A stretch of 39,725 bases of DNA from the IMG/VR virus record IMGVR_UViG_3300025896_000062, positions 1-39,725 of that record. The stretch is one strand, 5' to 3'. The translations under genes were made by a program, and so were the position numbers. Source of the DNA: a virus. The stretch's first letter is position 1. Each line of letters begins with the position of its first letter. This document shows, in pieces, positions 1 through 39,725 of this stretch. The notes under the pieces were generated by a model that ran no database searches, had not been told where the DNA came from, and worked only from the letters and a program-made list of their open reading frames with translations.

Positions 1-956
1 CAAGCAGCAGCAGTTCGATGTCGTCTTCTTCCTCGTCATCGAGGCGTTTCAGATAGGCAGCGAGCGCCAGGGCAATGTTGTCGCTCTCCCCGGCCAAGGT
101 GCTGGGGATGTAAAAGGTGTCCGGCAATGCGGCTTGGACGATCTCCGGCGTGAAGCCCAGAAACCTCGGAAGCAGCGCGTTGACCTCAGCCGCGATTGCA
201 GGGCTGACCGTGCGTTTCTTCAGCCGCTTCGGGAGGCTTGCCGCTTCAATTTTCGTAACCGCGTTGTTACGGTAGACCAGATAGCGCGTTCGACGCCCGC
301 TCCCGCCGCCACCGCGTCGAACGGGCGTAGTGTCAAGCCCAAGGGCCACACTGTCAGTGGGTTCAGATGCCGAAAGGCTAGCAGTATGTTTTGCCGCCAG
401 GGCAATGGTTACGCTATCGCTAGCCTCAGTTAGGGCAAATGAGGCAACGAGAAAATTGCCACTGACAATGACCGCAGTATCAGCGGCTTCGGTTGCACTG
501 AGACTAAGCGTTGTCGCCGCACTGAGGCCAATGCTGGCCGAGTCGGTCGGCTCAGTTGCCGCTAGGCTGGCCGAATAAGCAGTCGATAGCGCCAGTGCCG
601 CCGTGTCGCTGTTTTCGTTCGCAGCCAGGCTGGCAAGATGTGCTGCACTAAGTGCGAAGCTGGCAGCGTCGGCCGCTTCTGTAGCAACAAGAGAGCCTGT
701 AACCGTGGTGAGCGGCGTGTAGATAATAAGCATAGCGCCCTGAGCGCCATTGCCACCGTTGCCCGTAGTGGACGAGCCGCCACCACCACCACCGCCGCCG
801 CCGTAGAGACCAGCAGCGCCACCTGTGCCAGCAGTTGCCGTACCGGAGTTACCGCCACCGCCACCGGCACCGCCGCCGGGGCCAACAGCGATACCCGTTG
901 ACAAGATATAATACTGGCCGGGTCCACCAGCACCGCCAGTTTGACCCGTATTTGCA
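1..956. repeat. left copy of diverged terminal duplication
   Basis: Bases 1-956 align with 38701-39725. The first 120 bases are identical. I count about 19 mismatches in the first 360 aligned bases. The right copy carries an extra 69 bases (one 23-aa repeat unit) near 39066-39170. The frame is kept throughout, so both copies encode the fibre C-terminal part. Confidence 0.9.
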
Positions 957-3235
957 CCGCCAGAGCCGGAGCCGCCGCCGCCAAGGATGCCGGGGTTACC
1001 GGCTGTTGCTGACGCAACTGTTGCAGCCTGCGTAGCAATTGCGTTCAGGCCACCCGCAGCACTGGTTGTCGTGCTGCTATCAATAGCCGCGCCAGCGATA
1101 CCGCCGCCGCCGCCGCCGCCCGAATTAGCATTTCCGCCTTCACTGCCATTAAAACCGTTGGCCGCTGCTGTTGCTGCGGAACCGCCGCCTCGTCCACCCC
1201 CATCAACTGTGACAGCGCCAGATTGTTTTGTATTGCCGCCACTAAACTTGCTGGTCCCGAAACCGCTAGCTGCCGCGCCGCCAACACCGCCGCTGGCAAG
1301 CCCGCCCGTTCCACCTTTGGCAAGAACGCCTGTGGTGGTGGAGGTAGGTGCCGTATTGGACGACGTGTTAGTCGAGGTATCCCAGTTTAGCCATGTGTCG
1401 CCGCCAGCCGTGCCAGCCGTATTAGCCGCTGTCGCGCCTACGCCTTTGGAACCGATGGAGATGTAAACCGTTGAGCCTTTACCGAAAGCAAAGTCGCTGC
1501 TGACTGATGCAGCACCACCGCCACCGCCAAAACCTTGGTTGCCGCCATTGGTTGCACGGCCACCTGCACCGCCCGCGCCAATGGCGATGACGGTGTTGGT
1601 CGAGGACATGTCCGCCGGTGTCGTCCAAGTCGTGCCGCTGTCAAGAAGGACGGTCTTCTGCGTGGGTGTATAAGTGATGACAATCAGGCCAGTGCCGCCA
1701 GCTTGACCCTGCACGTTCGCCGCAGATCGCAACGCGCCGCCGCCGCCGCCACCATAAGCACCGCTGGTCGTGCCGCTAGCGGCTGTTGTCCGAGGACCAC
1801 CGCCTGTACCTGAGCCTTGAATACGACTAATATTGTTGTACACTGCTGCTGAGGTCCAAGTGTTTACGGCAAGGATTTCAGCACCTGCAGTGCCGTTATT
1901 ATTTGCTGCCGGTCCAGCGGTCGTGCCGCCGTTTGCGCTACCACCATTGGTTGATGTTCCAGCGCCACCTACCCCAATAGTACCCGCAGCGCCGCCTCCA
2001 GCCCCGCCGCGCGTAGAAGCAAGGCCAGCAGCACCATCACCACCTGAGTATTTTGTGGTTCCAACACCACTAGCAGCATCTCCACCTATTCCAGCCGTGC
2101 CGTTGGCCGCTGTAGTCGTGCCGCCGCCGCCAGTGCCGCCTTTAGCACCGACCGATGAAGCCGCGAGGTTCGCGCCGTTGAAATAGGTGTCACCGCCCGT
2201 TCCGCCGTTTCCCCCCGTTGCAGCGCCCGTCGAGCCGCCAGCCCCGGTGCCATAAGTGATAGTCGCACCAGCCGTCAGAGACAAATTGGTTATGGTTGAT
2301 GCTGCGCCACCGCCGCCGCCGCCGCCAGTTGCTCCAGATGTAGTTCCAGCCCCGCCGCCGCCACCTCCGCCGCCAATCGTCGTGATGCTATTGTTCGACG
2401 AGTTCCAGTCGGCGGGAACAAGCCACCTCGTGCCAGAAATCAGGAAGACCGTCTTGGACACGGGAGAATAGGTGATAATGATGGTGCCTTGAGCGCCCAC
2501 AGCGCCGTTGTTAGCGCCATAGCCACCGCTGCCGCCGCCACCGTATGCTCCGCCTACTTTGCCAACTCCTGCTGCTGTAGTTGCACCAGCACCAGACCCA
2601 GAACCTGCTGTTCCGCTAGTATTGCCGTATGTACCGCTATATGTATTAGTGTAGATTAAATTCGCCCCGGCGGTTCCCGCAGTATTTACCGCTCCGCCAG
2701 CGAGAGCACCGTTATTGGCCGTTCCGCCGGTAGTTGACGTACCGTTCCCGCCTGCACCAAGAGGCCCCGCCGCGCCGCCAGCGGAACCGCCGTATGTAGC
2801 TGTGACGCCCGCAATGCCATCGCCGCCTGAATACTTGAGCGTACCGATGCCACTTGCCGAAGCGCCGCCTGTGCCGCCCGTGCTGGTGCCGCCGCCCGTG
2901 CCGAGCCCACCGCCCTTGGCTCCTACGGATGACGCAGCTAGAGAAGCGCCATTGAAATAGGTGTCGCCACCCGTTCCACCGTTGCCACCTGTTGCCACAC
3001 CAGCCGAGCCAGCAGCGCCAATGGCATAAGTAATTGCAGCGCCGGGGGTAAGCGTAAGGTTAGTTACGGCAGAATAAGCGCCGCCGCCGCCACCTGCGCC
3101 GCAGAACGTAGGACCGCCATTGCCGCCAGCGCCGCCGCCACCGCCCGCGCCGATCACCTCAATCTTGTTATCGGCAGCATTCCAGTCCGCCGGAACCGTC
3201 CAGGACGTTCCAGCGGTTAGGATAATGACGGGCAT
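1..3235 (-). CDS. giant glycine-rich tail fibre / adhesin (copy A, C-terminus cut by window start)
   Basis: Open frame of about 1078 codons from the ATG at 3235 to the window edge. By alignment with the right-end copy, only the last two codons and stop are missing. It holds three Gly-rich modules (about 3235-2500, 2480-1690 and 1670-730), each opening with an SGT-W-x-x-PAD motif and closing with G-A-Q-G-x-x-I-I-x-Y-like strands. Modules 1 and 2 share GDTYFNGA and SSVGAKGG blocks. Then come about six 21-23 aa Ala/Ser/Thr repeats (x-L-x-A-T-E-x-x-D) and a charged C-terminal domain ending in acidic residues and poly-Leu. Gly-rich modules of this kind occur in phage fibres and adhesins; receptor binding is inferred. 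It follows a 58-aa gene in the late operon. Confidence 0.85.
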   Translation of the reverse strand, partial: MPVIILTAGTSWTVPADWNAADNKIEVIGAGGGGGAGGNGGPTFCGAGGGGGAYSAVTNLTLTPGAAITYAIGAAGSAGVATGGNGGTGGDTYFNGASLAASSVGAKGGGLGTGGGTSTGGTGGASASGIGTLKYSGGDGIAGVTATYGGSAGGAAGPLGAGGNGTSTTGGTANNGALAGGAVNTAGTAGANLIYTNTYSGTYGNTSGTAGSGSGAGATTAAGVGKVGGAYGGGGSGGYGANNGAVGAQGTIIITYSPVSKTVFLISGTRWLVPADWNSSNNSITTIGGGGGGGGAGTTSGATGGGGGGGAASTITNLSLTAGATITYGTGAGGSTGAATGGNGGTGGDTYFNGANLAASSVGAKGGTGGGGTTTAANGTAGIGGDAASGVGTTKYSGGDGAAGLASTRGGAGGGAAGTIGVGGAGTSTNGGSANGGTTAGPAANNNGTAGAEILAVNTWTSAAVYNNISRIQGSGTGGGPRTTAASGTTSGAYGGGGGGALRSAANVQGQAGGTGLIVITYTPTQKTVLLDSGTTWTTPADMSSTNTVIAIGAGGAGGRATNGGNQGFGGGGGAASVSSDFAFGKGSTVYISIGSKGVGATAANTAGTAGGDTWLNWDTSTNTSSNTAPTSTTTGVLAKGGTGGLASGGVGGAAASGFGTSKFSGGNTKQSGAVTVDGGGRGGGSAATAAANGFNGSEGGNANSGGGGGGGIAGAAIDSSTTTSAAGGLNAIATQAATVASATAGNPGILGGGGSGSGGANTGQTGGAGGPGQYYILSTGIAVGPGGGAGGGGGNSGTATAGTGGAAGLYGGGGGGGGGSSTTGNGGNGAQGAMLIIYTPLTTVTGSLVATEAADAASFALSAAHLASLAANENSDTAALALSTAYSASLAATEPTDSASIGLSAATTLSLSATEAADTAVIVSGNFLVASFALTEASDSVTIALAAKHTASLSASEPTDSVALGLDTTPVRRGGGGSGRRTRYLVYRNNAVTKIEAASLPKRLKKRTVSPAIAAEVNALLPRFLGFTPEIVQAALPDTFYIPSTLAGESDNIALALAAYLKRLDDEEEDDIELLLL
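340..720 (-). repeat. Ala/Thr-Glu-Asp protein repeats in fibre A (about six units)
   Basis: Degenerate 63-69 bp units encode 21-23 aa repeats with the core x-L-x-A-T-E-x-x-D-x-x-x-x-x-L-S-A. They sit between the last Gly-rich module and the C-terminal domain. Copy A lacks one unit that is present in the right-end copy. They probably form a beta-rich or trimeric stalk; that is inference. Confidence 0.75.
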
Positions 3236-3247
3236 GGCGGTTCCGTC

Positions 3248-3424
3248 TTAGGCGTTCGGATCAATGAACGATTGGCTTATGTCGTCGTAAACCCAGCCAA
3301 TGTCGCAAGGAATGTCGGTCACGTTGACAAGCCGAGTGCCTTCAGGGGCCGCATCGACTTCTGCATTGGCAACAATCACGTTGATTACAATCAATGTTGC
3401 CAGATCAATAACCGCTGCACGCAT
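3248..3424 (-). CDS. small fibre-associated protein, 58 aa
   Basis: A 58-aa ORF from the ATG at 3424, preceded by GGGGGTGA about 5 bases upstream. It begins M-R-A-A-V-I-D and ends with a conserved-looking I-P-C-D-I-G-W-V-Y-D-D region. Small proteins of this style, with 'VDVTDIPCDIGWVYD'-like ends, sit next to fibre or baseplate genes in many proteobacterial phages, usually as hypotheticals. It lies 12 bases upstream of the giant fibre start and may help fibre folding or attachment; that is inferred only from position. Confidence 0.75.
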   Translation of the reverse strand: MRAAVIDLATLIVINVIVANAEVDAAPEGTRLVNVTDIPCDIGWVYDDISQSFIDPNA

Positions 3425-3439
3425 TACGTCACCCCCAGT

Positions 3440-3850
3440 TTAGCCGTGAGTGATGGTGCCGGAGGTCACCTGAACCGTTTGGCCCGAGGTGATGGCTGTG
3501 GAGGAAATCGTGATGTCAGTGCCCGATGTGCCGACCGTCAGGCCGGAAACAATCACCGTGCCCGCGTTGTTTCGCAGTTCTGCCAACGCTGCTGTCCCCG
3601 TCGCCGCGGCCGTGGCGCTCAGAGGGACACCGGAAATGGTCAATACCGATCCCGAAACGGTGGCCGGGGTGATCGAAAGCGGAATAGTCGCCAGCACGCC
3701 GGTTGCGCCAGACAGCGACGAGGTGCCGATGACCAGATTGCCAGCCGCCGTGCCCGTTACTGAAATAGTCGGGGCCGTCGCCGTGCCCAGGGCATTGACG
3801 ACAAGGTTAAGCCGGTTCGTCTTGAGCGACGAGGAATAAGTCACAGCCAT
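3440..3850 (-). CDS. putative small virion protein, beta-rich, 136 aa
   Basis: A 136-aa protein made almost entirely of short Thr/Ser/Val/Gly beta-strand-like segments, with repeated S-G-x-x-L-x-I-S-G-x patterns. There are no charged catalytic clusters and no membrane segment. It begins 12 bases after the portal stop and precedes the 58-aa gene and the fibre, in a run of late genes. Composition resembles Ig-like or decoration proteins. The family is not recognised; a virion surface or head-tail joining role is inference. Confidence 0.7.
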   Translation of the reverse strand: MAVTYSSSLKTNRLNLVVNALGTATAPTISVTGTAAGNLVIGTSSLSGATGVLATIPLSITPATVSGSVLTISGVPLSATAAATGTAALAELRNNAGTVIVSGLTVGTSGTDITISSTAITSGQTVQVTSGTITHG

Positions 3851-3862
3851 GTGGGGTGATCC

Positions 3863-6151
3863 TTAGTTCAACAGTTTCCGGGTGCCGACAGCCTTGCCGG
3901 TGGCCGGGTCGCGGACAATTTCAGTGGGGGCGCTAAGGTGCTGCGCCAAAGCCTGCTGGCCCTGCTGCACTTGCCCCATGGCCTGCATAACCGCCTGAGT
4001 GGACGCCATCAGGCTTTCGGCAATCAGGTCGAGCTTGTCTTTCGGCTGTGTGGTGCCATCGGCAACAGCCATGTCTTTCATGCCGAGTTTCAGCAGTTCG
4101 ATCTCGCGCTGCTGCGCCAACTCAGTCTGGCGCATCGCCATTTCGTTCTGGAATTTGTACATTTCAAAGCGCTGCTGCTGCTCTGCGGTCGCCATGTCGG
4201 CCTGCATCTGCGCGGCTTCCTTGGAGGTCGCAGCCTCGGCCTTCTGCTGCTCCAACTGCATTTGGGCTTGCAGCTTCTGCTGCTCAACGCTGGGCTGTTG
4301 TGAGGCTTGTGCCGCAGCCTGTTTCAGGCCCTGCACATCGTCCTCGCCAAAGTCCGGGTAGTAAAAGTCGGGGCTTTTGAGGCCCGCTGACTCGGCGATC
4401 TTCTTCATGGTCTCAACGACCTTGGGCAATAGGTCGATGGCCTGCTCGGTTGCGCCCGAGCTTTGGAAGCGGTCGGCCAAAGCGATCTGGTTCTGCAACA
4501 CGCCCTGAAGCATCATCATATCGCGCTCACGCGAGCCGGTGCCCAAGCCGACATTGATGGTGCAGTCCATATTGGCGTTCCACACGCGGGGATCCATTTC
4601 CACGAACTCATCCCGCAAGCGGATGATACGCGGGCGGTCCTGATGCTTGACGATCAGGCGCAGGATTGACTGAAACACGCGTTTCCAGCCCAGTTCGGCC
4701 ATGTTGCGGGCAATCAGTTCGATCTGCGAATAGGACGCGTCGCGCTGGTTCTGCGAGGCGGTGGCGGTCTGGTTCTGCAAGGCCTCGGGGTCAAGCGCCA
4801 TTGACTGCCGCGATACGCCTGTGCGCCTAGCCACAACCTCATCCATGAACTGGATGGCGCTAAACGCCTTATCGGCAACGAAGGGCACAATATGCGGCTG
4901 AATCGGCGCGGTGCCCGGCTTCTTCCAGATCAACCCACCAAACTTTGGCGCAACGAGAATGTCCGGGTTCTGCACCGACCCAGCCTCAACCTCACGCATT
5001 GGCATATTGGAGGCGTAGAGGTTGTCGAGCGCCTGGCGCAGCAACTGCGTCTTAATGCGCTGGATGTCCTTGGTGCGGTCGGCGACGCTATCGGCGTCCC
5101 AGCGGTGCGGGATCGGGTAGCAAGGAATGTCCGTGTACGGAACATCGTCTTCCCACTGCGTCCACTTGAGGATTTTGCCCCCACCAGCGTTCCCGGCGTA
5201 CCAGACCTGCACCTGCTCAGCGATGCCGTCATTGTCGATGTCAGCTTTGACGTAGCATTCGTAGAGGTCGATGAAATCCTGCGACTTCAGCGTATTGGTG
5301 CGGAGGTTGAGGAAATTGTCGGTGCGGGCAATGCCCTCGGCATTATCAAGGCGCTGGCTGTGCGCGGCCAGATCGGCCACCACATCCTTGTCAAAGCCCA
5401 TTTCGATGAGGTCGGATCGGGTCTTGGTATCGTGCAGATAGGCAATGAACCGGGCGTCTTCAGTAGAGGTCGCGTCGGCGTCAATGTAGAAGTTCTCGGG
5501 CTTCACGGCACGGACATCGAGGCGACCGCGAGCGCTTTCACGCTTCACCTTCACATCAAACGTCGGCACCGGCATGTCCACCATCTGCCCATCAGGGCCG
5601 GGGGCGGAAATCATGTCGGGCTCGTCATTCTGGCTGTGGGCGATAATCTCCACGCCATCTTCGTCCATCAGCAGCGCCAGTTGCGGCGGCGTTAGGCGAG
5701 AATGAAACGACACCTCAACCTTGGGGCTGTCGTCCCAGCGGTGATAGATGATGCCATTGCCATTGAGCAGCGCGTCGTGGGTGGCATTGTACAGCGTGCG
5801 GTAGCCGTCATTGTCCGACATGAACACATAGTTCACGTAGTCGGTGGCCTGCTTGGCGAACTCAACATCGTTCTCGCGCATCGGCTCATAGAGCGCCATG
5901 TGGTCGGACGCGGTGAACACCCGGACGATGCCGGGGAGCATCCAGGCAATCGTATCGCTGACATCCATTGACACGACCGACGAGCGGTTAGCCGGGGGCG
6001 GCAGGTCGCGCATGTCGCCGCGCAGATATTCCATGTTCTCAACGCGCTTGGCGACGAGTTCCGACTTGGCAAACTGATGCGCGGAAGCCAGTTCAGCCGC
6101 GATGAGCGACGAGAGGTCATTGCCCTCAATGTCGGGGATGTCTTCGGCCAT
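3863..6151 (-). CDS. portal protein, 762 aa
   Basis: Twelve-subunit portal through which DNA enters and leaves the capsid. At 762 aa it fits the large P22/SU10-type portals. It has an N-terminal helical region, a central stem/wing region with P-Y-x-D-I-P-C-Y-P-I-P-H-R, the Q-N-Q-T-A-T-A-S-Q-N-Q segment typical of this class, and a long Gln/Ala-rich coiled C-terminus (roughly residues 610-720) suggesting a barrel. I chose the ATG at 6151, which overlaps the terL stop as TAATG. It sits directly downstream of terL, as expected in a packaging module. Confidence 0.93.
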   Translation of the reverse strand: MAEDIPDIEGNDLSSLIAAELASAHQFAKSELVAKRVENMEYLRGDMRDLPPPANRSSVVSMDVSDTIAWMLPGIVRVFTASDHMALYEPMRENDVEFAKQATDYVNYVFMSDNDGYRTLYNATHDALLNGNGIIYHRWDDSPKVEVSFHSRLTPPQLALLMDEDGVEIIAHSQNDEPDMISAPGPDGQMVDMPVPTFDVKVKRESARGRLDVRAVKPENFYIDADATSTEDARFIAYLHDTKTRSDLIEMGFDKDVVADLAAHSQRLDNAEGIARTDNFLNLRTNTLKSQDFIDLYECYVKADIDNDGIAEQVQVWYAGNAGGGKILKWTQWEDDVPYTDIPCYPIPHRWDADSVADRTKDIQRIKTQLLRQALDNLYASNMPMREVEAGSVQNPDILVAPKFGGLIWKKPGTAPIQPHIVPFVADKAFSAIQFMDEVVARRTGVSRQSMALDPEALQNQTATASQNQRDASYSQIELIARNMAELGWKRVFQSILRLIVKHQDRPRIIRLRDEFVEMDPRVWNANMDCTINVGLGTGSRERDMMMLQGVLQNQIALADRFQSSGATEQAIDLLPKVVETMKKIAESAGLKSPDFYYPDFGEDDVQGLKQAAAQASQQPSVEQQKLQAQMQLEQQKAEAATSKEAAQMQADMATAEQQQRFEMYKFQNEMAMRQTELAQQREIELLKLGMKDMAVADGTTQPKDKLDLIAESLMASTQAVMQAMGQVQQGQQALAQHLSAPTEIVRDPATGKAVGTRKLLN

Positions 6152-7410
6152 TAAACCACCCAATCGGTCTGCACTTGCGGCAGGTCTTTCAGCTTCGGGG
6201 CGTCGTCTGCGCCCATCACGCCGTAGCGGAAGGCGTCAGCCCCATGCGAGGCGCTATCGTGCAACGGGCGGGGCCGCAGCACTTCGTTCTTGGTGTCATA
6301 CTCGGCCCGATACATGCGAAGCCGGTCGAGCCCGAGGGCGCACTTGTCAGCGTCAAACCAGAAGCGGTTGAAGCGAACACGCGCCGCGTCGATGCCGTCC
6401 ATCACTTCATGGCGGGGAACGATGCGGACGTTCAGCCCGCGCTCCTCAAGGAACTGCTTGCGGCTTTTGCCGGTCTGCAATTCCCGCGCCTCAGCGTCGT
6501 GCGGCAACAGATGCTCGTGAATGGTGTAGCCTCGGGCCTTCACCCAATCGACGTAGTGGTCAAGCGCCTGGCTGCTGGCTTCGTAATAGTCGAGCCAATG
6601 CCATTCACGGCCGATAATCTGGCCGACCCAGATGGCGGTCGAGTCAGCAATGCCCAAGTCCCAGGAGGCGAACACATCGGCGCTGCGCTCAAGCGGCACC
6701 TTGGTGATCCGCCCGTCATTGCTCGCCGCTTCCATTTCGCGGCCATAATAGGCACCGGCTACAGCCGCCTGGAACGAACATTCATATTCCTGGAGGAAGG
6801 CCTCCGGCGTCATCTGTTGCTTTGCGTCTGCCAGTTCCTTCGGGTCAATGATCCCGGTTTCTGACGACTTCAGCGTGGCAGCGAACCAATCCTCGTTACC
6901 CCGCGCTTCCTGCACGATGTCATAGAAGCGGTTACGGCCCTTTGGAGTGCCAATGAATGAAGCCCAACCCTTGCGGTCGCTGAGCGCCGGTCGGATCACT
7001 TCCACCCAGGCACGGGGATCAATGTCACCGCTTTCATCAATCACCACGCCGTCGAGGTACAACCCGCGCAAGCGCTCATAGTTTTCCGCGCCATAAAGCC
7101 GGATGCGAGCGTCATTGTGCGGCAGCGTTACCGACAACTCCGATTCCGAGGTCTTAATGCCCGGAATGGAGGCCGTGTATTCCTTGAGGTAGCTCCACGC
7201 TACGTCCTTGGCCTGAGCATAGGTCGGCGCGACATAAGCGAAGCGCGGCGCACGGCCCTGATGGGACACGGCTTTAGCAACAAGGTCCATGACGCAGGCT
7301 ACGGTCTTGCCTGCCCGTCGATGCGCCACCACTGCGGCCCATCTTTCCTTGCGCGTGAGGTACGGCACAAAGGCAGGGCGCGGAATGAACTCAATTTCGA
7401 TTGAGCGCAT
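6151..7410 (-). CDS. terL: terminase large subunit, 419 aa
   Basis: ATP-driven DNA packaging motor and headful or cos nuclease. Visible motifs: Walker A H-R-R-A-G-K-T (residues 30-36), Walker B V-V-I-D-E-S near residue 125, coupling motif I-G-T-P-K-G, and an RNase H-like nuclease starting S-W-D-L-G-I-A-D-S. The ATG at 7410 was chosen; upstream GTG and TTG codons are in frame. It overlaps terS by 20 bases and couples to the portal by TAATG. Cutting specificity cannot be read from sequence. Confidence 0.95.
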   Translation of the reverse strand: MRSIEIEFIPRPAFVPYLTRKERWAAVVAHRRAGKTVACVMDLVAKAVSHQGRAPRFAYVAPTYAQAKDVAWSYLKEYTASIPGIKTSESELSVTLPHNDARIRLYGAENYERLRGLYLDGVVIDESGDIDPRAWVEVIRPALSDRKGWASFIGTPKGRNRFYDIVQEARGNEDWFAATLKSSETGIIDPKELADAKQQMTPEAFLQEYECSFQAAVAGAYYGREMEAASNDGRITKVPLERSADVFASWDLGIADSTAIWVGQIIGREWHWLDYYEASSQALDHYVDWVKARGYTIHEHLLPHDAEARELQTGKSRKQFLEERGLNVRIVPRHEVMDGIDAARVRFNRFWFDADKCALGLDRLRMYRAEYDTKNEVLRPRPLHDSASHGADAFRYGVMGADDAPKLKDLPQVQTDWVV

Positions 7411-7645
7411 CGCCACCAAACGACACTTTGACGCTGATCGGCCCGCCGTCTTCGCCGGTCACTTCAACCGCGGCCAGATCGGGCAGGACTTTCTTCATCA
7501 GCGCAATAGCAGCAGACACTTGCGTGCTGCTCATTTCACGCACACCTTCAACATGCTCAATTAAAGCATTGAGAATGTTGCTATTTTGAATTTTAACCCG
7601 ATGTTCGGGCGACATTGTGAAGCCTGGGCTTCTTCCACGAGTCAT
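7391..7645 (-). CDS. terS: terminase small subunit, probable, 84 aa
   Basis: Small basic N-terminus (M-T-R-G-R-S-P-G-F) followed by a helical region containing E-M-S-S-T-Q-V-S-A-A-I-A-L-M-K-K-V-L-P-D-L, a pattern seen in short terS proteins of proteobacterial phages. It would recognise the packaging site and regulate TerL. It overlaps the terL start by 20 bases. The ATG at 7645 is preferred to a TTG at 7699, which would run into the operator dyads. It is the first gene of the late operon. The family call rests on position and style. Confidence 0.82.
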   Translation of the reverse strand: MTRGRSPGFTMSPEHRVKIQNSNILNALIEHVEGVREMSSTQVSAAIALMKKVLPDLAAVEVTGEDGGPISVKVSFGGDALNRN

Positions 7646-7771
7646 GTATTTACCTCGCCGGGGCCAAGTGGCAGATCGGCATTTGCTAAGCGCAAGCACA
7701 TATTTGTGCTAAATGTCGTTTACTTGCACATTTGTGTGCAGTAGGGTCAGCCGTCAACCAAGGAGGCCACG
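7646..7771. promoter_or_regulatory. divergent control region between terS and the plus-strand HTH unit
   Basis: 126 bases separate the start of the leftward late operon from a rightward two-gene unit with a strong AAGGAGG ribosome site at 7759-7765. It holds the two dyads listed separately. I cannot assign confident -35/-10 boxes; a TTGACG on the minus strand near 7755 is the best single hexamer. Confidence 0.65.
7695..7740. promoter_or_regulatory. two operator-like inverted repeats, 30 bp centre to centre
   Basis: Dyad 1 is AGCACA-TATT-TGTGCT (7695-7710). Dyad 2 is TGCACA-TTTG-TGTGCA (7725-7740). Both have perfect 6-bp arms and a 4-bp spacer, and their centres are exactly 30 bp (about three helical turns) apart. 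This is typical of cooperative binding by a dimeric HTH regulator. The nearest candidate is the 61-aa HTH protein encoded at 7945. Confidence 0.75.
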
Positions 7772-7948
7772 ATGGCAACCACAAAATGGGCCGTTTACAG
7801 CACTGACCTAATCACGCGGGACACTGCGTTCCCGTTTGTCGAAACGCTTGTGAGCATTCATGACAGCGCATCAGATGCGATGGGCGAAGCAAATCGGCTG
7901 AAGCGCGAGGATCGCAGCAAGTCCTACATCGTTGGCGAGGCGCAATGA
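7772..7948 (+). CDS. small hypothetical protein, 58 aa
   Basis: A 58-aa ORF starting M-A-T-T-K-W-A-V-Y-S with an excellent AAGGAGG ribosome site 6 bases upstream. Its stop overlaps the next gene as ATGA, so the two are translationally coupled. It has no membrane segment or recognisable domain. It may be a partner or antagonist of the downstream HTH protein, or simply its leader gene; function unknown. Confidence 0.75.
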   Translation: MATTKWAVYSTDLITRDTAFPFVETLVSIHDSASDAMGEANRLKREDRSKSYIVGEAQ

Positions 7949-8130
7949 CCCCGGAAGATTTTGCCCGCTGGCGCAAGCTGATGGGCCTCAGCAAGCTTAA
8001 GGCGGCTGAAGCCCTTGGCATTTCGCGCAACATGCCCGCCAAATACGAAAGCGGGGAACGCGAGGCCCCGTTGACTGTGGCCTTGGCCTGCGCAGCGCTG
8101 TTGCGCGGCGTTAAGCCTTGGCCCGAATAG
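7945..8130 (+). CDS. small HTH (XRE-like) regulator, 61 aa
   Basis: A 61-aa protein that is almost wholly one helix-turn-helix: F-A-R-W-R-K-L-M-G-L-S-K-L-K-A-A-E-A-L-G-I-S-R then K-Y-E-S-G-E-R. This is the Cro/CI (XRE) signature, with the expected Ala-Ala-x-x-L-G-I turn. It is coupled by ATGA to the 58-aa gene and transcribed away from terS. It is the obvious candidate to bind the 7695-7740 dyads and set the timing of the late operon; that is inference. It has no dimerisation domain beyond the HTH. Confidence 0.82.
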   Translation: MTPEDFARWRKLMGLSKLKAAEALGISRNMPAKYESGEREAPLTVALACAALLRGVKPWPE

Positions 8131-8176
8131 CCAGCCACCTCAACGAAGGTGATGCGGGTCAGACCCTGAACTGGCG

Positions 8177-8419
8177 CTAGTCGGCGTCAGGCGTGAGCAG
8201 GGCCAGCTTGGCCTTCTCCATCGCCCAAAGCATTTCGGGTTTCGTGGTGAGGTTGCTCACCATGTAAAGCGTGTCGTCCCGATCCCAGCCGAGGATCACG
8301 ACTTCCGGCAGGTCGGCCTTGATCGCTTCTCGAAGCAGCATGTCAGCCGAGAACGGCTGCTTGGTCTGGCCGGGGAATAGCTCGACGTTATCGTTATGCG
8401 GCTTTTCAGGCGCTGCCAT
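8177..8419 (-). CDS. hypothetical protein, 80 aa
   Basis: An 80-aa protein with an N-terminal P-H-N-D-N-V-E-L-F-P-G segment and a compact domain containing V-V-I-L-G-W-D-R-D-D-T-L-Y-M-V-S-N-L. The latter resembles small phage proteins predicted to fold as one alpha/beta unit. The ATG at 8419 was chosen because GGAG lies 8 bases upstream; the longer form uses a TTG at 8443. It follows the 67-aa gene in the same orientation and converges on the 61-aa HTH gene. Function unknown. Confidence 0.7.
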   Translation of the reverse strand: MAAPEKPHNDNVELFPGQTKQPFSADMLLREAIKADLPEVVILGWDRDDTLYMVSNLTTKPEMLWAMEKAKLALLTPDAD

Positions 8420-8443
8420 TGGGCGCTCCGTGATCCCTGTCAA

Positions 8444-8647
8444 TCAATGCAGCACCTCCGGGTCATCAGTCATGGCGCGAGCCAGCGAATTGTTTGCCGC
8501 GTACAGCGTGGCAATCTGCAATTCGAGCATGGCAATGATGTCGGTGAGCCGGTCATTGTCTTCGCCGCTGAGCGTCACGGCTTCGTGGTTATCGGCAGCG
8601 GTAAACAGCCGCGTCAGCAGCGCGTCGTCTAGTTCGGCTTCGTCCAT
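8444..8647 (-). CDS. hypothetical acidic protein, 67 aa
   Basis: A 67-aa, strongly acidic, helical protein (starts M-D-E-A-E-L-D-D-A-L-L, with a central D-I-I-A-M-L-E-L-Q-I-A-T-L-Y-A helix suggesting a coiled coil). It begins about 110 bases beyond the terminator that closes the early minus operon, so it may be expressed by readthrough or its own promoter. No family recognised. Confidence 0.65.
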   Translation of the reverse strand: MDEAELDDALLTRLFTAADNHEAVTLSGEDNDRLTDIIAMLELQIATLYAANNSLARAMTDDPEVLH

Positions 8648-8757
8648 GAGGACCGCCTATGCTGGTGAGTGGTGCCCGCTGCTCGTCGCTGGGTGGAGGA
8701 ACCAAAGCGACTGCTTGTCCTAGGCCGCGCTGGCGGGCGCAGCGTAACCCTGAAAAC

Positions 8758-8784
8758 GCAAAAACCCGCACCAGTGCGCGGGCT
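8758..8784 (-). terminator. rho-independent terminator of the early minus operon
   Basis: Read on the minus strand, CCCGCGC-ACTG-GTGCGGG forms a 7-bp stem (one G-T pair) followed by TTTTTG. It lies 75-100 bases beyond the stop of the last early gene (8857) and inside a 209-base gene-free gap. Confidence 0.8.
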
Positions 8785-8856
8785 TCATGCATCAGAGACG
8801 GTAAACCGCACCCTGAAAACACCGACACATTGCGCTGATTTGCCCACCATTGCAAG

Positions 8857-9438
8857 TCAAGCGGCGTGCTTGTGAATAAGTCCATAGTGCTTGGCTAGGG
8901 CGTTCAGCGCCAACCGCAGATCACCCACCAGGTGCCAGAGCGCTACGTCCCGGCACACGCAAAGATCGAGCGCCGCAAGCAGCGTCGCATCGTTGCGAAG
9001 TGCGTTCTGCGCCACCTGCACGGCATTCAGTGTTGCCTCATAGCGGGCCACTGCCTGCTGAGTGCGGCTGATGTTCTCGCCGCTCGCCCTGCCCTGCACT
9101 CGGTTGAGGTCTACAGCGTCCATTTCGGCCGGGGCACTGATTGCCCGCCGATAGGCGTCACGCTCAGCGAGGTAGGTCTTCGCCGCATCAAGCTGGGCCG
9201 GGGAGATCGCCTTTTTATCGCAGAGCCGCCCAACGAATGACCCGGCATTCTGTCCTTTGGCACGGTCGAGCGGGACACCGTGGACGCGGACGCGGGCCAT
9301 GACCGCAACGTGCATCGCGTCCCAACTTTCGGCGTTGATCGCCGCAGACTCGCGGGCTTGGCGTTCGGCTGGATCACGGCTCAGGCGTCCGTTGAGTTCA
9401 CGCTTGCCGGGAGAAGGTTTCTTGCCACGCTTGCCCAT
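8857..9438 (-). CDS. hypothetical early protein, 193 aa
   Basis: A 193-aa protein with a basic N-terminus (G-K-R-G-K-K-P-S-P-G-K-R), then a mostly helical body with K-K-A-I-S-P-A-Q-L-D-A-A and a C-terminal A-L-N-A-L-A-K-H-Y-G-L helix. Its start overlaps the methyltransferase stop (TAATG at 9438). It is the last gene before the operon terminator, the place where lambdoid phages often encode antiterminators or late regulators. I cannot recognise such a domain, so function is unknown. Confidence 0.75.
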   Translation of the reverse strand: MGKRGKKPSPGKRELNGRLSRDPAERQARESAAINAESWDAMHVAVMARVRVHGVPLDRAKGQNAGSFVGRLCDKKAISPAQLDAAKTYLAERDAYRRAISAPAEMDAVDLNRVQGRASGENISRTQQAVARYEATLNAVQVAQNALRNDATLLAALDLCVCRDVALWHLVGDLRLALNALAKHYGLIHKHAA

Positions 9439-10610
9439 TATGCTGCCTCCTCATTAACTGACGCGGCCAACTTCTTGTCCACCATGTCAATGCGTTCACC
9501 GATCCAGCGCATGACGTTGACCGCCATACTGTTGCCGAGCGCCTTGTATCGAGGTCCATCAGCGGCAGGCTTATTGCGGTGCGAAACCAGCGTGAAATTG
9601 TCCGGAAATCCCTGCAAGCGCTCACATTCCGTGGGCATAAGGCGGCGGACGGCCATGCCAACCGAAACAGCCATCGGGTTTTTCGCCTGCAAGGTCTGGT
9701 TCTCTCCGGCATCGACCTGCGGCACGCTCATCTTTGCGCCGAAGCTGATGGGCTGCTGCACATAGTCGCCACCCTGGTTGCCGGTCGTTGGGCCAGTAGC
9801 CATCAGCGGCTGCGCTACATCAACCGCTCGGGCCTTGTAATCCTTGCCGCTGTTCTGCGGCATGATGGAGTAGACAACCGGAGCTTCATGCAGGCAAGTC
9901 AGGCTTGGCGCACCACCATCAGTGCGGATTTCAGCATTCGCTTGGCCGCTAGACATGACGATAGTTTGGTCTACTTCACCACTGCTACCAGTGCCTGATG
10001 CAACGCCTCCGGCAACTCTTTGCCCCGCTTCTCGGCGCGGCGGAGGATCCCCGCGCAAGCTTTGGCCGTCAAATAGTACCGCTGCGGCAGGTCGCCAGTC
10101 TCCAAAATATCCGACAACGAACACACGCCGCCGCCGTTGAGGAACGGCATGTTCAAAGCCGCGTGTTCGGACGAACTGAGCGTCCAGCACTCGGTAGGCG
10201 AACCCATACCCGAGTTCTGCCAGCCCCCGGAGGAAGGTGCCAAAGTCCCGTCCTCGGTTGGATGACAATACGCCGGGGACATTCTCCCAAACCAGCCATT
10301 GGGGGCGACGGCGTGCAGCAATGGCAAGATAGGTAAGCATGAGATTACCACGGGGGTCAGCCAATCCGGCTCTAAGGCCCGCGATTGAAAAGGATTGGCA
10401 GGGTGTTCCGCCGACAAGAAGGTCAATTGCATGGTCAGGCCACTCGCTAAATTTTGTCATGTCGCCGTGGTTCGGCACATCAGGGTAGTGGTGAGCCAAG
10501 ACCGAACAAGGAAACGGCTCAATCTCGGAAAAAAACACTGGCTCCCATCCAAAAGGGTGCCAGGCCATCGTTGCGGCCTCTATGCCGCTGCACACTGATC
10601 CGTAGCGCAT
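9438..10610 (-). CDS. dcm: DNA (cytosine-5) methyltransferase, orphan, 390 aa
   Basis: Methylates C5 of cytosine using S-adenosylmethionine. It shows motif I V-C-S-G-I-E-A-A near residue 6, motif IV G-G-T-P-C-Q-S-F with catalytic Cys71, motif VI W-E-N-V, motif VIII P-Q-R-R-R-R-V-F, and motif X G-N-S-M-A-V near the C-terminus. The variable target-recognition region lies about 185-320. No cognate restriction gene is nearby, so it is an orphan, probably guarding phage DNA from host restriction or acting on regulation. It is coupled by TAATG to the upstream replication-type gene. Confidence 0.95.
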   Translation of the reverse strand: MRYGSVCSGIEAATMAWHPFGWEPVFFSEIEPFPCSVLAHHYPDVPNHGDMTKFSEWPDHAIDLLVGGTPCQSFSIAGLRAGLADPRGNLMLTYLAIAARRRPQWLVWENVPGVLSSNRGRDFGTFLRGLAELGYGFAYRVLDAQFVRTRGFEHAVPQRRRRVFVVGYFGDWRPAAAVLFDGQSLRGDPPPRREAGQRVAGGVASGTGSSGEVDQTIVMSSGQANAEIRTDGGAPSLTCLHEAPVVYSIMPQNSGKDYKARAVDVAQPLMATGPTTGNQGGDYVQQPISFGAKMSVPQVDAGENQTLQAKNPMAVSVGMAVRRLMPTECERLQGFPDNFTLVSHRNKPAADGPRYKALGNSMAVNVMRWIGERIDMVDKKLAASVNEEAA

Positions 10611-11149
10611 TATGCCGCCTCCCCTTCCGAGTCATTGCCGACCCGGTAATTGCCGCCCATTAAGCGGTTCATCAGCGAGGCCGGGTCTTGCGGCGGGTTG
10701 AAGCGTACCTGCACTTTTGACCAATGCTCGGCTCGGCTGGCTTCAGTGGGCCGCTCGGTGTCAAGCGCGGCCATCTCGGCATCGAACCGCTTCAGGCGCT
10801 CGGCCACACGCTGGCGCTCTTCAGGGGTTGCCGCTGGCACATCAGGTTTTGGCAACGAGGGCATGGTGTAGCGCTTGGTGCGGCTTTCGCTTTCAAGCCG
10901 CTGATTGCGGGCCTTGACCACCACACCACCAAGCAGCGGGGCGCTGGGCGAATACTGGCCGTTGTGCCAATCAATCTCACCCCGGATCAGCCGCCAGATT
11001 GCAACCTCAATGTCGCGCATGTCGTGCCCGTCAAGCGCCACGGCGTAGGCTTTCATCTGCGTTGCCCGGTCAACTCCGGGGGCGGAAGGGTACGTCGAGA
11101 ACAACAATTCCAGAAGGCTGGGGATGGTGTGCTGAGACATCTGCGGCAT
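10610..11149 (-). CDS. probable replication accessory protein / helicase-loader-like, 179 aa
   Basis: A 179-aa protein with an N-terminal helical domain (L-L-F-S-T-Y-P-S then D-I-E-V-A-I-W-R-L-I-R-G-E) followed by a Y-S-P-S-A-P-L-L segment and a charged tail. Many alphaproteobacterial phages carry a protein with this 'ladle' pattern immediately after the O-like replication gene, in the position of lambda P. It overlaps the 3' end of the upstream gene by 80 bases. A helicase-loading role is inferred from position and not shown by motifs. Confidence 0.6.
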   Translation of the reverse strand: MPQMSQHTIPSLLELLFSTYPSAPGVDRATQMKAYAVALDGHDMRDIEVAIWRLIRGEIDWHNGQYSPSAPLLGGVVVKARNQRLESESRTKRYTMPSLPKPDVPAATPEERQRVAERLKRFDAEMAALDTERPTEASRAEHWSKVQVRFNPPQDPASLMNRLMGGNYRVGNDSEGEAA

Positions 11150-11717
11150 CCATGTTACGGGCTAGTTGCCCAAAGGCTGCGGAAAGGGTGGGTTGGGATT
11201 GCATGGGGGAACCGCGAATGCCGGTACGGTCGGCAGCTTCCCGACACCAGTTGCGCCAGGCGGCTCGCCAATCGATCTTCGCGCCCTTGGCCGAGTTCAC
11301 CGACCAATCCCGCATTTTCGCGGCTTCGAGATCGATACGCTGGGGAGGAAGGCCAGCCGTCAGCGCGTCGGCTCGCCACTCGTCGGGCAAGGTCCAGTCG
11401 CTGGGGAGGCGGGAGGCTTTCTTTTGACCCCCTTTAGGGGGGTTTTCTTTGAGGGTGGTGGGGGTGGAAGAAAGGGAAGAAAGGGGTGTGGGGGAAGAAG
11501 GGGAAGAAGGAGGGTCCGTTTCCACAATGTCCGCGGATTCCGCAGAATTCCGCAGACGCGCTTTCCGCTCCCGATCCTTTTCCCGGCGACGCGCAGCCTG
11601 CTCATCACGGGGCTCGCCGCCTGTAACCTTGACGCAAGCCAAGGCAACAAGGATGGCCTCAGGCGACATGCCCGAAACCTTCATCGCGTCAATGGTTGCG
11701 GCAAGGTCCAGCATCAT
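11070..11717 (-). CDS. phage replication initiation protein (O/DnaT-like), 215 aa
   Basis: Short N-terminal helical domain (I-D-A-M-K-V-S-G-M-S-P-E-A-I), a very basic R-R-R-E-K-D-R-E-R-K-A-R stretch, a Ser/Pro-rich linker, and a C-terminal domain with L-P-S-D-W-T-L-P-D-E-W and D-W-R-A-A-W-R-N-W-C-R-E. That last motif is typical of the DnaT/lambda-O-type C-terminal DNA-binding domain in phage replication proteins. It probably binds the origin and recruits the host helicase. The linker DNA is a striking G/A-rich tract (11451-11514) and may be part of the origin. It overlaps the DnaA-like gene by four bases (ATGA). Confidence 0.75.
   Translation of the reverse strand: MMLDLAATIDAMKVSGMSPEAILVALACVKVTGGEPRDEQAARRREKDRERKARLRNSAESADIVETDPPSSPSSPTPLSSLSSTPTTLKENPPKGGQKKASRLPSDWTLPDEWRADALTAGLPPQRIDLEAAKMRDWSVNSAKGAKIDWRAAWRNWCREAADRTGIRGSPMQSQPTLSAAFGQLARNMDAADVSAHHPQPSGIVVLDVPFRPRS
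11451..11560. other. G/A-rich tract plus tandem 10-mers, candidate replication origin
   Basis: The plus strand at 11451-11514 is almost pure purine with seven runs of three to five G. It is followed by GTTTCCACA (11518-11526, 7/9 to a DnaA box) and two perfect tandem copies of ATTCCGCAGA (11537-11556). All of it lies inside the O-like gene, as lambda's origin does. Confidence 0.35.
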
Positions 11718-12385
11718 GCCACCTCGGCCGGGAGGCCCAGAACCCGCTGCTCGTGCATACGGACGCCATGCAAAACGGTGGTGTGGTCACGGCCACCGAT
11801 CAGCCGACCAATATCTGGCAGCGACATCGCCACCTCTTTCTTCAGCCGGTAGAACACCTCATGGCGACAGGCCACGATACGCGGCTGGCGCTGCTTGCTG
11901 TGCAGTTCCGTCCACGTAATGCGGTGCTTCAGGCACACTTCCTCGGCAATCTGCTTCCACAGCGGCTTTGCATAGTTGATCTCGGAATAGGGCCAGACCT
12001 TGGTCCAATCGACGGTGTTGTGCTGCACGGGCTTTGCCACCCAGGGCTGCACCACCGTTCCCATGTGCATGGGATAAACGTGAAACGGCGTCTGCTCCGG
12101 CTCTGGTTTTACCTCCAACACTGGCGTCTGCTTCGGCGCAGTGGGCCGACCGCGCCCTTTAGCCTTGGCAGGACCAGCGGCCTCTGACACTTCGGCAGTC
12201 ACTGCCTGCGGCTTGCGCTCGGCAATGCCAGCCATTTTGCGGAGCAGGCGGGCTTCCTTATTGGTCGCGTAAATGTCGCCAAGGCTTTTGAGTTGGGCCA
12301 TCGCGCCCTGCTTCTGCCGCTCAATGATCTTGGCGCGGGCGGGGGCGTCGGTTTTCTGTGCCCAAAACGGGTGGGGCGTTATCAT
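11714..12385 (-). CDS. DnaA domain-IV-like DNA-binding protein, 223 aa
   Basis: The C-terminal third carries the DnaA DNA-box-binding domain: C-R-H-E-V-F-Y-R-L then S-L-P-D-I-G-R-L-I-G-G-R-D-H-T-T-V-L-H-G, matching the DnaA signature S-x-x-x-I-G-x-x-x-G-x-R-D-H-[ST]-T-V. There is no AAA+ ATPase domain; the N-terminal half is helical and basic with a Pro-rich linker. It therefore cannot load helicase like full DnaA, and may mark the phage origin or compete with host DnaA. The start at 12385 overlaps the nuclease stop as ATGA. It lies just upstream of the O-like gene. Confidence 0.88.
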   Translation of the reverse strand: MITPHPFWAQKTDAPARAKIIERQKQGAMAQLKSLGDIYATNKEARLLRKMAGIAERKPQAVTAEVSEAAGPAKAKGRGRPTAPKQTPVLEVKPEPEQTPFHVYPMHMGTVVQPWVAKPVQHNTVDWTKVWPYSEINYAKPLWKQIAEEVCLKHRITWTELHSKQRQPRIVACRHEVFYRLKKEVAMSLPDIGRLIGGRDHTTVLHGVRMHEQRVLGLPAEVA

Positions 12386-12684
12386 TTCGCAAGCTCCATA
12401 AAGCGGTGCATCGGCAGCACGACCAGCCATTGCGAGCGGTCGCGGCGGATAAACAGGGCATCATGCGCGCCCAACCATTCGTAGATTTGGCTGAAGCCCG
12501 TGGCCCGGACCTTGACCTCGGCAACCCAATCGCTGCCCTTTACCGGCAACGACACATCGCCAACGAACTTGCCCCCGGCTGCGCCGGACAACGGTACTTT
12601 TTCGGCCCCGATGCCTGCCTCTTGCAGGGCATCAACCACCTGGCGCTCGTTGCGGAGGCCCTTGTCACGACTAGGCTTGCCCAT
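12382..12684 (-). CDS. Holliday-junction-resolvase-like PD-(D/E)xK nuclease, 100 aa
   Basis: A 100-aa protein with R-N-E-R-Q-V-V-D-A-L at the N-terminus, G-K-F-V-G-D-V near residue 41 and V-A-E-V-K-V-R near residue 55. The conserved Glu, Asp and E-V-K set form the PD-(D/E)xK core of archaeal-Hjc-like phage nucleases. It probably cleaves branched DNA made during replication or recombination before packaging. It is flanked by overlaps with both neighbours. Confidence 0.78.
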   Translation of the reverse strand: MGKPSRDKGLRNERQVVDALQEAGIGAEKVPLSGAAGGKFVGDVSLPVKGSDWVAEVKVRATGFSQIYEWLGAHDALFIRRDRSQWLVVLPMHRFMELAK

Positions 12685-13090
12685 CGGTCAAACCCTTCCG
12701 CGCTTCATTGATCTGCTGACGAAGCAGAGCAACTTGATCTGAAAGACCGCATAGGCGGTCGCTAATATCTTCAGGAATGTCATGTGGTGCCCCCATCTTC
12801 ATGACCTCAATTTCAGTGATGAGCTTCGCCGCCATGCGCTCGCACGCGGCGAGGTAGGCAGACCGCAGCTTGGCGAACAGCCCAACGTCGCAGGTCTTCG
12901 CCCGGTGATGACGCAGGTGTTCGATGGCGGTCGAGCGGATGCCGTAGCGGCGTTCAATCAGCGCCAGTGCAGCCTCGGTGTCAGAACCCCGGCTTTCGAT
13001 CTCCACCAGCTTGCGGGCAAGGTCTGATGCTCCGTCCACCGACAGGGCCGGTGGGCCGTTAACCATTTTGGTCGTTTCTATAAATCCCAT
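12671..13090 (-). CDS. hypothetical early protein, 139 aa
   Basis: A helical 139-aa protein containing A-L-A-L-I-E-R-R-Y-G-I-R and A-A-K-L-I-T-E-I-E-V-M-K, with a C-terminal coiled-coil-like V-A-L-L-R-Q-Q-I-N-E-A-R. Start at 13090 is favoured by GGAGG 8 bases upstream. The frame stays open upstream to an ATG at 13417 overlapping the Cro-like stop, but that part is Arg/Pro-rich and looks like out-of-frame coding composition. It occupies the lambda cII position; no CII-like HTH is evident and function is unknown. Confidence 0.7.
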   Translation of the reverse strand: MGFIETTKMVNGPPALSVDGASDLARKLVEIESRGSDTEAALALIERRYGIRSTAIEHLRHHRAKTCDVGLFAKLRSAYLAACERMAAKLITEIEVMKMGAPHDIPEDISDRLCGLSDQVALLRQQINEARKGLTDGQA

Positions 13091-13413
13091 TGTCGAGCCT
13101 CCACGCTCTAATGGCGGGGCACAGGAGACGCCGCCATGTGGGTACGGTTGGATAAAGTGGTTGCTGGCCTCGTCGGGAAAGCAGCCGGGACCGAAGCCCC
13201 GGCTCAGTTCGATAGGGAGGAACAAACAACTGTCCGCTGCCACCCGCAGGCGGCGACTGACTGCACGAGCCGCATGGCCCCTGCCCCGTCTCTCGACAGG
13301 CGAATGGAGGCGCTGACCGCCAGCATTCGTCTGTGGAGGGTTGCCCGGACGGAGCGGGAGGAAGCACCCCGTCCGGGTCATGCCGCTCGCCAAGGAGGGG
13401 GAGCGAGCGGGAA
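13091..13413. other. 323-base gap between Cro-like gene and next early gene
   Basis: No convincing gene. The minus frame of the downstream gene is open across it, and a plus-strand ORF (13136-13471) starts with a nearby GGAG. Both have Arg/Pro/Gly-rich products unlike the neighbours. A GCCGGG/CCCGGC hairpin lies near 13186-13205. It may be an untranslated leader. Confidence 0.4.
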
Positions 13414-13611
13414 TCATGCGGGCACCAGCGCGAAGTCATTAGGCGTGACCTCGCCATTCGTGACCTCGTAGATGCGGCGAAGCTGTCCCGGCATCGGGAA
13501 GCGCTCACCCCGGCACCACTTGATGACGGCCGAGCGCGACACCCCACCGATCAGGGCGGCGGCTTGTTCGTAGGTCAGCCCATTGGCTGTGATGTAGGTG
13601 CGAAGGTTCAT
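13414..13611 (-). CDS. Cro-like / YdaS-type HTH repressor, 65 aa
   Basis: A 65-aa protein with one HTH: L-T-Y-E-Q-A-A-A-L-I-G-G-V-S-R-S-A-V-I-K-W-C-R-G, then G-Q-L-R-R-I-Y-E-V-T-N-G-E-V, which is the YdaS/Cro style. It is divergent to the CI-like repressor across 83 bases and is first gene of the early lytic operon, so it should repress the repressor gene during lytic growth. Start at 13611 has no ribosome site and may be leaderless, given TTGTCA-N17-CATAAA just upstream. Confidence 0.82.
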   Translation of the reverse strand: MNLRTYITANGLTYEQAAALIGGVSRSAVIKWCRGERFPMPGQLRRIYEVTNGEVTPNDFALVPA

Positions 13612-13694
13612 GGGGTGTTTATGCCCCAAAGTGAGTAACATGACAACCCTTAAATGAGGAGGGACATGCAACTCGATACGGGTGTAACTCGGCT
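13612..13694. promoter_or_regulatory. cro-cI intergenic operator/promoter region (OR analogue)
   Basis: On the minus strand TTGTCA-N17-CATAAA is a plausible promoter for the Cro-like gene. AAATGAGG at 13652-13659 is the same 8-mer as the half-sites of the 14559 dyad (CCTCATTT inverted). GAGTAAC (13633-13639) and GTAACTC (13684-13690) form widely spaced inverted half-sites. Confidence 0.55.
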
Positions 13695-13698
13695 ATGA
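13666..13698 (+). CDS. 10-codon leader ORF coupled to the repressor
   Basis: ATG at 13666 is preceded by AGGAGGG (13658-13664), the best ribosome site in the immunity region. The 10-aa product (M-Q-L-D-T-G-V-T-R-L) ends at TGA 13696-13698, overlapping the repressor ATG at 13695 as ATGA. The repressor itself has no ribosome site, so its translation probably depends on ribosomes ending this leader. Confidence 0.6.
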   Translation: MQLDTGVTRL

Positions 13699-14402
13699 GC
13701 GAAAAACTGAAAGCCGCCCGTGAAAAAGCGGGGATGACCCAGGAACAGGCTGCGGTACGTTTGGGTATGTCGCGCAGCAACTACATCAAGTTAGAGCGTG
13801 GCGAGCGGCAGTTCCGCGAGAAATATGTTGTGCTTGCCGCGCAAGCGTTCGGGGTCGATCCTGCCGACCTGATCGACAACTCAACGCCGCTCAATCAATT
13901 GCTGGAGACAGCCAGGCCCCATATCGGCAAAACGCTGCCTTTTGCGGGCTATGTTGCTGCGGGCCTATGGCACCCTGTGGACGACCTCGATCAAGACGGT
14001 GGCCGTCAGGTGCCTGACTTTGTGTTAAGCCACCCGGCTTATCCCAAGGCCCGCCAGTATGCCTACATGGTGCGCGGCGACAGTATGAACCTCGCCGGAA
14101 TCGATGATGGCATGTGGGTGGTTGCTGCCGATGCTGCCGACTTCGTGGACTTGTATGGGGAAACCGAAAGTGGCGATCTGGTGGTGGTCGAGCGCAGCCG
14201 CCTTCAGGGCTCAGAACGCGAATTGACCGTTAAGGAAATCCGCTTTTACCGCGACCGCTATGAGCTGTTGCCACGATCCAGCAATCCAGTTCACCAGCCT
14301 ATCGTTGTGCAGCACAACCACGGCGTAGACCCCGACAAAGAGGAAGTACGGGTCATTGGCGTGGTACTGACCTCTTATCGGGATCATCGGCGGCGAAAAT
14401 AG
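13695..14402 (+). CDS. CI-like repressor, HTH plus S24 peptidase, 235 aa
   Basis: Maintains lysogeny and is cleaved on SOS induction. N-terminal XRE HTH (M-T-Q-E-Q-A-A-V-R-L-G-M-S-R-S-N-Y-I-K-L-E-R-G) at residues 14-36. A LexA-like C-terminal domain has the Ala89-Gly90 cleavage bond in V-A-A-G, nucleophile Ser130 in G-D-S-M, and general base Lys180 in T-V-K-E. It is divergent from the Cro-like gene and followed by a strong terminator. Likely binding sites are the flanking dyads at 13.65 kb and 14.56-14.61 kb. Confidence 0.95.
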   Translation: MSEKLKAAREKAGMTQEQAAVRLGMSRSNYIKLERGERQFREKYVVLAAQAFGVDPADLIDNSTPLNQLLETARPHIGKTLPFAGYVAAGLWHPVDDLDQDGGRQVPDFVLSHPAYPKARQYAYMVRGDSMNLAGIDDGMWVVAADAADFVDLYGETESGDLVVVERSRLQGSERELTVKEIRFYRDRYELLPRSSNPVHQPIVVQHNHGVDPDKEEVRVIGVVLTSYRDHRRRK

Positions 14403-14504
14403 TCTGCCATTAATCGGGGGGAACCCTTCCAAAGGGCATTTGCCCTGCCAGCCCAATGCGGTAGAAGCCGAGTGCAACCAACCGCCAAGACGATTGCACC
14501 GAAG

Positions 14505-14531
14505 CCCCGGCCTTGCGGCCGGGGTTTTTTG
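14505..14531 (+). terminator. strong rho-independent terminator after the repressor
   Basis: CCCCGGCC-TTGC-GGCCGGGG (14505-14524), an 8-bp perfect GC stem followed by TTTTTTG. It isolates the repressor transcript from the next rightward operon. Confidence 0.95.
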
Positions 14532-14558
14532 TTGAGTCGGGTCAGCGCAAATACGGAA

Positions 14559-14609
14559 TACCTCATTTTGAGGTAGTTCTACCTTGCAGTACTGCCTCAG
14601 TTTGGGTAA
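14559..14609 (+). promoter_or_regulatory. operator/promoter of the rightward early operon (OL analogue)
   Basis: A perfect dyad TACCTCA-TTT-TGAGGTA (14559-14575) and a degenerate second copy TGCCTCA-GTT-TGGGTAA (14593-14609), 34 bases apart, with TACC/TTGCAG between. TTGCAG (14584-14589) N17 TAAGTT (14607-14612) is a weak possible promoter overlapped by the sites. The gap between repressor and next gene (14403-14654) otherwise holds only the terminator. Confidence 0.6.
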
Positions 14610-14654
14610 GTTCACTTCCATGAGCGGCGCACAGCCGCAGTGTGGAGGTAGAAA

Positions 14655-14969
14655 ATGCAACTCGAATATGTGACGCCCCTCACCGTGATCGTCGGGGATG
14701 AGGCGTCCTACTTTGACGATCTTGAACTGCGCGTTGATTTCAATTTCCATCGTGCCAAGGCAGATACTTGGAACGAGCCGGGGAACGGCCCAACGGTCGA
14801 AATCACGGCGCTGTCGCTCTACAGCCATAACGCCAAGACCAATGTTGATCTGCCGCAGTGGCTCGAAACCCGCATTATCCATGATGACCTAGAGGATCGG
14901 CTGGCGGATTACGCCGAGCGCGAAACCTCCGTTGATGCCTACACCGGCTTTTTGGCGAGGTCGGCATGA
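14655..14969 (+). CDS. hypothetical early protein, 104 aa
   Basis: First gene of the rightward operon, with GGAGG 9 bases before the ATG. The 104-aa product is beta-rich at its N-terminus (L-E-Y-V-T-P-L-T-V-I-V-G-D) with aromatic F-N-F-H and helical acidic C-terminus (D-D-L-E-D-R-L-A-D-Y-A-E). No domain recognised. In lambda-type layouts this position holds antiterminators or host-takeover proteins, but nothing in the sequence shows that. Its stop overlaps the next start (ATGA). Confidence 0.72.
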   Translation: MQLEYVTPLTVIVGDEASYFDDLELRVDFNFHRAKADTWNEPGNGPTVEITALSLYSHNAKTNVDLPQWLETRIIHDDLEDRLADYAERETSVDAYTGFLARSA

Positions 14970-15073
14970 ACACCGTCATGGCTATCCTTGAAAACGAAGG
15001 CTTCATCACCTTCGCCAGCGTTGCCGTCTACATCGCCATGCTAGTGATGCTGTGCGAGGGGGTGTGGTGGTGA
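14966..15073 (+). CDS. 35-aa membrane micro-protein
   Basis: A 35-aa ORF with one hydrophobic segment (F-A-S-V-A-V-Y-I-A-M-L-V-M-L) between an acidic N-terminus and W-W C-terminus. ATGA overlap upstream and GTGA overlap downstream lock it into the operon, which supports real translation. Probably a single-span inner-membrane peptide; function unknown. Confidence 0.65.
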   Translation: MNTVMAILENEGFITFASVAVYIAMLVMLCEGVWW

Positions 15074-15576
15074 GCCAGTTCCTGACCCTTGATGCAGCCG
15101 CCCTTGCCCGCGAGTTCGATGCGCTGTTCGCAGCGTATCCCGAAATGGCCGATGACGAGGAACTGCGCCGCGACATGCTCGATGGCGAAACCAGCATCAC
15201 CCGCGTGTTGTTGCACGCTTATGATGTGCTGACTTCCGCCAAGATCGTGCAGGCGGGCATTGATACCGTGCTTGTGGACCTCAAGGCCCGCAAGGACCGC
15301 TTTGCCCGCCGCGAGGACGCCATGCGCTCTCTGATGCTTGGCATCTTGGAAGCGGCGCACCTGCCCAAGCTGGAACTGCCGGTCGCCACGCTCAGCGTCC
15401 GCGACGGCACGACCAGCGTGGCAATCACCGACCTTGAGGCTCTGCCCCAAGGCTACTTCAAAACCATCCGTCAGGCCGACAAGACGGCCATCAAAGCCAG
15501 CTTAGAGCAGGGCGAAGCTATCCCCGGCGCGGAACTCGTGACCGGCGAACGCAGCCTTACAGTGAGGAACAAATGA
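15070..15576 (+). CDS. Siphovirus Gp157-family protein, 168 aa
   Basis: The body matches Gp157-type proteins: an N-terminal helix, a long charged coiled region (G-I-D-T-V-L-V-D-L-K-A-R-K-D-R-F-A-R-R) and a C-terminal L-P-x-x-Y-F-K-T-I-R-Q-A-D-K-T-A-I-K segment with K-A-S-L-E-Q-G-E-A-I-P-G-A. The GTG at 15070 overlapping the previous stop is the likely start. In many phages this gene is adjacent to an annealing recombinase, as here. The role is unclear; in Streptococcus it was linked to phage resistance when expressed by the host. Confidence 0.88.
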   Translation: MSQFLTLDAAALAREFDALFAAYPEMADDEELRRDMLDGETSITRVLLHAYDVLTSAKIVQAGIDTVLVDLKARKDRFARREDAMRSLMLGILEAAHLPKLELPVATLSVRDGTTSVAITDLEALPQGYFKTIRQADKTAIKASLEQGEAIPGAELVTGERSLTVRNK

Positions 15577-16247
15577 TCGAACATTCAGAACAAATCACCG
15601 AACTGACCAAAGCCTTGGTCATCGCTCAGACCCACCTCGGCGGTGTGGTCAAGGACGCCAAGAATCCGCACTTCAAGTCGCAGTACGCGACCCTGGGCGC
15701 GGTGATGCTTGAGGCGCGGCCGGCGCTCAACACGGCGGGCATCGCGCTCAGCCAAGCACCGGGTCGGCTGCGCGATGGGTTGATCGAAATCACCACCACG
15801 CTGCTGCACGGCGAGAGCGGGCAGTGGATGTCCTCAACGCTGGAAGTGCCGGTCTCGAAACGTGACCCGCAGGGCGTTGGCTCAGCCATCACCTACGGGC
15901 TGCGCTATTCGCTGCAAGCCATGTTGGGCATCCCCAGCATTGACGACGATGGCGAAGCCGCCATGGACCGCGATGCTGCCCCCACTGCGGCAATTGCACC
16001 GCCCAAGCCCGCAAGCAAGGCAGATGCCCGCGTCACTTATGACCGGCTGTCAAAGGCCAACCGTGAGATCAAGACCAGCGACGAGTTCAACAAGTTCTGG
16101 ACCAACGCCAAGGTGATCCAGGCATTCAAGACCCTGCCCGAGGATTGGCAGGAAAACCTGTACGCCGAGCGCGACGACAAGTCGGCGGATCTGGATGAAA
16201 TCGAAGACCTGCGGGCCGCTGCGCCCAAACTTGAAGAGGTGATCTGA
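15573..16247 (+). CDS. erf: ERF-family single-strand annealing recombinase, 224 aa
   Basis: Anneals complementary single strands during phage recombination or genome circularisation. The conserved ERF region includes K-N-P-H-F-K-S-Q-Y-A-T-L near residue 28 and G-S-A-I-T-Y-G-L-R-Y-S-L-Q-A-M-L-G-I near residue 102, followed by an acidic D-D-D-G-E-A tail, a Pro/Ala linker and a charged C-terminal domain. Coupled by ATGA to Gp157 and TGATG to the SSB-like gene, giving a compact recombination cassette. Confidence 0.94.
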   Translation: MIEHSEQITELTKALVIAQTHLGGVVKDAKNPHFKSQYATLGAVMLEARPALNTAGIALSQAPGRLRDGLIEITTTLLHGESGQWMSSTLEVPVSKRDPQGVGSAITYGLRYSLQAMLGIPSIDDDGEAAMDRDAAPTAAIAPPKPASKADARVTYDRLSKANREIKTSDEFNKFWTNAKVIQAFKTLPEDWQENLYAERDDKSADLDEIEDLRAAAPKLEEVI

Positions 16248-16495
16248 TGAACGAGCGCATGGACATTGTGAGCCCGCGCCCCGGCAAGGACGGCAAAAAC
16301 TACTTCACCAAGATTGGGTCGGCGTGGCCGACGAAGAACGGCGGCTGGTCGCTAACTTTTGACGCGCTGCCCTGCCCCGCCATCAACGACAAGGGGGTGC
16401 TTGAAACCCGCGTGTTGATGATGCCGCCACGTGACCCGGGCCTGTCGAGCCGCGCACCGGCAAGCGTCATGGACGGCGATGATATTCCCTTTTGA
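16247..16495 (+). CDS. SSB-like small protein with acidic DDIPF tip, 82 aa
   Basis: An 82-aa protein whose last residues, M-D-G-D-D-I-P-F, are the SSB C-terminal tip that recruits DNA-processing enzymes. The body (Y-F-T-K-I-G-S-A-W-P-T-K-N-G-G-W-S-L-T-F-D-A-L-P) is a short beta-rich stretch compatible with a reduced OB fold. It lies directly after ERF, where phages often encode SSB. It is half the usual SSB length, so it may be a mini-SSB or an OB-fold cofactor for the annealase. Confidence 0.72.
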   Translation: MNERMDIVSPRPGKDGKNYFTKIGSAWPTKNGGWSLTFDALPCPAINDKGVLETRVLMMPPRDPGLSSRAPASVMDGDDIPF

Positions 16496-16505
16496 GGAGG
16501 GGGCC

Positions 16506-16706
16506 ATGGGTTACTTCGAGGACTGCAAAGCTGCATTCCTGCGGGCCAGGTCGGAAGATGATTTGAACACCGCATCGCTTATGCTGGAGGACGTTGGCTT
16601 CAACGCCCTCCCCGCCAAGCAACAGGCTGAATTGACGCAACTGGAAGACCAGTTGTGGTCGCAGTTTGAAGACGAGGAGGTCAGCCAATGGGCCGCGCCA
16701 GTGTGA
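16506..16706 (+). CDS. hypothetical acidic protein, 66 aa
   Basis: A 66-aa acidic helical protein (Y-F-E-D-C-K-A-A-F-L-R-A-R-S-E-D-D-L-N) starting at 16506 with GAGGAGG upstream. It overlaps the NinB start by 19 bases. The repeated short helices are consistent with a small helical bundle. No recognised domain. Confidence 0.7.
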   Translation: MGYFEDCKAAFLRARSEDDLNTASLMLEDVGFNALPAKQQAELTQLEDQLWSQFEDEEVSQWAAPV

Positions 16707-17077
16707 GGATCAGGTCGGAAGCCGACCGCAAGTTGATCTTGGATTGGGCCTATCGCGCCCCAAAGGGCACGACCGTGACCTTTAAGGCCGATGCCCGGTC
16801 GCCAGAGCAAAATGATCTGATGTGGGCGCGGCTCACCGACATCAGCCGAGCAGTCGCCTGGTATGGCCGCAAATTGAAGCCCGAGGATTGGAAAACGATT
16901 TTCACGGCCTCGCTGCGAAAGTCGGATGTCATCCCCGGCATTGATCCGGGGACCGTGGTCCCGCTTGGACTCTCAACCTCAGACATGACGGTCAGCGAAA
17001 TGACCGCCCTGCTTGACCTGATCGATGCCTTTGCCGCTGAGCGCGGTGTCACGTTCAAAGAGGAGTTGGCCGCATGA
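16688..17077 (+). CDS. ninB: NinB-family recombination protein, 129 aa
   Basis: Matches NinB (lambda Orf) in layout: I-L-D-W-A-Y-R-A-P-K-G-T near residue 18, R-S-P-E-Q-N-D-L-M-W-A-R-L-T-D-I-S near 37, W-K-x-I-F, and V-P-L-G-L-S-T-S-D-M-T-V-S-E-M-T near 90. In lambda it binds ssDNA and can replace RecFOR to load recombinase. It fits with ERF and the SSB-like protein upstream. Confidence 0.92.
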   Translation: MGRASVRIRSEADRKLILDWAYRAPKGTTVTFKADARSPEQNDLMWARLTDISRAVAWYGRKLKPEDWKTIFTASLRKSDVIPGIDPGTVVPLGLSTSDMTVSEMTALLDLIDAFAAERGVTFKEELAA

Positions 17078-17376
17078 GCCTTACGCAATTCGAAGAAGCC
17101 GTGTTGCCCCTTTACGAGCAGCACCGGGCCGATTGGCTTGAGCAAGCGCGTCAGGAAGCCCGGTTGCTGGCAGAGCGCCACGACTTCGTGACCATTGAAA
17201 TGGTGCGCGAAAGGTGCCCGCCGCCCGCTGGCGTTGATCCTCGCGTCATGGGCGCGGTGTTCACCCGCGCTGAGTGGGAAAACTGCGGCTATGTCATGGG
17301 CAAGCGCAAGGAAAGCCACGGCCGTCCGGTGGCGCAGTTTCGGCGGAAGTCATCAAATGCCGCGAACGCTGCCTGA
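17074..17376 (+). CDS. hypothetical protein, 100 aa
   Basis: A 100-aa protein: an N-terminal helical part (W-L-E-Q-A-R-Q-E-A-R-L-L-A-E) followed by V-T-I-E-M-V-R-E-R-C-P-P-P and D-P-R-V-M-G-A-V-F, then a basic tail (K-R-K-E-S-H-G-R-P-V-A-Q-F). The C-terminal V-M-G-x-V-F...Y-x-x-S-x-R-x-x-x-H-x-R-P-V pattern recurs in small phage proteins near NinB/HNH genes. Function unknown. It overlaps both neighbours. Confidence 0.75.
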   Translation: MSLTQFEEAVLPLYEQHRADWLEQARQEARLLAERHDFVTIEMVRERCPPPAGVDPRVMGAVFTRAEWENCGYVMGKRKESHGRPVAQFRRKSSNAANAA

Positions 17377-17728
17377 GTGGATCGGCAAGACCGCTAACAG
17401 CGCCATCCCGCCTCGCGTCCGGTTGCGCGTGTGGGACCGTTGCGAAGGCAAGTGCGGTGAGTGTGGACGCAAGATCGGCGTCGGTGAGGAATGGATTGTT
17501 GAACACCTGACCGCGCTGATTAACGGCGGAGCCAACCGAGAGACAAATCTCGGGATCACTTGCGGCTGGTGCAAGCCCAATAAGGACGCCCGCGACGTAG
17601 CCGAGAAAGCCAAGGTGGCGCGGGTTCGCTCCCGTCACCTTGGGGTCAAGCAATCAACGCGTCCCATGCCTGGATCAAAAGCCAGCGGCTGGAAGCGCAA
17701 AATGGATGGAACGGTGGTGCCTCGATGA
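17357..17728 (+). CDS. HNH endonuclease, 123 aa
   Basis: HNH nuclease with zinc-binding C-x-x-C pairs (C-E-G-K-C-G-E-C and I-T-C-G-W-C), the catalytic V-E-H-L (first His) and N-x-x-N-L segment, and a basic C-terminus. Starts at the ATG 17357 within the 3' end of the previous gene. It is part of the early recombination operon and not beside the terminase, so it more likely acts in recombination or host DNA degradation than as a packaging partner. Confidence 0.88.
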   Translation: MPRTLPEWIGKTANSAIPPRVRLRVWDRCEGKCGECGRKIGVGEEWIVEHLTALINGGANRETNLGITCGWCKPNKDARDVAEKAKVARVRSRHLGVKQSTRPMPGSKASGWKRKMDGTVVPR

Positions 17729-17865
17729 AACACCCATTGAGATTGGTTATTGGCCTGTGGTCAGCGGCGCTGATCCTGAGCATGGCGGGCATGGTGCTGG
17801 CAGCAGCGCAGCCCAATGCGTGTGATGTGGCGCGGGCTACGCTGCCCAAGGCGGTGCAGCTATGA
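17725..17865 (+). CDS. 46-aa secreted or membrane micro-protein
   Basis: A 46-aa ORF with basic N-terminus (M-K-H-P-L-R), a hydrophobic core (W-S-A-A-L-I-L-S-M-A-G-M-V-L) and an A-A-A-Q-P cleavage-like site before a Cys-containing 20-aa tail. This looks like a signal peptide or membrane anchor with a tiny periplasmic portion. ATGA overlaps on both sides support translation. Function unknown. Confidence 0.65.
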   Translation: MKHPLRLVIGLWSAALILSMAGMVLAAAQPNACDVARATLPKAVQL

Positions 17866-18161
17866 CTGAAATTGACCGGCTCAACATCCACATCAAACTT
17901 CTGACCAGCCGCCTCGACGCCATCGAGGAAATGGTGCGGAAAGACAAGCCCGCGCCGCAACGCGACACAAGCTGGCACCCGTATGATGTTCAGGTCGATA
18001 GCGTGATCGGCGACTACCCAAATGGCGACGAGCGCGTGGTTGTCATGCGCCGCGATGGTATCATCCAAAGCCCGTGGAAAGGCAAAGAACTGTACTGGGG
18101 CGCGAACGGCACCGACACCATCCAAATCATCGCGTGGCGCTACGCCAAGGAGGGCGAGTGA
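17862..18161 (+). CDS. hypothetical protein with N-terminal coiled coil, 99 aa
   Basis: Residues 1-30 form a heptad helix (I-D-R-L-N-I-H-I-K-L-L-T-S-R-L-D-A-I) then a compact Trp/Asp-rich part with V-V-V-M-R-R-D-G. Overlaps its neighbours by ATGA and TGATG. No recognised domain; may oligomerise through the coil. Confidence 0.72.
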   Translation: MTEIDRLNIHIKLLTSRLDAIEEMVRKDKPAPQRDTSWHPYDVQVDSVIGDYPNGDERVVVMRRDGIIQSPWKGKELYWGANGTDTIQIIAWRYAKEGE

Positions 18162-18280
18162 TGGAAGCCCTCGCTGTCACCCTTGTTTTCGTCGGCAGCG
18201 CTGTCACGGGGGCGCTGTTGGGCATCTACGCCAAACTGCACCGCATCGCCTACCACATCGAAAGGCTGGCTGACCAATGA
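18161..18280 (+). CDS. 39-aa membrane micro-protein
   Basis: A 39-aa ORF with one strongly hydrophobic segment (L-A-V-T-L-V-F-V-G-S-A-V-T-G-A-L-L-G-I-Y) and a basic tail, predicting a single membrane span. TGATG overlap upstream and ATGA downstream. Function unknown. Confidence 0.65.
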   Translation: MEALAVTLVFVGSAVTGALLGIYAKLHRIAYHIERLADQ

Positions 18281-18414
18281 CCGACAAACCCAAAACGGGC
18301 TCAAGCGGCTGGTGGGAGAAGAAGCATGAGCGACGTCGTCAAGAAGATCAGAAACGTGTTCGACGACACGGAAGAGATCGCCTCGTGGTGCGACGATACC
18401 TACGAGGGCCGTGA
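18277..18414 (+). CDS. possible 45-aa basic peptide overlapping next gene
   Basis: ORF from an ATG overlapping the previous stop (ATGA at 18277) to 18414. The product is extremely basic, with Arg clusters, in its second half, which is exactly where it overlaps the next gene in another frame. It may be a short coupling ORF rather than a functional protein. Confidence 0.35.
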   Translation: MTDKPKTGSSGWWEKKHERRRQEDQKRVRRHGRDRLVVRRYLRGP

Positions 18415-18652
18415 AACCTACGCGCATTTGCTTGGGCTATATGAAACCGCGCTTGAAGCCGCTTCCGAGATCGAGCGGCTGCGAGCGGCGCTGCATCAAT
18501 GGGACGCTCTGATTGAGCATCAATATACCGGATCACGGCAAGCCATGTCTGACATGGTGGATGCCGCGCAGAACACCGCGCAAATCCTATACGGAGACCC
18601 GCCGTGGCCTGACCCGAAACCACGCGCAGCACTGGAGGCCAAAAATGAGTGA
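18326..18652 (+). CDS. hypothetical protein, 108 aa
   Basis: A 108-aa helical protein with GGGAGAAG 7 bases before the ATG. The central part is a heptad-like A-L-E-A-A-S-E-I-E-R-L-R-A-A-L coil. Its last codons (A-L-E-A-K-N-E) are nearly the same as the end of the Gly-Tyr protein, where the next gene's ribosome site and start are embedded. No recognised domain. Confidence 0.72.
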   Translation: MSDVVKKIRNVFDDTEEIASWCDDTYEGRETYAHLLGLYETALEAASEIERLRAALHQWDALIEHQYTGSRQAMSDMVDAAQNTAQILYGDPPWPDPKPRAALEAKNE

Positions 18653-18965
18653 CAACAAGGAAATGAAAATGGAAAATCTGACTATCAACGGTATCGAATA
18701 CGCACCTGTAAACAAGCCAACCGGCACCCGTGCCGTAGTCGTGGTGGATCGCGGCTGGATTTTCGCGGGTGACGTAACCCGAGCCAATGGTCGCATCTGC
18801 CTGAGCAATGCGCTGCATGTGTTCAAGTGGGAAAACCTCGGCTTCTCAGGAATGATTGCCGACCCGAAGAAGGCCAAGGCCGATCTGCGCCTATGCGCCG
18901 ATGTTGACATGCCGGAAGGTGCGGAAATCTTCTGTGTCCCGGTTGCTGACGGGTGGGGGCTGTAA
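18645..18965 (+). CDS. DUF6948-like conserved phage protein, 106 aa
   Basis: A 106-aa protein with V-V-V-V-D-R-G-W-I-F-A-G-D-V near residue 31, W-E-N-L-G-F-S-G-M near residue 63, and an E-I-F-C-V-P-V-A-D-G-W-G-L C-terminus. This set matches the DUF6948 family of phage proteins, whose function is unknown. The start overlaps the previous gene (ATGAGTGA) and its stop overlaps the Gly-Tyr gene (TAATG). Confidence 0.8.
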   Translation: MSDNKEMKMENLTINGIEYAPVNKPTGTRAVVVVDRGWIFAGDVTRANGRICLSNALHVFKWENLGFSGMIADPKKAKADLRLCADVDMPEGAEIFCVPVADGWGL

Positions 18966-19273
18966 TGGCCCCCGCCACCATGCCTGTCGGCTCCGGCTAC
19001 GGCTACGGCTACGGCTACGGCGACGGCTACGGCTACGGCGACGGCTACGGCGACGGCTACGGCAACGGCTACGGCAGCGGCAACGGCTACGGCTACGGCA
19101 GCGGCAACGGCTACGGCGACGGCTACGGCTACGGCTACGGCAGCGGCAACGGCGACGGCTACGGCTACGGCTACGGCTACGGCAGCGGCAACGGCTACGG
19201 CGACGGTACTGGTTATGGTACTGCTTCACCGCATCGCATGCGCCGCATAGCACTGGAGGCCAAGGATGAGTAG
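18965..19273 (+). CDS. (Gly-Tyr)n low-complexity repeat protein, 102 aa
   Basis: A 102-aa protein with a 10-residue start (M-A-P-A-T-M-P-V-G-S), 38 consecutive Gly-X dipeptides where X is Tyr, Asp, Asn, Ser or Thr, and a short basic tail (H-R-M-R-R-I-A-L-E-A-K-D-E). The start at 18965 couples to the upstream gene as TAATG and the stop overlaps the excisionase gene. Similar Gly/Tyr/Asp repeats appear in other alphaproteobacterial phages next to DUF6948-type genes, without known function. Composition suggests a disordered, sticky, tyrosine-rich chain. Confidence 0.82.
   Translation: MAPATMPVGSGYGYGYGYGDGYGYGDGYGDGYGNGYGSGNGYGYGSGNGYGDGYGYGYGSGNGDGYGYGYGYGSGNGYGDGTGYGTASPHRMRRIALEAKDE
18995..19222 (+). 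repeat. hexanucleotide tandem array GGC-TAC/GAC/AAC/AGC, 38 units
   Basis: Thirty-eight in-frame 6-bp units, mostly GGCTAC with interspersed GGCGAC, GGCAAC and GGCAGC. Higher-order blocks such as GGCAGC-GGCAAC recur several times, showing expansion by duplication. Unit length 6 means copy-number change preserves the frame. Confidence 0.95.
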
Positions 19274-19499
19274 CCCAGCGAGGAGAATGCTGACTCGTGA
19301 GGAAGCTGCCGACTACTGCGGCTTCAAATCGCCAGCCGGGTTTGAAGCACATATCGCAGTTCGGCCAATCCGGTTCGGGCAAAGCGTGCGCTATGATGTC
19401 CGTGACTTGGACGAATATCTGGACCATTTGCGCGAGGCTGGCCCGCGTAAGTCCTTTGCGGAGTTGGCAGGCAATGAAAATAAAGGTCGTCGGGCTTAA
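19266..19499 (+). CDS. xis: excisionase / AlpA-type HTH protein, 77 aa
   Basis: A 77-aa winged-helix protein: M-L-T-R-E-E-A-A-D-Y-C-G-F-K-S near the start and V-R-Y-D-V-R-D-L-D-E-Y-L near residue 50, which is the MerR/AlpA-like excisionase pattern. It overlaps the integrase start by 26 bases. It should direct excision by bending attL/attR. Start couples to the Gly-Tyr gene (ATGAGTAG). Confidence 0.85.
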   Translation: MSSPARRMLTREEAADYCGFKSPAGFEAHIAVRPIRFGQSVRYDVRDLDEYLDHLREAGPRKSFAELAGNENKGRRA

Positions 19500-20538
19500 G
19501 GAGTTCACAGACCGGCATGGCACCAAGCGTCGATACTGGAAGCGCACCGGCACCAGATATGTCGCTATTGATCCGCTGCTGAAGGGCGCTGCCCTCGCCG
19601 CCGAGATTGCCCGCCTGGAAGAAAAGCACCTGCACAAGCTGACCCCAAAAACGGGCACGCTGCGGGCGCTAATAACCGATTACAAAACCCGATCCGAACA
19701 TTGGTCACGCCTCGCGCCACGAACCCGCAAAGATTACGAGCGGGTGTTCTCGTGGCTTGGCGAAGCGGTCGATTCCCCCATCACGCTGCTGACGCCGCAC
19801 GACATTGTGCTGGTGCGGGACAAGGCCAAGGCCCGCTATGAGGCAAAGTTCGCTAACCAAGTGGTCATCACCCTGAAGGCCGTCATGCAACATGGCGTGG
19901 ATTATGGTGAGATCAACACCAACCCTGCGGCCGTGGTCAGCAAGCTGCATGTGCCGATCAAGCGCGGCAACCGCGCCTGCACACCAGAGGAAGCCGCAGC
20001 GCTGCTTGACCATGCCCCAACGCAGTTGCTGCCAGTCATTGCCGTGGCGCTATACTGCGGCGTCCGCGAGGGCGATATTTGCCGCTTGCCGCGCAATGCC
20101 ATCAAGGGTGATTGGCTGGAGTTCACACAAAGCAAGACCAAGCGCTTGCAGGCCAACTTCGTGGTCCCGATGCTGCGGCACACCCTGTCAACACAGTCCC
20201 CACACAATGCCACCACCCTGCTGGCATCCGGGCGCGGGACGCCGTGGACCGAGGAAGGCGTGAAAAGCGCATGGGAGCGGTTGCGGAATGATTTGGAGGA
20301 GCGCGGGCTTTTAGCGCCAGGCGCTACCTTCCATGGGCTGCGTCATACTGGGGCGAGCCTGTTGGCCGATCTTGGCTTTGAGGAAAGCGAGGTCGGGGCC
20401 TTCCTCGGCCATGGCCCAAAAACGGTGTCAGGCCACTATATGAAATCGGCAAAACGGCGGGCGCTGCTCGAAAAAATGGCTCGCGCTTTGGCCGATGCAA
20501 TTGAGTCGGGGCGCACGAAGCGCGAACAAATTAGTTAA
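19474..20538 (+). CDS. int: tyrosine-type integrase, 354 aa
   Basis: Site-specific recombinase for attP x attB. An N-terminal arm-binding part, a SAM-like core-binding domain (D-Y-K-T-R-S-E-H-W), then a catalytic domain with Arg in C-G-V-R-E-G-D-I, H-G-L-R-H-T-G-A, and the C-terminal G-H-G-P-K-T-V-S-G-H-Y with the nucleophilic Tyr. The ATG at 19474 starts M-K-I-K-V-V-G-L-K; the longer open frame upstream is the excisionase gene in another frame. Its last codons overlap the first of three repeats near attP. Confidence 0.95.
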   Translation: MKIKVVGLKEFTDRHGTKRRYWKRTGTRYVAIDPLLKGAALAAEIARLEEKHLHKLTPKTGTLRALITDYKTRSEHWSRLAPRTRKDYERVFSWLGEAVDSPITLLTPHDIVLVRDKAKARYEAKFANQVVITLKAVMQHGVDYGEINTNPAAVVSKLHVPIKRGNRACTPEEAAALLDHAPTQLLPVIAVALYCGVREGDICRLPRNAIKGDWLEFTQSKTKRLQANFVVPMLRHTLSTQSPHNATTLLASGRGTPWTEEGVKSAWERLRNDLEERGLLAPGATFHGLRHTGASLLADLGFEESEVGAFLGHGPKTVSGHYMKSAKRRALLEKMARALADAIESGRTKREQIS

Positions 20539-20718
20539 ACCTTTTGGAAAATTAGTTAAACCGAGTGTCCGCCTGTTCCCATAAAAAGCTGAAAATATCA
20601 ATTAGATCAGGTGGTTGGGCTGGCAGGGGCAGCAGGACTTGAACCCGCGACCCTCGGTTTTGGAGTACTGGGTGATGCCAATATCATCAATGGCTTATCT
20701 ATTTTTGCTAGTTAAACC
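20531..20718. repeat. three direct repeats (T)TAGTTAAACC, candidate integrase arm sites
   Basis: TTAGTTAAACC at 20531-20541 and 20552-20562, and TAGTTAAACC at 20709-20718 (the latter two followed by GA). Two flank one side of the attP core and one the other, as expected for arm-type sites of a lambda-like integrase. Confidence 0.75.
20621..20665. other. attP: attP core, 3' part of tRNA-Trp
   Basis: Read on the minus strand, the 45 bases give C-T-C-C-A-A-A-A-C-C-G (tRNA-Trp anticodon stem-loop with CCA anticodon), a T-arm with GGTTCAAGTCC, and CTGCCCCTGCCA with encoded CCA. It lies 83 bases past int. It would restore the 3' end of a host tRNA-Trp on integration. It is not a complete tRNA. Confidence 0.9.
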
Positions 20719-20758
20719 GACTACGTAAAATCAATGACTTAGCGGCAATCTGGCAAAC

Positions 20759-21103
20759 CTATTCAACGCTTGTCATTACGTCATCGTGCCAGATAGTTTT
20801 GGGTGCCGCCAGCGACTGCGGCGTGGCGCATTGCACACCAGTTGCGGCGTACCCGGCAATGTCTACCCAGGTGTCTTCGTTGCCCGGTGAGGTGCATAGC
20901 CGAGCCAGCTTCAGGGCTACCATGAGCGAGGCCACATCATAGGCTTCCAGACGCCGCCCCTCGGCCAAGAGGTGCCGCCCATTGAGGTAGGCGGTCATAA
21001 TCTGCGCCGTGGTGGCAAAGTTGTCCTCGGGGGTGCCATAGGTCTGGTTGCGGTCGCGCAGCACGGCATTGGCGGCGGCGTCGAGCAGTTCCTTGCGGTT
21101 CAT
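20759..21103 (-). CDS. DUF6378-like protein, 114 aa
   Basis: Contains R-N-Q-T-Y-G-T-P-E-D-N-F near residue 21 and D-V-A-S-L-M-V-A-L-K-L-A-R-L near 53, then E-D-T-W-V-D-I-A-G-Y-A: the DUF6378 signature, similar to small helical bundles of all-alpha NTP-pyrophosphatase type. A nucleotide-related role is plausible but unproven. Start at 21103 has GGAG about 9 bases upstream. It is the last late-side gene before attP. Confidence 0.85.
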   Translation of the reverse strand: MNRKELLDAAANAVLRDRNQTYGTPEDNFATTAQIMTAYLNGRHLLAEGRRLEAYDVASLMVALKLARLCTSPGNEDTWVDIAGYAATGVQCATPQSLAAPKTIWHDDVMTSVE

Positions 21104-21128
21104 GCGGTCGTTAACTCCGGTTAACAGA

Positions 21129-22124
21129 TCAGGCGTAGCGTTCTTGCAGTTCGCGTTCTGACCAATAGCGGGCAGCTTCAATCTGCCCATCACGCAGCGT
21201 CAGTTCTGAGTATCCATAGGTCCAGCCGGTCATACTCAACCCGGCATAGGATTTTAGATAACCCTGCGGCATTGCGGACCCGGTGTTGTAAACCTGGATG
21301 GCATTACCCACACCAAACTTGGGCCGTTCAATCATTTCGCGGCGGTGAGTGTGCGAGAAGCATACCGAGAAGGTGCTTTCCCGCGCCACTGTCTGCCCCG
21401 AATTGAGGCCACCCACTTCTTTGCCAGCCAGATTGATGGGGACATGGATGAAGCCCACGCCCTCAAGAAACAGCCACTCCCGATATTCGTGCGTAGACCA
21501 GCCATAGCGGGCAAAGGTCTGCCGGATCGGCAAGGTGTAGACATCCTCACTGGTGGGGTTCATCGCCTCAAAACGGTTGGCCCGGTTTTCGTGATTGCCA
21601 TTGAGGTGGAAGCGCGGGATCAGGTCCGGGTCGGGCGCAAACTCATGGAACGCGGCATAGGCTTCATCGAGGCTATCGACCTCGGTAAGAAAGCCGGGTT
21701 TGGCACGGTCATCCATCGAACCGGGCGCGGCATGGGTCGAAAGACTGTCGAGGTCAAGGCTGTCCCCCAGGTCAACGATATAGTCAGGGTTTAGCTCAGC
21801 CGCGAGCTTGCCCGCATTCCAAAAGCGCGACTTGTCGGGGATCAGGGGGCTGTCGTGGGCACAGCCGAACACGAAGACGCGCACGGCTTTGCCAAAAGTG
21901 TTTGGGGTTGGGGAATAGACGGCCCGAACGGGAACGCGGATGCGGGGCTTAGCGGCGCGGGTTTCGGCATCCATCCGCTGGCGGCGAGCTTCTTCAAGCC
22001 GGTGCTGAAACGTGGCGCGGTTGACGCCCAAAGCACGGGCGGCGGCGGACTGATTGCCAGAATGCTCAGCGAGCGAGTTTATAGCCTGCTGAAGCGTTTC
22101 ACGGCTCAACGGGGCTTGGGCCAT
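21129..22124 (-). CDS. calcineurin-like metallophosphoesterase with N-terminal Fis-type HTH, 331 aa
   Basis: Residues 1-50 hold a Fis/HTH_8-like helix-turn-helix (N-Q-S-A-A-A-R-A-L-G-V-N-R-A-T-F). Residues 80-331 form a metallophosphoesterase: F-G-C-A-H-D near 86, D-L-G-D-S near 110, L-N-G-N-H-E-N-R near 170, and S-H-T-H-R-R near 248, all metal ligands. It may hydrolyse DNA, nucleotides or protein phosphates; the DNA-binding head suggests a DNA target. Coupled TGATG to the small membrane gene. Confidence 0.9.
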   Translation of the reverse strand: MAQAPLSRETLQQAINSLAEHSGNQSAAARALGVNRATFQHRLEEARRQRMDAETRAAKPRIRVPVRAVYSPTPNTFGKAVRVFVFGCAHDSPLIPDKSRFWNAGKLAAELNPDYIVDLGDSLDLDSLSTHAAPGSMDDRAKPGFLTEVDSLDEAYAAFHEFAPDPDLIPRFHLNGNHENRANRFEAMNPTSEDVYTLPIRQTFARYGWSTHEYREWLFLEGVGFIHVPINLAGKEVGGLNSGQTVARESTFSVCFSHTHRREMIERPKFGVGNAIQVYNTGSAMPQGYLKSYAGLSMTGWTYGYSELTLRDGQIEAARYWSERELQERYA

Positions 22125-22336
22125 CAGTGCGGCACCATCTTGTAAATGAAGGTGGTGATGCCAGAGGCAATGGTCCCCACCGCAATTAACGTCCACCAGC
22201 CCCCTTTGGCTTTGACGATGGCGTCACGGACCTCATTGAGGGTTCGCCCCTGTGACTCCATCTGCTTTTCCAGCAATTCCACTTTGGCAATCAATGCGCC
22301 CAATTCGCGCTCGTTGGTGGTCATGGCGGGTTCCAT
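22124..22336 (-). CDS. small coiled-coil membrane protein, holin-like, 70 aa
   Basis: N-terminal coiled coil (I-A-K-V-E-L-L-E-K-Q-M-E-S-Q-G-R-T-L) followed by one C-terminal membrane span (W-W-T-L-I-A-V-G-T-I-A-S-G-I-T-T-F-I-Y). This is the XhlA-like layout of small holin-associated proteins. The ATG at 22336 overlaps the upstream stop (TGATG). Acting with the endolysin is inferred from neighbours. Confidence 0.72.
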   Translation of the reverse strand: MEPAMTTNERELGALIAKVELLEKQMESQGRTLNEVRDAIVKAKGGWWTLIAVGTIASGITTFIYKMVPH

Positions 22337-22569
22337 CAAAACGGCCGACGACGCTTGCGCTGCTGGTTGTCGGGGTGGGGCCAGATGTCATCGGAGGGCA
22401 CCTTGCGGCTGGGCTTGAGGCGCATCACAAGCAGAGCGCCGACGATCAGCAGCGCAGCGCCATAGCGGCCAACCAGCGCCCCGACGATCAGGCCAAGGGT
22501 GATCCACAGCCACGGCAATGAAGACAGCCAAGCCGTCGCGCAGGTCATGGGTTCGAGGAAGCATGTCAT
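22336..22569 (-). CDS. two-span membrane protein, 77 aa
   Basis: 77 aa with two hydrophobic segments (W-L-S-S-L-P-W-L-W-I-T-L-G-L-I-V-G-A and A-A-L-L-I-V-G-A-L-L-V) and a basic, Arg-rich C-terminus. Start at 22569 overlaps the upstream stop as ATGA. Could be a holin, antiholin or spanin partner; topology alone cannot decide. Confidence 0.7.
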   Translation of the reverse strand: MTCFLEPMTCATAWLSSLPWLWITLGLIVGALVGRYGAALLIVGALLVMRLKPSRKVPSDDIWPHPDNQQRKRRRPF

Positions 22570-22844
22570 TTCCTGCCCCCCACCGGAGTCTTGGTCTGCA
22601 TCCGCTTGATGACGAGATAGGCCATCAGCACGTAAGGGATGTAACCGACCCATTGGCTCGGGACGTAGCCGAGCTTCTGCGCCTCTTGGATGGCGTCACC
22701 GACCACACCGGCAGCGTAAAGCAGCCCGCCCAGCGCGGTTTCCAGCAGGGTGGACCAGCCCTGAAGTTTCTTGCGGAGGACCGGCACAGTGTTCCACGCA
22801 ATCGCTGCTGCGACGACGAGGGCAACGACAATCAGGGCAATCAT
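22566..22844 (-). CDS. holin-like membrane protein, 92 aa
   Basis: N-terminal hydrophobic span (I-A-L-I-V-V-A-L-V-V-A-A-A-I-A-W), a central amphipathic region and a second span near residue 65 (W-V-G-Y-I-P-Y-V-L-M-A-Y-L-V-I), ending in a basic tail. Directly downstream of the endolysin with ATGA overlap. Best holin candidate, but it is one of three small membrane proteins here. Confidence 0.72.
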   Translation of the reverse strand: MIALIVVALVVAAAIAWNTVPVLRKKLQGWSTLLETALGGLLYAAGVVGDAIQEAQKLGYVPSQWVGYIPYVLMAYLVIKRMQTKTPVGGRK

Positions 22845-23422
22845 TTGCGGAACACCTTTTTGATAAGAGTGAGGAGTAGCAGCACGAGGGCTTTGAAACC
22901 CGTTGCTCCGGCCGGGTGCGGCGCAGCGGGTGTTTTGGGGAACTCATCACGCGGTTTGCCGACCGGCCTCAGCGGGGCCTGAAATAGTCCGGCCTCAGCC
23001 TTGCGGCGGAGCGTCAGCCCAGGCAGCACCTTGCCGTTCGACTTATTCCAGCGCTTGAACTCATCAGCGGCACCGGCATAGTCACGCTGGTTCAGCTTTC
23101 TCAGCAGCGTTGAGCGCCGGAAAGCCCCGCTACCGATATTGAAGGTGAGCGATACCAGCGCCCCAAACTGGTTGTCGTTAAGCGGCACTTTGACCGCCTC
23201 GCGCACAGCGACCTCAACCGCCAACAGATCGGCCTCAAGGATGCGCTGCGCTTCCTCGGTTGTGATCCTCATGCCCTTGGTGACGATTGGCGGGCCAGCC
23301 TGGGTAGTATGGCCGTAACCAATCGTGGCAATCTTCCAGCCATAGCCGGGGTCGGCATAGGCTTCGAGGCGGAGCCCTTCATGGTATTGAATAAGCAAAA
23401 GCGTGGCTCGGTTGACCGGCAT
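22841..23422 (-). CDS. endolysin, T4-type lysozyme (GH24), 193 aa
   Basis: Cleaves N-acetylmuramyl-glucosamine bonds of peptidoglycan. Catalytic Glu15 in H-E-G, Asp24 in A-D-P-G-Y, Thr33 in I-A-T-I-G-Y-G-H-T: the GH24 E-D-T triad, with three extra residues between D and T. V-P-L-N-D-N-Q-F-G-A-L-V-S-L-T-F-N-I-G-S-G-A-F is the usual core. The C-terminus ends in a short hydrophobic stretch and basic residues. I chose the ATG at 23422 over a TTG upstream. Confidence 0.93.
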   Translation of the reverse strand: MPVNRATLLLIQYHEGLRLEAYADPGYGWKIATIGYGHTTQAGPPIVTKGMRITTEEAQRILEADLLAVEVAVREAVKVPLNDNQFGALVSLTFNIGSGAFRRSTLLRKLNQRDYAGAADEFKRWNKSNGKVLPGLTLRRKAEAGLFQAPLRPVGKPRDEFPKTPAAPHPAGATGFKALVLLLLTLIKKVFRK

Positions 23423-23451
23423 ATGACGCACCAATGTAAGGGGGGATGGGG

Positions 23452-24657
23452 TTAGCGGATGCCGTAAATGCGGACGGAGCCCGCATCGAAACTGCCGCTG
23501 GTGCTATAGGCGACGACAACTGATGTTGAGGCCGTAGTCAGCGTTGAGGTGGAGGCTACTCCAGCCGTTGCCCCACCGCTCGACAAAGACAGGCTGGAGG
23601 TCATAACGCCGGTTGCCAGATCAACCTCAACGATGCCGTAGACCTTGTTAGCGCTATCTGCGGTGCTGACAACGACAACGGAGTTCAAGGTAATATCTCG
23701 AACGCCATATTGCCCTGACACGCCATTGAAGACCGCCCGCAGGAACTTATAGTTAGTCAGCGTCAGGCCACTGAGGGTCTGGCTTGCGCCGCTGGTTGTG
23801 GTCAGGGTGCCGAGCAACGTCACGGTGTCGCCACCGACAGGGGCACCGCTCGCCCGCTGATAGGCCACGACTTTGATATTGTCGCCGCTATCCTGCACGA
23901 TGATCGCGCTATCGCCCGCCGCCGTGGTGATATTTGCCCCACTGGGCAGCACCAGCGTGGTAGCATTATGGGTCAGCGTCAGTGTCCCATCGAACACCAG
24001 CATCGCCATGCGCCCATCTGCGGGGGTGGCAAAGTCAATGTCGGTGATCGTGGTAGTGCCGGTGATGTGGAAATAGCCACCTTCGCCCAGCGAAATGGTT
24101 GAGGCCGACGCAACATCTGCGCCCTTTTCCCATAGCGCCGCCAGCGAGTCGGGCGTTGCATATTTTGAGGCGTCAGTGCCGGTCAGCACTTCGGTAGTGG
24201 ACGCCGCCGAGATCGTCGCCGCTGCTGGGTTCAGCAGCACCCAAGCGCCCGCAGCCGCATTATAGCTGGTGTCATAGCGCACAAGGTAAATGCCGCTCGC
24301 CACCATGTCGTTAGCCTCAAGCGCACTGTCACCCTGGCGGCGGATGGCCTTCGCGCCCAAGGCATCGACGTTGAGCGTAGCAGCGCCCGTATTGGCCGCA
24401 GCGGCTTTAAACGAGGTGAACAGGCCGTTGGCAAGCGACTGGAACGATGAAGTCGTGGTCAGCGTGATGGCATCGGCGCTGCCCGCAACGGTGCCAGTTG
24501 CACCCACATCGTCATAGAACCGCGCCAGCATTGAACCGAGGTTCTGCAACATTGTGTCGATGGTGTTGATGCCCGCCGAACCGGCAACCGATTGGCCTCG
24601 GAAATCGGTGTTTGACGCGGCAGTGGTCGAGAGGTCGGCCAGATTGTTAAGTGCCAT
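23452..24657 (-). CDS. second tail fibre / tail spike-like protein, 401 aa
   Basis: A 401-aa protein starting M-A-L-N-N-L-A-D-L-S-T-T, a common N-terminal anchor in short phage fibres, followed by A-A-A-N-T-G-A-A-T-L-N-V and many Ser/Thr-rich beta segments. The C-terminal half has repeated L-T-L-T-H-N-A-T-T-L-V-L-P and S-T-S-type beta strands. It lies between a baseplate-like gene and the endolysin. Receptor binding or side-fibre role is inferred. Confidence 0.82.
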   Translation of the reverse strand: MALNNLADLSTTAASNTDFRGQSVAGSAGINTIDTMLQNLGSMLARFYDDVGATGTVAGSADAITLTTTSSFQSLANGLFTSFKAAAANTGAATLNVDALGAKAIRRQGDSALEANDMVASGIYLVRYDTSYNAAAGAWVLLNPAAATISAASTTEVLTGTDASKYATPDSLAALWEKGADVASASTISLGEGGYFHITGTTTITDIDFATPADGRMAMLVFDGTLTLTHNATTLVLPSGANITTAAGDSAIIVQDSGDNIKVVAYQRASGAPVGGDTVTLLGTLTTTSGASQTLSGLTLTNYKFLRAVFNGVSGQYGVRDITLNSVVVVSTADSANKVYGIVEVDLATGVMTSSLSLSSGGATAGVASTSTLTTASTSVVVAYSTSGSFDAGSVRIYGIR

Positions 24658-24659
24658 GG

Positions 24660-25292
24660 TCAGACTTTCTTGAAGGTGCCGTCAGCCTGGAAGCGTAGGC
24701 TCTGGCCTTGAGCGTTGGTGTAGAGTTTGCCGACGACGAAGGTCTTGCCGCTTTTCGATTTGGCGGTTTTCGGCGCGGGCTTTGATTTTGCGGCTTCACG
24801 CTGTTTCGGTGCGGCAGCGGTCTTACGCTGGGGCCGGTCTGCCGGAATCGGCGCAGAACGCTCGCGCAACCCGGCGCTCATGGTCGCCGGGATCGGCGCA
24901 AGTGGCCCCATATATGGTTCACCCGGGCGCGGATCGCGTCGCGCCGGTAGGTAGCCGAACATGTGGAAGAAATCGGCAAGGGAAGCCCCTTGCCCGGTCG
25001 GGTCCATCGGGCGCGGGCCGGTAGGAACATTGAGCCCGGTTACCGGCAGCGGGCTCGGCTGAGCATTCCCATACTGGCTGTTGAGGTACAGTTGGGTATC
25101 GGGGGCCATGGACGGCATTCCCTGATAGAGCCGTGCCACATCCTCAGCCGTCCGGGGCGAGTCATAGGTGCCCTCGGGCCGATAGGCGGGGATGCCCTCA
25201 TAGAACTTTGCCCCATCGGCACTGGTAGGCGGTCTGGCGTGCAAGCCGCCCTGAAGCCCCAGCAGCCAATCAACGAGGGTTTTGTCACCCAT
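24660..25292 (-). CDS. hypothetical virion protein with C-terminal QADGTFK motif, 210 aa
   Basis: A 210-aa Pro-rich protein with a short helical start (V-D-W-L-L-G-L-Q-G-G-L), a disordered middle and a basic K-S-K-P-A-P-K-T-A-K-S-K-S-G-K linker. Its last 25 residues (V-V-G-K-L-Y-T-N-A-Q-G then F-Q-A-D-G-T-F-K-K-V) are clearly related to the end of the upstream glucosaminidase. The ATG at 25292 was chosen over a longer upstream frame overlapping that gene. Function unknown. Confidence 0.75.
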   Translation of the reverse strand: MGDKTLVDWLLGLQGGLHARPPTSADGAKFYEGIPAYRPEGTYDSPRTAEDVARLYQGMPSMAPDTQLYLNSQYGNAQPSPLPVTGLNVPTGPRPMDPTGQGASLADFFHMFGYLPARRDPRPGEPYMGPLAPIPATMSAGLRERSAPIPADRPQRKTAAAPKQREAAKSKPAPKTAKSKSGKTFVVGKLYTNAQGQSLRFQADGTFKKV

Positions 25293-25296
25293 TGCT

Positions 25297-27432
25297 TTAC
25301 ACCCTTTTGAATGTGCCATCGGCTTGGGCGACATAGGTGCCGTTGCCGTTCTTGTAGGTCTGTCCAACCGTGTAGGAGTTTTTGGTTGAGGTGCCCTGGA
25401 AGGTGCCGGTTGTCCCCGCGCCGCCGCTGCTCGATCCGCCGCTCTTGGTCCATGTCACCGGCTGGCCGACCTTAAGGCCCCATTCGCCAGTGTTCGGGTC
25501 ATAGACACGCTCGCCGGACTTGAGGCCCGTGGTCACCTGCCCCGGCGAACTGCCGTAGCCGCCGCCATTCGCGCCCCAGATCGCGCCTTGGTTGTAAAGG
25601 CCCCCGACGCCCAGCGCTTGGCCGAACTCGCCTCGCGGCGCGACCTTTGGGGCATTGCTGTATCCCGCAAAGCCGGGTTGCGGCGTGGCCGATCCGGGGA
25701 TGCGACCGGCAGGCGTTGATTGAAACACCGAGGAGAACAGTTTGCTCATCAGCCCACCGCCAAAGCCGCCGAGGCCCAGCACACCGCCATCAAGCGGGTT
25801 GCCAAGATTGAAACTGGGTTTGGCTGGGGCGGCCGGGGCCGGGAGCGTGGAGGTGGTGGTCCATGTTACCGGAGCAGGAACCGGCGCAGGGGCGAGCGGA
25901 GCGGCTGGTTTGTAATTGGGGTCGCTCAGCGCTCGCATCATATCGACGGTAGTGATGGCCCCTGTTGGTGTCATCGCCTGCGTTGGGGCCAAGGTCTGTG
26001 TTGAGACGCTGTAGGGCTTTGCCAGCAGAGTGCGGGCCGCAGCGGGCAAGGGCGTGGCCCATGGAGCTGCTGGGATGATGGACGGGGAAAGATTGCTGGC
26101 ACCAACCTGCGGTGAGGATGGCTGCACGGGCTTTGAGCCAGCCGACTGCGCGGCAAGCGAGCGCCAGGGCGTTGGGGTCGCATAGGCTTTGGCGGGGGCC
26201 TCGGCCTGCATAACGCTCAGCGCGTTCATCGGGTTGTAGTCGGCCGGGAATGACGGCGCAGGCAAACCACGCCCGGTCATGCCCTGCTGATAGCTCGGGG
26301 CAGCGCTCGGCGCGGGAGCAGGCCGAGCATCACGCGGCAGCGGCAGAGGCGTCCGTGCGCCGCTCTGCATGGCTTGCAGATAGGGGCTCACCACTGCGGC
26401 CACGTTCTTGTCAGCAATCGGCTGCGCCATCGCGCCCTGCACGGCTGGCGTATTGATGTCGTTGACAGTGAGGTCGCCGGTCTGCGGGTCATAGGCGACG
26501 TAGGGCGGCAGCTTTTTCAGTACCATGCTGGTCAGAGCCTGATCGCTCAACATTCCAGCCATGGGCTGAGCTTTTCTGATGTCAGCCAATACCTGCACCA
26601 GAGGCACGGTCATCGTGACGCTGGAGGGGTATTGCACCTGATTGGATGCAGGGGCCGAAGCGGGGGGCGCTACAGGATTGGCCTCACGCGATATTGGCAC
26701 GGGTGCAGACGGGTTGGGCTGAGCAAGACCGCCAAGGGCAGCGGTGGCCCCCTTAAACAACCCGCTGAATGTATCCGCGAGAGTGTTGCCGCCCGGAGTC
26801 GGGTCCGCTGCCGGCGCTGGCATCTGGCTGATCCAGGGGGCCTTATCGATCGGCGCAGTAGTGAGGCTCTGCCCACCACCATAGCCGCTCAGCACGCTTG
26901 TCGGATCGCTGCCAACCATTGACTTGATGGCATCCAGCGCAGAGCCTGTACGAGCATCGGCAACGGTCTGCGGCATAGAGGCAGGCGTGGGGGCAACAGG
27001 ATCGGGAGCGCGGGCGCTTACATTGACCACCTTCGCGGCATAGTCGCTGTCGGTGGCATATCCGCCCTTCTGCCCAGCCTTTAGTGCCGCTGCCGCTTCC
27101 TCAATGTTTTTGGCATTGAGGACTTCCGGCCACCGGGCTTGAATACGGCCATACCAATCAGACAGGCTTTGGGAGAAGCCATCATACGAGCGAAAATTGG
27201 CATTGGTGGAAACGAGATTGCCGCCGACTTCTTCCTTGGTTGCCGACCCAACAACCGGACCATCCCATGACTTCCCAGCCTTGATGCCAAAATAGTTGTT
27301 GCCGACAACTTTTGTGCCATAAGCGGTTTCAATAGCCGACTGTGCCGCTGCCAACCGCGCCACCGTGTCGTTGAGACCCATCTGGCGAGCCGAATTGTAA
27401 ACCTGCTGCACATAATCGGTCTGTTTGCTCAT
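25297..27432 (-). CDS. virion-associated glucosaminidase (FlgJ-type), 711 aa
   Basis: Peptidoglycan hydrolase of the FlgJ/LytG glucosaminidase family in residues 1-145: A-A-Q-S-A-I-E-T-A-Y-G-T with catalytic Glu, N-N-Y-F-G-I-K-A-G, and Y-A-A-K-V-V-N. Residues 150-600 are Pro/Ala-rich and disordered, and the C-terminus has a Gly-rich part and a Q-A-D-G-T-F-K-R-V ending shared with the next gene. It probably opens the cell wall during DNA ejection, being among internal virion genes, and is far longer than lysis enzymes. Confidence 0.9.
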   Translation of the reverse strand: MSKQTDYVQQVYNSARQMGLNDTVARLAAAQSAIETAYGTKVVGNNYFGIKAGKSWDGPVVGSATKEEVGGNLVSTNANFRSYDGFSQSLSDWYGRIQARWPEVLNAKNIEEAAAALKAGQKGGYATDSDYAAKVVNVSARAPDPVAPTPASMPQTVADARTGSALDAIKSMVGSDPTSVLSGYGGGQSLTTAPIDKAPWISQMPAPAADPTPGGNTLADTFSGLFKGATAALGGLAQPNPSAPVPISREANPVAPPASAPASNQVQYPSSVTMTVPLVQVLADIRKAQPMAGMLSDQALTSMVLKKLPPYVAYDPQTGDLTVNDINTPAVQGAMAQPIADKNVAAVVSPYLQAMQSGARTPLPLPRDARPAPAPSAAPSYQQGMTGRGLPAPSFPADYNPMNALSVMQAEAPAKAYATPTPWRSLAAQSAGSKPVQPSSPQVGASNLSPSIIPAAPWATPLPAAARTLLAKPYSVSTQTLAPTQAMTPTGAITTVDMMRALSDPNYKPAAPLAPAPVPAPVTWTTTSTLPAPAAPAKPSFNLGNPLDGGVLGLGGFGGGLMSKLFSSVFQSTPAGRIPGSATPQPGFAGYSNAPKVAPRGEFGQALGVGGLYNQGAIWGANGGGYGSSPGQVTTGLKSGERVYDPNTGEWGLKVGQPVTWTKSGGSSSGGAGTTGTFQGTSTKNSYTVGQTYKNGNGTYVAQADGTFKRV

Positions 27433-27525
27433 GCGTACTCCATGCGTGCAGGATCAACGGGATTGATGAAATCCCGCATTGTCGTTGATGATGGGTGGGG
27501 GTAGCGTTGGGAAAAGGAGACTGCG

Positions 27526-27654
27526 ATGAAACCTGAAGGCCCACCGCCAAATTTTTGGACATATAAGTTTTGGCTGACCTTTATCATTCCGATGGGGACG
27601 ATCTGGGGCCTGATGGCTGCGAGCAAGGCAGGCGTAAAGATTTGGCCCTTCTAG
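27526..27654 (+). CDS. 42-aa plus-strand membrane micro-protein
   Basis: ATG at 27526 with AAGGAGA 7 bases upstream, ending at TAG 27652-27654. The product (M-K-P-E-G-P-P-P-N-F-W then a hydrophobic W-L-T-F-I-I-P-M-G-T-I-W-G-L-M segment and K-I-W-P-F) predicts one membrane span. It lies in a 218-base gap between two minus-strand virion genes and overlaps only the stop of one. It is the only plus-strand ORF I trust in the virion block. Confidence 0.6.
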   Translation: MKPEGPPPNFWTYKFWLTFIIPMGTIWGLMAASKAGVKIWPF

Positions 27655-29738
27655 GGCTGGTTGGTCGCCACACCGATAACGGCACCCTTAATTCCCGCCG
27701 ACATTGCCATTTCCAGCGCCCGCAGCGCTTCCATGTGCGCCTCGGAAATCGCGGCGTTGCGGATCACCCTGTCCAGAACCTTCGGATCCTGTGACGCCAG
27801 CATTTTGGCCACAGACTGCAACACCTTCTCATTGCCCTTCTTGCCCATGTAGCGCAGTGCCAAAGGCGCGGCAGCAGCAATCCAAGCGTTGGGATTTCCC
27901 ATGCCACCGCTTAAGAAATAGCTTCCCGCGCTAGCCGCGCCAATTCCAAGATCCTGCAATTGCTGAGCTGTTGAGGAATTGCCAGTCACCGCTCCCCGCA
28001 GCTTGTCAACAATACCCTCTACGCGGGCATAGGCTTCCAGCTTTGCCGCGTTTTCCTCGCCCAAAAACAGCACATTGCGAGCCCGGCCATCCGGTGTGTT
28101 GAACAGGGAGTTCAAAAACACGTTTCGGTTGTCGCCGGATTTGCGGATAGTGTCGAGAAGTTCAGATGCGTAGCCAATCTGAGCGCCCTCGCGCTCGTAA
28201 TCGTTCATCTTCCCCACGGCTTTGGTAAATTCCGGCACCTTGCCAGCGGTTCGCGCCGCTATACGTCCAGCGTCCACCGCATTGTCAGTGCCGAAAAAGA
28301 GCGCGGCACCAGACCGGGCTTCCTTATAACCGGAGACCGCAGCATCCAGCGTGTTCACGAATTTCTGCTTAAGCACCGTCAGGTCCGCATAAAGATTGCG
28401 GTCGCCTTTTTGAGTAGCCGTTGGCTTGGCGAGTTCAATCATTCCGTCGAGGTTACGCTTCACCTGATTCCAGAAACGGAGATTTGGCAACGCTGTTGAT
28501 CCATCGGCGTTGGTCCGCAGGCGGAATGCGCCAGTCTCGTCCATGACAAATGGGTTGCGGACAGTCTGAACGCCGTCAACAGCGGCGCGATTTGAGGCCG
28601 CTTTTTCGGCTCCCATGACTGCCGCCTTGAACGCATCAGATTGCATGAACTGGGCAAGAGTGTTGTCCCAAAGCCCCTGCGCTGCTGCGCTATTGTAAAC
28701 CGGCTCGTAAGCCTTGTCGTTTTTATCTGACGCGAGGCGGCGAAGCTGATCTTGGAATCCTAGGTCATCCACCTTGCCGCCGACTAACTTGGTCACGAAA
28801 TCCGTTGCCCGCGAGGTCTGCCCGACAAAACGGTCCTCCAGTGACTTTTTCAGCAGGTCGGCCGCACCCCCATCGGCATTGGCAGCAGTGCGTGCCAGCC
28901 TGCGGGTATTTTCCCCGAAGCGGTCCGCGTTGAACAGCGGAATGCCCGCCTCATCGGCAATACGCGTCCCCTCTTGTGGCAACACGTTGCTAAGGGCGCG
29001 GTCTTTGCTGATGGCATTCGTCACGGTTGAGCGGGCGACGTTTTCTGGGGCCATAAATGCTTTGATCGGGTTATAAAATACCTTTTTGCCTGAACGCCCA
29101 ACCGCCCCCAATGTGGCCCCGGCTCCTGGGATCAGACCCGCCCCCGCTGCCCACGGCGCGGTCTGTACCATTGCATCAAACGGGGCATTGCCGCGTGCCA
29201 TGCCATCCATGATACCGATGGCTTCGGTGGAAAGCGCCGAGTTTGCCATCTGGGTGCCGAGCGGGATTCCTTTGGACCCAGCAAAGGGCATCCCCAGCAT
29301 TTCGGCGGCGGCGGGCACTTTTGCAGCCAAACCACCCATGGATCCAATGCCAGACACAAGGCTGCTACCAATGTAAGAAATAGGATACTGGCTTACCAAT
29401 TTGGCTCGTCGATCTTCTTGCTGTTTCACATACTGACCGGCATCGCCGCCCATGAGGGCGGAAACACCGCCGCCTATCCAATCTGTTGCAGACTGAGCCA
29501 GCGGGCCAACTACGGGGATGCCGTTGACGGCACCAGCCATGCCAGCCGCCATTGAACCCATCAAATCCTGGCCAATGTCTCTTGACGGGGCAGGAGCGCC
29601 AGTATTCGCGAACGTGGCGGCTTCCTGTTTTGGGGTTTTCGCAGCCCACTCCATAGCGCCTTTGAGCGCAGTAGCCTCATCGGCGGCTTCAACCTTGATC
29701 TTGCGCCCGTCGGGGGCTTCGATGGTGTAAACCGGCAT
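27651..29738 (-). CDS. internal virion / DNA-ejection protein, 695 aa
   Basis: A large protein with an N-terminal S-L-like beta region (M-P-V-Y-T-I-E-A-P-D-G-R-K), then Ala/Gly-rich hydrophobic segments (A-A-G-M-A-G-A-V-N-G-I-P-V-V-G-P-L near residue 62) and long helical parts, typical of ejection proteins of podophages that form a conduit across the envelope. No enzymatic motif seen. Order (virion genes before the glucosaminidase) fits the ejection set. Its start overlaps the upstream gene (TAATG). Confidence 0.82.
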   Translation of the reverse strand: MPVYTIEAPDGRKIKVEAADEATALKGAMEWAAKTPKQEAATFANTGAPAPSRDIGQDLMGSMAAGMAGAVNGIPVVGPLAQSATDWIGGGVSALMGGDAGQYVKQQEDRRAKLVSQYPISYIGSSLVSGIGSMGGLAAKVPAAAEMLGMPFAGSKGIPLGTQMANSALSTEAIGIMDGMARGNAPFDAMVQTAPWAAGAGLIPGAGATLGAVGRSGKKVFYNPIKAFMAPENVARSTVTNAISKDRALSNVLPQEGTRIADEAGIPLFNADRFGENTRRLARTAANADGGAADLLKKSLEDRFVGQTSRATDFVTKLVGGKVDDLGFQDQLRRLASDKNDKAYEPVYNSAAAQGLWDNTLAQFMQSDAFKAAVMGAEKAASNRAAVDGVQTVRNPFVMDETGAFRLRTNADGSTALPNLRFWNQVKRNLDGMIELAKPTATQKGDRNLYADLTVLKQKFVNTLDAAVSGYKEARSGAALFFGTDNAVDAGRIAARTAGKVPEFTKAVGKMNDYEREGAQIGYASELLDTIRKSGDNRNVFLNSLFNTPDGRARNVLFLGEENAAKLEAYARVEGIVDKLRGAVTGNSSTAQQLQDLGIGAASAGSYFLSGGMGNPNAWIAAAAPLALRYMGKKGNEKVLQSVAKMLASQDPKVLDRVIRNAAISEAHMEALRALEMAMSAGIKGAVIGVATNQP

Positions 29739-30931
29739 TATTCCACCCCGATAATTTTGAAGCCGCCAGAGCCTGTCAAGCTTGGAAGCGAGGGGGCAGG
29801 AATGCCACCCTGTGCCTGCGAATTGATGGCGCGGATGTAATCAAGCAGGCGCTGCTTTTTCAGGTTCACCGACTCGACGCTTTCCCCGAGGCGAGGGGTG
29901 ATGCTTTGAACAATCTTGTCCACTTCAGCTGCAGGGGCGGCAGCGCCTGACATTGCATAAAGGTAGGTCTGGGCAATATTGGAAATGGCGCTCGTGGCTT
30001 GCTGGTATTCAGGTGAACTCAGAGCGTACCCAGGTTGCACACCACCAATGCTAGTTGCTGCTACCTGCGACACTGGATCAGACAGAGCGTCAAAGAGGCC
30101 CTTGCCCCCTTGGTCATTTCCGAAAAGCACTTGAACGTCGCCAACGATAGCTGTGCTAAGCCGCCCGAAGCGCTGTTCCTGCTCGTTCGGCTTGGGGGCT
30201 GTCCCAGGGATTGGCTGACCAACGGTGATCCCAGGCGTTGAACTAGCGCCCACGCTAGTAGACTGCGGCGGGGTTTCAGCAGGCTGAGTTTCGGGGACCG
30301 AAGGATAAGGCGACGATATTCCGGGCGGCAGCGTGGGTTGTATCATAACTGGAACCATACCCTGCGCCGTCTGAGTCATACTTTGCTTAGGCTGCATCAA
30401 ATACCAGTAAGCCCATTTATATGCGTCAGAGTTTTTATCTGCGTTGGTGTTTCCAAGAATATTCATGGCCTGTGCATCAAGGCTTGTGCCTTCAAATATG
30501 CCATTGTTAGTCATAGGCTTGGGCAAGGAGGCAACTGGCTTCCCGTCAGGCCCATAACGCGTCTGACCTTCAGCAAGGGTAAAACCTTCGCCAGCACCAG
30601 CGTTCTTTTGTTCGTAAGCCATCTTGAACGCTTCACCCGGGCCTATAACGCCCTGCTCCACCATGACTGCAATGTCTGGGAACTGCTGTTTTAGCCAAGC
30701 CGTTGTGGCATTCATCTGGCTTTTAGTCAGAGCGTCAGCCTTCAGCTTTTCAGCCTGCTGCAAGTCCAACTGGTTCGCCTGTGGCAAGCCGCCACCTGCA
30801 ATCTGCAAGCCGTGCTGGATGTTCTGGCCCTGCATCAGCCCGGTGCCGATCGTCCCAAGCATATTGCTATGCTGGTTGGTCCACTGTGCGAACGGGTTCT
30901 GATCGCCAAGGAAAAATGAGGCAAGGCCCAT
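29738..30931 (-). CDS. internal virion / ejection-type protein, 397 aa
   Basis: A 397-aa protein with a Gln/Asn-rich helical N-terminus (N-M-L-G-T-I-G-T-G-L-M-Q-G-Q-N-I), a Pro/Thr-rich disordered middle and a helical C-terminus. This pattern is common for the second ejection protein in podophages. It has no recognised catalytic motif. It lies between the 230-aa and 695-aa genes with tight overlaps, so it is part of the same virion set. Confidence 0.75.
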   Translation of the reverse strand: MGLASFFLGDQNPFAQWTNQHSNMLGTIGTGLMQGQNIQHGLQIAGGGLPQANQLDLQQAEKLKADALTKSQMNATTAWLKQQFPDIAVMVEQGVIGPGEAFKMAYEQKNAGAGEGFTLAEGQTRYGPDGKPVASLPKPMTNNGIFEGTSLDAQAMNILGNTNADKNSDAYKWAYWYLMQPKQSMTQTAQGMVPVMIQPTLPPGISSPYPSVPETQPAETPPQSTSVGASSTPGITVGQPIPGTAPKPNEQEQRFGRLSTAIVGDVQVLFGNDQGGKGLFDALSDPVSQVAATSIGGVQPGYALSSPEYQQATSAISNIAQTYLYAMSGAAAPAAEVDKIVQSITPRLGESVESVNLKKQRLLDYIRAINSQAQGGIPAPSLPSLTGSGGFKIIGVE

Positions 30932-30943
30932 GGTGTCGTCCCC

Positions 30944-31636
30944 TTACATTGCAGACAGCGCCACGCCCAAAATCTGCTGCCAGAGTGGCGCAGTGGGCTG
31001 GCTGGTGGTGGTGGTCGATCCAGATGCCCCTGCCGTGCCCGACAGGATGGCTGAGAGCTTGGCGAGGTAATCGGTCGGGCCAGCGAGTTCGGCGGCTTTG
31101 CTCGCGTCCTGGGACGCGCCGATCGACTGCTGGATGGAGGACGGCAACTGCATCCCCGAGAACAGTTGCGGCAAGAGCGTTGCGGCTTCGGTCTGGCGGT
31201 TTAAGCTGTCGCCATATTGCTTGTAGTCAAGCGCCCCAAGGCTGTCTGTGAGGCCACTCGCGGCGGAGTTCATGTTGCTGTCAGCGCCGAACAGCCCGGA
31301 ATTGTTGAACGATGAATTGACCTGCTTCATCACATCATTGCCAAGCTTGGCTCGGAGCGAAGCGTAGCCGGGGTCATTCATGCCCAACTCATTGCCCGCG
31401 GCCCGGTTGGCATAGGACGACATCGCGCCATTAAGACCCTGCATGAACGCCGGGTTATTGGCAGCGGCAAGCGAACCCGCCCAGCCCTGCGTGGTGTTGG
31501 TCCCCGGCGCGACATAGAGCGACTTGCCGGGGCTGTATTCAGCGGCGATGCCGTTGGACAGTTTGGTAAGCGTTGAGTTGAGCGCCGGATTGGTCGGCCC
31601 GGTGCTGCTGGTTGATTTGGTGGTGGAGCTACCCAT
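30944..31636 (-). CDS. internal virion / ejection-type protein, 230 aa
   Basis: A 230-aa Ser/Thr/Asn/Gly-rich helical protein with N-N-P-A-F-M-Q-G-L-N-G-A-M-S-S-Y and D-P-G-Y-A-S-L-R-A-K-L-G-N-D-V, a pattern shared by the small ejection or tail-tip proteins that precede large ejection proteins in alphaproteobacterial podophages. Start at 31636 overlaps the upstream stop (TAATG). Exact role unknown. Confidence 0.75.
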   Translation of the reverse strand: MGSSTTKSTSSTGPTNPALNSTLTKLSNGIAAEYSPGKSLYVAPGTNTTQGWAGSLAAANNPAFMQGLNGAMSSYANRAAGNELGMNDPGYASLRAKLGNDVMKQVNSSFNNSGLFGADSNMNSAASGLTDSLGALDYKQYGDSLNRQTEAATLLPQLFSGMQLPSSIQQSIGASQDASKAAELAGPTDYLAKLSAILSGTAGASGSTTTTSQPTAPLWQQILGVALSAM

Positions 31637-31932
31637 TAGCGGAGCCTTTTCACTAGTCCATTGGGGATGCCGTCAAGCGGCTGGTAGTCGGGCAGGATGC
31701 GGGACCAATCCCGACCGCCAAGACGAAGTTCATCACACCCCGCTTCGCGCACGATGCGTTCAAGGGTCTGGATTTCAGCCCGAATGGTTTTAAGCCATTG
31801 CTTGGGCGGCAGCGGCAATCGGCCTTCCGCTTGGAAAATACCGCATATTGTGCAGCCGTCTTCTTCGTATACTTCAAGCGTTAGATTAACTTGCCCGCCA
31901 GCAGCGCGAATGGCAAAGGTTTGCCGAACCAT
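31636..31932 (-). CDS. hypothetical protein, 98 aa
   Basis: A 98-aa protein with a beta-rich N-terminus (V-N-L-T-L-E-V-Y-E-E-D-G-C-T-I-C-G) carrying a C-x-x-C pair and a helical Lys/Arg-rich C-terminus. Sits in the tail gene run. No family recognised. Confidence 0.7.
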   Translation of the reverse strand: MVRQTFAIRAAGGQVNLTLEVYEEDGCTICGIFQAEGRLPLPPKQWLKTIRAEIQTLERIVREAGCDELRLGGRDWSRILPDYQPLDGIPNGLVKRLR

Positions 31933-31938
31933 AGAGCC

Positions 31939-32253
31939 TTAGCGGGCTTTTGACGGCCGATTGCCCCAAAGCGGGGGCTTTGCCATTACATTCTGGATCG
32001 GAGGTTCCGGTAGCGGCATTACCTGAGGGCGACCCCCAAACTGCTGAATCGGGTTGATCTGATCGGGGGCCATTGGCGGCTGCTGCGTGGGAGCAAAGGG
32101 AAACAACCCGGCAGGGTTCAATCCCATCTGCTGAAAGAACGCTGAAAAGTCTGGCTGGCCCTGCGCCATAGGGGGCATGGGCGGAGCTTTAGGTTGCAAC
32201 ATGGGGGCAGCGGCACCAAAATTGCGGGGCTGGTAGCCTGGAGTGAAACGCAT
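31939..32253 (-). CDS. Pro/Gln-rich hypothetical virion protein, 104 aa
   Basis: A 104-aa protein, mostly Pro, Gln, Met and Ala (P-P-M-P-P-M-A-Q-G-Q-P and A-P-T-Q-Q-P-P-M-A-P), probably disordered, with one F-S-A-F-F-Q-Q-M-G-L-N-P-A-G-L helix. It could be a flexible linker or minor tail component. The ATG is followed closely by the previous stop. Confidence 0.65.
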   Translation of the reverse strand: MRFTPGYQPRNFGAAAPMLQPKAPPMPPMAQGQPDFSAFFQQMGLNPAGLFPFAPTQQPPMAPDQINPIQQFGGRPQVMPLPEPPIQNVMAKPPLWGNRPSKAR

Positions 32254-32257
32254 GGGG

Positions 32258-32617
32258 TTACCCTATGTTGAGGACTTGCAGGCCGACGACATGGAACTTG
32301 CCAGCGGCATCGGATGAAGTGACGCGCAGTTTTGAGCCCTTGGGCACCACGATCCCCTGGGTGAACAGCAGCGCCTTATTGGCCGTGACAGCCTTGGCAT
32401 TCCAAGTGGTACCGCCATCGTCACCGACATAGACGGCATTGGTGCCGTCATAGAGATCAACCGTCAGATTGGGCGTGGACCCGGCGTGTTCATTGACCTG
32501 GAACCACGGCACAGTGATTGACTGATTGCTGGCATCAACAACGGTGGTGACCGTGTTGCCGGTGACGCGCACGGCAATGGGAAGCGCTCCAAAACCGCGA
32601 AACTGAAACACGCTCAT
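32258..32617 (-). CDS. small beta-rich virion protein, 119 aa
   Basis: A 119-aa protein of alternating short beta strands (I-A-V-R-V-T-G-N-T-V-T-T-V-V and L-R-V-T-S-S-D-A-A-G-K-F-H-V-V-G-L) without charged clusters. It follows the 475-aa tail protein with a four-base overlap. Resembles small decoration or tail-knob proteins; exact function unknown. Confidence 0.68.
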   Translation of the reverse strand: MSVFQFRGFGALPIAVRVTGNTVTTVVDASNQSITVPWFQVNEHAGSTPNLTVDLYDGTNAVYVGDDGGTTWNAKAVTANKALLFTQGIVVPKGSKLRVTSSDAAGKFHVVGLQVLNIG

Positions 32618-34041
32618 CGCACGCCCCCGTTCACCAGTTCGACATCCTCAAGCCCATTGGCATAGGTCCAGATGCTGGATGCGGGAACAATCTGCTTGAG
32701 CGCGAACAAGCGGCCCCTGCCCCGCAACGGCACTCGGCCCGAGTCGGTCACCGTCACCGGGTCTTTCCATGTGAGGGTTGCGGCGCGATTGTCAGCAACG
32801 CCGAGGCTCAGCGTTGAGGCAACGGCATCGCAATTTGGGGTTGCCCAGTTGACCCAGCCCCATTGCGGCATGGCAACGGTGGACGAGATCAGCGTGGCTT
32901 CAAGACTGCTGCCCGAGAAGGTGGCGAACTTGTACGAGCCATCCAAGGCCCCGAACAGCAAAGCGCCACCGGCCCACAGGCGCGAGTCGATGGTTTCTGA
33001 CACGCTGTCAATCGTGGAGGTTAGGGTATCGATTGATACGCCGGGGGTGGCAATGCGGGTCAGCGTTGAGGTGGTAACGGCGGCGGTGAAGAACTCATTG
33101 AGTTGCCAATCGTACCCAAGCAGCAGCGTTGACGACAACCGCCACCACACGACCTTGTTGTAGGGATCAACCGCGCCCATGACGTTTTCATAGTTATCGG
33201 GGGTGATCTGCGTGGCAAGCCAGCGGTTGACGCGCTCGGCCCCAATCGGTTCGTTGCCGCCTTGCAGAGTGAACTTATAGAAGCCATCGGTGGCGAGGTA
33301 GAACACCATGCCGTCAAAAGCCACGATGGATCGGTCAGACACCGCGCCACGGCCATCGGCCACCTTCTGGATTGAGTAGAGCGCCGATCCGCCTGTGCCG
33401 AATTGCACGAGCCGCATGGCGTCTTTCTGGAACATCACGCCCGCGCCGTTCTTGATGTCGCGCCCACCGACCAGTTCGCCGCCGTCTTCAAAGGTTTTGC
33501 CGTCTGCGCCCTGTGTCGTCCAATTGGTGTGGTCACCAATGGCTGAAGACTGAAAGCGCCGGGGCGAGCCCGAGACGCCAAGGCCAAACACCACGTTGTT
33601 GCAGACGAATAGTGCCTTGGCCGCAGGGCCACCGGATACCGCCGAGTTGGCACCACCGGCATCCACATCATAGGCTTTGAGCCCGGAAGTGGTATCGGAA
33701 TTGAGGACATATTTGCCGAACTGCGCGAAGGCGACATCATCGCCAGTGGTCACAGTGCGGCCCGTCTCAAGGCTTGACCAGGTATAGTCGGACGCCATCA
33801 ACTGGATGGTCGTGGCTGTCGCGGCAATGATGGCATAGGAGCCGTCATTCTTGATTGCAGCAATGACACCACGCGGCGCAGCAGAGAGCGCTACGGCCCC
33901 GGAAGCCGTAACCAGTGCCGGCATAGGCCCATAGCCGAGCCCAGACGGGGCAGTCTGTGGCAAGACATTCTGCGCCAGCGTAGCAAAGCCAGAATTGGGG
34001 CCACCGACATCAGGGCGAAACGGTCCAAAGGGCAATTGCAT
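32614..34041 (-). CDS. tail stabilisation / tail-hub protein (P22 gp10-like), 475 aa
   Basis: A 475-aa protein beginning M-Q-L-P-F-G-P-F-R-P-D-V, then a series of beta blades with repeated W, G-D and D-G turns (residues 60-330) that suggest a beta-propeller as in P22 gp10 and related podophage hub proteins that cap the portal channel. It sits between the adaptor and the small tail genes, where gp10 normally lies. Distant family; called from position and fold-like pattern. Confidence 0.72.
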   Translation of the reverse strand: MQLPFGPFRPDVGGPNSGFATLAQNVLPQTAPSGLGYGPMPALVTASGAVALSAAPRGVIAAIKNDGSYAIIAATATTIQLMASDYTWSSLETGRTVTTGDDVAFAQFGKYVLNSDTTSGLKAYDVDAGGANSAVSGGPAAKALFVCNNVVFGLGVSGSPRRFQSSAIGDHTNWTTQGADGKTFEDGGELVGGRDIKNGAGVMFQKDAMRLVQFGTGGSALYSIQKVADGRGAVSDRSIVAFDGMVFYLATDGFYKFTLQGGNEPIGAERVNRWLATQITPDNYENVMGAVDPYNKVVWWRLSSTLLLGYDWQLNEFFTAAVTTSTLTRIATPGVSIDTLTSTIDSVSETIDSRLWAGGALLFGALDGSYKFATFSGSSLEATLISSTVAMPQWGWVNWATPNCDAVASTLSLGVADNRAATLTWKDPVTVTDSGRVPLRGRGRLFALKQIVPASSIWTYANGLEDVELVNGGVR

Positions 34042-34658
34042 TACGGCATCACCATCGCAGGACGCATTTCAACATTGCCGAACTGCGCCACCTGGTCCTG
34101 CGCCATCACGGCGTCGAGATCGGCTAGGGCCTGCTGCCACATGCCCTGTGCCAGCCCAAAGTCGCGGGCAAAGATCGCTTCCTCGGCAAGGCAGGCGTTG
34201 AGGTAAATGTCAGGGGCAAGCGTCAGCAGCCAATTGCTGGTGGCGGCGGCGGACAGCGGCGTAAGCTTGCTGTCGAACACTAGAATGAAGTCATCTGTGG
34301 TGAGCGGGGAAACCTTGAAGCTTGTGCCCCTGATCGCAAACAGGCGGGCGCTGTCGCTCAGTCCCCAGGGGTTTGAGGCAAGCAGCGCATCCCATGACAC
34401 TTGGGTCAGCGGGGTTGACCCAACAAGGTCTTGCACCACAGAGCGCAGCCCAATGAACCCCGAGGGCAGCGTTGCTTCACCATTGGCGTCAGTGGTTAGC
34501 GTGGTTGTGTCCATGCCGCGCCACGATGAGGCTAGGCGGCGGTTAAACTTGGCCTCGGCATTGCCAATGAAAATATCGCGGCGGGCGGTGGAATAGGCCC
34601 GCTCTGTGTAGTCATTGATTGCGGTTTGCAGGTCGGCATAGCTCGCAAGTGACGGCAT
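34041..34658 (-). CDS. head-tail adaptor protein (SU10 / gp4-like), 205 aa
   Basis: A helical 205-aa protein with the phage adaptor start Y-A-D-L-Q-T-A-I-N-D-Y-T-E-R and R-D-I-F-I-G-N-A-E-A-K-F-N-R-R-L near residue 25, a central beta insertion, and a C-terminal helix around D-I-Y-L-N-A-C-L-A-E-E-A. This closely fits adaptors that bind the portal in SU10/P22-type podophages. Start at 34658 overlaps the upstream stop. Confidence 0.88.
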   Translation of the reverse strand: MPSLASYADLQTAINDYTERAYSTARRDIFIGNAEAKFNRRLASSWRGMDTTTLTTDANGEATLPSGFIGLRSVVQDLVGSTPLTQVSWDALLASNPWGLSDSARLFAIRGTSFKVSPLTTDDFILVFDSKLTPLSAAATSNWLLTLAPDIYLNACLAEEAIFARDFGLAQGMWQQALADLDAVMAQDQVAQFGNVEMRPAMVMP

Positions 34659-35047
34659 CAGACCTTGCCTTCCCGGCTTCTAAATGCCGCGTTGTCTTCG
34701 TGATTCCAGAACCAGCGCATGAAGTCCTTGTCCCCGTGTTGGAGGCGAGGCGCGACTTCGGCGTAGAACTTGTTGAGCGGAATGGAGCCGACTTTGACCA
34801 TGGGGACGTTTCCGCCCTTTTCGCTGCCCGAGCCGTAGGACCAGCGGCGATTCATGCTGTCGGCGCGTTCGGCGGCCGCTTTATGCAGCAGCGCACTTTC
34901 CGCGATATATTCAGTTTTCTGCACCATAATCGGGGTGCCAGTGACCGGGTGCGTGCCCCTGCCGACATAGCGGCGGAAGTCGGGAGTGGTCTCAACCAAT
35001 TCCCAAGAGCAGTTCTGCACCTCGGCCTCGGTGAGGCGGGTGTTCAT
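34658..35047 (-). CDS. hypothetical head protein, 129 aa
   Basis: A 129-aa protein with two compact parts: an N-terminal D-F-R-R-Y-V-G-R-G-T-H-P-V-T-G-T-P-I region and a C-terminal helix with R-L-Q-H-G-D-K-D-F-M-R-W-F-W-N. Common between decoration and adaptor genes in this phage group; no role known. Its stop overlaps the adaptor start. Confidence 0.72.
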   Translation of the reverse strand: MNTRLTEAEVQNCSWELVETTPDFRRYVGRGTHPVTGTPIMVQKTEYIAESALLHKAAAERADSMNRRWSYGSGSEKGGNVPMVKVGSIPLNKFYAEVAPRLQHGDKDFMRWFWNHEDNAAFRSREGKV

Positions 35048-35127
35048 GGGGGCGTTCTTCCATCACGGAGATCGCTGAAGGGGAGCGGCGCGACATCCCG
35101 GAGGCATCGCGCCCGCTGGCGAAGGGC

Positions 35128-35442
35128 TTAGAGGTAGACTTCGGCAATGCCTTTAGAGCGCATGTCTTTGGCCTCGGCCTCGGGCACCTCAATAACGGTT
35201 CCAGCCCATATTTTCCCAACCATGCCAACGCCGGGATAGGCGGGTGGGCTCATCAGGTCAGGGATAAACTCGGCAGTCTGGATGATCTGTTCGCGGCCAC
35301 CGGCATCCTTGGCGCGGATTTCCGGCCGATTGTGTCCAACGATGCGGACAAGCTGGCGCGGCACGTAGTTTTTCTTAAGCTGCATGGCGATGGGCTTCTG
35401 CGTTGCGGCAGAGGCAGTCTTGGCGGGGGCGTCGTTTGACAC
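35128..35442 (-). CDS. hypothetical head-associated protein, 104 aa
   Basis: A 104-aa protein with basic N-terminal half (K-K-N-Y-V-P-R-Q-L-V-R-I-V-G-H) and a C-terminal G-K-I-W-A-G-T-V-I-E-V-P segment. It uses a GTG start at 35442 with AAAGGT upstream; an internal ATG encodes a shorter form. It lies just past a terminator-like hairpin after the decoration gene. No family recognised. Confidence 0.68.
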   Translation of the reverse strand: MSNDAPAKTASAATQKPIAMQLKKNYVPRQLVRIVGHNRPEIRAKDAGGREQIIQTAEFIPDLMSPPAYPGVGMVGKIWAGTVIEVPEAEAKDMRSKGIAEVYL

Positions 35443-35469
35443 AGGTCCGACCTTTCAATTGGGGGAATG

Positions 35470-35500
35470 AAAAAGGGGCAAGCCCGAAGCCCGCCCCTTT
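35470..35500 (-). terminator. terminator after the decoration gene
   Basis: Minus strand AAGGGGC ... GCCCCTT with an inner GC-rich loop, followed by TTTTTC. Lies between 35524 and the 35442 start, so it probably tapers transcription after the abundant capsid and decoration genes. Confidence 0.75.
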
Positions 35501-35523
35501 GATGTTCAGTGTGCTAGAAATGC

Positions 35524-35958
35524 TTAGCTGACGGTTGCAGAGAAAGGCGTGGCCTCTGTGCCCGTGGCCGAACCGATGACCTGAACGTGCCAGATGCCCG
35601 AGGCGATGTCCTTGAGGCGGATGCGGTCGCCCTTGATGCCGCCGGTCGTCGAGCCATCCATGGTGATGGTGTCGTCCGACGCGCCGGTTTCAAAGGCCAC
35701 GGCGGTCGCGCCGCCATCTGCCGCGTTGATCGCCACACCCGACATGATGTCGGTGGCATTCGCCACTTTCACCGTGGTCGTGTTGGAGGTCACCGTAGTG
35801 CCCACAACGATTTCATATTCCGCGCCCGAGCCATCGGAGGCCGGGAGCGTGAAAGCGATGCCAGCGGCACGGTTGGCGACAATGGCGGCACCAGCGTGGT
35901 TGCGCTTGGTGATGGTAAGCGTCGAACCCGTGACGCTGATCGGCTGCATAATATCCAT
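35524..35958 (-). CDS. head decoration-like protein, 144 aa
   Basis: A 144-aa protein with beta-rich composition, Ala/Thr/Gly repeats (V-T-S-N-T-T-T-V-K-V-A-N-A and T-I-T-M-D-G-S-T-T-G-G) and G-I-W-H-V-Q-V-I near residue 124. It follows the major capsid gene within 61 bases, the usual place for head decoration or cement proteins in podophages. The fold is not certain. Confidence 0.72.
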   Translation of the reverse strand: MDIMQPISVTGSTLTITKRNHAGAAIVANRAAGIAFTLPASDGSGAEYEIVVGTTVTSNTTTVKVANATDIMSGVAINAADGGATAVAFETGASDDTITMDGSTTGGIKGDRIRLKDIASGIWHVQVIGSATGTEATPFSATVS

Positions 35959-35980
35959 TTGTGGATGTCCTTATGGAAGG

Positions 35981-36006
35981 GAAAGGGGGCGACCGAAGCC
36001 GCCCCC
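35981..36006 (-). terminator. hairpin between capsid and decoration genes
   Basis: Minus strand GGGGGCGGC-TTCG-GTCGCCCCC, a 9-bp stem with a TTCG tetraloop followed by only TTTCCC. More likely an mRNA-stabilising or attenuating hairpin than a full terminator. Confidence 0.65.
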
Positions 36007-36019
36007 GAGATCAGGTCAC

Positions 36020-37030
36020 TTAGGCCGAGGCGCTGACGCCGTAGAGGTCGGCCACAACACCGTTGGCCGCTTCGTTCTTGACGAGCAGCGTATATTCGGT
36101 GAGCAGCACGCGCTTTTCCGCGTCGCCGGTCTTGGCGGGCTGTTCCATCATAATGTCGCGGAACACGCCGAGCTTGATCGTCGAGGGATCGAGCAGGAAG
36201 GCGTTGCGAGCGGTGCTGGCACCGGCACGAGCCAACTGGCGGTTGACCACCACGTTGATGAGGCCAAAGTCCGACATATAGGCATCGGCGGCACCGATCA
36301 GCGTGGTCGGGCCATTGCCGGTCAGGTTCTTCTGGCTCGGCACGATGTCGGACGCATCCAGCAGATTGCTGAACACGGTTTTCACATAAGGCGACACCAT
36401 CAGCACGGACGGCGAACCACCCGCATTGTAGGTGGACAGGATGGCTTCATCCATCAGCGCCTTGGTGAAAGCCCGCTGGGTGCCGTTGGTGGCCGCATCC
36501 ACGACATTGGTCGAGGTGTTAAAGCCGCCCGACGAACCGCCAGAACCGAGGCTGTCATTGGTTGCGAGCCAAGCCCGCAGACCGCCGAGGGTGCGGTTGG
36601 TTGCGCCATTGCCCGAGCCCGCCGAGGAAGCCTGGTTGCTGAGCAGAGTGACTTCACGGTCAATCTTCAGTTCAAGGCCCTTCTTGGCGGTCTGATAGGC
36701 GATTTCGGAAGCACGACCGGCCTTGTCAGCCTGTTCAAGCGAGCCCGAAACGATGAACGACTTATCGCTGATCTGCGTGTAGTTGCCGACACGCGAGGTA
36801 GCGGTGACCGCATCATAGGTCCAGTCGTTGCCTTCCGGGCGGTTGTTCGCCGTATCCGGGGTAGCGAGGGTATCAAGCTGCCACTCGGGATGGATCGACT
36901 TGACCGACTGCGTACCGATCAGCGAGGTGAACGGGACTTCTTCGGGCGAAATGCGGTTGATGGTATTGGCGAGTTCTTCGCGCAGACCCTTGGCGTCAAA
37001 GGTCTCAAAAGTATTTGAAAGCTGTGCCAT
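36020..37030 (-). CDS. major capsid protein, SU10/DUF5309 type, 336 aa
   Basis: Shell subunit. The sequence starts with L-S-N-T-F-E-T-F-D-A-K-G-L-R-E-E-L, and has I-S-P-E-E-V-P-F-T-S-L-I-G near residue 27, G-G-L-R-A-W-L-A-T-N near 147, and a C-terminal V-F-R-D-I-M-M-E region, as in the SU10 major capsid family (DUF5309, HK97 fold). Preceded by the scaffold gene with 12-base spacing and a likely highly expressed transcript ending at a strong hairpin. Confidence 0.93.
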   Translation of the reverse strand: MAQLSNTFETFDAKGLREELANTINRISPEEVPFTSLIGTQSVKSIHPEWQLDTLATPDTANNRPEGNDWTYDAVTATSRVGNYTQISDKSFIVSGSLEQADKAGRASEIAYQTAKKGLELKIDREVTLLSNQASSAGSGNGATNRTLGGLRAWLATNDSLGSGGSSGGFNTSTNVVDAATNGTQRAFTKALMDEAILSTYNAGGSPSVLMVSPYVKTVFSNLLDASDIVPSQKNLTGNGPTTLIGAADAYMSDFGLINVVVNRQLARAGASTARNAFLLDPSTIKLGVFRDIMMEQPAKTGDAEKRVLLTEYTLLVKNEAANGVVADLYGVSASA

Positions 37031-37042
37031 TTGTGGCGATCC

Positions 37043-38071
37043 TTACAGATTGAGGGACTTGAGCAGTTCCACCGCGTCATCGATGGAGCCTGTCTTGCGA
37101 AGCCGCTCAGACCGTTGCTGGAAGTCTTGGGACGCTCGTGCCCTCGGGTCCACACGCCGGTTCTGGCGCGGGAGGATGGGCTTACCCTCAACCTGTTTCT
37201 GCGCTTCGGGAGCGCGAGCGAGGGCCTTGCGGTAGCGCATGGCGTCTCGGAGGATGAGGTAGGCTTTGTGCGATGTCAGGGTGCCGATGTCGTCAGGCGT
37301 CAGGCCCCACCATTCGTTGCCCTTTTCAACCGCCTCTTCGAGGAATGACCGTGCCTTGGCCGGATCGGCAAAGAGCTTGTCTTTCTCGCGGAGGGTCGCA
37401 AACTCGGCTTGCAGCAACTGCTGGGTCTGGGTCTGCGTTTGATACTGCGCCTGCTGCTGAAGCTGGGCGCGTTCCTGGTCGAAGGCATTGAAGGCAGAGA
37501 CAGCCTGTTCATAGGCGTCCCGTTCCTGCATGTGCCGCATGTAGCCAATCGGGTCCGTTTCCGGTGATCCGGTAAAAGGCTGGGGCGGCTGGGGCAGGTA
37601 TCGCTGTCCAAAGCTGTTGAGCTTTTCCGCAAGCTGCATCAGTGTTTGAGCCTGCTGATCTACCGTGGATTTAGTCTGCTGGATCTGGTCGCGTTCCTGC
37701 GCCAGTTCCTGCGTCTTCCGCGTGTAGTCGCGCTGAAACAGATTATTGCGCTTCAGGTCGGCAACGGAGATCACCGTGCCATCCTCAAGGGTCACCTTAG
37801 CGGTGTCGGGAGCAAAGCGCCCGCCCTTGATGTCGGCATCTTGTGGTCCGTCCGAGTCTTCGGCGGCTTCATCCGGGTCAACGTCTTCCGAAACATCGAC
37901 ATCAGGGTCTTCCCCGTCATCGGCTTCGGCAATCGCTTCGTCCTCTTGATCTGTTGGGAGGTCCGTTTCCGGGTCCGCTAGAAGTGAGGTCAGGTTTTCA
38001 ACGCCCTCATTAATCGACAGGGGCGCGTCATCAACAGTCCCGGCGTCAGCCGGGGGGTTGTTCTCAGACAT
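37043..38071 (-). CDS. scaffolding protein, 342 aa
   Basis: A 342-aa acidic protein: a very acidic N-terminal third (D-P-E-T-D-L-P-T-D-Q-E-D-E and D-D-G-E-D-P-D-V-D-V-S-E-D), a central coiled-coil Gln-rich region (L-A-Q-E-R-D-Q-I-Q-Q-T) and a basic C-terminus (R-R-V-D-P-R-A-R-A). This is the usual scaffold architecture that contacts the capsid with its basic end. Directly upstream of the capsid gene. Confidence 0.85.
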   Translation of the reverse strand: MSENNPPADAGTVDDAPLSINEGVENLTSLLADPETDLPTDQEDEAIAEADDGEDPDVDVSEDVDPDEAAEDSDGPQDADIKGGRFAPDTAKVTLEDGTVISVADLKRNNLFQRDYTRKTQELAQERDQIQQTKSTVDQQAQTLMQLAEKLNSFGQRYLPQPPQPFTGSPETDPIGYMRHMQERDAYEQAVSAFNAFDQERAQLQQQAQYQTQTQTQQLLQAEFATLREKDKLFADPAKARSFLEEAVEKGNEWWGLTPDDIGTLTSHKAYLILRDAMRYRKALARAPEAQKQVEGKPILPRQNRRVDPRARASQDFQQRSERLRKTGSIDDAVELLKSLNL

Positions 38072-38161
38072 AGGGTATGGTCCTTCTGGCCCATCAGGGC
38101 GCGGGGCTATGGCGCTTCACAGCGCGGGAACAGCCGGGTTCGCGTTAAGCGAGCGGCTGGG

Positions 38162-38404
38162 TCAGAGGTCGCTGCCGCCATCGAACTTGCCAGCGGCAAG
38201 CAGGACGGCGCGAAGCGCATCTCGAACATCGGTAAGGCATCCGGCCATCGCCTGGAGCCTCAGAATTGCGGTGGTGTCGCTCGCCTCGGTGACCGCCAAT
38301 TGCTCAAGGGCATTCTGGCGCACTTCGTCGAAGGCAGCGGTTAATTCATCATGGCGCAGCAGGTCATCAACGCGCTGCGCCCGGTAGGAAAGCGGCTCGG
38401 TCAT
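38162..38404 (-). CDS. hypothetical helical protein, 80 aa
   Basis: An 80-aa all-helical protein (Y-R-A-Q-R-V-D-D-L-L-R-H-D-E-L-T-A-A-F-D-E-V and A-L-E-Q-L-A-V-T-E-A) starting by ATGA overlap at 38404. It resembles small helical proteins found between portal and scaffold genes in this phage group. Function unknown. Confidence 0.7.
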   Translation of the reverse strand: MTEPLSYRAQRVDDLLRHDELTAAFDEVRQNALEQLAVTEASDTTAILRLQAMAGCLTDVRDALRAVLLAAGKFDGGSDL

Positions 38405-38682
38405 TCCCACCCGACCGTAACGCCAACATTGGCGAGGGTGGCATCAAAGCCGACATAAATGCCGGTGCGGCACAGCACTTCCAGTTCAATGGTATGGCCC
38501 GGAGTGGTCGCAAACACCCACTCTTTATAGAGCACGGTGCCGCTTTCGGCAGTGTTGTCATAGATGGTCAAAAGCCCAGCCGTTGGCGTAGCCGTCAGGG
38601 GGGCAATCGACACGTAACAGACTTTTGCAATGCCGGTTCGAACCAGCGTATCGGCGGTACAGTGAGTAAAATTGGATGCCAT
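38401..38682 (-). CDS. small beta-rich hypothetical protein, 93 aa
   Basis: A 93-aa protein beginning M-A-S-N-F-T-H-C with beta strands such as A-K-V-C-Y-V-S-I-A-P-L-T-A and E-L-E-V-L-C-R-T-G-I-Y-V-G. GAGGA lies 8 bases before the start at 38682. It follows the fibre gene by only 10 bases and overlaps the 80-aa gene. Possibly a virion surface component; unproven. Confidence 0.7.
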   Translation of the reverse strand: MASNFTHCTADTLVRTGIAKVCYVSIAPLTATPTAGLLTIYDNTAESGTVLYKEWVFATTPGHTIELEVLCRTGIYVGFDATLANVGVTVGWE

Positions 38683-38692
38683 GGTGTCCTCG

Positions 38693-39725
38693 TCAGGCTG
38701 CAAGCAGCAGCAGTTCGATGTCGTCTTCTTCCTCGTCATCGAGGCGTTTCAGATAGGCAGCGAGCGCCAGGGCAATGTTGTCGCTCTCCCCGGCCAAGGT
38801 GCTGGGGATGTAAAAGGTGTCCGGCAACGCGGCTTGGACGATCTCCGGGGTGAACCCCAAAAACCTCGGGAGCAGCGCGTTGACCTCAGCCGCGATTGCA
38901 GGGCTGACCGTGCGTTTCTTCAGCCGCTTCGGTGGGCTTGCCGCTTCAATTTCCGTAACCGCGTCGTTACGGTAGACCAGATAGCGCGTCCGACGCCCGC
39001 CACCACCGCCACCGCGTCGAAGGGGCGTGGTATCTAGCCCAAGGGCCACAATGTCAGAGGGTTCAGTGGCTGCGAAGCTGACCGTGAGGGTGTCAGCGTT
39101 GCTGAGAACAAACGCGGTAATGTCGCCGGCTTCTGTCGCTGCCAGCGCCAACGTATGGGACGCCGACAGCGCAATGGTTACGCTGTCGCTGGCCTCGGTT
39201 AGGGCAAACGAGGCAACGACAAAATTGCCGCTGACAATGACCGCCGTATCGGTAGCTTCGGTTGCGCCTAGACTAAGCGTTGTTGCCGCACTGAGGCCAA
39301 TGCTGGCCGAGTCGGTCGGCTCAGTTGCCGTGAGGCTGGCCGTGTGGGTAGCCGAAACAGCCAGTGCCGCCGTGTCGCTGTTTTCGTTTGCGGCCAGGCT
39401 GGCAAGATGCGCTGCACTAAGTGCGATACTGGCAGCGTCGGCCGCTTCTGTAGCAACAAGCGATCCGGTAACCGTGGTGAGCGGCGTGTAGATAATAAGC
39501 ATAGCGCCCTGAGCGCCATCGCCACCGTTACCGGTTGTGGACGAACCGCCGCCACCGCCGCCGCCGCCGCCGTAGAGACCAGCAACGCCACCTGTGCCAG
39601 CAGTTGCTGTACCGGAGTTACCGCCACCGCCACCGGCACCGCCGCCGGGGCCAACAGCGATACCCGTTGACAAGATATAATACTGGCCGGGTCCACCAGC
39701 ACCGCCAGTTTGACCCGTATTTGCA
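38693..39725 (-). CDS. glycine-rich tail fibre, second C-terminal copy (N-terminus cut by window end)
   Basis: The C-terminal part of a fibre nearly the same as copy A: a Gly-rich module end, seven 21-23 aa Ala/Thr-rich repeats (one more than copy A), then the C-terminal domain (T-R-Y-L-V-Y-R-N-D-A-V-T-E-I-E) ending D-D-E-E-E-D-D-I-E-L-L-L-L-A-A. Stop at 38693. The frame remains open to the window edge. It is either the same gene as copy A in another variant of a circular genome, or a tandem paralogue directly upstream of it. Confidence 0.88.
   Translation of the reverse strand, partial: ANTGQTGGAGGPGQYYILSTGIAVGPGGGAGGGGGNSGTATAGTGGVAGLYGGGGGGGGGSSTTGNGGDGAQGAMLIIYTPLTTVTGSLVATEAADAASIALSAAHLASLAANENSDTAALAVSATHTASLTATEPTDSASIGLSAATTLSLGATEATDTAVIVSGNFVVASFALTEASDSVTIALSASHTLALAATEAGDITAFVLSNADTLTVSFAATEPSDIVALGLDTTPLRRGGGGGGRRTRYLVYRNDAVTEIEAASPPKRLKKRTVSPAIAAEVNALLPRFLGFTPEIVQAALPDTFYIPSTLAGESDNIALALAAYLKRLDDEEEDDIELLLLAA
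38701..39725. repeat. right copy of diverged terminal duplication
   Basis: Counterpart of bases 1-956. Same order and frame, with scattered substitutions and a 69-base insertion that adds one protein repeat unit. It ends in the middle of the third Gly-rich module. Confidence 0.9.

Follow-up and report, generated by a model that had tools for sequence, protein, structure and literature searches.

The window, that is, the whole stretch of DNA that was analysed, comprises 39,725 nucleotides of a phage sequence (IMG/VR virus record IMGVR_UViG_3300025896_000062). Genes of the late operon were found near both of its ends, together with a putative tail fibre gene at its very start. They are listed below in the direction of the operon.

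Late genes and the putative fibre gene

6151-7419, minus strand: terminase of the late operon
3863-6163, minus strand: SU10-type portal protein, upstream of the fibre gene in the operon
3440-3850, minus strand: virion structural protein (PHROG 3758), its gene lying between those of portal and fibre
2-3235, minus strand: putative glycine-rich tail fibre gene, 3' end incomplete, the open reading frame (ORF) running off the window start
38401-38739, minus strand: small ORF, next downstream of the fibre gene, with a homologue in the related contig L022
38162-38410, minus strand: small gene between the preceding ORF and the scaffold gene
37043-38071, minus strand: head scaffolding protein (PHROG 3927), on the downstream side of the join of the two ends
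36020-37030, minus strand: major head protein (PHROG 1328), after the scaffold gene

The putative fibre ORF (2-3235) encodes glycine-rich domains, followed by 21-residue repeats and a C-terminal module that is first basic and then acidic. Its glycine-rich domain matched PF21722 (Gly_rich_2) with an E value of 2.7e-12, above the curated cut-off, and a weak match (E = 1.5e-5) was obtained with PHROG 863, labelled tail fiber assembly. Proteins of other phage contigs share 59-67% identity with the N-terminal 640-780 residues. In one of these, L004, the homologue stops after the glycine-rich part and lacks both the repeats and the C-terminal module while its N-terminal part matches, which suggests that the gene is modular. 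'Fibre' is a reasonable but unproven name for the gene, and its product would act in host attachment. The structure predicted for the C-terminal part was unusable (pLDDT 40).

Elsewhere in the window, the following genes of the temperate-phage type were found, which in this phage occur together with the SU10-type portal.

13695-14402: repressor-like protein, HTH_3 plus Peptidase_S24
15573-16247: ERF
16688-17077: NinB
19297-20538: tyrosine integrase

Just before the integrase gene, a plus-strand ORF contains about 36 copies of the hexamer CGGCTA (18988-19206), possibly representing a variable dipeptide repeat. The product of a phage gene at 11714-12430 carries the C-terminal DNA-binding domain of DnaA (PF08299), and this part has homologues in several relatives.

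Two versions of the fibre C-terminus at the window ends

The first-pass annotation of the sequence had described the two window ends as aligning with many substitutions and a 69-bp in-frame indel, and our alignment confirmed this. Positions 1-956 and 38701-39725 align end to end and in the same orientation, with 883 of the 956 bases identical, 73 mismatches and 69 gap columns, the 69-base gap being in-frame and lying on the head side (1-956). The two ends are thus collinear, and one single stretch of similarity reaches both contig ends. Using blastn, the overlap was recovered as two blocks with 19 mismatches in the first 366 bases, in agreement with the roughly 19 substitutions noted earlier for the first 360, and 45 mismatches between 393 and 956; chance is excluded by the E values of these blocks (about 0 and 1e-163). 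The two copies share strand (minus) and reading frame and encode the C-terminal part of one protein, of which no further copy was found anywhere in the window. The features of the overlap are the following.

1-956, minus strand: version A of the fibre C-terminal part, six 21-residue units; the contig start removes the final 8 bases of the gene, including the stop codon
38693-39724, minus strand: version B of the fibre C-terminal part, seven units; 3' end complete, 5' side cut by the contig end
39067-39161, minus strand: region with the 69-base (23-residue) unit absent from A, between ungapped alignment blocks; exact breakpoints ambiguous
1-127: perfectly shared segment, equal to 38701-38827; branch vertex expected at k=127
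38701-38827: second occurrence of the shared 127-base vertex, from the end alignment and the local graph
39609-39725: perfectly shared right end of 117 bases, equal to 840-956; 10 bases short of a k=127 merge vertex

The divergence of the two versions amounts to approximately 8% overall and to approximately 10% in the core between the two perfect flanks, which consist of the first 127 bases (the first mismatch being base 128) and the last 117 bases. If the 73 mismatches were placed at random, both flanks would be mismatch-free with a probability of about 2e-10.

Among the 318 codons shared by A and B, 66 differ, resulting in 25 amino-acid changes, and the very C-terminus is identical in both. 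The mismatches fall at the third, first and second codon positions in 47, 20 and 6 cases, respectively. Three methods gave a dN of about 0.04 and a dS of 0.17-0.22, corresponding to a dN/dS of about 0.2. As the changes are mostly synonymous, the differences between A and B represent real divergence under purifying selection.

The repeats in this part of the protein show a periodicity of 21 residues, with a self-identity of 36% at lag 21 and 41% at lag 42, versus about 8-14% at neighbouring lags. The 69-base gap corresponds to one 23-residue unit of this array, which comprises six units in A and seven in B. The extra unit of B is 49-55% identical to every other unit, the same range as for any pair of units, and its recent origin by duplication was therefore rejected. 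Because it is no closer to the others than any pair, loss of an old unit in A appears at least as likely as a fresh gain in B.

Gene order across the join and the assembly graph

More than 20 related contigs have an order in which the scaffold gene lies no more than about 3 kb beyond the portal gene and the capsid gene comes next. The genes that flank the join are thus neighbours in the relatives, from which it follows that the two window ends adjoin. A portal match was found in 9 of the 11 records searched, one apiece. Over the join region the best match was L022, with 75% identity for the terminase and 56% for the scaffold. Its portal-scaffold interval is occupied by small ORFs, and the final one terminates in LDEDDIELLLLAA, as the window fibre does in LDDEEEDDIELLLLAA. 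L022 has a single gene with the C-terminus DEDDIELLLLAA, followed directly by the homologue of the ORF at 38401-38739. The identity of these two small ORFs (63%) begins only at residue 23, so that the true start of the window ORF is probably near 38682. The gene order in L022 and the other relatives indicates that the join closes a unit of approximately 38,700 bases with one fibre gene. It also bears out the earlier proposal that the late operon runs on across the join.

Searches for close strains, using the C-terminus and the 31-base end pattern against viral contigs and the fibre against bacterial genomes, gave no match, nor was a second contig from the same sample found in these searches. 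A scan with the scaffold protein returned no loci.

In a metaSPAdes recipe of the JGI style, the setting is -k 33,55,77,99,127, with 127 as the largest k (PMC11256825). We built a local graph at k=127 from the two versions and their common flanks, and it contained a single branch vertex, which is exactly the window head (1-127). The left flank is therefore exactly as long as the k-mer, whereas the right flank of 117 bases is 10 short, the window tail (39725) stopping 10 bases before the merge vertex, which is not the end of a textbook bubble. The missing 10 bases might be due to a further branch, i.e. a third haplotype, or to end trimming. Nine further virus records served as a control and were examined for overlapping ends. 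Those of a related record of 44,138 bases (G003) overlap by exactly 127 bases, and in others the overlaps were 120, 239 or 91 bases, or none, indicating that k=127 was not used for all. For the record of the window, assembly at k=127 is presumed. One of the records, G008 (L118/L119, 47202 bases), has 126 identical bases at its ends, starting at base 3 of the record, and such a near-exact end overlap may likewise go unnoticed. The portal frame of this record contains one TAG.

Taken together, the window very probably represents one genome unit with a single putative fibre gene that was present in the sample as two alleles, one of which lies at each contig end. On this reading, the record would be a metagenome contig assembled from short reads, and the phage, of temperate type and with a portal of the SU10 type, would have a closed or terminally redundant genome unit of about 38,700 bases. 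The sample would have contained at least two alleles of the fibre C-terminal part, presumably carried by different phage molecules, and the de Bruijn graph would have retained them as a bubble that was not resolved. From the 127-base branch vertex, the contig path would then lead through allele A and round the genome back to the same vertex, to end in allele B. Synonymous changes, together with the gain or loss of one 23-residue repeat unit, would make up the main part of the divergence between the alleles. Elsewhere the contig is a consensus, so that polymorphism outside the fibre ends is hidden and the fibre stands as a mere candidate for the hotspot of variation proposed in the first-pass annotation. 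The suggestion of that annotation that two coexisting alleles broke the assembly is backed by three observations, namely the synteny, the branch vertex of exactly 127 bases and the purifying pattern of divergence. Its statement that the ends form no simple circular overlap is literally true, yet the overlap is still of the circular type, with a different allele at each end.

Alternative readings and comparison with known systems

The same annotation had alternatively proposed two tandem fibre paralogues in one genome; in that case the repeat would have interrupted the assembly and the contig would lack the N-terminal part of one copy, the second. With a tandem repeat, too, the graph would be interrupted at a shared vertex of 127 bases, and L004, a distant relative, does encode glycine-rich proteins close to each other (ORFs 6614-7570 and 9281-11803). 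However, this arrangement requires more than 2 kb of sequence absent from the contig, as well as identical flanks despite about 20% synonymous divergence in between. Furthermore, L022, the best-matching relative, has one such C-terminus in the interval, and in other relatives the whole portal-scaffold interval measures at most about 3 kb. With no relative having two copies and no extra sequence being needed, we regard tandem paralogues as improbable. An equally low probability is given to six- and seven-unit fibres being functional length variants, whether as tandem genes or as alleles under balancing selection. Within the allelic explanation, two phages might have diverged genome-wide, in which case the contig would be a chimera with its head from one and its tail from the other. 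The synonymous divergence is as large as that between phage strains or species, but the sharp return to perfect identity at both flanks suits a local difference somewhat better, with the caveat that assembler vertices would fall at such places in either case. We consider such a chimera possible, if rather doubtful.

Nothing was seen that would speak for sequencing or assembly error, and it can hardly account for the differences between A and B, as the 73 substitutions are concentrated at third codon positions with the low dN/dS given above, and the gap is in-frame and spans exactly one repeat unit. It also has to be considered that the fibre might be varied in a programmed way, through recombination with a spare cassette or the action of a diversity-generating retroelement, tail fibre genes being among the usual targets of such systems (PMC5299996). 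However, the remainder of the window contains neither a second copy nor a template of the C-terminus, and a motif scan, as distinct from a profile search of every frame, revealed no convincing motif of a reverse transcriptase. In addition, the changes are mostly synonymous and not adenine-directed, A being involved in 34 of 77 changes. The set of features that defines a retroelement target, namely a reverse transcriptase, a template repeat and adenine-directed nonsynonymous change, was thus not found, and this candidate was rejected; we give programmed variation virtually no credence. Terminal repeats are held identical by replication, for which reason a biological terminal repeat with diverged copies was rejected as well.

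Two alleles of a single putative fibre gene thus remain the preferred explanation, and the allelic end overlap is what assemblies of mixed phage strains are familiar for, rather than an unusual genome structure. The record is an IMG/VR virus record classed 'linear', i.e. without identical end repeats, and in all likelihood it comprises the whole genome unit, with allelic variation masking the overlap of its ends. Genomes of this kind escape tests for identical ends, and a mismatch-tolerant overlap test combined with perfect flanks of k-mer length would recover them. Such a test also yields a ready-made allele pair of the variable gene, although a variable putative fibre gene is in itself expected biology.

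With regard to known phages, Rhizobium phage RHph_N3_2 (MN988526) resembles the window phage in its order of portal, scaffold and major capsid genes and in having an integrase, with 50% identity for the portal and 63% for the capsid, and differs from it in lacking the fibre insert between portal and scaffold. Variation within phage populations is known to fragment short-read viral assemblies (VirION2, PMC8018248), and the break described here is of the same kind. In contrast to those breaks, the alleles here lie on the two ends of one contig, where they mark its closure and can be read directly as a pair. Tail fibre genes are among the variable genes of phages, as seen from their microdiversity in Mediterranean viromes (PMC6832022). 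The window shares with these the variation in a putative host-recognition gene, and differs in that the changes are mostly synonymous and accompanied by a repeat-unit difference, instead of being clustered nonsynonymous changes.

Follow-up and report, generated by a model that had tools for sequence, protein, structure and literature searches.

Two perfect dyads upstream of hth61, a gene for a 61-aa HTH protein (HTH61) in a virus record, are very likely operators of that protein, situated within the promoter that drives its operon. Together with the gene that precedes it, orf58, hth61 probably forms an autorepressed, Aca-like accessory operon that is divergent from the terminase genes of the phage. 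The case is built from comparison of sequences: the dyad pair lies in the promoter of the operon, recurs with relatives of the HTH gene, and is found with first genes that are unrelated to one another. The term "window" refers to the whole stretch of DNA that was analysed, a virus record of 39,725 bases that has the hallmarks of a temperate phage.

Dyads and promoter in the window

A leftward gene run in the window leads to the terS-like gene, terL, and the portal gene (Table 1), and the rightward orf58-hth61 unit is embedded in this run. The terS-like protein has no match of its own in PHROG or Pfam. The stop codon of orf58 overlaps the start codon of hth61 (ATGA), and the hth61 product is a bare HTH_3 domain whose Pfam match exceeds the curated cut-off. 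A terminator-like hairpin is present on the minus strand at 8761-8786, inside the leftward gene run. Elsewhere in the record, the ends (1-956 and 38701-39725) form a direct repeat of about 1 kb with 86.5% identity, the result of gene duplication or of an assembly that ended in a repeat, and the hexamer CGGCTA is repeated in tandem (36.5 copies, 18988-19206) within a 106-aa ORF (18953-19273, plus strand) that translates as a Gly-Tyr repeat protein.

Table 1. Positions of genes, predicted operators, and promoter elements in the window
Feature	Position	Strand	Description
Portal gene	3863-6163	leftward	phrog_1216
Terminase large subunit (terL)	6151-7419	-	phrog_2, E 1.9e-36
terS-like gene	7391-7645	-	Heads the divergent late operon; many relatives are followed by terL
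Predicted upstream operator O2 (IR2)	7695-7710	.	Perfect dyad AGCACATATTTGTGCT (arms AGCACA and TGTGCT, loop TATT)
-35 hexamer of the rightward promoter	7719-7724	+	TTTACT; weak match, at the same place as TTGACA/TTGACG in relatives
Predicted core-promoter operator O1 (IR1)	7725-7740	.	Perfect dyad TGCACATTTGTGTGCA (arms TGCACA and TGTGCA, loop TTTG); fills the -35/-10 spacer
-10 hexamer	7742-7747	+	TAGGGT; 3 of 6 matches, 17 bp past the -35 hexamer
Putative ribosome-binding site	7760-7766	+	AAGGAGG; read from sequence
orf58, first operon gene	7772-7948	+	58 aa; predicted beta-beta-alpha-beta fold, no known family; candidate accessory or anti-defence protein
hth61	7945-8130	+	61-aa HTH_3 protein (Pfam HTH_3, E 2.9e-8); proposed Aca-like autorepressor
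Cro-like HTH gene	13414-13671		Gene calls and domain search
CI-like S24 repressor	13695-14402		Gene calls and domain search

An earlier note on this DNA had described two perfect dyads, spaced exactly 30 bp apart, between terS and a divergent HTH unit, and both the dyads and their placement were borne out. Direct reading of positions 7681-7747 gives two dyads of 16 bp, each with 6-bp arms and a 4-bp loop, whose starts are 30 bp apart. They are flanked on one side by the terS-like gene, whose minus-strand start codon (ATG) is at 7645, and on the other by the unit encoding the 58-aa and 61-aa proteins (7772-8130, plus strand), in an intergenic region that is common to both units, at a distance of 50 bp from the terS-like start. 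The two are the sole occurrences of GCACANNNNTGTGC (GCACA-N4-TGTGC) in the 39,725 bases, whereas 100 dinucleotide shuffles of the window contained a mean of 0.09 copies and none contained two. Further, the paired-dyad score of the 500 bp upstream of hth61 was matched by 0 of 60 shuffles. With up to two mismatches allowed, the window has 17 dyad-like sites versus 32.7 expected, and this lack of a surplus indicates that the dyad pair is a single locus rather than part of a scattered regulon. Two other identities for the dyads were rejected: a search with Rfam for an RNA element gave zero matches in the window, and no dyad copy with two or fewer mismatches was found in the CI/Cro control region (13590-13720).

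The rightward promoter of the window (TTTACT-17-TAGGGT) is weak, with 7 of 12 consensus matches, and a simple promoter scan of positions 7300-9500 detected no promoter. Among related loci (designated here by L numbers), the layout is regular. In 11 of 12 loci, L099 being the exception, O1 sits between the -35 and -10 elements of the best plus-strand sigma-70 match, with the -35 element 7-12 bases ahead of O1 and the -10 element immediately past O1 or touching its end. The -35 element is TTGACA in L105, L107, L124, L103, and L121, and TTGACG in L106 and L108; O2 is located upstream of it, outside the rightward core promoter. A control promoter from phage ZF40 has the same layout, with a dyad (TGTTCGCGATTGCGAACA) between TTGCTT and TATAAT; the gene downstream is presumably acrIF8, in the acrIF8-aca2 operon. 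The same promoter layout and leader were also observed at L121 (10194-10240), here with two 15-bp palindromes (GCACCCGTTAGGTGC); this contig, which stops ahead of any HTH gene, perhaps carries a related cassette whose operator differs.

Probable operator pairs among relatives of hth61

Relatives of hth61 were gathered from viral contigs (25 loci and 5 loci) and from bacterial genomes (2 loci). Close relatives are few: once recurring contigs are merged, identity to hth61 is 62% or higher for seven sequences, hth61 itself included. A protein search of 50,697 phage records gave zero matches; matches were obtained in 10 of 385 alphaproteobacterial genomes, with a high score in the seed genome only, and plasmids contributed three more distant relatives, each part of a longer annotated protein.

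The earlier note had also proposed a search for GCACA-N4-TGTGC at the same location in related phages. As an exact motif, GCACAN4TGTGC is absent from the first 100 related loci (L003-L102), a result that is misleading because relatives carry GCAT/GCAC variants; in variant form, pairs are indeed conserved upstream of HTH relatives. A clear dyad pair is present in the window, in the close relatives L105, L106, L107, and L108, and in the more distant L124, L082, L083, and L099. The four close relatives have two GCAYNNNNNNGTGC-type dyads upstream, spaced 31, 31, 31, and 42 bp, with GCGC replacing GCAY in the O2 of L108; L103 has O1 but no clear O2, and in L104 a weak second site accompanies O1 at a distance of 32 bp. 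Spacings across loci are 30, 31 (five loci), 32 (three loci), 34, and 42 bp, the last corresponding to one extra helical turn. When paired dyads were scored in 24 HTH loci with 60 shuffles of each, none of the shuffles reached the observed score in the window, L107, L108, L124, L082, L083, or L099, while two did so in L105 and three in L106. Similar values were obtained for L087 (2/60), L088 (4/60), and L090 (1/60), where the pairs could not be linked to a promoter. In the other 12 loci, shuffles equalled the observed score at least nine times, and the distant HTH relatives L081, L086, L109, and others of the 24-locus scan had no pair. Additionally, a third site-like sequence (GCATATATTAGTGC) overlaps the -10 region of the L108 promoter (3099-3112).

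The operators and the recognition helices of the proteins appear, from their sequences, to co-vary across the HTH family. Proteins with the helix SRNMP are found with GCAYA...TRTGC, GRRTL with GCGCA...TGCGC, and APNSG with TCGCA...TGCGA. The changed half-sites occur in L082 (GCGCA/TGCGC) and in L083 and L099 (TCGCA/TGCGA); despite these changes and those in the recognition helices, the spacings are still 31, 34, and 32 bp, respectively. The pairs that accompany APNSG, of the TCGCA-N4-TGCGA type, are located at 2751-2798 in L083 and 2613-2658 in L099. The series of helices and operators provides a useful natural set for the study of protein-DNA specificity.

Terminase neighbours and exchangeable first genes

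Terminase genes occupy the divergent strand in 10 of 11 distinct loci (the window, L103-L108, L124, L083, and L099, but not L082). The small-subunit genes, or those at the corresponding position, belong to PHROGs 1482, 8771, 51, 309, and 83, with none assigned for the window. The first divergent gene encodes an HNH endonuclease in L106 and L103 and is terS in L105, and its distance from O2 is variable. The recurrence of this location, and the position of O2 as the site that is closest to terS and outside the rightward core promoter, would suit bidirectional control, in which HTH61 represses its own operon and, via O2, also represses a divergent late promoter until the packaging genes are needed. 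Such control is unlikely. A conserved leftward promoter was not seen, the best sigma-70 matches on the minus strand near O2 being scattered without a consistent promoter position (as judged by inspection, for promoters of the sigma-70 type); the gene that would be controlled is not conserved; and a second repeat, according to one report, is also present in several acr-aca promoters and is dispensable for repression by Aca1 and Aca2 (PMC9410906). The position is common among these loci and the gene is not, and the terminase-divergent location is read here as an insertion slot rather than as a regulatory target.

Searches with the sites alone led to the HTH gene. A site matrix was built from ten sites of five other phages and applied by leave-one-out, with L105 and L106 omitted together. 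Among all positions of the window, it ranked O1 first and O2 second; the two sites held ranks 1 and 2 in four of six loci (the window, L106, L107, and L124) and ranks 1 and 3 in L105 and L108. A DNA-only pattern of two sites with TTGAC between them, applied to 2.9 million viral contigs with no protein information, identified a total of four stretches. Three were the contigs of the known HTH loci L107, L106, and L105, and the fourth was a new locus, L124, in which another small ORF is followed, as second gene, by that of a 64-aa HTH relative (44% identity), with terS and terL on the divergent side. Upstream of terS, a matrix scan recovered the site pair in 0 of 75 relatives of the terS-like protein, a few of these loci having less than 400 bp of upstream sequence, and one good single site-like match in 3 of the 75. 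Taken together, the matrix ranks, the blind pattern matches, and the null result for terS indicate that the dyads are tied to the HTH gene rather than to the late operon.

These results divide the central proposal of the earlier note, namely that the dyads form a second, independent switch that is worked by the HTH protein and gates the late transcription of terS and the genes downstream. Its first half stands, in that the dyads are, to judge from sequence, most likely operators of the 61-aa protein and are conserved in relatives. Gating of late transcription, although favoured by the shared intergenic region and the frequent terminase neighbours, is quite improbable: O1 is part of the core promoter that drives the HTH operon, the pair is missing from all 75 terS relatives, and inspection of the minus strand for sigma-70 promoters showed none at a consistent position. 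Moreover, the pair persists beside unrelated divergent genes, facing terS in L105 and the endonuclease gene in L106 although the HTH proteins of these loci are 95% identical, and the main DNA match between the two starts at O2 and extends to the stop codon of the HTH gene, away from the late side. The terS-like gene is probably a neighbour of the dyads and not their main target.

The first genes of the operons are exchangeable. Among nine first-gene products that were compared, only 1 of 36 pairs is related (orf58 and its counterpart in L125, with 60% identity), with one further pair at E 0.11, versus 21 of 21 pairs among seven HTH proteins. The HTH proteins of L103, L105-L108, and the window are 62-95% identical and yet their first genes are unrelated, including those of L105 and L106. 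In L105 and L107, DNA homology is confined to the promoter and leader, from O2 to the first ATG (2842-2924 in L105), and to the HTH gene (3123-3305). The first-gene stop codon overlaps the HTH start codon in the window, L105, L106, L107, L108, and L103, and the two genes are separated by an 11-bp gap in L124. Short pieces of 39-45 bp in L105 (2783-2821, 3731-3775, and 4756-4799) are 95-98% identical in the otherwise mostly different L106.

Comparison of the first genes with NCBIfam, PHROGs, Pfam, and the PDB identified no characterised family and, to the extent that these collections include Acr models, no known Acr. The first gene of L099 belongs to phrog_5423, which has no assigned function, and one of the leftmost genes in a T7-like Pseudomonas phage is related to it. 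L125, the sole source of an orf58 relative, carries it likewise as the first gene divergent from the terS of another phage. With the orf58 model (pLDDT 85, 2-row alignment), a PDB fold search returned nothing better than E 0.88, and the matches in BFVD are uncharacterised small phage proteins only (best E 0.0043). That orf58 and HTH61 are the toxin and antitoxin of a type II system, with the antitoxin autorepressing through the dyads, is very unlikely: the toxin-first gene order, the nearness in fold of MqsA and HigA2, and a weak match to the MqsA-family model that falls below the cut-off are in its favour, but the first genes match no toxin family and differ even where the HTH proteins are 95% identical, such that a conserved toxin partner is lacking, and HTH61 is without a toxin-binding extension.

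Likeness to Aca systems and other regulators

The preferred reading, an Aca-like operon, is consistent with the predicted structure of HTH61, a four-helix HTH (pLDDT 94, 16-row alignment). In a VIA-align comparison of the model with 613 chains, Z scores were 10.7 for NE0471, 10.2 for SO3848, 10.0 for Aca10 (rmsd 1.0, 54 aligned), 9.9 for Aca2, 9.3 for HigA2, 9.2 for MqsA (range for MqsA/HigA2 8.8-9.3), and 7.8 for Aca1; a Foldseek search with the model gave zero matches past E 0.001. The HTH fold is common, so the fold match supports but does not prove kinship with Aca proteins. At the level of sequence, phmmer against PDB chains placed Aca1 at E 0.43-0.52 and a profile search found no Aca at 0.01.

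Acr-associated Aca proteins are described, in one report, as HTH proteins of mostly 60-65 aa; those assayed there repress their own promoters, and IR1 is always within the core promoter, with IR2 present in several Aca families (PMC9410906). HTH61 is likewise a small single-domain HTH protein, its gene is downstream of a small gene in one operon (L104, which is without a first gene, being the exception among relatives), an inverted repeat lies within the core promoter, and one HTH gene is accompanied by differing first genes. All of the anatomy that was tested fits; since the defining trait of an Aca is its association with a proven Acr, the system is named Aca-like and not Aca.

From the dyads, promoter layout, conservation, exchangeable first gene, and HTH fold, we infer the following course of events. 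Upon entry of the phage DNA the promoter would be free, and orf58 and hth61 would be transcribed. As HTH61 builds up, a dimer would bind O1 and so occupy the -35/-10 spacer, which would exclude RNA polymerase; a second dimer, bound to the same face of the DNA at O2, roughly three helical turns further upstream, may assist by cooperative contact. Expression of the operon would be an early pulse, followed by self-shut-off. The architecture is like that of acr-aca operons, with a single promoter, an exchangeable small gene, and a conserved gene for the proposed HTH repressor. The cassette would have been inserted as an accessory element at the terminase end of the genome, on the strand opposite to the terminase genes. 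By analogy, orf58 is a plausible candidate for an anti-defence or host-takeover protein. According to published work, one aca recombines with different acr genes (PMC9765179, which adds 36 new Aca families), acr clusters with other anti-defence genes (PMC7648647), and a conserved regulatory sequence has been used to find anti-defence genes in archaeal viruses, with the suggestion that Acas may also control anti-defence genes other than acr (PMC11065993). In open-licence PMC papers, no report of this HTH family or of a terminase-divergent aca locus was found.

A broader proposal is put forward tentatively: HTH61 might represent, to judge from the Aca sequences among PDB chains, an Aca family that is new to description and belongs to phages of soil and of alphaproteobacteria, and the promoter cassette (O2, TTGAC, O1, leader, exchangeable gene, and HTH gene) might be a dedicated anti-defence slot divergent from terminase, whose eight mutually unrelated first-gene families would be anti-defence proteins not yet recognised, open to collection with the operator pair alone. 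If the Aca-like reading is right, the operator pair would serve for searches that do not start from a known anti-CRISPR, in keeping with the retrieval of HTH cassettes with different first genes from viral contigs by the DNA pattern alone. It would also provide a handle on anti-defence genes in phages without any known, and the late-switch reading of this region would be corrected.

Q-type and CI/Cro systems are switches of phage late genes. The control region described here resembles them in adjoining the late operon and differs in that the sites are in the promoter of an accessory operon and do not follow the late genes. With the MqsA and HigA2 antitoxins, the cassette shares the HTH fold, the gene order, and the predicted autoregulation via operator repeats, as described for them in PMC9410906, and it differs from such type II systems in that the family is without a conserved toxin partner. 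The likeness is greater to acr-aca operons (Aca2 of ZF40, Aca1 of JBD30, and Aca10), which, according to two reports, have a small HTH gene last in a short operon, a dyad in the core promoter and a second dyad, and unrelated genes in first place (PMC9410906; PMC9410881). The printed Aca1 probe even carries GCACA/TGTGC half-sites (PMC9410881), with a spacer of 1 bp versus 4 bp here. Unlike in those operons, the first genes match no known Acr and the cassette is divergent from terminase genes; a comparison with PDB chains gave no sequence-level membership of HTH61 in a published Aca family. Finally, the anti-defence (Aca8) regulons of archaeal viruses have archaeal promoter elements and mostly single genes, in contrast to the two-gene cassette of the window, and share with it a conserved promoter, unrelated small early genes, and a small HTH protein as the predicted repressor (PMC11065993).
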